Shown here in pieces: positions 1-39,853 of a stretch of DNA of 39,853 nucleotides. The position numbers were made by a program, and so were the translations under genes. The notes under the pieces were generated by a model. That model saw nothing but the letters and a program-made list of their open reading frames with translations. It did not search any database and was not told the DNA's origin. The DNA is from Actinomycetes bacterium. GTDB lineage: Bacteria > Actinomycetota > Acidimicrobiia > Acidimicrobiales > RAAP-2. Each line of letters opens with the position of its first letter. Position 1 is the stretch's first letter. The stretch covers positions 1-39,853 of the forward strand of contig JAJYWF010000011.1 of assembly GCA_021791635.1 (NCBI GenBank), written 5' to 3'.

Positions 1-308
1 TGGCGGCGGAGTTCGCCGCGGCCGGGGCTCAGCGGGTCGGGATCAGTGCCGACCGGGTCGACAAGCAGAAGAAGTTCTCCGAGAAGTACTCGTTCGACTT
101 CCCACTCCTGTCGGATCCCGATTTCACCGTGGCCGAGCAGCTCGGGGCCCGCCGGAAGATCGGCGCGCTGGGGAACCGGCGGGTCACCTTCGTCATCGAC
201 ACCAACCGCAAAGTGCTCGGGGTGGTCACCTCGGAGGTGTCCATGCGGGCCCACGCCGACCGGGCACTCGAGATCCTGGCCTCGGCCCGCGCCACCCCAC
301 CGGGCTGA
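1..308 (+). CDS. Peroxiredoxin (Bcp/AhpC-TSA type), C-terminal part
   Basis: The reading frame is open from base 3 to the TGA at 306-308 and gives the last 101 residues; the start lies left of the window. The segment fits the second half of a thioredoxin-fold peroxiredoxin: VGISAD, then KYSFDFPLLSD, a helix with a basic turn, RVTFVIDTN and a C-terminal helix. In this family that half carries the beta strands and helix after the peroxidatic Cys, which is outside the window. Such proteins reduce hydroperoxides in the cytoplasm using thioredoxin-like partners. No cysteine is present in the visible part, so a resolving Cys, if any, is upstream. The subclass is inferred from the KYxFxFPLLSD signature. 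Confidence 0.8.
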   Translation, partial: AAEFAAAGAQRVGISADRVDKQKKFSEKYSFDFPLLSDPDFTVAEQLGARRKIGALGNRRVTFVIDTNRKVLGVVTSEVSMRAHADRALEILASARATPPG

Positions 309-373
309 ATCCGCAGGCCCGACCTCGCCGACATGGAGAGCACGACACCCGAGCGCATCACCGGCAGGCGCCC

Positions 374-1234
374 GTGACCACGGTCGCCGTCACCGGATCG
401 GCGTCGGGGATCGGCGCCGCCTGTGCCGCCAGGCTCGGCGCGGGCGGGACCCGGGTCATCGGCATCGACCGGCACCGGGCCGACGTCATCGCCGATCTCG
501 GCACCGAGGGCGGGCGGGAGGAAGCCTGCCGGGCGGTGGCCAGGCTCTGCGGGGGCCGGCTCGACGGGCTGGTGACGTGCGCCGGACTGGCTGGAGCGCC
601 GGACCGACCGGGTTCAGTGCTGGCATCGGTGAACTACTTCGGGACGGTGGGCATGCTCACCGGGCTCCGCCCGCTGCTGGCGGACGGGACGTCGCCGGCG
701 GCGGTGGCCGTCAGCTCGAACTCGGCCACCATCCAGCCCGGCGTCCCGAGCGCCGTGGTGAGGGCCTGCCTGGCCGGTGACGAGCCCGGCGCCCGGCGGC
801 TGGCCGACGACTTCGGGTCACTGGCCACGTACCCGGCCACGAAGCTGGCTCTGGCCCACTGGATCCGGCGCCAGGCCACCGGAGCCAACTGGATCGGGAG
901 CGGTATCCGATTGAATGCCGTGGCCCCGGGGATGGTGGACACCCCCCTGGTGGCCGAAGGCCGGGCCGATCCGGTCGTGGGGCCGCTGCTCGAGAGCTTT
1001 CCGATCCCCGTCGGCCGGCCCGGCCGCCCCGAGGAGATTGCTGCGCTGGTGGACCTGCTGCTCGGGCCTGAAGGCGGGTTCTTCTGCGGGTCGGTGCTCC
1101 TGGTCGACGGCGGCAGCGAGGCGCTGCTGCGGCCCACCGACTGGCCGTCGCCGTGGAGCTCCGACGACGGGCCGGCGGCCGACGGTGACGCTAAGGCGTG
1201 CTCTCGGGAGACCCCAAGCGGAAGAACGGGTTGA
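374..1234 (+). CDS. Short-chain dehydrogenase/reductase (SDR)
   Basis: A 286-residue protein with GTG start. It has the classical SDR layout: the NAD(P)-binding glycine motif TGSASGIG near the N-terminus, an acidic residue after the second strand (GIDRH, which tends to favour NAD), TCAG in place of NNAG, the SSNSAT serine region, and the catalytic YPATK (Y153, K157). The late NAVAPGMVDTPL and VDGG motifs are also present. The closest type appears to be the 3-alpha-hydroxysteroid dehydrogenase-like group, which shares the short loop after the nucleotide site, but the substrate is not determinable. The last 30-odd residues extend past the normal SDR end and overlap the convergent fae-like gene by 44 bases, so the tail is probably not functional. 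Confidence 0.85.
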   Translation: MTTVAVTGSASGIGAACAARLGAGGTRVIGIDRHRADVIADLGTEGGREEACRAVARLCGGRLDGLVTCAGLAGAPDRPGSVLASVNYFGTVGMLTGLRPLLADGTSPAAVAVSSNSATIQPGVPSAVVRACLAGDEPGARRLADDFGSLATYPATKLALAHWIRRQATGANWIGSGIRLNAVAPGMVDTPLVAEGRADPVVGPLLESFPIPVGRPGRPEEIAALVDLLLGPEGGFFCGSVLLVDGGSEALLRPTDWPSPWSSDDGPAADGDAKACSRETPSGRTG

Positions 1235-1754
1235 AGGGAGCGTCCCGGGCGGCGAGCACGCTGGCCAGATCGGGAAGGCCGTGGAGCCCGGCCTCCAGCG
1301 CGCTCTTCACGGCCCGGCGGTTGTGGGCGAAGACCAGCTCCTCGTCCCTGGCGTTCGGATCCACCCACACGGCGGCGATGAGCAGCAGCGTGTCCGCCGC
1401 GCCGGGCGGGATCACCGCCGCGGCGACGGCGTCGAGCACGCCTGATGCCACTCCGGCCTGGGCCGCACCCCACGTGAGGCGGGCGTGGGTGTCTCCGCTG
1501 ATGGCCGCCTTGTTCACGAACAACGTGAACGGCTTGGCCGGAAGGCCGGGGCGGACCACGACGACGAAGGGTGCGTGCCCGGGACCCGGGGTCGCCAGCG
1601 CGGTGGCCCACGCCGTCTCCACCGGCCCGCCCCGAGCGCCGAGGACGGTGTTGACATGGGCGGCCTCAGGGCCCTGACCCACGAAGGCCTCGCCGAACTG
1701 CGTCGGTGGTCGACCGGCGCTCGCCGGTGTCGGCGTGCTGGGGTCCGGTGTCAC
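1191..1754 (-). CDS. fae: Formaldehyde-activating enzyme (Fae) homologue
   Basis: The product (187 residues from GTG 1754) matches the Fae fold from end to end: FGEAFVGQGPEAAHVN holds the conserved His region, followed by GPVETAWATAL, GHAPFVVVVRPGLPAKP, TLFVNKAAI and the C-terminal AHNRRAVKSAL helix. Fae condenses formaldehyde with tetrahydromethanopterin in C1 metabolism; homologues outside methylotrophs and archaea exist with unproven roles. The start at GTG 1754 is chosen because it overlaps the stop of the upstream oxygenase gene in a GTGA junction, suggesting translational coupling; an in-frame GTG at 1778 is the alternative. No other H4MPT-pathway gene is visible nearby, so formaldehyde binding is inferred from homology only. 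Confidence 0.85.
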   Translation of the reverse strand: MTPDPSTPTPASAGRPPTQFGEAFVGQGPEAAHVNTVLGARGGPVETAWATALATPGPGHAPFVVVVRPGLPAKPFTLFVNKAAISGDTHARLTWGAAQAGVASGVLDAVAAAVIPPGAADTLLLIAAVWVDPNARDEELVFAHNRRAVKSALEAGLHGLPDLASVLAARDAPFNPFFRLGSPESTP

Positions 1755-2590
1755 ACCGGCCACGTCTCGGGTGGGCACTCAAAGGGCACCGTCCGTCCGT
1801 AGCGGCTCTGGCGGAGCAGCTCGCTCCCCACGGTGCCCGGCACGGTGTCGTAGGCCAGCAGGCCGACGTGGCGGTAGGTGGTTCCCCGCACCGGGCTGAC
1901 CCGGTGGAGGGAGTGCCGACCGGCGAAGATCAGCAGGGTGCCGGGGGTCATGGGCAGGGTGGTCACCGCCGACCGGTCTCCGTCGAGCACCCGGGCCACG
2001 TCGGGATAGTGCTCGTCTCCGGCGCCGCGGATGAGAGGAGCTACTTCGAAGTCACCGCCCGACTCGGCCGCCTGGATGGCCAGGGAGACCACGAAGTCGG
2101 TCTGGTCGAAGTGCCACTGGAGCTGGTCGCCGTCACCCATCACGGCCAGGTTGAGAGCGCCGAACGGATCGGCGTACCGGTGGACCGGGCCCCGCCCGAG
2201 CACGGCCCCGACCAGGTGCAAGAGCGGATCCCACTCGTAGAGTGCCCGAAGGGGCGAGTCGGTCGGGATGAGGTCGTAGGCCACGGCGCCGACGGAGAAT
2301 TCCGACAGGCGTCGGCGGGGATGGTCGCTCGGCCACGACGGGTCAGGGAGCTCGAGGTACGCCCCGGCGATGCCGGCGGATCGGTGGGCCCGCGGCACCA
2401 GGCGCTCGGCGTCGGCCACCAGGGCCGCCACTCCTTCGGCGGTCACGAAGCCGGGCAGCTCGACCGCGCCGGTGCTGCCGAACTGCTCCCGGGCGGCGGC
2501 CACCACGCCGGCGGCGGCCGGCGGGGCATCGAGCGGGTAGCGCTCCATGTCGACCAAGGTCGTGACGTCGGGTGCCTCGGTGGTCGTCAT
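1751..2590 (-). CDS. HalD/BesD-like Fe(II)/2-oxoglutarate oxygenase
   Basis: A 279-residue protein starting at ATG 2590. Its C-terminal half carries the double-stranded beta-helix signature of the BesD/HalD group: WHFDQTDF with H160 and D162, the SGGDFEVAP strand, PGTLLIFAGRHSLHRVSP with distal H229, then RGTTYRH with the likely 2-oxoglutarate arginine. BesD-type amino-acid halogenases replace the Asp of the HxD motif by Gly so that chloride can bind; this protein keeps Asp, so hydroxylation is the expected chemistry (inference). It is the first gene of a two-gene unit with the Fae homologue, overlapping by 4 bases. The 146-base gap to the divergent Old Yellow Enzyme gene must hold both promoters. 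Confidence 0.75.
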   Translation of the reverse strand: MTTTEAPDVTTLVDMERYPLDAPPAAAGVVAAAREQFGSTGAVELPGFVTAEGVAALVADAERLVPRAHRSAGIAGAYLELPDPSWPSDHPRRRLSEFSVGAVAYDLIPTDSPLRALYEWDPLLHLVGAVLGRGPVHRYADPFGALNLAVMGDGDQLQWHFDQTDFVVSLAIQAAESGGDFEVAPLIRGAGDEHYPDVARVLDGDRSAVTTLPMTPGTLLIFAGRHSLHRVSPVRGTTYRHVGLLAYDTVPGTVGSELLRQSRYGRTVPFECPPETWPV

Positions 2591-2736
2591 GTGGGCTCTC
2601 CTGACCTTCGCTTCCCCCGCCGGCAGGCTAACCGCCGGAAGCGACCGCGGTCGGCAGTCACCTCCGTCCGGCCGCTATCGTGCAGGCACGCCGAGGGGAA
2701 CCCGTCACCGACCGGGGCGGCACCACAGGAGACTCC

Positions 2737-3930
2737 ATGTCCGAAGCGACTTCAGCGGTGTTCCAGCCGGCGTCACTCGGGCCGCTGACCCTCCGGAACC
2801 GGGTAGTCAAGGCCGCCACCTTCGAAGGGGTGATGCCCCGGGGACTGGTGACCGACGAGCTCGTGGAGTTCCACCAGAGGGTGGCCAAGGGCGGCGTGGG
2901 CATGTCCACGGTGGCCTACCTGGCCGTCTCGCCCGAAGGGAGGACCGACCGGCACTGCATCCACTTCCGGCCCGAGGCACTCGAGGGGCTCACCCGCCTC
3001 ACCGGTGCCATCCACGACGCCGGGGCGCTGGCCGCGGCCCAAGTGGGTCACGCCGGTCCGGTGGCGAACCCCCGCTCCAACCGGATGCCGGTCCTGGCGC
3101 CGTCGGCCGGGTGGACGCCGCTCGGTACCCGGTTGCGGGCCGTGACCGAGGGTGACATCTCCCGGATCACCGCCGACTTCGCCCGTGGGGCATCGATGGC
3201 CGCCGAAGCCGGCTTCGACAGCATCGAGATCCACCTCGGGCACAACTACCTCTTGAGCGCCTTTCTGAGCCCGAAGCTGAACCGACGTCACGACGACTGG
3301 GGCGGCTCCGTCGAGAACCGGGCCCGGTTCCCCCGCCAAGTGGTGACCGCCGTGCGACAGGCCGTGGGGGCTTCGCTGGCCGTCACCGCCAAGCTGAACA
3401 TGGCCGACGGCGTCGCCGGTGGGCTGTGGCTCGACGAGAGCCTGGAAGTGGCCCGGCTGCTCGAAGCCGACGGTCACCTCGACGCGCTCGAGCTCACCGG
3501 CGGGAGCTCCCTGGCCAACCCGATGTACCTGTTCCGAGGTGAGGCGCCGTTGAAGGAGTTCGCCGCCACCCTGCCCATGCCCCTGCGGCTCGGGTTCAGG
3601 CTCGTGGGCCGGCGCTTCATGCCGTCGTACCCGTTCGAGGAGGCGTTCTTCCTCCCCTACGCCCGACAGTTCCGAGCCGCCCTCACCATGCCGCTCATCC
3701 TCCTCGGCGGGATCAACCGCCTCGACACCATGGAGCAGGCCCTCGACGAGGGATTCACCCTGGTGGCAATGGCCCGGGCCCTGCTGCGCCAGCCCGACCT
3801 GGTGGACCGGCTCCAGCGCGGCACGGCCTCCGAGTCGCTCTGTGTCCACTGCAACCGCTGTATGCCCACCATCTACCGGGGGACCCGTTGCGTCCTGGTG
3901 GGCGAAGGTGTCGCTACCGGTCGGGAGTAG
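2737..3930 (+). CDS. NADH:flavin oxidoreductase (Old Yellow Enzyme family)
   Basis: A 397-residue FMN TIM-barrel protein. The ATG at 2737 is preceded by AGGAG at proper spacing, so it is preferred over an upstream in-frame start. Visible OYE landmarks are LTLRNRVVKAAT, AAQVGHAG, FARGASMAAEAGFDSIEIHLGHNYLLSAFLSP (described by motif ends FARG and LSP), DDWGGSVENRARF and LILLGGIN, then MARALLRQPDLV. The C-terminus has a Cys cluster CVHCNRC followed ten residues later by another Cys, as in relatives that keep part of an iron-sulphur motif, but the longer FAD/NAD domain of 2,4-dienoyl-CoA reductases is absent. Substrate unknown; it probably reduces an activated alkene. Confidence 0.88.
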   Translation: MSEATSAVFQPASLGPLTLRNRVVKAATFEGVMPRGLVTDELVEFHQRVAKGGVGMSTVAYLAVSPEGRTDRHCIHFRPEALEGLTRLTGAIHDAGALAAAQVGHAGPVANPRSNRMPVLAPSAGWTPLGTRLRAVTEGDISRITADFARGASMAAEAGFDSIEIHLGHNYLLSAFLSPKLNRRHDDWGGSVENRARFPRQVVTAVRQAVGASLAVTAKLNMADGVAGGLWLDESLEVARLLEADGHLDALELTGGSSLANPMYLFRGEAPLKEFAATLPMPLRLGFRLVGRRFMPSYPFEEAFFLPYARQFRAALTMPLILLGGINRLDTMEQALDEGFTLVAMARALLRQPDLVDRLQRGTASESLCVHCNRCMPTIYRGTRCVLVGEGVATGRE

Positions 3931-3964
3931 AGTGCGCGTGTCGGAGGGAACGGAGGGCGGGGTC

Positions 3965-4819
3965 ATGAGAGCCAGCGCGGGAGACCGGTGGGGTTCCGGC
4001 TCCGGGTCAGGACCGTTCCGAGCGCCGGTCGGGATGGCGGGGGCGGTGGGAGCACTGGTGCTGGGGCTGGCGCTGTCGGCCTGCTCGTCGGGAACCACCA
4101 CGCCGGCGGCCTCCCGGCAGAGCCGGGCCACGACAGGGGGTGCACCGACGTCGACGACGTCAGGTGGTGCCTCCACGAAGCACACGACCGGTCCGCAGGG
4201 CGGCTCGGGCCCGGTCTCGGTGCCGGCCACAGCTTCGACCTCGCCGGGATCGACCACCACGACCACCACGGTGCCGGCGGCGCTGGCCGGGCTGGTCACC
4301 GAGCTGCTCACGACGGCCGACCTCCCGAGCGGCTGGAGCAGCTCGGGGCTGCACAGTGGCACCACCTCGGCCGCCACCAACCTCCCGGCCACAGCTCCGG
4401 CGTGCCTGCGGGCGGTCGACAGCATCCAGTCCACCTTCGGATCCCTCTCGGCCACCTTCACCGATTCGGCGGCGGGCCTCAAGCTCCAAGAGACGCTGGT
4501 CCAGGCCAGCTCACCGGCAGCCGCCAGCTCGGCCTACGGCCAGCTCACCTCCACCTTGGCCACCTGCAACTCGACCGGCTCGCCGGGAGCGGCGTCGGCG
4601 TTGGTCGTCTCGCCGGTCGCCCTCCCCTCGGTGGCCCAGCCGAGCACCGCCTTGAGCATCACGGTCCGGACCAGCAGCGCCACCACCGCATCGGTGGCCG
4701 TGCTCGGTCCCCGGGGTGACGTGATCTGGGTGGTGGCGCTCGCCGGCAGCTCGACGCCGAACTCGGCCACGCTGTCGACCATCGCCAACGCCGCCCTGGC
4801 GAAGATACCGGCCGGCTGA
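3965..4819 (+). CDS. Ser/Thr-rich lipoprotein of unknown function
   Basis: A 284-residue secreted lipoprotein. After a basic N-terminus there is a hydrophobic stretch ending in the lipobox LALSAC, then a long disordered Thr/Ser/Gly/Pro linker up to about residue 100, as is common for actinobacterial surface lipoproteins. The remaining domain (TELLTTADLPSGW onward) resembles small periplasmic sensor-type domains with a DLPxGW motif and two conserved-looking Cys (ACLRAVDS and ATCNSTG) that could form a disulphide. The start ATG 3965 follows a GGAGGGCGGGG purine stretch. I do not recognise a specific family. It sits convergent to dnaB. Confidence 0.7.
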   Translation: MRASAGDRWGSGSGSGPFRAPVGMAGAVGALVLGLALSACSSGTTTPAASRQSRATTGGAPTSTTSGGASTKHTTGPQGGSGPVSVPATASTSPGSTTTTTTVPAALAGLVTELLTTADLPSGWSSSGLHSGTTSAATNLPATAPACLRAVDSIQSTFGSLSATFTDSAAGLKLQETLVQASSPAAASSAYGQLTSTLATCNSTGSPGAASALVVSPVALPSVAQPSTALSITVRTSSATTASVAVLGPRGDVIWVVALAGSSTPNSATLSTIANAALAKIPAG

Positions 4820-4862
4820 CGACTGGACCACCTCGCTGGTCAAGGATCGGACGCTGGGGGGC

Positions 4863-6242
4863 TCAGACCGACCGCATGTTGTCGAACCTGGCGTACTGGT
4901 TCAAGAACACCAGGTGGGCTGAGCCGGTGGGCCCGTTGCGGTGCTTGGCCACGATGATCTCGGCCATCCCCCGACGGTCGAGGGGCGTGTCGGGATCGTA
5001 CTGCTCCTCGCGGTAGATGAAGAGGACCACGTCGGCGTCCTGTTCGAGCGATCCGGACTCCCGGAGGTCGGACAGCATGGGGCGCTTGTCCTGGCGGGAC
5101 TCCAGCCCTCGGGAGAGCTGCGAGAGCGCCACCACCGGGCACCCCAGCTCACGGGCCAGGATCTTGAGGCCCCTGCTGATCTCAGCCACCTCCACCTGGC
5201 GGTTCTCGCGAGCCCGGCCGGACATGAGCTGGAGGTAGTCCACCACCACCAGCCCGAGGTCCCCTTCGCTCTTGCGGAGTCGCCGGGCCCGGGCCCGGAT
5301 GTCCATCACCGTGAGATTCGGGTTGTCGTCGATGAAGATCGTGGACTCGCTCAGGCGGCTAACCGCCGAGCTGACCTTCAGCCAGTCGGAGTCGAGGAGG
5401 TGCCCGGTCCGCATGCGCTGGGCGTCGACCCTGGCCTCGGAGGACAGCATGCGCTGGGTCAGCTCCAAGTGGCCCATCTCGAGTGAGAACAGCAGCGCCG
5501 GTCGCTGGACGACCATCCCGACGTGCGCCAGGATTCCCAGGGCGAAACTGGTCTTCCCCATGGCCGGCCGGGCACCGACGATGGTGAGGCTCGCCGGCTG
5601 CAGGCCGGCCAGGATGTCGTCGAGATCGGCGTACCCGGTGGGGACCCCGGTGATGCGACCCCCGTGCTGGTTCAGCTCCTCGATCCGGTCCAGGCTGGGC
5701 CCGATGAGGTTCCGCAAGGCCTCGATGGTGTCGGTCGTCCGCCGCTCGGACAGGTCGAACACCATGCGCTCGGCCTCGTCCACGGCGGCGGTGACGTCTT
5801 CGGGGACCGAGTAGCCGATCTCGGCGATCTCGGCACCGACTCCCACCAGGCGCCGCAGGAGAGCGTGCTCCTCGACGATGCGGGCGTAGTGGGCGGCGTT
5901 GGCCACCGAAGGGGTGTTCGCCTGGAGCGACACCAGCTGCGACGGGTCGCCGATGGCTTCGAGGAGTGTGGCCCGCCGCAGCTCGTCGGCCACGGTCACG
6001 GCATCGATCGGCTCGCCGCGCTCGAAGAGGGAGACGATGGCCGAGAAGATGTGGGCGTGGGCCGGCTTGTAGAAATCCCCGCCCGAGCAGATCTCGATGG
6101 CCACCGCCGTGGCGTCGGCGGACAGGAGCATGGACCCGAGTAGGGACTCCTCGGCCTCGAGGTTGTGGGGGGGTACGCGCGGACCGGTGCCGGACGCCGG
6201 TCTCAGGAGCCGGGGAGGAGGGCTGTCGAACGCTTGGACCAT
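4863..6242 (-). CDS. dnaB: Replicative DNA helicase DnaB
   Basis: A 459-residue protein with the N-terminal DnaB domain (PHNLEAEESLLGSML) and the RecA-like C-terminal domain: Walker A GARPAMGKT with K230, LFSLEM, the Walker B segment LVVVDYLQLMSG, and the arginine-finger region SDLRESGSLEQDADVV. It unwinds the fork as a hexamer ahead of the replisome. ATG 6242 is chosen because GAGG lies immediately upstream and the family usually starts shortly before PPHNLEAE; a TTG at 6290 would add 16 residues. No intein is present. The usual actinobacterial neighbours rpsF-ssb-rpsR-rplI lie just upstream on the same strand, but an oppositely oriented esterase gene separates them from dnaB. Confidence 0.97.
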   Translation of the reverse strand: MVQAFDSPPPRLLRPASGTGPRVPPHNLEAEESLLGSMLLSADATAVAIEICSGGDFYKPAHAHIFSAIVSLFERGEPIDAVTVADELRRATLLEAIGDPSQLVSLQANTPSVANAAHYARIVEEHALLRRLVGVGAEIAEIGYSVPEDVTAAVDEAERMVFDLSERRTTDTIEALRNLIGPSLDRIEELNQHGGRITGVPTGYADLDDILAGLQPASLTIVGARPAMGKTSFALGILAHVGMVVQRPALLFSLEMGHLELTQRMLSSEARVDAQRMRTGHLLDSDWLKVSSAVSRLSESTIFIDDNPNLTVMDIRARARRLRKSEGDLGLVVVDYLQLMSGRARENRQVEVAEISRGLKILARELGCPVVALSQLSRGLESRQDKRPMLSDLRESGSLEQDADVVLFIYREEQYDPDTPLDRRGMAEIIVAKHRNGPTGSAHLVFLNQYARFDNMRSV

Positions 6243-6346
6243 GGCCTCGCTACCTTGAGCGATGGGGCCTGGGGAAGGTAAGGGCAACAACCTGGGGATT
6301 CACGACCCCGAACCGCCCGTCGTCGGGGGACAAGCAGTGGAGAACA

Positions 6347-6378
6347 CCCCGACCACTGGGGACAACCTGGGGTCGGGG
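6347..6378. other. Inverted repeat in the dnaB-esterase divergent region
   Basis: The 288-base region 6243-6530 between the divergent dnaB and esterase genes has no convincing gene. It contains a perfect 8-bp inverted repeat, CCCCGACC at 6347-6354 and GGTCGGGG at 6371-6378, with a 16-base spacer, and several CTGGGGA repeats around it. It could be an operator or an mRNA hairpin; there is no U-tract. Function unknown. Confidence 0.35.
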
Positions 6379-6530
6379 CTGGTCGGCAGACGGATGGGCT
6401 CCACGGACCCAGCATGACAGGGGGCTGTGACCGACCGGTGGACGCCGTGTGGGGCGGGCCAGGCCGCTCGCCATCGCCGGTGGTGTCTCGGACGGTGCCG
6501 CACCGGCATCCTCGGCTACTGTCCACCGTG

Positions 6531-7814
6531 ATGGGGGGAGCGAACCGGGTCATCCCGGCGCGAGGCAGCACCAGGCACCGCCCGGCGAGGTTCGCGACGG
6601 CGTGCTTCGGAGCCGTCGGGATCGTCGTCGCGTCTTCCCTCGTGACTTCCTGCTCCACGTCGGTGACGCAGGTGGTTCACGAACGACCACCGCGGGTCGT
6701 CACCGTCACCATCCCCTCGCACGGCATGGTCACATCGAAGTGGCTGAGCCATTCGGGCCAACCCCGTGCCGACGTCCTGCTGCCGGCCGGCTATACACGA
6801 TCCAAGTCCTATCCCCTGCTCGTCCTGCTCCACGGGGCGGCCAGTCCATACTCCTGGTACGTCCAAGCCGGCCTCACCGACGTGTTCGCCCACCTGAACG
6901 CCATCGTGGTCACCCCTCCGGGGGGGACCGGCTGGTACACGAACTGGTGGAACAACGGGGAACGCGGCGACCCGAGCTGGGAGAGCTACGAGCTGGAGGA
7001 GGTCATCCCCACCATCCTGGCGAAGTACCGGATACTCCCGCAGCGCCGGTACCACGCCATCGCCGGCATCTCGATGGGGGGTCTCGGTGCGCCGTTCCTC
7101 GGTGGGCGGCTGCCCGGTTTCTTCGGATCGGTCGCGATCCTGTCCGGCTACGTCGATCCACAGCTGCAACAGGGTCTCGTCAACATCATGGGCATCCTCT
7201 CGCTCGCCGCTCCGAAGGGCGACCTGGACCCCAATCCGGTCGACGGACCTTCAACAGGCTTCTACGCAGACGGCCACAACCCGACCCGACTGGCCATGAA
7301 CTTGAAGCAGACCCGCGTCTTCGAGACCGCCGGAACCGGCGTCGTGAGCAGTGCCGACAAGGCGGCCGGCACCATTCCGACAGAGACAGTCGGTCTGGTG
7401 GAAGAAGGCAAGATCATCTACCCCATGAGCGAGGCGATGCACCGAGCCCTCGTCTCCGCCGGTGTCGACGTGACGTACCAGGTGCACCCCGGCGGCCACC
7501 TGGTGCCCGACTTCCGCGGGGAGCTCGAGGCGATGCTGGCGTGGGGACTGTTCAAGCCGGTTCCGACCGATCCCTCGAGCTGGACGAACGACACCGTGGC
7601 TACGGGTGGGAAGCTGTGGTCCGTCGCCTACCGGTTCGCCCGGGCACCGGACCAGGTGGTGCGATTCCACCAGTCCCGCAGCCTGCTCTCGATCTCGGCT
7701 GCGGGTTCGGAGGTCACCGTGACTGCGGGGCACTGCACCGTTCGCTCGGCAACCCCCGTCGAGATCGACATCCGCGCCTGCCACGCCGTGAGGGGAAGGT
7801 CACCCTCACCGTGA
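6531..7814 (+). CDS. Putative esterase lipoprotein (esterase D/antigen 85-like fold)
   Basis: A 427-residue exported alpha/beta hydrolase. The N-terminus has a basic region, a hydrophobic segment and a lipobox-like VTSC, so it is probably a lipoprotein. The hydrolase core shows PLLVLLHG, the YELEEVIPTIL helix, the nucleophile elbow GISMGG with Ser181, and a late His in YQVHPGGH; this order is that of the putative-esterase family that includes mycolyltransferases and esterase D. About 100 residues after the hydrolase domain form a separate C-terminal module with two Cys (HCTV, ACHA). Start ATG 6531 is favoured over upstream codons because the signal sequence then begins 25 residues in. It is inserted, in opposite orientation, between rplI and dnaB. 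Confidence 0.75.
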   Translation: MGGANRVIPARGSTRHRPARFATACFGAVGIVVASSLVTSCSTSVTQVVHERPPRVVTVTIPSHGMVTSKWLSHSGQPRADVLLPAGYTRSKSYPLLVLLHGAASPYSWYVQAGLTDVFAHLNAIVVTPPGGTGWYTNWWNNGERGDPSWESYELEEVIPTILAKYRILPQRRYHAIAGISMGGLGAPFLGGRLPGFFGSVAILSGYVDPQLQQGLVNIMGILSLAAPKGDLDPNPVDGPSTGFYADGHNPTRLAMNLKQTRVFETAGTGVVSSADKAAGTIPTETVGLVEEGKIIYPMSEAMHRALVSAGVDVTYQVHPGGHLVPDFRGELEAMLAWGLFKPVPTDPSSWTNDTVATGGKLWSVAYRFARAPDQVVRFHQSRSLLSISAAGSEVTVTAGHCTVRSATPVEIDIRACHAVRGRSPSP

Positions 7815-7910
7815 CACGGCGGGCCCACGTACCGGCACCCCTGGGATTGGCCGGCCACAGCGGGTGACAGCGCCAGGCGTCCCGGTCGCGCCGTTCCCGC
7901 GTGAAGCGGA

Positions 7911-8360
7911 TCAGTCGGCGGCGGCTACTTCGACGGTCAGGACCGTCTCCACGTCGGCGAAGAGGCGGACCGGCACCTCGTAGGTCCCGATGGCCTTGAT
8001 GGGGTCGGGGAGGTCGACGTGATGCCGGGCGATCTCGACGCCCTTCTGGGCCAGCACGGCCTCTACGACGTCCGAGGCGCTCACCGAGCCGAAGAGGCGC
8101 CCGGCGGCACCGGCCCGGGCCTCGACGCGCAAGACGGCACCGGCCAGGATCTGCACCTGGGCTTCGGCCGCCTCCCGGTCCTTGGCCTCTCGCAGGTCAC
8201 GACCCCGGCGCATGGCTGTCGCCTGGGCGTCGACCCCCTTGGTGGCGACGATTGCCCGACCCTGGGGGAAGAGGAAGTTCCGGGCGAACCCGCCGGCCAC
8301 GTCCACGATGTCGCCGCGCCGACCCACGCCGTCCACGTCGCTACGAAGCACGACCTTCAT
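7911..8360 (-). CDS. rplI: 50S ribosomal protein L9
   Basis: A 149-residue protein, the normal length for bacterial L9. The N-terminal rRNA-binding domain begins [17 protein letters not shown] and includes [16 protein letters not shown]; the long connecting helix is the charged [15 protein letters not shown] stretch; the C-terminal domain ends in LTVEV. It is the last gene of the rpsF-ssb-rpsR-rplI operon and its ATG overlaps the rpsR stop by one base (TGATG), so it is probably translated by coupled reinitiation. Confidence 0.97.
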
Positions 8361-8926
8361 CACGAGCCACTCCCTTCGGCGGACCCGCCCTCCGAACCCG
8401 ATCCGTGGGCCTCCACTTCGACCTCGATCTCCAACTCGACCTCGGGGTCGAGCTCCAACTCCTCTACGTCCACGTCCAGCTCGGGGTCGACCAGCGTGTC
8501 GACCAACGGGTCGGCCAATATCGCCGAGCTCTCCCGACCCCGCACCTCCGGGCCAGCGCTCATCGGTCGGTCCCCACGGTCCCCGCGGTCCCCGCGATCT
8601 CCCCGGTCCCCGCGATCTCCCCGCCCGCCCCGACCGCCGGGCTTCTCGGTGACCGTGCGTTGGGCGTAGGGAAGCAGCACCAGCTCGCGGGCCACCTTGA
8701 TGGCCTGGGCGATGGCCCGTTGGTGCTGGGCGCAATTCCCCGTCACCCGCCTCGATCGGATCTTTCCCCGGTCGCTCATGTACTTGCGTAGCGTCGGGAC
8801 GTCCTTGTAGTCGACCCACTCCACGCCCTCACGGCACATGGCGCAGGGCTTCTTCTTCACCCGCCGGCCCAGGTCCTTGGGTGCTCGGCGGGACGTCGTG
8901 GTACCGCGGTAGTTGTTCCGTCCCAT
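8360..8926 (-). CDS. rpsR: 30S ribosomal protein S18 with long repetitive acidic C-terminal extension
   Basis: A 188-residue protein, about twice the usual S18 length. Residues 1 to about 92 are S18 proper, of the Zn-binding type: KKPCAMC, then [18 protein letters not shown] and GNCAQHQ, then the helix [13 protein letters not shown]. After that comes a glycine/arginine/aspartate tract built from GDR triplets, then a strongly acidic tail rich in Glu/Asp/Leu/Val, ending in Gly/Ser. The frame is intact and the stop is coupled to rplI by one base, so the extension is translated if the operon is. The tandem units in the DNA (GGTCCCCGC-type 9-mers on the plus strand) suggest replication slippage. 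The role of the tail is unknown. Confidence 0.93.
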
Positions 8927-9402
8927 CAGAATGGCTCCTCGTCGTATCCGTAGCCGCCACCGTGAGGCTCGTCGGGGCGCGCCTGGGGCGCCGGTCTCCC
9001 CTGCGCCCCCTCAGTGCCCCGCGGTCCGCCCGAGGGCCCGCGACGCTCGTTCTTGGTGATCTGTGCCGTGGCCCACCGAAGCGACGGACCGATCTCGTCG
9101 GCTACGACCTCGACCTTCGACCGCCGGTCGCCGTCGGGCGTCTCCCAACTCCGCTGCTCCAGACGGCCGCTCACCACCACCCGGGCTCCTCGGGTCAGGC
9201 TCTCGGTCACGTTCTCGGCCATCTCCCTCCAGCAGACGACGTCGAAGAAACTGGTCTGCTCCTCCCACTCCTGGGTCTGGCGATTCTGCCAGCGGCGGTT
9301 CACCGCCAGCCCGAAGGACGCGGTCGGCTGGCCGGTATTGGTGAAACGGAGCTCGGGGTCCCGGGTGATGTTTCCGATCAGGGTGACGCTGTTGTCCGGC
9401 AT
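8926..9402 (-). CDS. ssb: Single-stranded DNA-binding protein
   Basis: A 158-residue SSB. The OB fold starts [16 protein letters not shown] and contains [11 protein letters not shown], the [16 protein letters not shown] segment and [15 protein letters not shown]. After about residue 115 there is a short Gly/Pro/Arg-rich linker and the acidic tip YDEEPF, the peptide that recruits replication and repair partners. The ATG follows GCAGGAGG. It shares the operon with rpsF upstream and rpsR downstream, overlapping rpsR by one base. Confidence 0.97.
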
Positions 9403-9446
9403 GTGGCCTCCTGCTGTCGTTCTGGGTCGTCGATCTGGTGGTCGTC

Positions 9447-9818
9447 TCAGGCCGGAGCGGACGCCGGGGCCACCGGGGCCGCCGGAGCCACGACCGGGCC
9501 CGACGCCGTGTCGCCGGTCCGGGCCTGCGCCTTGTCCGGGATGCGGATGACCCGGTGCCGCAGCACCTCGTCGGCCAGGGAGAGGAGGCGGTCGACCTCG
9601 CTCACGGTCTGCGGTTCACCCCCGAATTCGATCAGGACGTAGTACCCCTCCCGGCGGTGGCGGACCTCGTAGGCCAGCGTCCTGCGGCCCCAGCGGTCGA
9701 CAGCGCCCGCCGTCCCATCGTTCGCCCCGATCGTCTCGAGGGCTCGGTCGACCACGGCCTGGATCGCCGGCGGCTCGGCACCGGTGTCGAAGATCACCAT
9801 GACTTCATACGGCCGCAT
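9447..9818 (-). CDS. rpsF: 30S ribosomal protein S6
   Basis: A 123-residue protein with the S6 ferredoxin-like fold: MRPYEVMVIFD at the start, RRTLAYEVRHRREGYYVLIEF in the middle (given here by its ends RRTLAYEV and YVLIEF), and LRHRVIRI near the end, followed by an Ala/Pro/Val-rich tail of about 25 residues. The ATG is preceded by a strong GGAGGGAGG ribosome-binding site. It is the first gene of the S6-SSB-S18-L9 operon; the promoter should lie in 9819-10004. Confidence 0.97.
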   Translation of the reverse strand: MRPYEVMVIFDTGAEPPAIQAVVDRALETIGANDGTAGAVDRWGRRTLAYEVRHRREGYYVLIEFGGEPQTVSEVDRLLSLADEVLRHRVIRIPDKAQARTGDTASGPVVAPAAPVAPASAPA

Positions 9819-9961
9819 GGGCGGCTCACCTCCCTCCGGACCGGGCGGTGTGCCGCCCGGGCCCCGTCGATCGGGGCAGGGTTCACGTCGGTGGGCGGGT
9901 CGCCAAGGCGATCCTGATCCGACCGGGGAATGCTAGCCGGATCCGGAGGACCCTGCCGCCG

Positions 9962-9991
9962 ACACCGGCCGACACCGGCCGTCACCGGCCG
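9962..9991. repeat. Three tandem 10-bp CACCGGCCGW units
   Basis: In the 186-base gap between the end of panB and the start of rpsF, a 10-base unit CACCGGCCG(A/T) occurs about three times in a row. Each CCGGCCG core is nearly palindromic, so the minus-strand transcript of panB could fold here. There is no T-rich tract, so I do not call an intrinsic terminator. Confidence 0.4.
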
Positions 9992-10004
9992 ACCGGGGCC
10001 CGGC

Positions 10005-10874
10005 TCAGGGGTGCCGTCCGTCCCCGGTGAGTGCCTGGTGGAGCTCGTCGGACCCGTGGTAGCTCTCGGCATCGCCCGGAAAGCGGCCGCCGCGCACGTC
10101 GGCGGCGTAGGCCGACACGGCTTCGACTGCCGCAGCGCCCAGGTCGGCGTAGCGACGGACGAACTTGGGCGGGGTGCGCCGGCCCAGTCCGAGCACGTCG
10201 TGGAAGACGAGAACCTGTCCGTCGCAGCCCGACCCGGCGCCGATGCCGATGGTGGGCACGTCGACGGCCTCGGTGACGGCCGCGCCGACTACGTCGGGCA
10301 CCCCTTCCAACACGATGGCGAAGACCCCGGCGGCCGCCAGCGCCTGGGCCGCGGCGACCAGCTCCCGGGCCGTGTCGACCTCACGCCCCTGGACCCGGTA
10401 GCCGCCCATCGACAGGACCGACTGGGGAGTGAGCCCCAGGTGGCCCATCACCGGGATCTCGGCGGCGACGATCGCCTCGATGACCGGGACTCTGCGGCGG
10501 CCACCTTCGAGCTTGACCGCCTCGGCTCCGGCTCGGATCAGCGCGGCGGCGTTCGCCACGGCTTCGGTCACCGAGAGGTGGTAGCTCATCCAGGGCATGT
10601 CGGCCACCACCAGGCACCGGGGACGGGCCCGGGCCACGGCAGCGGTGTGGTGGACCATGTCGTCCATGGTGACCTGGAGGGTGTCCTCGAACCCGAGGAC
10701 GTTGTTGGCCAGGGAGTCCCCGACCAGCACGATGTCGGCCCCGCCGGCGTCCACGATGCGGGCGCCAGGTTCGTCATATGCGGTGAGCATGACGATGGGC
10801 TGAGCGTCATGGCGACGCTTGCGGGAAGCGATGTCCGGGACGGTGACGGGTCGGTCAGGGGTAGGGCTGCTCAT
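10005..10874 (-). CDS. panB: 3-methyl-2-oxobutanoate hydroxymethyltransferase
   Basis: A 289-residue TIM-barrel enzyme, normal for PanB. It transfers a hydroxymethyl group from methylene-tetrahydrofolate to alpha-ketoisovalerate, the first committed step of pantothenate and CoA synthesis. Seen: MLTAYDEPGARIVD, GADIVLVGDSLANNVLG with the metal-binding Asp, ADMPWMSY, VKLEGG with the catalytic-site Glu region, VMGHLGLTPQS and VPTIGIGAGSGCDGQVLV. The ATG at 10874 has a strong AAGGAGGG eight bases upstream. It appears to be transcribed alone; panC is not adjacent. Confidence 0.96.
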   Translation of the reverse strand: MSSPTPDRPVTVPDIASRKRRHDAQPIVMLTAYDEPGARIVDAGGADIVLVGDSLANNVLGFEDTLQVTMDDMVHHTAAVARARPRCLVVADMPWMSYHLSVTEAVANAAALIRAGAEAVKLEGGRRRVPVIEAIVAAEIPVMGHLGLTPQSVLSMGGYRVQGREVDTARELVAAAQALAAAGVFAIVLEGVPDVVGAAVTEAVDVPTIGIGAGSGCDGQVLVFHDVLGLGRRTPPKFVRRYADLGAAAVEAVSAYAADVRGGRFPGDAESYHGSDELHQALTGDGRHP

Positions 10875-11007
10875 GACATGCCCTCCTTTGCTCTGGGATG
10901 TGAGGTGGTGCCGTGTTCGGCGCTGCCGCGGGTGCCGCCGGTCCGACCGTGCCGCCCCGCTCCACCATCCTGACGCGATCGGGCCCGTCGTGCGAGCGAT
11001 GGGAGCG

Positions 11008-11027
11008 CCCGGGGCGCGGAGCCCGGG
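11008..11027 (-). terminator. GC-rich hairpin downstream of the DUF5318 gene
   Basis: Two CCCGGG hexamers (11008-11013 and 11022-11027) can pair across an 8-base loop, 28-47 bases beyond the DUF5318 stop codon on the minus strand. No U-tract follows, so it could be a weak transcription end or just composition. Confidence 0.25.
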
Positions 11028-11054
11028 GCCTGGAGGTCGGGGAGTGCCGGGCCC

Positions 11055-11495
11055 TCAGCCGCCGGGGCGGAGCCGCCGCGCCGAGGCGGTCGCGCCTCCT
11101 GCGGGATACTTCCTCGTCAGGTGATGCCACGCACAGGCGGGACACACCTCGACGTCGTAGCAGAGGACCGGTTCTTCCCGCCGCCGGAGCCGGTTCAGCT
11201 CGGTCTTCGTCGCCGGGCACCGGCCACCTGGTGGGAGCCCGGAGCCGAACACGTAGGTGACCTGGACCGTGGCCGCCTCCTCGCAGATCGGGCAGTCCTC
11301 GCCCGAGGGGGTCCCGATGTTGCGGGCCGCCCTCAGCAGCTCAGGGTGGGCGTCGCAGACGTCGACCACGCCAACCCGCCCGCCCCGCACCGCCCGTACG
11401 ACGGCGTTCCGGGCCAATCGGTACTCGACCCGGGCACCGGCGGCGGGAGGGGTGCTGCTCGAACCCGACGGCCCGGAGCGGGGGGTGACGGCCAC
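11055..11495 (-). CDS. DUF5318 family protein, Cys-rich
   Basis: A 146-residue actinobacterial protein of unknown function. After a short disordered start it shows the DUF5318 pattern: VEYRLARNAVVRAVRGG, VCDAHPELLRAARNIG, DCPICEEA, the YVFG strand, GRCPATKTEL, and CYDVEVCPACAWHHL. The CPIC and CPAC pairs together could bind one zinc ion. The start is a GTG at 11495. It is divergent from padR, with the PadR operator palindrome about 105 bases upstream, so control by PadR is possible but not shown. Confidence 0.8.
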   Translation of the reverse strand: MAVTPRSGPSGSSSTPPAAGARVEYRLARNAVVRAVRGGRVGVVDVCDAHPELLRAARNIGTPSGEDCPICEEAATVQVTYVFGSGLPPGGRCPATKTELNRLRRREEPVLCYDVEVCPACAWHHLTRKYPAGGATASARRLRPGG

Positions 11496-11540
11496 GGTTC
11501 GAGGCTAGTGCCGTCGAGGGGGTGCGGGTGGCGTTCGTTG

Positions 11541-11577
11541 GCTGGACCGGCCTGGGCCGGCCTGGACCGGCAGGGGC
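11541..11577. repeat. Imperfect 10-bp GGRCCGGCCT tandem repeat
   Basis: Upstream of padR a 10-base unit GG(A/G)CCGGC(C/A)(T/G) is repeated about 3.7 times. It lies between the divergent DUF5318 and padR genes, just upstream of the padR operator. Each unit has a CCGG core. Function not evident. Confidence 0.4.
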
Positions 11578-11599
11578 CGGAATTCACAGTCGACTTCGT

Positions 11600-11616
11600 T
11601 ATATCGATTCGATATA
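11600..11616. promoter_or_regulatory. Perfect palindrome, probable PadR operator
   Basis: TATATCGA (11600-11607), a central T, and TCGATATA (11609-11616) form a perfect inverted repeat in an AT-rich island within GC-rich DNA. It ends 10 bases before the padR ATG and abuts its GGAG ribosome-binding site. PadR-family repressors commonly bind palindromes in their own promoters, so autorepression is the simplest reading. The AT-rich sequence could also serve as the -10 region. Confidence 0.7.
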
Positions 11617-11626
11617 CTAGGGAGTG

Positions 11627-12268
11627 ATGCTGGACCTGGCCATCCTCGGGCTCCTCGAAGAGCGGGACCTCCACGGGTACGAGATTCGGCGGCAGCTCCG
11701 TGACGGCCTGGGGCTCCTGGCCAACGTGTCGTTCGGGTCGCTCTACCCGGCCCTGGCCCGCCTGGAGAGGGCGGGGGCCGTGATGGCCACCGAGCCGGTG
11801 GACAGGGGCGCCCCGACCCGCAGCCCGGTGCCGCCGACCGGGTCGTTGAGCGGAGAGCGGGCGGTGCTGCGAGCGCGCCGCCTGGCCGGGAACCGGGGCC
11901 GCCGGTCCAAGAAGGTGTACCGGATCACCGACGCCGGGCGCCGGATGTTCGCCGATCTCCTGGCCGGCACCGGCTCGGCCGACGACGCCCGGAGCTTCGG
12001 TCTGAAGCTGGCCTTCGCCCGCCACCTGGCGCCGAGCGCCCGCTTGGCCCTGCTGGAGCGACGCCGGGTGCAGCTCCGCCAGAGTCTCGACGACGTGAGG
12101 GCGGCGGCCCACGACGACGCGCTCGACGTGTACGCCCGCTCGGTGGTGGAGCACACCGCCGAAGGTGTCGAGCAGGACATCAGATGGTTGGATCGGCTGA
12201 TCGAAGGGGAGCGGGCCAACGGCGCCGGTCCCGAGGATCGACCCCGCGAAGGAGCGGGGACCAGGTGA
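11627..12268 (+). CDS. PadR-family transcriptional regulator with an insertion in the wing
   Basis: A 213-residue regulator. The N-terminal winged helix is typical: LDLAILGLLEERDLHGYEI, LANVSFGSLYPALARLERAG, and after the wing KKVYRITDAGRRMF. Between VMATEP and the KKVYRIT strand there are about 35 extra Pro/Arg/Gly-rich residues where most PadR proteins have a short hairpin. The C-terminal part (RRVQLRQSLDDVRAA and VEHTAEGVEQDIRWLDRLI) is the helical dimerisation domain of the longer PadR subtype. ATG 11627 follows GGAG; a GTG at 11624 is an alternative. A perfect 6-bp hairpin, CCCCGC/GCGGGG at 12242-12259, lies at the end of the gene. Confidence 0.9.
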   Translation: MLDLAILGLLEERDLHGYEIRRQLRDGLGLLANVSFGSLYPALARLERAGAVMATEPVDRGAPTRSPVPPTGSLSGERAVLRARRLAGNRGRRSKKVYRITDAGRRMFADLLAGTGSADDARSFGLKLAFARHLAPSARLALLERRRVQLRQSLDDVRAAAHDDALDVYARSVVEHTAEGVEQDIRWLDRLIEGERANGAGPEDRPREGAGTR

Positions 12269-12392
12269 CGGGACGTGGACCTGACGGGTCGGTACGCCCC
12301 ACGGCGACACAGGTGCGGTCGGGCGACGAGGCCGAGTCGGGGCCTGGCGCCCCGCCGGCAAGAGCGAGGCAACGAACGGAGGACACGAGACA

Positions 12393-13523
12393 GTGAGCAC
12401 GAAGAGCACGAAGAGCACGGTGAGCACGGTGAAGGCGAAGAGGCCCATCCGGGTGGCCATCGCCGGGGTGGGCAACTGCGCCAGCTCCCTGATCCAGGGG
12501 TTGGCCTACTACCGGGACGCCGATCCGGGCGAGCAGGTCCCCGGCCTGATGCACGTCGTGCTCGGTGGGTACCACGTGGGCGATCTCGAGCCGGTGGCGG
12601 CCTTCGACGTCGACGCCGCCAAGGTCGGGACCGACCTGGGCAAGGCCATCTTCGCCTCGCAGAACAACACGGTCCGCTTCGCCGAGGTCGGCGAGCTCGG
12701 GGTCACGGTCCAGAGGGGACCGACCCTCGACGGGTTGGGGAAGTACTACCGCGAGACGGTGGAGGAGTCACCTGCGGCACCCGTCGACGTGGTCGACGTG
12801 CTCCGCCGGTCACGGGCCGACGTCCTGGTGGCGTACCTGCCGGTCGGGTCCGAGGCCGCCCAACGCCACTACGCCGAGGCGTGCCTGGAGGCCAAAGTGG
12901 CCTTCGTGAACGCCATCCCGGTGTTCATCGCCTCTGATCCCGAGTGGGCGAAGCGCTTCGCCGACGCCGGCGTGCCCATCGTGGGCGACGACATCAAGAG
13001 CCAGGTCGGCTCCACCATCGTCCACCGGATCCTCACCCGGCTGTTCGAGGACCGCGGCCTGGCGTTGGACCACACGTACCAGCTCAACGTGGGCGGGAAC
13101 ATGGACTTCAAGAACATGCTCGAACGTGATCGCCTGGAGTCCAAGAAGATCTCGAAGACCCAGGCGGTCACCAGTCAGATCGAGCATGCCCCCCTTCCCG
13201 AAGACGACGTACACATCGGCCCGTCCGACCACGTGCCGTGGCTGGCCGACCGGAAGTGGGCGTACATACGGATGGAGGGGCGCAACTTCGGCGACGTGCC
13301 GCTCAACTTGGAGCTGAAGCTGGAGGTGTGGGACTCCCCGAACTCGGCCGGCGTGATCATCGATGCTGTGCGATGCGCCAAGGTGGCGCTCGACCGGGGA
13401 ATCGGGGGGCCGCTACTGGGTCCCTCCGCCTACTTCATGAAGTCGCCGCCGGTCCAGTACCACGACGACGAGGCCCAGCGCCTGGTGGAGGAGTTCGCGG
13501 CCGGTCAGGTCGGAGCGGACTGA
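12393..13523 (+). CDS. ino1: myo-Inositol-1-phosphate synthase
   Basis: A 376-residue protein of the short actinobacterial/archaeal class. It isomerises glucose-6-phosphate to inositol-1-phosphate with bound NAD, feeding phosphatidylinositol and mycothiol-type thiol synthesis. Seen: [16 protein letters not shown] (NAD site), [62 protein letters not shown], and [23 protein letters not shown] 12393 is the start. The first 15 residues come from a slippage-like repeat of AGCACGAAG/AGCACGGTG units. The 124-base gap before it may hold the promoter. The end overlaps the convergent cca gene by 19 bases. Confidence 0.96.
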
Positions 13524-15049
13524 CGCTCTGACCACCAGCGGTCCAAGCGGCGGCCGGCCTCCTCTGCTCCGAGGGGCCCCTCCTCTAGGCGGAGCTCCAT
13601 GAGGAACGACAGCGCTTCGCCGACTAGGCGCCCCGGGGGGATGCCGAGGCGGTCCATGACCTGGGTGCCGTCCAAGTCCGGGCGGATGGCGTCCAGTGAC
13701 TCGCGCCGACGAAGCTCGTCGATCCGCTGCTCGAGCTCGTCCATGCGACGGCCCAGGGCTCGGGCTTTGGCCTCGTTGCGGGTCGTGCAGTCGCAACGGG
13801 TGAGCTCGTTCAGTCGTCCGAGCAGCGGACCGGCATCGCGGACGTAGCGCCGGACTGCCTTGTCGGTCCAGCCGAGCCGGTAGGTGTGGAACCGGAGGTG
13901 CAGCTCGACCAGACGGACGACCGTGGTGGTGTCCTCGCTGGAGTACCGGAGGGCCTCCATCCGGACCCGGGTCATCCGGGCCCCCACCACTTCGTGGTGG
14001 TGGAAGCTCACCCCACCCTGGTCGATGGAACGGGTCCGCGGCTTGCCGATGTCGTGGAAGAGCGCCGCCAGGCGCAGGAGCCGGTCTGGTGAGGTCTTGT
14101 CCACGACGGCCAGGGTGTGGGCCAAGACGTCCTTGTGCCGGTGGATGGGGTCCTGCTCCAGGGCCAGGGCCGGGAGCTCGGGCAGGAACTCGGCGGCCAG
14201 ACCGGTCTCCACCACGAACCACAGTCCGGGAGAGGGGACGGGAACCGTGACCAGCTTGTCGAGCTCGTCCCGGATCCGCTCGGAGGAGACGATGGCCAGG
14301 CGTCCGTGACCGCCCCGGACCGCCTCCACCAGGGCGGCGTCGGGCTCGAGGCCGTAGCCGGCGATGAACCGGGCGGCGCGCAGCATGCGCAGTGGATCGT
14401 CGTCGAACGACGTATCGGGGTCGAGCGGGGTCCGGAGCCGGCCGGCCCACAGGTCGGAGATCCCGTCGAAGGGGTCGACGAGGTTCATCTCGGGGAGCTT
14501 CAGCGCCATGGCGTTCACCGTGAAGTCCCGGCGGGCCAGGTCGGCTTCCACGTCCCGGCCGAAGGTCACGGCCGGCTTGCGGGAGTCCGGCGTGTACTGC
14601 TCACCCCGGTGGGTGGTGATCTCGTAGGTCCGACCGTGCCAGCGGCAACCGATGGTCCCGAAGCGCTTGCCCTGGGTCCATACGGCGTCGGCCCATGCAC
14701 CGACGATGGCCTCGGTCTCGTCGGGCCCGGCGTCGGTGGTGAAGTCGAGGTCGGACAGGTCGGAGTGGTCGGAGTGGTCGGAGTGGTCGGAGAGGCCGGA
14801 GAGGCCGGAGAGGCCGGCGGGACCAGCTGGGCCCGCGCCGGGAGTGGCCCCGGAAGCACGAGTGCCTCCCCCGGGTCCAGCGGCGCTCCCGGTGCGCCCT
14901 CCCGCGGTCGGCGCCCCCTCGAGCAAAGCGTCGCGGACCGAACCCCCCACCAGGTACAAGGACCGTCCGGCCCGGGCGAATCGCTCAGCCAGCTCGGTAG
15001 TGGCATCGACCAGCGGCAGGAAGCGGGAGGGCACAGGTTCGTTCGCCAC
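13505..15049 (-). CDS. cca: CCA tRNA nucleotidyltransferase with repetitive insert
   Basis: A 514-residue class II nucleotidyltransferase joined to an HD domain, the actinobacterial PcnA/CCA arrangement. Catalytic landmarks: GGSVRD at residues 35-40, metal-binding DLD at D100/D102, RRDFTVNAM, the flexible-loop segment [11 protein letters not shown], and HD-domain motifs [10 protein letters not shown] and FHDIGKP. Normally the glycine motif and DxD lie some 10-15 residues apart; here about 48 extra residues intervene, ending in GLS, DHS and DLS triplets encoded by 9-base units. The enzyme would add or repair the tRNA 3' CCA. Its gene sits divergent from the Rv3909-like gene, as in mycobacteria. 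Confidence 0.95.
14753..14818. repeat. 9-bp minisatellite inside cca
   Basis: Runs of 9-base units, first TCGGAGTGG-type then CCGGAGAGG-type, encode on the minus strand three GLS, three DHS and two DLS triplets just before the catalytic DLD. All units keep the reading frame. Copy number may vary between strains. Confidence 0.85.
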
Positions 15050-15103
15050 CGGTACACGGTAATGCGCCGCGGTGGACCGCCCGGCACCGGTTAGCGTTGC
15101 CCG

Positions 15104-17458
15104 GTGTCGTTCAGGTGTGCTCGGGGAGCCGGGCCGAAGATGCTCGCGCTCTCGACGATCCTGGCGTTGGTGGGGTTGATGGCGTTGGTGGCGTGGTACG
15201 CGGGAGGGGTGGCTGAGGTGAAGGGGACCGAGGCCGGCGCCGCGGTCCCGGCGACGACGGTGGCGCCCGGGCAGTCACCCCGCGCGGCCACGACCTCACA
15301 GCTCACGCCCGCCCGCACGGCACGGCCGGCCGCCAACACGGCTGCCAACACGGTCGCCAACAAGGCACCACGCACAGTCACCACCTCCCAACTCACCCTC
15401 GTCAGCCAATCCCCGTGGGTGGAGCCGAACTCCCCGGGAGCTCCTCAGGACTTCACACTCGAGCTCGCCGTCGGTACCGGTGCCGGCGCAACGGGGGCTT
15501 CGACCGCGACCGCTGGCGACGCGCTGTCGGTCACCCTGTACGACCACCTGGTCACCCGGACGGCTTTCGACCAGACGCTGAACGGTCAGCCCACCGGGGT
15601 GCTGGGCCGGACCCCCACCGTCTCGGTGGCCTCCCTGCCCCGACCGCCCCGGGGCACGCCGGGCGAGGTCGACTTCAAGATCGCCATCGAGCCCACCTCC
15701 ACAGCCGCCCCGATCCCGCCCGCCGGCACCCCCGTCCTCGACCTGCACTGCCTTCCGGACACCGGGGCGTGCCCGGGCGTCTATCCGGTGGTGGTGGCGC
15801 TGACCAACTCGACAGGCGACGAGGTCGCCCGCTTCACGACGTACCTCACCTACGCCGAGGCAACCAGCCCGGACCCGCTGCACTTCGCCTGGGTGGCACC
15901 GATCTCTGCCCCGGTCACCATCCACCCGGACAGCCGGACAGCTTCGAGGGCCGTGGCGCCGGTATCGGCATCGGTGGCCGGATCCCTCTCCCAGTTTGTG
16001 GCCTCCCTGCACGCCTATCCCGATGTCCCCGTCACCCTGGCGGCGGCGCCCCAGACGCTCCAGTCCCTCCGCAACAGCGGCCCCGCCGGCCGGCTCGCCG
16101 TCGCCGAGCTGGGGACCATGTCGGCGGATCCGTCGATCCATCAGTTCCTGGCCCAGCCCTACGTCCCTATCTCGCTCGGGGCACTGGCCGGAGCCGGGGA
16201 GCCCACCGAGATCGACGCCCAGATGACCCGGGGGGCAACAGTGCTCCAGCACCTGGGCGTCCAGGTGACCCCGCCATGGACGGCGTCGACCTCCACCACC
16301 TCCACCACGACCACCGCCACCTCGACCACGCCGGCCGGCGGCGGGCCCATCTGGGTCGCCACCGGTCAGATCGGATCGGCACTCGGGACCGGGCTGGCCC
16401 AGATTGGAGCCGGCAGGGTGGTGGTGCCCGACGGCTCGCTGTCCCCACCCGCCCAGACGGCGTCCAGCGGCACGTGGACCACCACGTTCAACCTCTCGCT
16501 CGGCAAGACCGACGTCGTCGCCGCGGCATCCGACGACCTCCTGGCCGCCCACTTCACAGCCCGGCCCCAGGACCCGGCGCTCGCGGCCAACCAGCTCCTG
16601 GCCGATCTGGCCATGATCCACTTCGAAGCACCCAACACACCCCAAGCGCGCGGGGTCGTCGCCGTCCCCCCATCCTCGTGGGAGCCGGATGCCGCCTTCG
16701 ACGACGCCCTCCTGGCCGGTCTGTCAGGGAACCCCGACGTCGCGGCCACCACGCTCTCAGCGTTCTTCTCCGAAGTCCCCGGCCCAGGAGGCACACTGCC
16801 GGACCGTCACCCCCAGCAGGGGGGAACGGGTCCGGTGCTCTCGTCGACACTGGCCCACCAGCTCAGCCGGTCGCGTCTGCGGCTGTCGGCCTTCGACGCC
16901 GCGGTGACGGGTGGGGCGCCGGTCCTCACCGAGCTCGACGACCTCCTGCTGAGCTCCGAGGCGAGCTCCCTGCGCCCGGCACAGCAGTCGGCGGGAGTGA
17001 AGGTCTTCGCGCGCGCCCTCCAGGGCCAGCTCGACCTGGTCTCGTTCGGCACCGAGCGGACCATCACGCTGACGGCGCGGACCGGCGCCATCCCGATCAC
17101 GGTCCTCTCGTCGGCTCCGTACACCGTGACCGGCACGCTCGCCCTGACCAGTGATCGCTTCACCTTCCCCCAGGGGACCAGCCAGCGATTGGTGATCGAC
17201 CATCCGACCACCCCGGTCCGGGTCCAAGTGGTGGCCCGCACCTCGGGTGACCTGCCCATGGAGGTCACGTTCGACTCCCCCACAGGCCGGCTCCAGTTCG
17301 CCAGCGGGGACCTCACCGTGCGGTCCACGGCCACGTCGGTGGTCGGCGTGGTGCTGACCGTGGTGGCTCTGCTCGTCCTGCTCGGGTGGTGGCTGCGGAC
17401 GTGGCGCTCGGGGAGACGTCGGAAGGCCCTGGCGCAAGACGATCCCTCGGATCGGTGA
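15104..17458 (+). CDS. Envelope protein in the Rv3909 position (DUF6049-like)
   Basis: A 784-residue exported protein with an N-terminal signal anchor (LALSTILALVGLMALVAWYA) and one C-terminal membrane helix (VVGVVLTVVALLVLLGWWL) followed by a basic cytoplasmic tip. The large extracytoplasmic part is beta-rich with Thr/Pro linkers and an FPQGTSQRLVIDHPT-like Ig-type region near the end. In actinobacteria a protein of this size and topology is encoded between the CCA enzyme and MurJ and is annotated DUF6049; its job is unknown but tied by position to peptidoglycan precursor export. GTG 15104 is taken as start, ATG 15140 is possible. Its stop overlaps murJ in a GTGA junction. Confidence 0.75.
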   Translation: MSFRCARGAGPKMLALSTILALVGLMALVAWYAGGVAEVKGTEAGAAVPATTVAPGQSPRAATTSQLTPARTARPAANTAANTVANKAPRTVTTSQLTLVSQSPWVEPNSPGAPQDFTLELAVGTGAGATGASTATAGDALSVTLYDHLVTRTAFDQTLNGQPTGVLGRTPTVSVASLPRPPRGTPGEVDFKIAIEPTSTAAPIPPAGTPVLDLHCLPDTGACPGVYPVVVALTNSTGDEVARFTTYLTYAEATSPDPLHFAWVAPISAPVTIHPDSRTASRAVAPVSASVAGSLSQFVASLHAYPDVPVTLAAAPQTLQSLRNSGPAGRLAVAELGTMSADPSIHQFLAQPYVPISLGALAGAGEPTEIDAQMTRGATVLQHLGVQVTPPWTASTSTTSTTTTATSTTPAGGGPIWVATGQIGSALGTGLAQIGAGRVVVPDGSLSPPAQTASSGTWTTTFNLSLGKTDVVAAASDDLLAAHFTARPQDPALAANQLLADLAMIHFEAPNTPQARGVVAVPPSSWEPDAAFDDALLAGLSGNPDVAATTLSAFFSEVPGPGGTLPDRHPQQGGTGPVLSSTLAHQLSRSRLRLSAFDAAVTGGAPVLTELDDLLLSSEASSLRPAQQSAGVKVFARALQGQLDLVSFGTERTITLTARTGAIPITVLSSAPYTVTGTLALTSDRFTFPQGTSQRLVIDHPTTPVRVQVVARTSGDLPMEVTFDSPTGRLQFASGDLTVRSTATSVVGVVLTVVALLVLLGWWLRTWRSGRRRKALAQDDPSDR

Positions 17459-19125
17459 GCGAGCTCTCGGGGGCGTCGGCCGACCCGGCGCTTCCCCCCG
17501 GCGAGCAGGCCACCGGCAGCCTGCGCGCCGCGACGGCCTGGATGGCCGTGGGCACCGGGGTCTCCCGGTTCACCGGGGTGCTGAGGGTCCTGGCCCTGGC
17601 CTTCGCTCTCGGGGCGAACCACCTGGCCACAAGCTACAACTTGGCCAACACCACCCCCAACATGCTCTACGACATCGTCCTGGGCGGCGTGCTGTCGGCC
17701 ACGTTCATCCCGGTGTTCGTCGACCGCCTCACCACCCGGCGGCGGCGGGAGGCCTGGCGTGCCATCTCGTCGGTGGTCAGCCTCTCGGTGGTGGTGCTGG
17801 TGGTGATGACCGTCGTTTTCTGGGTGCTGGCGCCCCAGGTGATCGGCGCCTTCACCGCCCTCGACCACGCCCACGGCGCCGTCCAACAGCAGACCTTGGA
17901 CCAGGAGCGGGCCGTGGCCACGTCGCTCCTCCGGTGGTTCGTCCCCCAGGTGGCGCTGTACGGCGCCATCGCCCTCATCACCGCACTGCTCAACACCAGG
18001 CGGCGGTTCGTGGCGCCGGCCTGGGTCCCCATCGCCAACAACGTGGTCTGCGTGGTGGTGCTCTTGTGGTTCCGGGCCCTGGCCGGCCAGCACCCGTCGC
18101 TGGCCAGCGTGTCGGAGCACCGCGGCCAGATCCTCCTCCTCGGGCTGGGTACGACCCTGGGCGTTGCTCTCCAGGCCCTGCTGCTGGCGTACACGATGCA
18201 TGGCGCCGGGCTGGGGCGCCTGCGCTGGCGTTGGGACCCCGGGCACGAAGCGGTCCGGGCCGTGGTGCGCCTGGGTGGTTGGACGTTCGGCTTCGTGGTG
18301 GCCAACCAGGTGGCCCTCTACGTGGTGCTGGCACTGGCCGTCGGGGCTTCGGGGCCGGACCCGGTCTCGTCGTACACCTACGCCTACACCTTCTTACAGA
18401 TGCCCTTCGCTGTGGTGGCGGTGTCGGTCATGAGCGCGGTCACGCCGGACCTGGCCGAGAAGTGGACGGTCGGCGACGTGACCGCCTTTCGTCGCAGGTT
18501 GGCCGGGGGCCTGCGAGCCATGCTGGCGGTCATCGTGCCCGCGGCCGTCGGGATGCTCCTCCTGGCCCGCCCGGCCGTGGCCCTGCTCCTAGGCCACGGG
18601 GCCACCACCGTGGGTGCCACCGCCGGCACCGGGGGGGCCCTGGCCATGTTCGCACTGGGTCTCCCGGGCTTCTGCACCTTCTTGTACGTGGTGCGGGTGC
18701 TCCAGTCCATGCAGAAGACGCGCACCGCGTTCTGGCTCTACCTGGTGGAGAACGGGATCAACGTGGTCCTCGCCGTCGCCCTCGTCCACCCGCTCGGCGT
18801 CGAGGGCCTGGCCCTGTCACTGTCGGTGGCCTACACGGTCTCGGCCGTGGCCGGTCTGGTGGTCCTCCGCCGGTGGCTGGGCACCCTGGCCGGGCGGTCG
18901 ATCTGGGTCCCCATCCGCCGGGTGCTGGTGGCCACGGTGGTCATGGCCGCGGCGGTGGCCGTCCTGTCGAACCTGTCGGCGGCCCAGCACGGCGTCGGGC
19001 TCCTGGTGAGGGTGGGCGCCGGAGTCGTGGGAGGTGGAGTGGTCTACGTCGGGGTGGCGGCCCTGCTCGCTCGCTGGTCGGAGCGCCGGAAGAGGGATGG
19101 CGGCGGCCTACCGCGCCGGCTCTGA
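17455..19125 (+). CDS. murJ: Lipid II flippase MurJ (MviN)
   Basis: A 556-residue polytopic membrane protein of the MOP superfamily with about 14 hydrophobic segments. The first region has the family signature: GTGVSRFTGVLRVLALA, YNLANTTPNMLYDIVLGGVLSATFIPVF (given by its ends) and the RRRREAWR loop. Later VSVMSAVTPDLAEKW and FLYVVRVLQSMQKTRTAFW also match. MurJ moves lipid II to the outer face for cell-wall synthesis. GTG 17455 overlaps the upstream stop by four bases, so the two proteins are probably made together. The C-terminal kinase-like extension found in mycobacterial MviN is absent. Confidence 0.93.
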   Translation: MSELSGASADPALPPGEQATGSLRAATAWMAVGTGVSRFTGVLRVLALAFALGANHLATSYNLANTTPNMLYDIVLGGVLSATFIPVFVDRLTTRRRREAWRAISSVVSLSVVVLVVMTVVFWVLAPQVIGAFTALDHAHGAVQQQTLDQERAVATSLLRWFVPQVALYGAIALITALLNTRRRFVAPAWVPIANNVVCVVVLLWFRALAGQHPSLASVSEHRGQILLLGLGTTLGVALQALLLAYTMHGAGLGRLRWRWDPGHEAVRAVVRLGGWTFGFVVANQVALYVVLALAVGASGPDPVSSYTYAYTFLQMPFAVVAVSVMSAVTPDLAEKWTVGDVTAFRRRLAGGLRAMLAVIVPAAVGMLLLARPAVALLLGHGATTVGATAGTGGALAMFALGLPGFCTFLYVVRVLQSMQKTRTAFWLYLVENGINVVLAVALVHPLGVEGLALSLSVAYTVSAVAGLVVLRRWLGTLAGRSIWVPIRRVLVATVVMAAAVAVLSNLSAAQHGVGLLVRVGAGVVGGGVVYVGVAALLARWSERRKRDGGGLPRRL

Positions 19126-19154
19126 GCGGCCGCGCCCGTCGGGCGCGCCGGACC

Positions 19155-20213
19155 CTACTGCCGACCCTGCCGGCCCAACCGACCCTGCCGGCCCAACCGA
19201 CCCTGCCGGCCCAACCGACCCTGCCGGCCCAACCGACCCTGCCGGCCCAACCGACCTAGTGCGCCCCGTCGGCGCGCCGGCCTCTCGATGATCAGGGCCA
19301 CCGACGTGGTCACGAACTGCCCGAGGGCGGTGCGAAGGTGGATGTCGCTGAAGGGCGGGACGTCCACGTGCTGGTCCACCGGCGAGTTGCCCTCGCTCAA
19401 GTCGTAGTCGATCCGGTAGCCCATCGCCTGGAGGCGGCGGGCCAGGTCTTCGATGTCCCGCCGGCGGTACAGCACCGTGCCCCCCGACTCGACGGTCTCG
19501 GTGTCCGACGACACGTTGCATTCGGTGGTGTGGACCGCAACCCCACCGGGGAGGACGTGGCGCATCTGCTCCACGACGAAATCGGCACCGGCCTCGAGCG
19601 ATCCGAGGTGCTCGAAGGCGCACGAGGACCACGTGAAGTCGAACTCCCCGAGGTCGGCCGGGAGCCGAGTCATGTCCACGTGGCGGAAGCGGACTCGGGA
19701 CGTGAACTCCTCGGGGGGGCAGAGGCCGTGGGTGTTCAGCCCGTCGAGCCCCCCGGCGTACTCGGCACCGGTGTCGGTCCAGCCCGCCTCCCGGGCCCGC
19801 TCGGGATCGAGATCAGTGGCCACGATGGTGCACCCCGAGGCGGCGAAGGCGGCCACCAGGGGTTCGCGGCCGACGCCGAACCCCAGCCCGCGTCGACCGG
19901 CCCGGAGCATGCCGCGCTCTTCGAGCGCCCGGGCAATGAAGAGCCACTCCCACATCTTGCGATGGAGCATGACCTGGCGGTCGTCGGTGCCGTCGGGGTC
20001 CCACATCGGTCGTAGGCGGGCCGACCAGGCCAGGATCTCGGGAGAGGTGAGGCTGGCGTGGGAGCAGAGTTGGGACTGCAGCACCCGGCGATGCTCCCAC
20101 ACCGTGGCCAATCCGGACCCGCACGCGTTCCCCGGTGCCGGTCTCCGTGGGACAATGCCGGGGAGCACGAAGGCCCAGTGGTGCAGTGCCCCGGGCCCGT
20201 GTCGGGCGCCCAT
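19155..20213 (-). CDS. SAM-dependent methyltransferase with hexapeptide-repeat tail
   Basis: Up to 352 residues. The class I methyltransferase core shows a GLGFGVGREPL SAM-binding loop, the acidic end of strand 2 in IVATDLDPE, VRFRHVDM, and the FDFTWSSCAFEHLGSL segment after strand 4, where catalytic or substrate residues usually sit. Substrate unknown; homologues are often near glycan genes. The last 30 residues are a GRLGRQ hexapeptide repeated about five times, made by an 18-bp minisatellite that runs almost to the TAG stop. The annotated ATG at 20213 overlaps the start of the divergent gene, so a later start such as GTG 20102 (WEHRRVLQ) is likely. Confidence 0.75.
   Translation of the reverse strand: MGARHGPGALHHWAFVLPGIVPRRPAPGNACGSGLATVWEHRRVLQSQLCSHASLTSPEILAWSARLRPMWDPDGTDDRQVMLHRKMWEWLFIARALEERGMLRAGRRGLGFGVGREPLVAAFAASGCTIVATDLDPERAREAGWTDTGAEYAGGLDGLNTHGLCPPEEFTSRVRFRHVDMTRLPADLGEFDFTWSSCAFEHLGSLEAGADFVVEQMRHVLPGGVAVHTTECNVSSDTETVESGGTVLYRRRDIEDLARRLQAMGYRIDYDLSEGNSPVDQHVDVPPFSDIHLRTALGQFVTTSVALIIERPARRRGALGRLGRQGRLGRQGRLGRQGRLGRQGRLGRQGRQ
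19162..19251. repeat. 18-bp minisatellite, five identical copies
   Basis: The unit CGACCCTGCCGGCCCAAC is repeated five times without a mismatch (90 bp), with partial units on both sides. On the minus strand it encodes GRLGRQ hexapeptides at the C-terminus of the methyltransferase. Perfect identity points to recent expansion. Confidence 0.95.
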
Positions 20214-21063
20214 GAGACGAACGTCGCTTCACCTTCTGCTCCCCGCTCGGGAAGCCCGGCGCTCCCGGGCCGGAGCGCGGGCCGTGCTCGGGCCACTCCT
20301 GAGCGCCCTCGTGGTGGCCGTCGGCGCCGCGTCCTGCTCCTCGCGTTCGGTGCCGGCCGCCGTCGGCCATGTCCGGCACCCTGCGGCGCATCGGACCCAC
20401 CCGGCGGTCACCACGAGCACGACCACCCCGCTACTGGCGTTTCCGACCACCACCACGACCTCTACCTCGACCACCACCTCGACCACCACCTCGACCACCG
20501 GGCCGCCCACGACGACGGCGCCACCCGTCGCCGTCGGTCCCGGGGGCCACGGCCCGATCACGTCGCCTCCGTTGCCGGCGCCGGGTCCCGGGTTCGTCGA
20601 CGGTCAGGTCACCGCCGTCGGGGACTCGGTCATGCTGGACTACGCCGGTGTGCTGGCCCAGGACATCCCAGGCATCACGATCTCAGCGAATGTCGGGGAG
20701 CAGTGGACACAGGGGATGTCGACACTCGAGGCGCTGAAGGCCAGCGGTCGCCTGGGGGCCGTGGTCATCGTCGGGCTCGGGACGAACGGGCCCGTCAGTG
20801 CCACACAGTTCAACTCCATGATGACCGTCCTGGCCGGAGCGTCCCGGGTCGTGTTCGTCAACGACCACGTCGACCGGACATGGCAGGACCCGAATAACGC
20901 GGTGCTGGCCGCCGGGGTGAGCCGGTACCCGAACACCGTCCTGGCCGACTGGAATTCCTTGGCCGATCAGCACCCGACATGGTTCTACCCGACAGGCACT
21001 CACCTCCCGCCCGAGAGCACAGGAGCGCAGGCGCTGGCGGCGCTGGTGGCCAGCATGGCCTGA
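20212..21063 (+). CDS. SGNH-hydrolase-like lipoprotein
   Basis: A 283-residue exported protein. After a basic start and hydrophobic stretch comes a lipobox-like AASC, then a Thr/Ser/Pro linker to about residue 115. The remaining domain is the SGNH module often attached to acyltransferase-3 proteins: VTAVGDSVML with Ser139, LGTNG (block III), and a C-terminal GTHL with the block V His. The Asp that normally precedes that His by three positions is Thr here (TGTH), so full catalytic activity is uncertain. ATG 20212 shares bases with the start of the divergent methyltransferase, so one of the two starts is probably wrong. Confidence 0.72.
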   Translation: MRRTSLHLLLPAREARRSRAGARAVLGPLLSALVVAVGAASCSSRSVPAAVGHVRHPAAHRTHPAVTTSTTTPLLAFPTTTTTSTSTTTSTTTSTTGPPTTTAPPVAVGPGGHGPITSPPLPAPGPGFVDGQVTAVGDSVMLDYAGVLAQDIPGITISANVGEQWTQGMSTLEALKASGRLGAVVIVGLGTNGPVSATQFNSMMTVLAGASRVVFVNDHVDRTWQDPNNAVLAAGVSRYPNTVLADWNSLADQHPTWFYPTGTHLPPESTGAQALAALVASMA

Positions 21064-21118
21064 ACGTTCGATCGGTGAGAACGCCACTTACGGGAGCGCC
21101 CGCCGGTAGCCTGCGGCG

Positions 21119-21970
21119 ATGGACGCGAAGGAATTCCTCGGCATGGAGACGGTCGGAGACGAGCTCCACTGGCGTCTCACGGTCACGCCCGAGGTGTCGA
21201 CCCCGGGCAAGTTCCTCTTCGGAGGGTGTGGCCTCGGTGCCGGCCTGGTGGCTCTCGAAGCGGCGTCAGGCCGGCCGGCCATCTGGGCGACCGCCCAATA
21301 CCTGTCGTACGCGCCCACCGGGAGCACGGTGGACTACGAAGTGGTCCTGGCCGTGGTCGGTGGCCACATCACCCAGGGTCGGGCCGTGGCCCGGGTGGAC
21401 GGCCAGGAGATCCTCACCGTGAACGCGGCACTGGGCACCCACCAGGTGGACGTTCACGGCGTGTGGGTGACGGCTCCCGAAGTGCCGCCGGCTGAGGACT
21501 GTCCACCGCGCCAGATCCCGCCGATGTTCGCCAACAGCATCCTGGATCGAATCGACGTGCGGCTGGCCAAAGGGTACGGGTTCGACGAACTGGAGGGGCC
21601 GGGCGGGGATCCATGCTCGGCTCTGTGGGCCCGGGTGCCCGGGCACTTGGCTCCGTCCGCTGCCACGCTCGGCATCTTCGGGGACTACGTGTCGGGAGGT
21701 GCGTCACAGCCGCTCGGTCGGCGCATCATGGGTCGGAGCCTGGACAACACGCTGCGGGTGGTCCAGCTCGAGCCGACCGAGTGGGTCTTGTGCGACATCC
21801 GGATGCACGCGGTCGTAGGGGGCTACGCCCAGGGAATTGCCTTCTTGTGGTCGGAGGAGGGAACGCTGCTGGCGACCGCTAGCCAGTCGCTCAGCATCAG
21901 GTTCTGGCCCGAGGGCGCCGCTGACGCACTGGTGGCTCGAGGTGGTCCCGGCTCCCCGCGGGATCGGTGA
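21119..21970 (+). CDS. Acyl-CoA thioesterase, TesB-like double hotdog
   Basis: A 283-residue protein of double-hotdog size. The N-terminal half has FLFGGCGLGAGLVALEAAS, the helix-turn of the first hotdog, then ATAQYLSYAPTGSTVDYEVV and ITQGRAVARVDGQEILTVNAALG-type strands (named by their ends). The second half repeats the fold with ALWARVPGHL, GDYVSG, SLDNTLRVV and WVLCDIRMHAVVGGYAQG. These match acyl-CoA thioesterase II relatives, which cleave fatty acyl-CoA. The first ATG is used; it is the last protein gene before the mobile element. Confidence 0.8.
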   Translation: MDAKEFLGMETVGDELHWRLTVTPEVSTPGKFLFGGCGLGAGLVALEAASGRPAIWATAQYLSYAPTGSTVDYEVVLAVVGGHITQGRAVARVDGQEILTVNAALGTHQVDVHGVWVTAPEVPPAEDCPPRQIPPMFANSILDRIDVRLAKGYGFDELEGPGGDPCSALWARVPGHLAPSAATLGIFGDYVSGGASQPLGRRIMGRSLDNTLRVVQLEPTEWVLCDIRMHAVVGGYAQGIAFLWSEEGTLLATASQSLSIRFWPEGAADALVARGGPGSPRDR

Positions 21971-22029
21971 GCCCGCACCTTCCGGCCCCTCGATGGGCCC
22001 TCCACCTGGTGTAGCCTCGATCTCTCGCC

Positions 22030-22106
22030 GGGGCTATAGCTCAGTTGGTTAGAGCGCAGCACTGATAATGCTGAGGTCCGTGGTTCAAATCCACGTAGCC
22101 CCACCA
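22030..22106 (+). tRNA. tRNA-Ile (GAT anticodon)
   Basis: Complete cloverleaf: acceptor stem GGGGCTA (22030-22036) pairs with TAGCCCC (22096-22102), D arm GCTCAGTTGGTTAGAGC, anticodon stem CAGCA/TGCTG closing the loop CTGATAA with anticodon GAT, and T arm GTGG/CCAC around TTCAAAT. The discriminator A is at 22103 and CCA (22104-22106) is encoded. Its 3' end is the insertion point of the integrated element to the right; the gene remains intact. Confidence 0.97.
22070..22106 (+). other. Predicted attL core (3' half of tRNA-Ile)
   Basis: Tyrosine integrases of this type recombine within the anticodon to T-arm part of a tRNA gene. The element begins at this end and the tRNA is intact, so the core should be a segment of 22070-22106 that is duplicated at the unseen right end. 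The exact crossover cannot be set from one end. Confidence 0.5.
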
Positions 22107-22123
22107 GGTCAGAGGGGTTTTTT
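22099..22123 (+). terminator. Possible terminator after tRNA-Ile
   Basis: CCCC at the tRNA 3' strand (22099-22102) can pair with GGGG (22114-22117), which is followed directly by six Ts. The stem is short and uses tRNA bases, so this is a weak call. Confidence 0.35.
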
Positions 22124-22139
22124 GCTCCGAACGCCCGAC

Positions 22140-22196
22140 GTTTTGCCCAAGTTTTGCCCAACTCAGATAGGGGTCAGATTGGGCAGGAATGGGCAT
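22140..22196. repeat. Direct and inverted TGCCCAA repeats, probable integrase arm or Xis sites
   Basis: GTTTTGCCCAA occurs twice back to back (22140-22150 and 22151-22161). Inverted copies TTGGGCA (22179-22185) and ATGGGCA (22189-22195) follow. The cluster lies between the att core and xis, where arm-type integrase sites and Xis sites are found in lambda-like systems. Assignment to Int, Xis or a repressor is inference. Confidence 0.55.
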
Positions 22197-22223
22197 TCAG
22201 GAGTATCAGGGGTCCGATTCGGT

Positions 22224-22243
22224 GCCATCTGCATAGAGATGGC
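22224..22243 (+). promoter_or_regulatory. 7-bp hairpin abutting the xis start codon
   Basis: GCCATCT (22224-22230) and AGATGGC (22237-22243) are perfect inverted repeats with a 6-base loop, ending exactly at the base before the xis ATG. No Shine-Dalgarno sequence is visible, and the stem occupies the place where the ribosome would bind. It may be a repressor operator or an mRNA hairpin limiting Xis synthesis. Confidence 0.55.
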
Positions 22244-22570
22244 ATGGAACCAAACCAAGCAAATGACCAAGGCACCACGACCGCTCCGGCCTTGCCCGAG
22301 CTGTGGGACGAGCAACGCCTGGCCGACTACCTCGGCGTCGGGCTCCGGTTCGTGCGGCGACTCTGCGAGGAAGGGCGGATCCGCTTCATCCTCGTCGCCC
22401 GGCACCGGCGGTTCGACCCGGCGGACGTCGCGGCCTACATCGAAGCCGAGAAGCGGGGACCGGACGGGGACCAGGCTCCTGTACCTCGGTTCTCTCCGGC
22501 CACCAAGCGCCGGCCCGGCCGGCCCATCGGCTCTGGCCGGTTCGGCAACACCCGGACCGGGATTCGGTAA
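22244..22570 (+). CDS. xis: Excisionase-type helix-turn-helix protein
   Basis: A 108-residue DNA-binding protein. Residues around LWDEQRLADYLGVGLRFVRRLCEEGRI form a MerR/Xis-type winged helix (given by its ends LWDEQRLADYLG and EEGRI), followed by RHRRFDPADVAAYIEAEKR. The C-terminal third is basic and Gly/Pro-rich. Proteins of this family bend att DNA and direct the integrase toward excision. ATG 22244 is chosen over an upstream in-frame ATG at 22154 because the longer version would read through the repeat sites and the hairpin. Its TAA overlaps the integrase ATG by one base, so the two are coupled. Confidence 0.8.
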   Translation: MEPNQANDQGTTTAPALPELWDEQRLADYLGVGLRFVRRLCEEGRIRFILVARHRRFDPADVAAYIEAEKRGPDGDQAPVPRFSPATKRRPGRPIGSGRFGNTRTGIR

Positions 22571-23697
22571 TGGCCCGATCACCGGGCATCCGGCGCCACG
22601 GTCCGGGGTGGGAAGCCCGTGTGACCGTCAACGGTGAGCACCTCTCGGCGACCTTCGAGACCTTCTCCGATGCCGCCGCCTGGCGAAGCGAGCAGGTTGC
22701 CCGCCGCCGGCGGTCTCGCACCGTCAACGCACACAAGCAGACCTTCGACGAGCTGTGGGGGCAGGTGTCCAACGACAGGCCGCTAAGGCACAACACCGCC
22801 GTCCGCAACGAGTCGGCCTACCGCAACTACGTCCAGCCGTGGTTCGGTGACGTGCCGATCCACAAGATCACCAGGACCCATGCCATCGAGTGGGTGCAGG
22901 CGATGGTCGATACGGGGCTGGCACCGTCGACTGTCGTCCGGGTGGTGGCCGTGGCAGCAGGCTGCATCCAGCGGGCGGTCGACCGGGAGATGGTGGACCG
23001 GAATCCCTTCCGGCGCATCCCCCTCCCCAGGGTCGAGGACAATGAGCGCCGGTTCATCACCGCCGAGGAGGCTCACCATCTGGAGTCGGCGATGGACCCG
23101 TGGTGGGCACTCGTGGTGCCATTCGCTCTGGACACCGGACTGCGGATCGGGGAACTGGCTGGTCTGGAGGTCCGGGACATCGAGTTCAACTCGCCGTCGT
23201 GGGTGGTGCACGTCCGCCGGATCGTCTCCGACGTCCAGGGGCACGCCCGGATCGGACTGCCCAAGACCAGAGCAGGCATCAGGGCGGTGCCCACGCTCAC
23301 CCGTCCGGTGGCCGAGCGCCTGGCGGTCCACATCAGCGAACGGGGCCTCGGCCCGGACGACAAGCTCTTCACCGGTCGCAACGGCGGCATCATGCGCCCG
23401 ACCAACTGGCGATCCAGGGTTTTCCGCCCGGCTGTGGAAGCGGCCGGGCTCGGACCCGAAGTGACGCCGCACTCGCTCCGCCACGGCGCTGTCGCCCGCT
23501 GGATCGCCGCCGGCCAATCGGACCCCTACGTGCTGTCCCGGTGGTTGGGGCACTCGACCCCGGTCATCGTCTACCGGACCTACGCACACCTCCTGCCGCA
23601 GGACACCACCGCCATCACCGAGAAGATGGAGGCTGAGGCACTGGCGGCACGAGGGGGAGAAGGGGTGGCGTCGTCGGTCGTGAAGATCCGGCCATGA
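22570..23697 (+). CDS. int: Tyrosine integrase
   Basis: A 375-residue phage-type integrase. The N-terminal arm-binding region is GPGWEARVTVNGEHLSATF, followed by the SAM-like core-binding domain (NYVQPWFGDVPIHKITRTHAIEWV, named by ends). The catalytic domain has R192 in DTGLRIGEL, a Lys in PKTRAGIRAVP, H301 and R304 in HSLRHG, H328 in LGHS and the nucleophile Y338 in YRTYAHL. All residues needed for activity are present. It would catalyse integration at the adjacent tRNA-Ile. The ATG overlaps the xis stop by one base. Confidence 0.95.
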   Translation: MARSPGIRRHGPGWEARVTVNGEHLSATFETFSDAAAWRSEQVARRRRSRTVNAHKQTFDELWGQVSNDRPLRHNTAVRNESAYRNYVQPWFGDVPIHKITRTHAIEWVQAMVDTGLAPSTVVRVVAVAAGCIQRAVDREMVDRNPFRRIPLPRVEDNERRFITAEEAHHLESAMDPWWALVVPFALDTGLRIGELAGLEVRDIEFNSPSWVVHVRRIVSDVQGHARIGLPKTRAGIRAVPTLTRPVAERLAVHISERGLGPDDKLFTGRNGGIMRPTNWRSRVFRPAVEAAGLGPEVTPHSLRHGAVARWIAAGQSDPYVLSRWLGHSTPVIVYRTYAHLLPQDTTAITEKMEAEALAARGGEGVASSVVKIRP

Positions 23698-23730
23698 GCA
23701 CGATCTGAAAACCCCGCTCTCTATACGGGC
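23698..23730 (+). promoter_or_regulatory. Element leader, copy 1 (type A)
   Basis: This 33-base gap between int and the next gene contains CACGATCTGAAAACC, then CCCGCTCTCT, then exactly 8 bases (ATACGGGC) to ATG 23731. It matches the leader at 32932-32964 in length and in 24 of the 25 positions from CACGATCTG to CTCTCT apart from one G/A change. There is no Shine-Dalgarno sequence. Promoter, operator or translation signal cannot be told apart. Confidence 0.7.
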
Positions 23731-24747
23731 ATGAGCACAAACACCCAGCCAAGACAGCCCAGCGGGACCCCGGTCGGCGGCCGGTTCGCCGGCAAGGCCA
23801 ATCCGGAACCTATGGACGTTGTCCTCGAAGTCCCCGCTGAGACGGAGCAAGGAGAACGAGTCGTCTCTCTCGATACAGCGGCCTTCACGCTGATCGGCGC
23901 ACTCAACGCACGGGCAGTTGCCTCTGGCTCGTGCCCGGTGTGCCACGGCGAGGCTTCTGCCGGCACCATCAGCCATCGACCACGGTGTCCGGTGACCGGA
24001 CTGGGGCGTGCGATGCGTGCGGATCGGAGGATCTCGCTCTCCCCGACGGCCCTGCGTGAGCATTGGTCGCACCTCGACGACACGTCGACATCTATGGCTG
24101 GTGCCACCGACGAGGATCTACTCAAGATCGCCGACGCAGTGCTGGACGACGACTACATCTGGAACGTCTTCGACGAAGCACTCGCCAACGCTCGGGACAG
24201 GTTGGGGATCGAGCAGTCGTCCCTCGGGATACGGGTTGGCCGCGGCGACCTCGCAGCGATCGACAAGGCGATCCGAAACCTCGGCTACAGCCGGTCGGGA
24301 TTCATGACGTACAAGGTGGGGCATGACGGTGGTATCAAGGGCATCGTGGTGCAGTCGGGGCGTCGGAGTGCCCTCGTGACTTCGGGCGATGACTGGGGCA
24401 CGGGCTTTGTCGTCGGTGATGTCGACTCGCCTGCCACCAGCAGCGACATTCCAGACGAACGGGACGTGCCCGACACTGGGAACACGCTGGACGACCTCGC
24501 CAGGTCGCTCGCCAAGCACGTCGGATCGCCACCCGAAAAGCGACAGGACGCAGCCGAGACTGTTCCGGCCACCATTCCCGATCAGTCCTTCCAAGCGGTG
24601 CTGGAGAGCGAAGGAACTTGGTCCTGGACCGCCATCGCTGCCGAGATCGGCAAGCCTGCTGCCGAGGACCTGTTCAAGCGGTCCGGCGGCTCGTTGGGCA
24701 CGGCGATCGCCATGCACCAAGAGGTCGCACAAGCCGAGCAGTCGTAG
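23731..24747 (+). CDS. Element protein of unknown function with PSGTPVGG N-terminal motif
   Basis: A 338-residue protein. Residues 7-19 read PRQPSGTPVGGRF, closely matching the start of the protein at 32965. The middle has CPVCHGEA and HRPRCPV, a possible zinc-binding set, and the C-terminal part FQAVLESEGTWSWTAIAAEIG looks like a small helical domain. Motifs of this N-terminal kind are widespread on actinobacterial plasmid and phage proteins of unrelated body sequence, to my knowledge without an assigned role. It follows the integrase and is the first gene behind a conserved leader. I do not recognise the body of the protein. Confidence 0.7.
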   Translation: MSTNTQPRQPSGTPVGGRFAGKANPEPMDVVLEVPAETEQGERVVSLDTAAFTLIGALNARAVASGSCPVCHGEASAGTISHRPRCPVTGLGRAMRADRRISLSPTALREHWSHLDDTSTSMAGATDEDLLKIADAVLDDDYIWNVFDEALANARDRLGIEQSSLGIRVGRGDLAAIDKAIRNLGYSRSGFMTYKVGHDGGIKGIVVQSGRRSALVTSGDDWGTGFVVGDVDSPATSSDIPDERDVPDTGNTLDDLARSLAKHVGSPPEKRQDAAETVPATIPDQSFQAVLESEGTWSWTAIAAEIGKPAAEDLFKRSGGSLGTAIAMHQEVAQAEQS

Positions 24748-24779
24748 GGGCGCTCGCCTCTCCCGCCCTCTCCATGGTC
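24748..24779 (+). promoter_or_regulatory. Element leader, copy 2 (type B)
   Basis: The 32 bases from the upstream TAG to GTG 24780 hold GCTCGCC, CCCGCCCTCT and 8 bases (CCATGGTC). The copy at 28545-28576 has the same length, and 30 of 36 bases match when the stop codon region is included. The match places the ligase start at GTG 24780 and not at the nearby ATGs. Confidence 0.7.
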
Positions 24780-26918
24780 GTGATGAGCCACGACGAATTC
24801 TCAGCCCTTGCCGACAGACTCCGCTCTGCCGCAGCCGCCTACTACGCAGGTGACGGCACCCAGCTCATGGACGACGCCACCTACGACGCCGGTATCAGCG
24901 AGCTGCGGACCATGGCCGCCGAGCATGGCTGGACCGATGCCGACGACCTGTTGACACAAGTGGCCGGGGGCCAGGGAAGCGTCGGTCGTGATGGCGCTGG
25001 CAGCGATACAGACGGCGTCCCCCACGAGGTCCCCATGCTCTCGCTCGACAACGCCATGGACGACGACGAGTTGCAAGCATTCTTTGATCGGGTAGCGCAC
25101 AAGACCGGAGTGCCGACCGACGACCTGGCGTGGGTGGTCGAACCGAAGTTCGACGGCATGGCCTTGTCCGTGCGCTACCACGACGGGAAGATCGCCAGGA
25201 TCGTGACCCGTGGCAACGGCCTCGTCGGCGAGACAGTCGGCCACGTCGCCCGGCACGTCTCCGGCATCCCCGCCGAGCTGCCCGGTGAGGCGAGTGTGAC
25301 GGTGGTCGGCGAATGCGTGATGACCCACGAGGACTTCGCCGAGGCCAACCGGATGCGTCTGGAGCACGGCGAGCGCCCGTTCGCCAACCCACGCAACGCC
25401 GTGGCCGGGTCGCTGCGGGCTAAGAACCGGGACTACCGGGTCCCGATGACCTTCATCGCCTACGGTGCCCACGCTCCCGCCCCGGACCCGACGGCGTACA
25501 CGACTGATCCGATGCCCGAGCGGTACTCGATGACGATCAGTCGGTTGCACAACCTCGGGTTCACGACTGCGGCTGACGTTGTCGGCAACCAGCCGGTCGC
25601 CAGGGGCTCAGCCGGCGCCATGGCTCAGATCGCCCGCATCGAAGAGCTGCGGCAGACCTTCTCGATGGACACCGACGGGGCCGTCATCAAGGCCGACAAC
25701 CCCCACATCCGAGACGCGATGGGCGAGGGCAGCCGGTCTCCCCGCTGGGCCATCGCCCGCAAGTTCGCTCCCGACACCCGTGAGACGGACCTACTTGACA
25801 TCGAGGTCGCCGTGGGCCGGACCGGGAACCTCTCGTTCACCGCCAAGGTGGCCCCGGTCAGTGTCGGCGGAGCCACCATCTCGTCGGTCACCGTCCACAA
25901 CGTCTCGGAGATCGCCCGCAAGGGGCTGCGCCTGCCGGGACCCGACGGTACTGCTCAGCGGGTCGTGGTCCGGCGAGCCGGGGAGGTCATCCCCGAGATC
26001 GTCGGCGTGGCCGACGTCAGCCCCGGCGAGGACAAGACGGTGCCCTTTGTGCCACCCAGCCTGTGCCCGAACGGCCACGCACTCGACACCACCGGCGTCA
26101 TCTGGAGCTGCGTGCTCGGACGGGACTGCACCGTCTCGGCCGGCATCCGCTACGCCGTGAGCCGTGACTGCCTCGACATCGAAGGCATGGGGACCCAGAT
26201 CACCGACGCCCTCGTGGGCAGTGGCATCGTCAACGACGTGGCCGACCTGTTCGGCCTCCGGGTGACAGACCTGCTCACGGTCCCCCGCCTGGGTGAGTCC
26301 AACGCCACCAAGATCATGTCGCAGATCGACAAAGCCCGGACTCTGCCGCTCGCCCGCATTCTGACGGCACTGGGGATCAAGGGGACGGGCCGGTCCATGT
26401 CCCGGCGCATTGCCCGCCACTTCGGCACGATGGGTGCCATTCGGGCTGCTACCGCCAATCAGATGGCCGAGGTCGAGGGGATCGGACCCATCAAGGCCCC
26501 GAGCATCGTCGAAGAGATTGCCGAGCTGGCTCCGGTGCTGGACCGGCTCGAAGAAATGGGGATCGGCTCCGCAAGAAACATGGATGCCGCACCCCCTTCT
26601 TCTGTGGAGGGGGCGGTGAGCGAATCTCCTGTCGCTGGTGCTGACACCGCCCCCTCCGCCCTGCCACTGGCTGGCAAGTCGGTGTGCGTGACCGGGGCCA
26701 TGAGCGGGGCGTTGGCGGGCATGAGCCGCAACGACGTCAATGAGCTGATCGAATCGCTCGGAGGCAGGGCGGCATCGAGCGTGTCGGCCAAGACCGACCT
26801 GCTGCTCACCGACGACCCGGAGTCCGGCACCGGCAAGGCCAAGAAGGCACGGGAGTTGGGGGTCGAGATCGTGAGTCCTGACGAGTTCGCCAGGCGGTAC
26901 ATGGGGGGTGTTTCGTGA
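24780..26918 (+). CDS. ligA: NAD-dependent DNA ligase carried by the element
   Basis: A 712-residue LigA-type ligase. Domains in order: Ia (ADRLRSAAAAYYAGD), the adenylation domain with the lysine motif EPKFDG (K123), FANPRNAVAGSLR, DGAVIK; the OB fold with VGRTGNLSFTAKVAPV; a zinc finger; helix-hairpin-helix repeats; and a C-terminal BRCT domain from about residue 640. The zinc finger has C429, C444 and C450, but the second Cys of the usual CxxC is Gly, with His433 next to it (CPNGH). It seals nicks using NAD. Being inside the element, it is presumably not the host housekeeping copy, though that copy is not in the window. Start chosen from the shared leader; ATG 24774 or 24783 are alternatives. 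Confidence 0.93.
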   Translation: MMSHDEFSALADRLRSAAAAYYAGDGTQLMDDATYDAGISELRTMAAEHGWTDADDLLTQVAGGQGSVGRDGAGSDTDGVPHEVPMLSLDNAMDDDELQAFFDRVAHKTGVPTDDLAWVVEPKFDGMALSVRYHDGKIARIVTRGNGLVGETVGHVARHVSGIPAELPGEASVTVVGECVMTHEDFAEANRMRLEHGERPFANPRNAVAGSLRAKNRDYRVPMTFIAYGAHAPAPDPTAYTTDPMPERYSMTISRLHNLGFTTAADVVGNQPVARGSAGAMAQIARIEELRQTFSMDTDGAVIKADNPHIRDAMGEGSRSPRWAIARKFAPDTRETDLLDIEVAVGRTGNLSFTAKVAPVSVGGATISSVTVHNVSEIARKGLRLPGPDGTAQRVVVRRAGEVIPEIVGVADVSPGEDKTVPFVPPSLCPNGHALDTTGVIWSCVLGRDCTVSAGIRYAVSRDCLDIEGMGTQITDALVGSGIVNDVADLFGLRVTDLLTVPRLGESNATKIMSQIDKARTLPLARILTALGIKGTGRSMSRRIARHFGTMGAIRAATANQMAEVEGIGPIKAPSIVEEIAELAPVLDRLEEMGIGSARNMDAAPPSSVEGAVSESPVAGADTAPSALPLAGKSVCVTGAMSGALAGMSRNDVNELIESLGGRAASSVSAKTDLLLTDDPESGTGKAKKARELGVEIVSPDEFARRYMGGVS

Positions 26919-27205
26919 TGGCGAAAGGCCAGACTGTGCTCCAGTATTACGACGACCACCTCGGACGCACTTGGGCTAGCAGGCTCTCTGAGCATCGACT
27001 GATCGAGCTTGGATCGATATCCTGCCCAACCGACTACGCGGTACGGAACTATCGTCGGCCAAACCATCCAAAGTTCTTCGGCAACCGCAGTGGACTGGAG
27101 CAGGCCGTCCGACGCTCTCTCTCCAGGAGAACGTTTCCGGACCGGGAAGAGCGTCTGCGCCAGATGGTCTCTATGCTTCTCAGTGAACTAGGCGATGAGA
27201 CATGA
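26915..27205 (+). CDS. Small basic element protein
   Basis: A 96-residue protein starting at GTG 26915 (GTGATG, four-base overlap with ligA) or ATG 26918. It has a Tyr/Asp/His-rich start (YYDDHLGRT) and an Arg-rich C-terminal helix region. I do not recognise a family. It ends four bases inside the MazG-like gene, so the three genes form a translationally coupled run. Small proteins next to phage ligases are sometimes partners, but nothing in the sequence shows this. Confidence 0.6.
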   Translation: MMAKGQTVLQYYDDHLGRTWASRLSEHRLIELGSISCPTDYAVRNYRRPNHPKFFGNRSGLEQAVRRSLSRRTFPDREERLRQMVSMLLSELGDET

Positions 27206-27591
27206 GTACACCGCAAGAGCAGGTAGCACAGTTCCATCGTGCGACTGACACTCCGATCGTCTCATCCCCGGCCTATCCACCGAAGGATCGCCGCGATCTC
27301 CGCGTGGTGCTCCTGCAAGAGGAACTCGACGAGGTCATCGCCGCCATGGCAGAGGGAGACGTCGCCCATGTGGCGAAGGAGCTTGCCGATCTGCTCTATG
27401 TGACCTATGGAGCGGCCTTGGAGTGGGGCATCGATCTCCGGTCCGTGATGGATGCTGTCCACGAATCGAACATGGCGAAGATAGGACCCGACGGCAAGGT
27501 TGCACTCCGCTCCGACGGGAAGGTGATCAAGCCACCCGATTGGGAACAGCCAGACATTGCTGCTGTCCTTGCCAACCAGGATCGGCTGTGA
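27202..27591 (+). CDS. MazG/PRA-PH-like NTP pyrophosphohydrolase
   Basis: A 129-residue all-alpha NTP pyrophosphatase. The metal-binding pattern is visible as LLQEELDEVI followed by KELADLLYVTYGAA, the ExxE...ExxD arrangement of the HisE/MazG superfamily. The C-terminal SNMAKIGPDGK and DGKVIKPPDW segment is the hallmark of phage-type members. Such enzymes hydrolyse (d)NTPs or nucleotide alarmones to monophosphates; the substrate here is unknown. It overlaps both neighbours by four bases. Confidence 0.85.
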   Translation: MSTPQEQVAQFHRATDTPIVSSPAYPPKDRRDLRVVLLQEELDEVIAAMAEGDVAHVAKELADLLYVTYGAALEWGIDLRSVMDAVHESNMAKIGPDGKVALRSDGKVIKPPDWEQPDIAAVLANQDRL

Positions 27592-28055
27592 CCGCCACCC
27601 GCCGCTACGGCTTCTCCGGCAGTCGAACCATCACCGACACCGACCAACGCACCATCGACGACGTGCTGGGATCTCTCCTGCCCGGCAGCGAGTACACGAC
27701 CGGCGGCTGTATCGGCGTCGATACCATCGTCGGCCGTCGCATGTGGCTCGCTCACCAAAAGGCCACGCACCGGGTTGTGGTGCCCGCCGATCGCAGCCGC
27801 GTCTCCCCCTGGTGGATGCACCGGGCAATCCGCGAGGCAGGACCCGGCAGCGGCGTGCTGGTAGAAGAGATGCCGCCCAACACGACGTACAAGGACCGCA
27901 ACCAGCGAATCGTCGACCATTCCAACGTGCTGGTGGCTTTTCCGGCACATTCCGAAGACGACCCGAGGTCGAAGCGTTCGGGCACCTGGCAGACCATCCG
28001 CATGGCCCGCCGGGCCGGGCTCGAAGTGCTGGTGACGGTGCTGGGCGATGAGTGA
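27588..28055 (+). CDS. SLOG-fold protein (DprA/LOG-like)
   Basis: A 155-residue Rossmann-like protein of the SLOG superfamily. Key segments: YGFSGSRTI at the start, GGCIGVDTIVGRRM, VVVPADRSRVSPWW, RNQRIVDHSNVLVAFP, and SGTWQTIRMARRAG. In this superfamily these surround a pocket for nucleotide-derived ligands; members include DprA, the LOG cytokinin hydrolases and sensors in defence systems. GTG 27588 overlaps the MazG-like stop in a GTGA junction, which links the two nucleotide-handling proteins. The actual ligand is unknown. Confidence 0.8.
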   Translation: MTATRRYGFSGSRTITDTDQRTIDDVLGSLLPGSEYTTGGCIGVDTIVGRRMWLAHQKATHRVVVPADRSRVSPWWMHRAIREAGPGSGVLVEEMPPNTTYKDRNQRIVDHSNVLVAFPAHSEDDPRSKRSGTWQTIRMARRAGLEVLVTVLGDE

Positions 28056-28338
28056 CGACAAACGAGTGAACAAGCGGCGGAAGGCGGCGATGGCGGAATT
28101 TCTTGCTGATGTCATGGCCAGCGGGGCGTTGTCCGATCATGCTGAAGCTTCGGGCATTGTGGTGATAGTGGCGGACCCCGAGACCAATCAAGTCCATGCG
28201 GTCGGTCCCTTCACGAAGGACGGTCCCGATGCGTTCGCCGTCGCCGATCGCCTACGTTCGCAACTGAACGGCCCCGACAACGACGGTCCCGATATCGGAG
28301 TCGACGTTGTCTATCTCTACCCTGGAGGAGCACCGTGA
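28048..28338 (+). CDS. Small element protein, unknown
   Basis: A 96-residue protein that overlaps the SLOG gene by eight bases. It begins with a basic helix (KRVNKRRKAAMAEFLAD) and continues with a short alpha/beta part (GIVVIVADPETNQVHAVGPF). The acidic and Gly/Asp-rich end GPDNDGPDIGVDVV suggests a strand after a turn. No family recognised. Confidence 0.6.
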   Translation: MSDDKRVNKRRKAAMAEFLADVMASGALSDHAEASGIVVIVADPETNQVHAVGPFTKDGPDAFAVADRLRSQLNGPDNDGPDIGVDVVYLYPGGAP

Positions 28339-28544
28339 CCTCCGGTGCTCGCAACGTCCATCGCCCTGCTGCCGCGCTTCGTCGTCTGGAGAACGAGGCG
28401 GCACAGGGGCAGTGCGCGCTGCACCCGGACCGACCGGCCGTCGGCTCGGTCACGCCCTGGACAAACCATCCAAGAGGCTGCTGTGCGACATGCGCCGACC
28501 AACTCCAAAAAATGGGCCGGACGATCCATTGGAGGTCCGCGTAG
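28335..28544 (+). CDS. Small zinc-ribbon-like protein
   Basis: A 69-residue protein starting with GTG 28335, which has GGAGGAG six bases upstream and overlaps the previous stop. CALHPDRPAVGS and CCATCADQLQK form a CxxH...CxxC set that could bind one zinc. Its TAG is the start of the type B leader copy at 28545. Function unknown. Confidence 0.6.
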   Translation: MTSGARNVHRPAAALRRLENEAAQGQCALHPDRPAVGSVTPWTNHPRGCCATCADQLQKMGRTIHWRSA

Positions 28545-28576
28545 GGCTGCTCGCCATCCCCGCCCTCTCCCTGGTC
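28545..28576 (+). promoter_or_regulatory. Element leader, copy 3 (type B)
   Basis: A 32-base gap with GCTCGCC, CCCGCCCTCT and 8 bases (CCCTGGTC) before ATG 28577. It aligns without gaps to the leader in front of the ligase. There is no Shine-Dalgarno sequence. Confidence 0.7.
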
Positions 28577-29116
28577 ATGGAGAGCAACGAGATCAAGCGC
28601 ACCGCCTTCCTGGCTCGATTGCAGCCTGGCGACTTCGTCAACTGGGTCACCTTCGACGGGTCAAGCGTTCACGAGGTACACACTGTCACCGACGACGAGA
28701 TCGTGCTGTGCCGTCCTGACGGCTCTGTGGGGACGCATTTTCCTCGCAACGGCGTCATCCACCACGACGCCTACGGCGGGTACGACGACTACCTCTGCCA
28801 GCCGGGGCCGACACAGCTCGAATACTTCCTCCGGCGCCGGTACCGCCGTGTGCTTGAAGCCGCCATCAAGGACATGGACGCCCAGAGCCTCGGGAGGGTT
28901 GCTGAGTTCGCCACCGATGTGAAGGAGGGGGTGGACCGACGCACCCTGTCCACCGGAGAGTTGCGGAAGATCGCCGACCTGCTCGATGCGGGCGAGGAAG
29001 CGTTCAGGGCACTGGAGAGACTCACTGGTCGCCCGGCGCCGATGTCCGGTGGAAGCGAGGTCCAGGACACCTTGCGCTCCATGGCCGACCAACTGGACCG
29101 GGACGGTGCCCGGTGA
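28577..29116 (+). CDS. Element protein of unknown function
   Basis: A 179-residue protein. The N-terminal third (FLARLQPGDFVNWVTF, VHEVHTVTDDEIVLCRPDG) looks like a small beta-barrel; the rest is helical and charged (YFLRRRYRRVLEAAIKDMD, TGELRKIADLLDAGEEAFRALERL, named by its first and last parts). ATG 28577 is fixed by the shared leader spacing. No family recognised. Its TGA overlaps the ASCH gene start by four bases. Confidence 0.65.
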   Translation: MESNEIKRTAFLARLQPGDFVNWVTFDGSSVHEVHTVTDDEIVLCRPDGSVGTHFPRNGVIHHDAYGGYDDYLCQPGPTQLEYFLRRRYRRVLEAAIKDMDAQSLGRVAEFATDVKEGVDRRTLSTGELRKIADLLDAGEEAFRALERLTGRPAPMSGGSEVQDTLRSMADQLDRDGAR

Positions 29117-29856
29117 AGGCCATCACCCTGCACCAACCGTGGGCGTCTCTGGTGGCCCAGGGGATCAAGACTATCGAGACCAAATCGTGGTCGACCCACT
29201 ACCGGGGTCGGCTGGCAATCCACGCATCTAAGCGCATTCCCGACGTCGAGATACTCGAAGACGGCCCGGCGGGAGAGCTGTTCGACGATACCCAGCCAGA
29301 CAACCCGGTCGTGGCCCAGTGGTGGAAGACCGAGCGGGCCGACTACCAGCCCGAGAGCATCCCCGCCGCCGAGGACAGGTGGAGCATCTGGACGCCGCGT
29401 TGCGACATCACTCCAATGCCACTCGGTCGGATCATTGCCACCTGCGAGCTGGTGGACGTCGTGCCAATCGTGGGGCGTTGGGAGTGGCGACCCGAAGAGG
29501 CCGACCGGTGTCGGGTGAGCGAAGAGCCCAACGACGGCGATCTGCGACACCAGCGGGGTGGGCTGTGGCTCACTGGATTCCGATGCTGGCCTGCTACTAG
29601 TGCTTCTCGGTCCCGCTGGTACGGCGGCAGTCCCGAACGCATCGAAGACCAGCGCCCCTACGGGGACTTCCGGCCCGGCCGGTACGCCTGGCTCCTCGCC
29701 GACATCAAGGCGACCACCGAGCGATGCCCGGCGTGCTGGGGCTCGGGGTCATACCCCTACCCGACCCGCATGGTCTGCCAGGTGTGTAACGCCAAGCTCT
29801 CGTGCGAGCCGGTACCGGCCCGAGGACGCCAGCGGTTGTGGGAGTGGTCCCCATGA
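29113..29856 (+). CDS. ASCH-domain protein with C-terminal zinc ribbon
   Basis: A 247-residue protein. Residues 1-40 carry the ASCH signature: KAITLHQPWASLVAQGIKTIE, then WSTHYRGRLAIHASK (the first is given by its ends in families as LHQPWA and GIKTIE). Later LGRIIATCELVDV and the W-rich RYAWLLADI strand complete the PUA-like barrel. The C-terminus has CPACWGSGSYPY and CQVC, a DnaJ-type zinc knuckle. ASCH domains bind RNA or modified nucleosides, and some hydrolyse acylated cytidine. GTG 29113 starts the frame with a four-base overlap. Confidence 0.85.
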   Translation: MKAITLHQPWASLVAQGIKTIETKSWSTHYRGRLAIHASKRIPDVEILEDGPAGELFDDTQPDNPVVAQWWKTERADYQPESIPAAEDRWSIWTPRCDITPMPLGRIIATCELVDVVPIVGRWEWRPEEADRCRVSEEPNDGDLRHQRGGLWLTGFRCWPATSASRSRWYGGSPERIEDQRPYGDFRPGRYAWLLADIKATTERCPACWGSGSYPYPTRMVCQVCNAKLSCEPVPARGRQRLWEWSP

Positions 29857-30128
29857 TGGCGCCACTACCTTCCTGCACTTGCGCTCACGTCAAGCTCGGC
29901 TCCGAGCGGACCGATACCCGGAACTGGGATCCGGACTGCCCGGCGCACGGCACCGAGTCCGACTGGTGGCGGTCTGAGGCTCAGGTCGCACAGCGTCAGC
30001 ACGACGGTACCAGGCTCTGGGTCCTCCAGACCCTTGCCCGACTGGGCCGGCAGGACCGGATCGACCCAAGCGCTGCACAAGAGATCCTGGCGGCTCTCGA
30101 TGGCTCACCGGAGACGAAGGAGGGCTGA
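29853..30128 (+). CDS. Small Cys/His-containing element protein
   Basis: A 91-residue protein with an ATGA overlap to the ASCH gene and GGAG upstream. It opens with SCTCAHVKLG and CPAHGTESDWW, a possible zinc-binding cluster of the CxC...CxxH kind, then a helical tail with a Gln/Arg-rich stretch. Unknown function. Confidence 0.6.
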   Translation: MMAPLPSCTCAHVKLGSERTDTRNWDPDCPAHGTESDWWRSEAQVAQRQHDGTRLWVLQTLARLGRQDRIDPSAAQEILAALDGSPETKEG

Positions 30129-30130
30129 TC

Positions 30131-30376
30131 ATGGCCTATGAAGGCGAAGTCGTCGCTCAACTCAGAGATGGCACCGAGATCCGGCGCATGACCGACGCCG
30201 AAGTGGCGTCAAGCGGCAGCCGAGAGCCGCCCCGGTACTGCATCGTCGGGCACTCGCACTGGAATCCAGCCAGCTCGTTCGCCTACGAGGCAGACCGCCT
30301 GGAGCGAGAGGCCAAGCTGTGGCGGGAGGCGGCGATGGTGATTGAGCTGCACAGCCGCCACAGCGCCCAGCGATAG
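30131..30376 (+). CDS. Small element protein, unknown
   Basis: An 81-residue protein with a strong AAGGAGGG ribosome-binding site nine bases before ATG. The start is a beta hairpin-like DGTEIRRMTDAEV, the end a charged helix (ADRLEREAKLWREAAMVIEL). It is followed by a 20-base gap before the VirB4-like gene. No family recognised. Confidence 0.55.
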   Translation: MAYEGEVVAQLRDGTEIRRMTDAEVASSGSREPPRYCIVGHSHWNPASSFAYEADRLEREAKLWREAAMVIELHSRHSAQR

Positions 30377-30396
30377 CTTCATCCACGATTCGCCGC

Positions 30397-32931
30397 ATGG
30401 TGGAGGGCATGGCAGGACGCCACAGCTCCTCGATGCCCACCACGCCACTCTGGCCGACCACGCTCCGCTCCAGGTCGAAGGACGGCCGCATCCGTGGCAC
30501 CGACGGCTCCGTGTGGCTCTACCGGGCCGTACCCATGGCCCCGGTGGCCGATGCCAGGTCGCCGGTCGAGGGCTTGGCGGTGGGCGAACCGCTTCGGCTG
30601 GTGCTGGACGACATCTCGGCTGCCACGGCTGTCCGGGTGCCTCGTCGGGGTATGGCGAAGTCGGGGTACCGGGACCTCCACATCCTGCTGGTCAACATCC
30701 CGGTACGGTTCACCCCTCCACGGGGATCGCAGCTCGCCGGTTACCTGTCAGCCATGTTTCCAGACGTCGCCGTTGATCGCCGGATGCTCGTGGTGGGCGT
30801 CAAGCTCAGAGACCAGATCGGCGGCGGGGACCACGGCCTGTCCAAAGCCATCGACTCGGTGGTGCAGACCCTCAGTACCGGGGTCGTTCCGATGTCCGAT
30901 TTCGACGCTGACTTCGCCATGGTGGACGGCATCATGGCGCGAGCCGGGCTCACCACGATGACCCCGGACGACTACCGGATCGCCAACGCATGGTGGAACC
31001 ACGGCTACTCGCCCGACGCTCCGTTGCTCGTCCATACCGACCACATCCACGTCTTCGGGTCGTCCGACTCTGCCCGGCTGGCGGCAACGCTGGTCGATCG
31101 AGACGGCGATGCCTCCTGTGGAGAATGGACATTCGCTGATCACCACACGGTGTCGTTCGGGTGCGTCCAGGACTTCGACCTTCCCTACGTCGACGAGACC
31201 AGCGTGGATGCCCAATGGGTGAGCAGTCTCGTCGAAGCAGGTGCCGTCTGTGTGTCCATCAGGGGCAAGTTGGAGCCACCACAGGTGACCCGTGCCGAAC
31301 TCCGCCGCCGCAAGAAGCAGGCCATCGACGACGAGGCTGAGCGAGCCAGCCAGAACAAGATGTCTCGCAGCGAGCTGGAAGAGCGCCTGGCCGAGCTGGA
31401 TGAGATGGAGGCGGTTTACGCCATTGGCGGGCCGCCGGTCCTGGTCGAAGCATCGACCGTCGTCGCTTTCACCGGCTTCGACGAGCGGTCAGGGTACGAC
31501 ATGCGCGAGCTGGCCCTCGGCCGCGGTGTGCTGCTCTCGACGATGACCGCCCGGCAGAACACCGCCATGGCAGAGACCTGGCTGGCGTCGAACGTCAGAG
31601 CCGTGCCGTACCTGCACGACATCCCCTCGCACACCCTGGCTGCAAGTGGGCTGCCGAACCTCTCGACGGTTGGCGACCGAGACGGTGCTCTGGTCGGGTT
31701 CACCGAGCGTGACCATCAGCCGAGCTACATGACAGCCACGGCGTCGGCGGACAATGACGCCCTGCCCATTTTCGTCTGTGCGGGCAGCGTAGGGTCGGGG
31801 AAGACGGCGATCATGCAGTTTCTTGCCGATCAGTTCTCCCACCAGACCAACAAACACGGTCAGCGTCGCCCTGTGCTCATCGTCGATCCAAAAGCCGGTA
31901 GTGACTTGAGTCCCGTCGTCCTCGGTGCCGGAGGGCGAGTCGCATCGCTCGACGAACTGACCTCGTCGGACGGCGTGTTCGACCCACTGCGGTTTGCGGC
32001 CCGCAAAGAGGTGGGGGTCGAACTGGCGGCCAGCATGTTGATGTCGATCAACCCTTGGGGGACGGGCAAGCTCGACTACGAAACCCCGCTCATCAAGGCC
32101 CTGTCTTATGGGGCGGACAAGGGCGCCGACTGCACTGGTGTCGCCCTCAAGACCGCTCTCGACGACGGTCAGGCGCCCAAGGAGATGGTCGAGCGGGTGT
32201 TCGACTTGGCCGGTGCGTCGCCGATGTTCCGGGCCTGCGTCGGCGTCCAGGCGGGCGGGCCGCGCCTGCGCTCGTCAGAGGGCATCACCCTCATCAAGGT
32301 GGGACAGGCGTACCTGGACCTCCCCGAGCCCGGCGCTACTGATAGTGCCACCCAGCAGCAGCGCATCGCCCTTGCACTGGTCCGGATGATGGTCTACGGG
32401 TCAGCGATGGCACTCACCGGTCGCCAAGGGGTGCTCATGCTGGACGAGGCGTGGGTGATGCTGTCAGCGGGCCGGAGCGAGGTCGAGCGACTCGGCCGGC
32501 TGGCCCGAAGCCAAGAGGTGCTCCCCATGCTGTTCACTCAGCGGGTCACCGACGCCACCAACGCCGGACTCTCGGGGTACATCGCCAGAGGCATCGTGCT
32601 GCCCATCGAGGACCGCACAGAAGCCGATGCGGCCTGCGAGCTGTTCCGGCTGGAGCCGACGCCCGAGCGCATCGCCCGGATCACGGCCAAGGCTTCTCTC
32701 GGTGGCATCGGAGGTGCGGGTGCAGGGGCTCCGAACTGGTCGTCCATGCGTGCCCTGCGGGACCCGACGACCGGCAGGGTGCTCAGGGGTGCTGTGGGCA
32801 TCTATGTCGACCTCTCCGGGCGGGCGGTCCCCGTCGAGGTGAAGATCCCCAGCGACTTCCTGGCGAAGGCGTCGACCAATCCGGAGGACATCAGGCGGCG
32901 CCTGGCGGCGGCCGGCGAAAGTCCTGGTTGA
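30397..32931 (+). CDS. VirB4/TraC-like ATPase
   Basis: An 844-residue ATPase of the type IV secretion VirB4 group. The N-terminal 430 residues hold the family's interaction region, including a coiled-coil-like charged stretch (RRRKKQAIDDEAERASQNKMSRSELEERLAEL, named by its ends). The ATPase domain has Walker A GSVGSGKT (K469) and Walker B VLMLDEAW (D683, E684), followed by a RSQEVLPMLFTQR sensor-type segment. VirB4 proteins power pilus assembly and substrate transfer at the membrane. No VirB6, coupling protein or relaxase is visible in the window. ATG 30397 lacks a clear ribosome-binding site; ATG 30409 is an alternative. Confidence 0.85.
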   Translation: MVEGMAGRHSSSMPTTPLWPTTLRSRSKDGRIRGTDGSVWLYRAVPMAPVADARSPVEGLAVGEPLRLVLDDISAATAVRVPRRGMAKSGYRDLHILLVNIPVRFTPPRGSQLAGYLSAMFPDVAVDRRMLVVGVKLRDQIGGGDHGLSKAIDSVVQTLSTGVVPMSDFDADFAMVDGIMARAGLTTMTPDDYRIANAWWNHGYSPDAPLLVHTDHIHVFGSSDSARLAATLVDRDGDASCGEWTFADHHTVSFGCVQDFDLPYVDETSVDAQWVSSLVEAGAVCVSIRGKLEPPQVTRAELRRRKKQAIDDEAERASQNKMSRSELEERLAELDEMEAVYAIGGPPVLVEASTVVAFTGFDERSGYDMRELALGRGVLLSTMTARQNTAMAETWLASNVRAVPYLHDIPSHTLAASGLPNLSTVGDRDGALVGFTERDHQPSYMTATASADNDALPIFVCAGSVGSGKTAIMQFLADQFSHQTNKHGQRRPVLIVDPKAGSDLSPVVLGAGGRVASLDELTSSDGVFDPLRFAARKEVGVELAASMLMSINPWGTGKLDYETPLIKALSYGADKGADCTGVALKTALDDGQAPKEMVERVFDLAGASPMFRACVGVQAGGPRLRSSEGITLIKVGQAYLDLPEPGATDSATQQQRIALALVRMMVYGSAMALTGRQGVLMLDEAWVMLSAGRSEVERLGRLARSQEVLPMLFTQRVTDATNAGLSGYIARGIVLPIEDRTEADAACELFRLEPTPERIARITAKASLGGIGGAGAGAPNWSSMRALRDPTTGRVLRGAVGIYVDLSGRAVPVEVKIPSDFLAKASTNPEDIRRRLAAAGESPG

Positions 32932-32964
32932 TCACGATCTGGAAACCCCGCTCTCTCACAGTGC
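32932..32964 (+). promoter_or_regulatory. Element leader, copy 4 (type A)
   Basis: A 33-base gap right after the VirB4-like stop, with CACGATCTGGAAACC, CCCGCTCTCT and 8 bases (CACAGTGC) before ATG 32965. It is the partner of the copy after the integrase, in front of the second PSGTPVGG gene. Confidence 0.7.
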
Positions 32965-33468
32965 ATGAGCATTGTGACCCACCAAGCCAGGCAGCCGAGC
33001 GGCACTCCCGTCGGCGGCCAGTTCGCCGCTGTGCAGCACCCGGACGGCCCCGACCTCGCACCGACGGTCGTACCACGAGAGCAGCTCGACGCTGTCATCA
33101 ACGGCAAGATCAAGACCTGGGTCGAATCGAACCTCAACGGCTACGCCGAGACTGGCGTGCTCGACCTGATGGACATCGACGAAGACGAGGCGATCGAGCG
33201 GTACGGGCCGGAGATCGGTGGCTTCATGGCCCGCCTTGTCATCACGGTGCAGTCGGACACCGTCGAGCTGTCACCTGCCGTCTACGAGGGGCCATTGGCC
33301 GGGCCGGCCGAGTACGACACCGGTGGGCATGTCATGGTGATCGATATCGGTCGCCACGGCCGGCGCACCGTTGTTGCCAGCTCGATGTTCTCCGGTACAG
33401 ATCCACCGGTGTTGCCGCCGTTCTCGTCTTGGGTCGAGAAGGCAACCTACGTCGCCGCCGAGCCGTAG
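32965..33468 (+). CDS. Second element protein with PSGTPVGG N-terminal motif
   Basis: A 167-residue protein. Residues 8-21 read ARQPSGTPVGGQFA, the same motif as in the 338-residue protein at 23731, while the bodies show no obvious similarity. The remainder is acidic in the middle (MDIDEDEAIERYGPEIGG) with a beta-rich end. Its last 22 bases overlap the end of the convergent CAP-repeat gene, so the two transcripts are complementary there. Function unknown. Confidence 0.65.
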   Translation: MSIVTHQARQPSGTPVGGQFAAVQHPDGPDLAPTVVPREQLDAVINGKIKTWVESNLNGYAETGVLDLMDIDEDEAIERYGPEIGGFMARLVITVQSDTVELSPAVYEGPLAGPAEYDTGGHVMVIDIGRHGRRTVVASSMFSGTDPPVLPPFSSWVEKATYVAAEP

Positions 33469-35057
33469 TACCGGGCGTTGCCGAAGCTGAACACGCCACC
33501 ATCTCGGGCGACCTCCCAGTACCCCTGGCCTGTGGGCGTGGCAGCCATGCCCACGACCGGCTGGTTGAGTGGCTTGCCACCCATCGAGCCGTAGAACCGG
33601 GCGTTGCCGAAGCTGAAGAGCCCACCGTCGCTGGCTACTTCCCAGTACCCCTGGCCTGTGGGCGTGGCAGCCATGCCGACGACCGGCTGGTTCAAGGGTT
33701 TGCCCCCCATCGAGCCGTAGAACCGGGCGTTGCCGAAGCTGAAGAGCCCGCCGTCGCTGGCCACCTCCCAGTACCCCTGGCCTGTGGGCGTGGCAGCCAT
33801 GCCCACGATGGGCTGGTTCAAGGGTTTGCCTCCCATCGAACCGTAGAACCGGGCGTTGCCGAAGCTGAAGATGCCACCATCTCTGGCCACTTCCCAGTAC
33901 CCGCCACCTGTGGGCGTGGCAGCCATGCCCACGATGGGCTGGTTCAAGGGTTTGCCTCCCATCGAACCGTAGAACCGGGCGTTGCCGAAGCTGAAGATGC
34001 CACCATCTCTGGCCACTTCCCAGTACCCGCCACCTGTGGGCGTGGCAGCCATGCCCACGATGGGCTGGTTCAAGGGCCGGCCGCCCATGGAACCGTAGAA
34101 CCGGGCGTTGCCGAAGCTGAAGATGCCACCATCTCTGGCCACTTCCCAGTAGCCGCCGCCTGTGGGCGTGGGCGTCAAGGTGTCGATGGGGAAGTTGGAG
34201 ATCGAGTTCGGAGGTGGAGCTGTTGTACCTGTGTTCACTCCAGCTCCAAGGAACGGCACCACGTTGCCGTTCCAGGTGAATGTGGGATCGGACAATGTGA
34301 CCCGTGGAGCCACGAATATCGCCGCATACTCCGTTTTGGGGTATCCACTGGCTGTAGTTACTCCAAACCCTGCACCGGCAAAACATCGGGTGCACTGTTT
34401 CCCACCCATAAGGATGATGTCACGATGCGCCCAACACCCGGTGGTTGTTGTTGGACCGTTGCAGTCGCCGTCGATCGTCCCTGTCCTTCCGCCCCACCCA
34501 TCCATATACATCCACTCGTAGTCAGCGACGAGTGCGTTCTCCTGTCCGCCAGCCCAAATGGATCCATATGCGTCGATGTATTTGACGAGAGTTGTTGTTG
34601 CAAGGACTGGATCTCTTGGGTCTGTCCACGGGGACATTGACGAAGCCTGTGCATCGGCATTGAGTTGCGGAAGAAGTCCTACATACGGCGGCATCCCACG
34701 AGCAACCCGCTCCAAGTTGGTAACAACGAAGATTTGCTGGGCAACGGTCAATTGAGCCCAGTTCGTTGGCAACGCCATCGGTCCCACTCCTTCGAGTGCC
34801 CGAGCGTGATCGATGGCGTGCAGTATCGGGTCGATGCAGGATGGCATGTAATTCGTTGGGGTACAGCCATAGATTGTCGCACCGCCCAGTGTCATTGGAA
34901 TGTTGGCCGGCGGATTCTGTGATTGCATAACGCTGACGAACGGGCGCTTACTCGCAGCGCCGGCCGAGGTGGACAACAGCGCACTGGTGACAAAGACACC
35001 AGTCGTGACCAAGCAGGCCGCTGCAATGGCCATCAGGACTTCGCGATGCTGCCTCAT
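33447..35057 (-). CDS. Secreted CAP-domain protein with tandem WD/kelch-like repeats
   Basis: A 536-residue exported protein with GGAGG before ATG 35057. A signal peptide covers about residues 1-35 (LMAIAAACLVTTGVFVTSAL...AGA). Residues 60-230 resemble the SCP/CAP fold: NWAQLTVAQQIFVVTNLERV, GSIWAGGQENALVADYEWMY, and GCWAHRDIIL. From about residue 300 come five full 42-residue repeats and a truncated sixth, each with GYWEVAxDGGIFSFGNARFY. Such repeats are common in Acidimicrobiia surface proteins and are thought to form a beta propeller. The last unit stops after 30 residues, and the stop lies inside the convergent gene. Confidence 0.85.
   Translation of the reverse strand: MRQHREVLMAIAAACLVTTGVFVTSALLSTSAGAASKRPFVSVMQSQNPPANIPMTLGGATIYGCTPTNYMPSCIDPILHAIDHARALEGVGPMALPTNWAQLTVAQQIFVVTNLERVARGMPPYVGLLPQLNADAQASSMSPWTDPRDPVLATTTLVKYIDAYGSIWAGGQENALVADYEWMYMDGWGGRTGTIDGDCNGPTTTTGCWAHRDIILMGGKQCTRCFAGAGFGVTTASGYPKTEYAAIFVAPRVTLSDPTFTWNGNVVPFLGAGVNTGTTAPPPNSISNFPIDTLTPTPTGGGYWEVARDGGIFSFGNARFYGSMGGRPLNQPIVGMAATPTGGGYWEVARDGGIFSFGNARFYGSMGGKPLNQPIVGMAATPTGGGYWEVARDGGIFSFGNARFYGSMGGKPLNQPIVGMAATPTGQGYWEVASDGGLFSFGNARFYGSMGGKPLNQPVVGMAATPTGQGYWEVASDGGLFSFGNARFYGSMGGKPLNQPVVGMAATPTGQGYWEVARDGGVFSFGNARYYGSAAT
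33465..34190. repeat. 126-bp coding tandem repeats
   Basis: The marker GTAG(A/T)ACCGGGCG recurs at 33465, 33591, 33717, 33843, 33969 and 34095, exactly 126 bases apart. The units differ at few positions, so they were duplicated recently. They encode the 42-residue repeats of the secreted protein. Confidence 0.95.
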
Positions 35058-35070
35058 GGCGCTCCTCCGT

Positions 35071-35199
35071 TCAATACAGGTGGAAGTGGTAAATCAGGAA
35101 CCACATCGGCGCGGCGATGAGCAGTACGGGCAGGATCTTGATGAAGATCCGGCCGGCGAAGTAGCCCAGGAAAACGGCCGCAAGCACGAAGATCAACAC
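35071..35199 (-). CDS. 42-residue hydrophobic membrane protein
   Basis: A very small frame from GTG 35199 to TGA 35071, too short for usual gene finders. The translation begins (M)LIFVLAAVFLGYFAGRI and continues FIKILPVLLIAAPMWFL, ending in IYHFHLY: two hydrophobic segments around an R/K turn, a hairpin-type membrane protein. The stop is 13 bases before the CAP-repeat ATG, and its last codons precede that gene's GGAGG. An in-frame stop directly upstream limits the start to GTG 35199 or TTG 35196. Function unknown. Confidence 0.6.
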   Translation of the reverse strand: MLIFVLAAVFLGYFAGRIFIKILPVLLIAAPMWFLIYHFHLY

Positions 35200-35224
35200 A
35201 CCTCACACCATGCGGCGACGCTTC

Positions 35225-35722
35225 CTAGCAGTCTGGATTACCAGCTCCCAGTGCCGGCAGCATGGGCGGCATCTTTCCGCTCTCGTATGCCTCGGCGATC
35301 TGCGGCCGCAACCATGATCCGGCCGTCGAACCGTCGGGCAAGACAATGTTCGCCAGGAACTCGCTTTCAAACTCGGATATCCCGGCTTCCACTGCTTCGA
35401 GCTTGGCCTTGATCACGAGCGACAGTGCTCGCCAACGCTGCCGGCAAGCCTGATCCCAGAGCTTGTGCGCGGCCTCGTCGGTTCGATGAACGGTCGTCCC
35501 GTACTTGCTACGGCGATACGTCGTGAACTGCGGATCGTCCCGGTCGGGCATCGGCAGGACGAACCTCACTCGCCGGCCCTGGGCAGCGAACTCGACCATC
35601 GCAGCATCGGGATTCCATCCGTAAGCGAAGTGCGTCGCACCGTACCTGGTGAGCGTCCGCTCGATCTCGGCCCGGCTGGACTCGACGGTGACCGTGGTGG
35701 TCTTTGCGTAAGTCGGGCTCAT
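35225..35722 (-). CDS. Phage-type protein of unknown function
   Basis: A 165-residue protein starting ATG 35722 with an ATGA overlap to the upstream gene. The longer in-frame start at 35800 is rejected because of this coupling. The N-terminal half (TTTVTVESSRAEIERTLTRYGATHFAYGW) is an alpha/beta module seen in many actinophage proteins, to my recollection with no assigned function; the C-terminal half is helical (RWRALSLVIKAKLEAVEAGI, FLANIVLPDG). Its place between a deoxyribosyltransferase-like gene and small membrane proteins gives no clear hint. Confidence 0.65.
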   Translation of the reverse strand: MSPTYAKTTTVTVESSRAEIERTLTRYGATHFAYGWNPDAAMVEFAAQGRRVRFVLPMPDRDDPQFTTYRRSKYGTTVHRTDEAAHKLWDQACRQRWRALSLVIKAKLEAVEAGISEFESEFLANIVLPDGSTAGSWLRPQIAEAYESGKMPPMLPALGAGNPDC

Positions 35723-36288
35723 GAGACGGCCTCCGTCGTTGGTGCGGTGAAGATCTTCGCGTGCAGCCAGTGGCACTTGTGCCACGGATGCTCTGGGCAC
35801 ACAGCATCCGTGTACCGTCCACTCCCGTGCTGGTCGGGCTGGGCATCGAGATGTGCCAGGAACGCTGGCCAGGCATCGAAGGCGCCATCGACCTCGGGAA
35901 GGGCGTGGAACACGTTCTCCAGCGGTCCCACGATGAACAGCCGCCGCACTGTGCCGCCAGAACGCCGGATGCCGAGAGCGATGCCGAACTCGACGTGCCG
36001 CCCGCCACGAGTGGCTCCAGACTTCGGAGATGTCGTGAACGAGACCACCACGTCAGCGGCGAGCAGGTCCTCAACATCGTCCTGGGCGAACAACACAGCC
36101 TGGTCTGCCGGGACGGGGCCGTCGTCCTCCACGGCCCGAGCGGCCTCCAGGCCGTGCACCTGGTGCTCGCCCAGGAGCCAGCGGGCGGGGACCCGGTGGC
36201 CGCGAGCTTCCAGGTCAGCCTTGTAGGCGCACAGCTCCTCTCGGCGGGAGTAACGGGCGGCCAGGCAGAAGGTCAGGTTGTCGGGCAT
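35719..36288 (-). CDS. Nucleoside 2-deoxyribosyltransferase-like protein
   Basis: A 189-residue protein of the deoxyribosyltransferase/SLOG clan. It starts FCLAARYSRREELCAYKADL and has GHRVPARWLLGEHQ, the DLLAADVVVSFTTSP strand and GGRHVEFGIALG, which contains the Glu usually acting as nucleophile. FIVGPLENVFHALPEVD follows. These proteins cleave or exchange the base of deoxynucleosides or act as nucleotide sensors; which applies here is not known. It is coupled to the genes on both sides. Confidence 0.8.
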   Translation of the reverse strand: MPDNLTFCLAARYSRREELCAYKADLEARGHRVPARWLLGEHQVHGLEAARAVEDDGPVPADQAVLFAQDDVEDLLAADVVVSFTTSPKSGATRGGRHVEFGIALGIRRSGGTVRRLFIVGPLENVFHALPEVDGAFDAWPAFLAHLDAQPDQHGSGRYTDAVCPEHPWHKCHWLHAKIFTAPTTEAVS

Positions 36289-36464
36289 GATGCCCCCTCG
36301 TCATCTCCACAACACTCGCAATCACCGTCGTTACAGGTGTCACAGAGTCCGCCGGACTCAACATCAAACAAGAACTCTTCCTTGCAACAGAAGCACTTGG
36401 TCATCTCTCCGATGTTCACCACCAGATCATGAAAGGATGGGGTGGCGTTCTGGTCTTTACTCAT
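36273..36464 (-). CDS. Small multi-Cys zinc-ribbon protein
   Basis: A 63-residue protein with eight Cys: CFCCKEEF, GLCDTCND and CECCGDDEG, arranged for two zinc sites. It starts at ATG 36464 or the adjacent GTG 36467, with AAGGGG upstream, and overlaps both neighbouring genes. Possibly a nucleic-acid-binding or assembly factor; no family assigned. Confidence 0.6.
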   Translation of the reverse strand: MSKDQNATPSFHDLVVNIGEMTKCFCCKEEFLFDVESGGLCDTCNDGDCECCGDDEGASCPTT

Positions 36465-36864
36465 CACGAAATGCCCCTTCCAGGTCGACCCGTCGCTTCC
36501 AGTCGAAGTCGACCCTCTCCCACGCCTCGATGATCTCCAGCTCGACGGCGCTCATCGTCTCGCCGCTGCCGGGGCAGTTGTGCCGGGGCGGATCGCCACA
36601 GGTCCACCGGGAGGCGAACCGTTCGATCGTGATCTCTTCCACTTCGCCCTTGGCGAGCCGGTGGAGTGTGAGAGCAGCGGCCCCGTCTCCGATGAGCATC
36701 TCGGCATCGCAGCTCTGGCAGGCGACGTTGACCAACACGGCAGATCGGTCGTAGACACCGAGCATCGATGGATGGAACGGGGCGTAGCGGGGAACACCGC
36801 CGATGGTGAACCAGAGCGGCTCTTGATCGGTGAGTGCCCGGATATCGGTGTAGTCGGGTCTCAT
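36457..36864 (-). CDS. Element protein with Cys motif, unknown function
   Basis: A 135-residue protein from ATG 36864, which has a strong GGGAGGGG ribosome-binding site; the longer frame to 36915 is rejected. It shows PLWFTIGGVPRYAPFHPSML, CQSCDAEM and WTCGDPPRHNCPG, possibly one zinc site, and a charged C-terminal helix. Before the IS607 insertion its start was coupled to the stop of the disrupted membrane-protein gene (ACATGA). Confidence 0.6.
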   Translation of the reverse strand: MRPDYTDIRALTDQEPLWFTIGGVPRYAPFHPSMLGVYDRSAVLVNVACQSCDAEMLIGDGAAALTLHRLAKGEVEEITIERFASRWTCGDPPRHNCPGSGETMSAVELEIIEAWERVDFDWKRRVDLEGAFRDE

Positions 36865-36963
36865 GTCCGCCCCTCCCCTCGTGGCTCTGTGGCAATGGTG
36901 ACGATGGCGTCCCACCGCCGGGCGTCGGCGAGGATCTGCTCGGCCGCGGCAACTGCACCGTTC
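36861..36963 (-). pseudogene. C-terminal half of a small membrane-protein gene split by IS607
   Basis: Reading leftward from the transposon edge, one frame runs GAVAAAEQILADARRW and on to the TGA at 36861-36863 (33 codons after the junction). It lacks a start and begins at the edge of the transposon. The matching N-terminal half is at 39416-39510. Together they give 198 bases, a 65-residue protein with a membrane helix followed by this soluble tail. Confidence 0.75.
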
Positions 36964-38694
36964 CTAGACACTGATCAGGAGTGAGTCCTGATCGGGCGGT
37001 GACTGCGAACGGTCTTCAGTCACCTGGTCCCCTTCGCTTCCGGTGAGCATTGTGGTCTCACTACCACCGGTCAATGTCCGCCGAGTGCGGGCCTCCAGTG
37101 GTTGCCTTCTGCCCTTCCTTGGTTCCGGTTCCCTCTTGTGTTGTGCATCCTCGGCCAGACCAGCAACCAGGGCTGGTGTGGACCCTCCGACTGGAACACG
37201 AGCAGTAGCTCGTTCCTCATTCTCCGATGAGGTTCGAGCGCCCGTGTTCCGTCGCCGGAGTCGCTGTCCGAGTCCGCGTCTCCCGATCGCCACCGATGCT
37301 GCATGGTGGCCGGTGAGAGAATGGGTTGGATGTTGTGCCCTGAGTGGGTCGAGCCAGTGCTGCGCTCCCCACATCGAGGTGTAGGCAGGGTCGACGACGA
37401 TGACCGCCACCCCGGAGTTGTACGCCATCTGACTCAGCCGGTCCCGCAGTTTGGCGGTGGGCAGCCCGGAGATGTGCCGGCGGAAGGTCCTGCCCCTCTT
37501 TCCCCTGGATGGTCGGTTCCCCGTCCGCTCTCGTCCTTCGGTGCGGGCTTCGTCGAAGCCGAGGTTCTCAATGACGACTGCCCCGGCGTGGTGGTGGCCG
37601 GCGATGGAGATGATCTGGGAGATCGCATCTCTGATCCGGGCGTCGCGGGTGGTGCTCGACAGAGCGTCGAGGACGAGAGGGATGGTGGTCGGGACGCCGA
37701 TTGGGTTCCCGTAACAGTCGAGGACTGCGACCGCCAGGTGGCCGACGTTCATGTCGACACTGACGACCGGGCCTCTCCGCAGTTGGTCGAGGGTGGCGAT
37801 CGGCTCAGTGTCGAGACCCCAGGAAGCGTCGATGTACCAGCGGTCCTTGGCCGGGTCGTAGGAGATGTCGTAGCGGATGGAACCACTGGCTGCCTGGGCG
37901 GCAACCTCGTCACCCCGGTGGGACCAGGCGACCGGGGCCGAGAGCCGGTAGCGGTCATGTGGCCGGTTGGCATGTGCAGCCAGGGCGGCCGGCAGCTTGA
38001 TCTCCAGCCACCCCTCGGCCGGATGCCAGCGGATGGTCTCGTTTCCCCACGCCTTGTCGGATTCCCCGTCGGCGCAGATGAACCAGCGGGACGCCTCCCA
38101 CTCGGCTTTCCACTGGATCTCCGTCTGACCTGCGGCTTCGAGGTTGTGGCGCCTGTTCGCTAATCGCTTCCCGCCCCGGCAGATGGAGAGTCGACCGCTC
38201 TCCAGTTGGCCCTCCACCTCGACCAGACGGGCTTGGAGCACCTGGAGCCGTCGCTGCTTCTGCCACCGCTCGTCTGGGGTGGCATAGCCCCTGGTCCGCC
38301 CCCTCTTCTCTCCGGCGGGGACCTTCACTCGCCCGGTGATCTTCTTGATCCGAGCCTTGAGCGAGGTCCGCTCGGCTTCGAGGTTCCTCCTTGCCAGACC
38401 GTAGGAGCTCTCGGTCGTCCGGGTGATCGCTCCTGCCCAACGGGAGGAGGACTCCGCCGTCAACGCCCTCTTGCGGTTCTTGCGGGAGTCGGCCTTGCCT
38501 TTGGCGTCCAAGGCCCCCTCTGCACAGCGTCGGGCAAGGTCCGCCGATGCCAGATGGCCTAGGTGCGCACCAAGGGATGCGAGGACCGCTCGGTCGGTGC
38601 TGTCCACCATCAGCCGGGTCCGCACCCGTGCGCCCGAAGGTGGAGCGGCAACGAACGGTGCAGCGATAGTGCGCAGGCGTTTGGTGTGGCTCAC
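36964..38694 (-). CDS. tnpB: TnpB-related RuvC protein lacking zinc ribbon
   Basis: A 576-residue TnpB-like protein, longer than the typical 350-450. RuvC-I is VVSVDMNVGHLAV with D314 and RuvC-II is VVIENLGF with E376. The usual four-Cys zinc ribbon is missing: VDPAYTSMWGAQHWL has no Cys. At the RuvC-III site HHAASVAIGRRGLG (residues 463-476) the expected Asp is absent. This matches the actinobacterial TnpB-related subgroup. TnpB proteins are RNA-guided nucleases; activity here is doubtful. The last 100 residues are low-complexity and overlap the probable guide-RNA region. GTG 38694 is coupled to tnpA (GTGA). Confidence 0.85.
   Translation of the reverse strand: MSHTKRLRTIAAPFVAAPPSGARVRTRLMVDSTDRAVLASLGAHLGHLASADLARRCAEGALDAKGKADSRKNRKRALTAESSSRWAGAITRTTESSYGLARRNLEAERTSLKARIKKITGRVKVPAGEKRGRTRGYATPDERWQKQRRLQVLQARLVEVEGQLESGRLSICRGGKRLANRRHNLEAAGQTEIQWKAEWEASRWFICADGESDKAWGNETIRWHPAEGWLEIKLPAALAAHANRPHDRYRLSAPVAWSHRGDEVAAQAASGSIRYDISYDPAKDRWYIDASWGLDTEPIATLDQLRRGPVVSVDMNVGHLAVAVLDCYGNPIGVPTTIPLVLDALSSTTRDARIRDAISQIISIAGHHHAGAVVIENLGFDEARTEGRERTGNRPSRGKRGRTFRRHISGLPTAKLRDRLSQMAYNSGVAVIVVDPAYTSMWGAQHWLDPLRAQHPTHSLTGHHAASVAIGRRGLGQRLRRRNTGARTSSENEERATARVPVGGSTPALVAGLAEDAQHKREPEPRKGRRQPLEARTRRTLTGGSETTMLTGSEGDQVTEDRSQSPPDQDSLLISV
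36973..37024 (-). ncRNA. Predicted omega-RNA-like 3' hairpins at the IS607 right end
   Basis: Two perfect hairpins lie next to each other at the transposon end: GATCAGGA/TCCTGATC (36973-36980 and 36986-36993, 5-base loop) and GGTGACT/AGTCACC (36998-37004 and 37018-37024, 13-base loop). In TnpB systems the guide RNA scaffold overlaps the 3' end of tnpB and stops at the element border, with the guide read from flanking DNA. The position fits; the 5' end cannot be set. Confidence 0.45.
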
Positions 38695-39326
38695 GACGAC
38701 ATCGTCTCATCCGGGTGCGACAGGGCCATCGGCCCCACGTTGTGGGCGGCACAGCGAAGTGCCTTTTCCGCCCGGTTCTTCGCCGAGCGCCTCCCGTAGA
38801 GCCGGGCACAAAAACTGGTGAGCACTTCGACCATGTCTCTGACGAGATCGTCGGTTACCTCGCCCTCGTCGATGACCACCAGGCGGCGTCCATGGGCCGC
38901 CAGATCTGCTTCCACGAGCTCGGTGAACATGGGAGCCAGGCGGTCACGGTGCTCGACAACCACAGTGGTCACCTTCGGGTCGGCGAGCATCCGCCGGAGC
39001 TTCGACCGGGATCCATTCATTCCCGATCCGACCTCTGCCTCGATCCGCTCCACCGGATGGCCGGCCTTTGCTGCCCACTCGGAGAGCCGAGCCACCTGAC
39101 GGTCGAGGTCGGCCTTCTGGTCATGGGAGGACACCCGTGCATAGAGGCCCAGCGCAGAGACCGGCTTCGACGTCTGTGCATCGGGGGAGACCAGGATGGT
39201 CCGTTCGTTGATCCGGACTGCCGGCACCGGGAACGTTCCCTCGTGGAACCACCGATAGGCGGTCTGAGGATGGATGCCCTGGACCCTTGCCCACTCCGTC
39301 AGATTCACCCCTTGAACTGGCCGCAT
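38691..39326 (-). CDS. tnpA: IS607-family serine transposase (TnpA)
   Basis: A 211-residue protein. Residues 1-50 form a MerR-like helix-turn-helix (LTEWARVQGIHPQTAYRWFH, then RTILV). The serine recombinase domain follows with the catalytic motif LYARVSSHDQKADLDRQ, then VTTVVVEHRDRLA, VVIDEGEVTDD and the C-terminal helix FCARLYGRRSAKNRAEKAL. IS607 transposases of this kind cut with a serine nucleophile and use GG targets. ATG 39326 is chosen because the HTH domain starts there; the frame upstream belongs to the transposon end. Confidence 0.9.
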   Translation of the reverse strand: MRPVQGVNLTEWARVQGIHPQTAYRWFHEGTFPVPAVRINERTILVSPDAQTSKPVSALGLYARVSSHDQKADLDRQVARLSEWAAKAGHPVERIEAEVGSGMNGSRSKLRRMLADPKVTTVVVEHRDRLAPMFTELVEADLAAHGRRLVVIDEGEVTDDLVRDMVEVLTSFCARLYGRRSAKNRAEKALRCAAHNVGPMALSHPDETMSS

Positions 39327-39415
39327 ATCACTAGAACGCACGTACGTTGTGTATCGGGTACTTATCTGGCAGCAGTTCCGAACCCCGGCCTTGCTTGACG
39401 GCGTGACTATCCGCC

Positions 39416-39510
39416 CCGTACCGGAGTCGGAGAGTGACCGCAGCACGAGCCACTACAGCGACGATCCAAAGAGCGAGTGCGGCCCCGACGACGGCGAACA
39501 CGGTGCTCAT
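39416..39510 (-). pseudogene. N-terminal half of the membrane-protein gene split by IS607
   Basis: From ATG 39510 the frame encodes MSTVFAVVGAALALWIVAVV, a membrane helix, then RAAVTLRLRY up to the transposon border. Reading continues into the transposon and stops at 39331, giving a 59-residue hybrid. The ATG overlaps the stop of the upstream gene (ATGA). The remaining part is at 36861-36963. Confidence 0.75.
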
Positions 39511-39853
39511 GCTGCCCACCTCCCCATCTTCTCGAACAGCTCGCCGAACGCCTGGACCGTGCCCTCAGGCACCTTCGCCCCCTTGGGCTGGGCGTCCATC
39601 AGCGACCGTGCGGCGGGGTATGCCAGGTCCGGCTTGCCCGAGCTGGCGCACTTCGACATGACCGCCATCACCCGCTCCCAGGTGGTCTTGTCGCCCCTCG
39701 CGTGGGCGATGGCGGTGACGGCCATCATGAGGGCGAAGATGCGGTCGGGCCGGGTGGACCAGTCAACGATGCTTGGGTCAGTAATGACGGCCTCGGGGTC
39801 GTACAGGTCCGACGACACCACCCAGGCCATGAACTCGTTGGCAGCGGCGTCAC
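39507..39853 (-). CDS. C-terminal part of a larger element protein, possibly ATPase
   Basis: The frame is open to the window edge: DAAANEFMAWVVSSDLYDP precedes the first internal ATG at 39830, so the real start is to the right. The visible 115 residues are helical, with STRPDRIFALMMAVTAIAHA and AYPAARSLMDAQPKG. This type of C-terminus resembles that of MoxR-like AAA ATPases in phages, but the nucleotide site is outside the window, so the assignment is tentative. It heads the leftward gene set seen here. Confidence 0.5.
   Translation of the reverse strand, partial: DAAANEFMAWVVSSDLYDPEAVITDPSIVDWSTRPDRIFALMMAVTAIAHARGDKTTWERVMAVMSKCASSGKPDLAYPAARSLMDAQPKGAKVPEGTVQAFGELFEKMGRWAA

Follow-up and report, generated by a model that had tools for sequence, protein, structure and literature searches.

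What could make four genes of one mobile element open in the same way, with ten conserved bases standing exactly eight nucleotides ahead of the start codon? The question comes from the window, the whole stretch of 39,853 nucleotides analyzed here, in which CCCGCYCTCT-N8-RTG occurs four times, beginning at 23713, 24762, 28559, and 32947, with the RTG at 23731, 24780, 28577, and 32965. All four copies precede genes of a mobile element integrated beside a tRNA-Ile gene in an uncultured bacterium. Shuffling the window 100 times gave a mean of 0.03 copies and never more than one, so the spaced motif that a first-pass annotation had picked out at four starts is borne out.

The element is read along the forward strand. 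Its probable integration site is a tRNA-Ile(gat) gene (22030–22106, ARAGORN), which we take to be the attachment site since the integrase adjoins it. A probable excisionase with an HTH_17 domain (22244–22570, Pfam 5.9e-09) leads into a tyrosine integrase (22570–23697; Pfam Phage_integrase, 1.6e-16), and there the leaders begin. Leader A1 (23698–23730, with core CCCGCTCTCT at 23713–23722 and then 8 nt) precedes gene A1 (23731–24747), whose protein starts with the tag RQPSGTPVGGRFA and is without a Pfam or PHROG match. Leader B1 (24748–24779, core CCCGCCCTCT at 24762–24771, then 8 nt) stands before an NAD-dependent DNA ligase (24780–26918; Pfam 2e-56, PHROG 2.6e-143). Leader B2 (28545–28576) has the same core at 28559–28568, again followed by 8 nt, and introduces gene B2 (28577–29116), which encodes an untagged protein with no match above a curated cut-off. 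Then come an ASCH-domain protein (29113–29856, Pfam 5.1e-07) and a VirB4-like ATPase (30397–32931; Pfam AAA_10, 1.4e-07), the latter our handle for finding related elements. Leader A2 (32932–32964, core CCCGCTCTCT at 32947–32956, then 8 nt) opens the last gene, A2 (32965–33468), whose protein carries the N-terminal tag RQPSGTPVGGQFA and is likewise without a Pfam or PHROG match. The proposal that the leaders divide this run of genes into four modules is anatomically correct. Toward the element's right end, a search of the assembly for another copy of a 21-nt 3' piece of the tRNA, at up to one mismatch, found none; shorter or changed repeats would escape such a search.

The leaders fall into two pairs, as had been claimed: type A, at 23695 and 32929, is 84% identical over 43 nt, and type B, at 24743 and 28540, is 80% identical over 51 nt. 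Between the two type A copies the similarity extends past the start codon, and both proteins start with the tag RQPSGTPVGG[QR]FA. The gaps that contain leaders measure 33, 32, 32, and 33 nt in order. At the 10 other junctions between the excisionase and gene A2, neighboring genes either overlap or lie no more than 20 nt apart; the gap lengths given earlier hold as well. Two of the earlier claims need qualification. The motif before the ligase is sound, but the choice of GTG 24780 as its start is ambiguous, with ATG 24774 and ATG 24783 both in frame; hence its 8-nt register depends on the alignment with the other member of the pair. And it is true that Shine–Dalgarno (SD) tetramers (AGGA, GGAG, GAGG, and AAGG) are absent at -18 to -5 of the four leaders, but this is not distinctive within the window, as one is present in just 4 of the run's 11 other genes. 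TANNNT is found at -14 to -11 of none of the four starts.

How far does the motif reach? The bacterium's own assembly (2.46 Mb) holds five matches, four of them in the window; the fifth, on contig C93, seems on visual inspection to fall within a gene of the opposite strand. Matches occur in 49 of the 172 genomes of the family. One genome of 4.8 Mb also has five, spread over five contigs, and in the genomes searched the spaced motif is not clustered, a result that bears on the matter of background frequency that the first-pass annotation had raised. Its other concern was conservation in related elements, and here the leaders are conserved: 20 more of the same shape lie in eight other genomes or records, with seven in the element of genome G085 and three each in those of G458 and G079, next to the window's four. 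Across 21 aligned leaders C-17, C-14, T-11, and C-10 are invariant, and a pyrimidine precedes the start base in every one. The core varies from element to element (CTCTCT, CATCTAT, or CACACA), and the register is kept despite this drift. Within several elements the leaders share a second box near -35, different in each element and separated from the first by a free spacer; the seven leaders of G085 all agree at 21 of 57 columns and have a free spacer of 11 nt. "Element-specific," the word first used for the motif, suits the upstream box and the core in its exact sequence but not the shape of the core, which is common to the element group. Two leaders sit between divergent genes, in junctions of 109 and 93 nt.

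Agreement among the leaders is partly circular because some were picked by likeness. Models trained with one genome left out gave the scored leaders (21 of 22) the top ranks in all seven genomes, and those trained without the window ranked its leaders 1 to 4 among 1,132 starts. The training sets from G085 and from the G019 pair were found independently; G085 alone put the window leaders at ranks 1, 7, 9, and 16, and the G019 pair alone at 1, 2, 3, and 7. Over a scan of 6,814 starts, all non-leaders scored 7.5 or less and the lowest training leader 13.1. The leader model R1 found matches in 5 of 198 genomes, comprising seven sites in G085, A1 in the window (E 0.059), and single weak, unplaced ones in G072, G093, and G124.

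In the host, TANNNT has its peak with the first T at -12 (16 of 967 starts, against about 1.6 at other positions), and the conserved block sits where host leaderless promoters place this box. The two appear to be interchangeable at genes for tagged proteins, where equivalent genes carry a leader, a TANNNT box, or an SD-like site: among 46 readable places there are 16 leaders, 14 TANNNT boxes, 12 stretches of SD-like DNA, and 4 with none of these. Tags occur in 5 of the 298 genomes of the order, the bacterium's own included, and at the printed tag-gene starts from that search the leader is absent, with TANNNT-like, SD-like, or no clear signals instead. Tag and leader are also found apart. Five internal tag genes of the C41 array have no leader, and leaders precede genes for proteins with no visible tag (the window's ligase and B2, C41 22565, and G033 3918).

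A signal of this kind also occurs on megaplasmids of cultured soil bacteria of the Micrococcales. Five of them encode the tagged sigma-like protein described below and have between 22 and 87 matches each to CCGCAYACA-N8-RTG, with none in the reversed control; these counts cover the plasmid sequences. The 87 are on pACHL01 of Pseudarthrobacter chlorophenolicus A6, where the tagged gene is ACHL_RS22220 and ACHL_RS23625 is annotated as sigma-70 family. On the plasmids, the 21 genes whose core is CACACA have neither an SD sequence nor TANNNT, and 94 of 141 other plasmid genes do have an SD sequence, so its absence does distinguish leader genes on these related plasmids. The offset of the core is identical in 18 of 22 cases, within 1 nt in 3, and elsewhere in 1. 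The VirB4-like ATPase is present in all seven plasmid records with the sigma-like protein; searched for among GTDB contigs, it gave one weak match, in a Desulfovibrio metagenome-assembled genome.

The sigma-like protein of the related elements is 332 to 347 residues long and starts with a GGQFA tag. All eight of its genes that were examined have a leader, with a spacing of 8 nt in seven and of 7 nt in L216. Eight members matched 17 NCBIfam families at E up to 0.1, and every one of these is a sigma factor family (best 7.2e-05); a profile compared with Protein Data Bank sequences found nine, eight of them sigma factors (best 0.016). Four of the eight members match Sigma70_r2, with no sigma match at a curated cut-off: Pfam scores are 16.3 to 20.9 bits against a cut-off of 24, and TIGR02937 gives the C14 member 16.9 bits against 42.9. 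The predicted fold is poor (pLDDT 57, from a three-sequence model). With this model Foldseek returned nothing at E up to 0.001, and in a second structure comparison sigma-type chains topped the list at Z 4.5 or less. The window's assembly, where the element is incomplete, has no relative at E up to 1e-4, and the leader-bearing G019, G046, G035, and G033 have none beyond the tags. Protein A1 was considered as the missing sigma factor and rejected, its alignment to the family being limited to the tag. Among viral contigs, A1 gave 4 candidate stretches and the tag profile 56, in each case with no relatives; two DNA patterns gave 3 and 26 stretches, none of the 29 before a tag gene; and the sigma-like alignment found nothing beyond a record already known. 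The protein went unmatched in phage records.

What, then, are the leaders? We put the probability at roughly 60% that they are leaderless promoters of a single class, most likely requiring an alternative sigma factor of the element group. Transcription would begin with the first base of the start codon and yield leaderless mRNAs, with the block at -18 to -9 taking the place of the host -10 box; the need for the RNA to start right at the codon would explain the fixed distance between the two. The upstream box near -35, seen in several elements, is common to the leaders of one element and different in each. The leaders are not of the usual host TANNNT type, and their most likely reader is the tagged protein with its remote likeness to sigma-70 region 2, whose gene bears a leader and is therefore probably self-activated. 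The window's element would presumably use a factor of this kind too. Of the three readings first offered for the motif we favor the promoter, on account of the position shared with TANNNT, the -35 box with its free spacer, the divergent leaders, and the interchange at tag genes; a translation enhancer and a repressor operator fit less well.

The promoters might be leaderless and yet be read by something else, either a host alternative sigma factor or the helicase–sigma-70 fusion that the plasmids also encode, with the tagged protein acting in another way. This is the strongest competitor, though clearly the less probable one. The hosts have 8 to 12 matches each to sigma region 2, the fusion has full sigma-70 regions 2 and 4, and the window's assembly is without a sigma-like relative. 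On the other hand, the sigma-like protein accompanies leaders in three other records, viral ones among them, as well as on the plasmids, it has a leader at its own gene in each case examined, and a tblastn search for the fusion through the window and the related regions turned up no relative, the sole match, in C14, being to the helicase part.

The remaining explanations seem to us improbable. Operators for a repressor or activator laid over ordinary promoters would suit the differing upstream parts of the A and B pairs, and immunity systems typically have repeated, directional, element-specific sites. Yet the block occurs in a single orientation, anchored to the start codon, and no ordinary promoter is visible beneath it, because TANNNT is missing at -14 to -11 from the four window starts and the 21 plasmid genes. 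About as doubtful, and perhaps a shade less so, is a signal for translation initiation, in which an RNA or protein would bind the C-rich block in the mRNA and recruit the ribosome, much like the start-associated sequences (SAS) of cluster K mycobacteriophages. The fixed distance and the lack of an SD sequence speak for it, and start-anchored repeats with a proposed role in translation have been described (PMC3203893); a second box near -35 across a free spacer, leaders in divergent junctions, array genes that manage without a leader, and the substitution of the block for TANNNT at equivalent genes do not sit well with it. Least credible by some way is a passive origin, in which gene copying would have spread duplicated 5' cassettes of leader and tag and left the leaders as remnants. 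The type A likeness does continue into the tag, but leaders also precede untagged genes, the boxes are conserved across a free spacer, and the register stays constant while the core drifts.

Having preferred promoters read by the element group's own sigma factor, we would go one step further, with confidence only just on the favorable side of even: a private transcription system may travel with integrative elements and megaplasmids, made up of a divergent, tagged, self-activating sigma factor and leaderless promoters locked to the start codon, which change their core from element to element but hardly their geometry, at up to several dozen starts per plasmid. If so, the genes of these elements are switched together by a sigma factor of the elements' own and expressed from leaderless mRNAs, and the annotation, expression, and cloning of element genes would have to change. 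The diverged factors and cores would form a natural series for the evolution of sigma specificity, and the tag together with the start-locked core would serve as practical markers for such elements in metagenomes. Direct tests are possible, as Pseudarthrobacter chlorophenolicus A6 and other strains that harbor the megaplasmids are in culture.

Among the titles listed in searches of the open-licence literature there was no report of the leader motif, including CCGCACACA, no paper related to the GGQFA tag, and nothing related on sigma factors, promoter motifs, or leaderless transcripts of Arthrobacter megaplasmids or plasmids; nor did that literature yield a paper on an integrative and conjugative element with an encoded sigma factor and promoter. 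Known systems do offer partial parallels. The SAS repeats, described as GGGATAGGAGCCC with the SD core included and lying 3 to 7 bp from the start (PMC3203893, PMC12699233), are likewise short and directional and stand directly before many start codons of one element. The window leaders agree in being directional repeats and fail the SAS consensus with its SD core: they have no such core, keep 8 nt from the start, and are paired with a box near -35. Actinobacterial leaderless TANNNT promoters, reported to have their box some 12 nt ahead of the start codon and no SD sequence (PMC3160421, PMC3898074), share the box position, the absent SD sequence, and the pyrimidine before the start base; the leader block is not TANNNT, is longer (-18 to -9), and is found in a group of mobile elements. 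The tagged protein weakly resembles ECF-type sigma-70 factors (TIGR02937, Pfam Sigma70_r2) in region 2, where several members match at a common position, and it differs in falling under every curated cut-off, in its length of about 340 residues, and in its N-terminal GGQFA tag. A further precedent is SigN (ZpdN) of the Bacillus subtilis plasmid pBS32, a proven sigma factor weakly like the ECF class, which is reported to activate its own gene and to use private promoters with common -35 and -10 boxes (PMC6751061). The parallel would lie in a mobile element with a private promoter set and a factor, only weakly sigma-like, that activates its own gene. Sigma activity is proven for SigN and inferred for the protein described here, whose promoters would be leaderless and start-locked with C-rich cores, whose sequence begins with a tag, and whose system spans integrative elements as well as megaplasmids.

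The motif CCCGCYCTCT-N8-RTG occurs four times in the window, always on the + strand, against 0.03 expected from 100 shuffles. As the first-pass annotation had described, each copy sits in a 32–33 nt gap preceding one of the genes of a single run; at the ten remaining junctions of this run the genes overlap or lie no more than 20 nt apart. The pairing of these leaders also holds: A1 and A2 (type A) precede the starts at 23731 and 32965, B1 and B2 (type B) those at 24780 and 28577. None of the four starts has a Shine-Dalgarno (SD)-like tetramer, as had been noted, but this absence is not a distinguishing mark in the window, because only 4 of the 11 other genes have one. The ligase start is uncertain, since its GTG is flanked by in-frame ATG codons, one 6 nt upstream and the other 3 nt downstream. 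The likeness of the type A genes extends into their first codons: both proteins open with RQPSGTPVGG[QR]FA, an N-terminal peptide we call the tag.

The run starts beside a tRNA-Ile gene (22030–22106), and its first genes encode a probable excisionase and then a tyrosine integrase. Immediately 5′ of the excisionase start is a perfect inverted repeat, GCCATCT-GCATAG-AGATGGC (22224–22243), a possible operator or further promoter; its GCATAG resembles a second leader class of plasmids. Directly behind the last led gene lies a tandem array (33459–34171) of 5.7 copies of a 126-nt unit, 93% alike. On the − strand at 36964–39446, a serine resolvase with a helix-turn-helix (HTH) is followed downstream by a long protein that weakly matches Cas12f1-like/TnpB; the two look like an IS607-type pair. 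The third tag gene of this genome, on a short contig (L008, G000:C97) from 1501 onwards, has an HTH gene upstream; by eye, the two are an AbiE-like pair.

The motif has five matches in the window's own assembly, four of them within the window. A match is present in 49 of the 172 genomes of the family, and one 4.8-Mb genome, G036, also has five, spread over five contigs. What is special to the window is four copies at gene starts within 10 kb.

Relatives of the window's VirB4-like ATPase lie on an IMG/VR contig (L009, also G458; 60% identity) and, as the one relative besides its own genome among 148 genomes searched, on contig C41 of genome G085 (64%). We searched for leaders by comparing with one another, within each fetched region, the 42-nt stretches that precede the candidate starts, by scanning with G085's own leader and by inspecting upstream of tag genes. 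G085 has seven leaders, four on C41 and three on C14, in which 21 of 57 columns are invariant and an 11-nt spacer separating two boxes is free. Region-wise comparison gave a pair in G019 (contig C103), GCCGCTCTCT-N8-ATG, with the same core and distance as the window's. Upstream of tag genes there is one leader each in G046 and G035 and three each in G079 and G458; a weight-matrix scan added two in G033, of which one has the same sequence as the G035 leader, and a census of tag places one more in G032. Across 21 leaders, the window's included, C-17, C-14, T-11 and C-10 are invariant, T-9 is present in 20, and the base preceding the start codon is always C or T.

The weight matrix, built from 21 leaders, scored 6,814 candidate starts (B1 and B2, deep in open frames, are not among them): the lowest training leader reached 13.1, the best non-leader start 7.5 and one new leader 14.0. 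With one genome left out at a time, the scored leaders (21 of 22, the one before a 24-codon frame at C41 21031 being set aside) ranked top in 7/7 genomes, the window's four taking ranks 1–4 of 1,132 starts. Because part of the leader set had been found by likeness, we repeated the ranking with models built on sets whose discovery had not involved the window's motif: the model from the G085 leaders placed the window's at ranks 1, 7, 9 and 16 of 1,132, and that from the G019 pair at 1, 2, 3 and 7. Judged by these ranks, A1 certainly belongs to the class, and the case is weaker for the type B leaders. Searching 198 genomes with a covariance model of the G085 leaders, based on sequence alone, returned seven G085 sites (all seven leaders), A1 at E 0.059, and single weak matches in three other genomes.

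In stretches of the family outside elements, the first T of TANNNT, the host leaderless −10 box, peaks at −12 (16 of 967 candidate starts, against about 1.6 at other positions and 7 at −14). TANNNT at this place is known to mark leaderless genes (PMC3160421, PMC3898074). The conserved leader block ends at −9 and so overlaps it. Among the family's 52 tag places, 46 were readable and, assigned in this order, 16 have a leader, 14 TANNNT at −14 to −11, 12 SD-like DNA and 4 none; five tag genes inside the C41 array are without a leader (three SD-like, two none). The leaders of C14 6794 and C41 15520 sit between divergent genes, in junctions of 109 and 93 nt, and such junctions are expected to hold a promoter. 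A promoter with its RNA start at the start codon is consistent with the near-fixed distance, the free spacer between the two boxes, the position of the core, its alternation with TANNNT and the divergent junctions.

When five genomes were searched for sigma region 2, the contigs discussed yielded a single match, a weak one (Pfam E 0.0029) inside the tagged protein of C14 6794. This protein has relatives in G458 (52%) and G079 (36%); a fragment lies in G178, and whatever else the search that gave it matched extends little beyond the tag. A leader precedes its gene in G085, G458 and G079, as it does, in all three, a second tagged gene that is KTSC-like in C14 (just below the Pfam cut-off) and alike by eye in the others. 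Of eight full-length members, four match Sigma70_r2, all below cut-off, and five match TIGR02937 weakly; at E up to 0.1 they match 17 NCBIfam families, every one a sigma factor family, and at E up to 10 their profile matches 9 PDB sequences, 8 of them sigma factors (best E 0.016). The fold predicted from three sequences is poor. Foldseek with it found nothing at E up to 0.001, and the first 12 rows of a second structure comparison are sigma factors or, by entry titles, sigma chains of polymerase complexes (Z ≤4.5). Because the matches are sub-threshold or weak and the fold is poor, we call the protein sigma-like, not a proven sigma factor. The tag itself, RQPxGTxxGGQFA, stands at the front of proteins that are otherwise unrelated (ArdC-like, DUF7007, KTSC-like, sigma-like) in G085 (C41 and C14), G458, G079, G378 and plasmids L212–L216, with 12 places in G378, a genome of another family; it may be a transfer or processing signal.

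Sigma-like relatives at 26–29% identity occur in seven plasmid records of Paenarthrobacter, Pseudarthrobacter, Arthrobacter and Curtobacterium, all of which also have the ATPase (49–52%), itself present in 17 records. On each of the five plasmids examined among these seven, the sigma-like gene is tagged in form, with GCCGCAYACA 8 nt before the start in four and 7 nt in one. CCGCAYACA-N8-RTG occurs 80, 87, 83, 22 and 46 times in five whole plasmid records and, read backwards, 0 times in each. Within 50 nt of the starts of 188 annotated genes of five regions, CGCAYACA occurs 22 times, 18 times at one and the same offset and three more times within 1 nt of it. The regions hold 43 cores, 18 exactly 8 nt from an open start and 15 without a start within 30 nt (other distances ≤2 each), and one reversed core. 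Genes with the CACACA core have neither SD (0/21) nor TANNNT (0/21); SD is present in 94/141 other genes (Fisher p 1.5e-9). CGGTGA is frequent at −38 to −33 before the core.

A second plasmid class, CGCATAG (L212–L216), lies at −15 or −14 in 18/23, and a further one, GCGCATG, at −16 before four genes. A start-anchored pair like CGCATAG is seen in G019:C103 (2122 and 5459), and another, TCGGGGCACARCAYGGGY, on the reverse strand of G085:C14 (17047 and 19274). The CGCATAG, GCGCATG and TCGGGGCACARCAYGGGY classes may be promoters of a second factor. One of these plasmids, pYJN5-1 (L217:192-3161), encodes a 989-aa protein in which a DEAD-type helicase is fused to full sigma-70 regions and a helicase-associated domain, and a CCGCACACA core precedes its gene; beside the sigma-like protein there is thus a second candidate factor.

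Between elements the leader core drifts (CCCGCYCTCT, GCTGCCCTCT, CTCCCATCT, GCCGCACACA) at constant register, and the sigma-like protein diverges as well; this is what one would expect of a private sigma–promoter pair. The window's assembly has no relative of the sigma-like protein at E up to 1e-4. Since a second copy of the tRNA end was not found in the assembly, the contig end probably truncates the window's element, and the factor for its leaders may lie in the missing part or be supplied by the host.

Title-level listing of open-licence literature gave no report of this leader and factor system. On plasmid pBS32, SigN is a sigma factor that the element itself encodes, that activates its own gene and that has promoters of its own (PMC6751061), and the present case works alike if the sigma reading is right; cluster K phages carry start-locked repeats, the SAS (PMC3203893), which our leaders resemble. 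What sets the present case apart from both is leaderless start-locking, C-rich cores, a tagged factor and a spread over integrative elements and megaplasmids.
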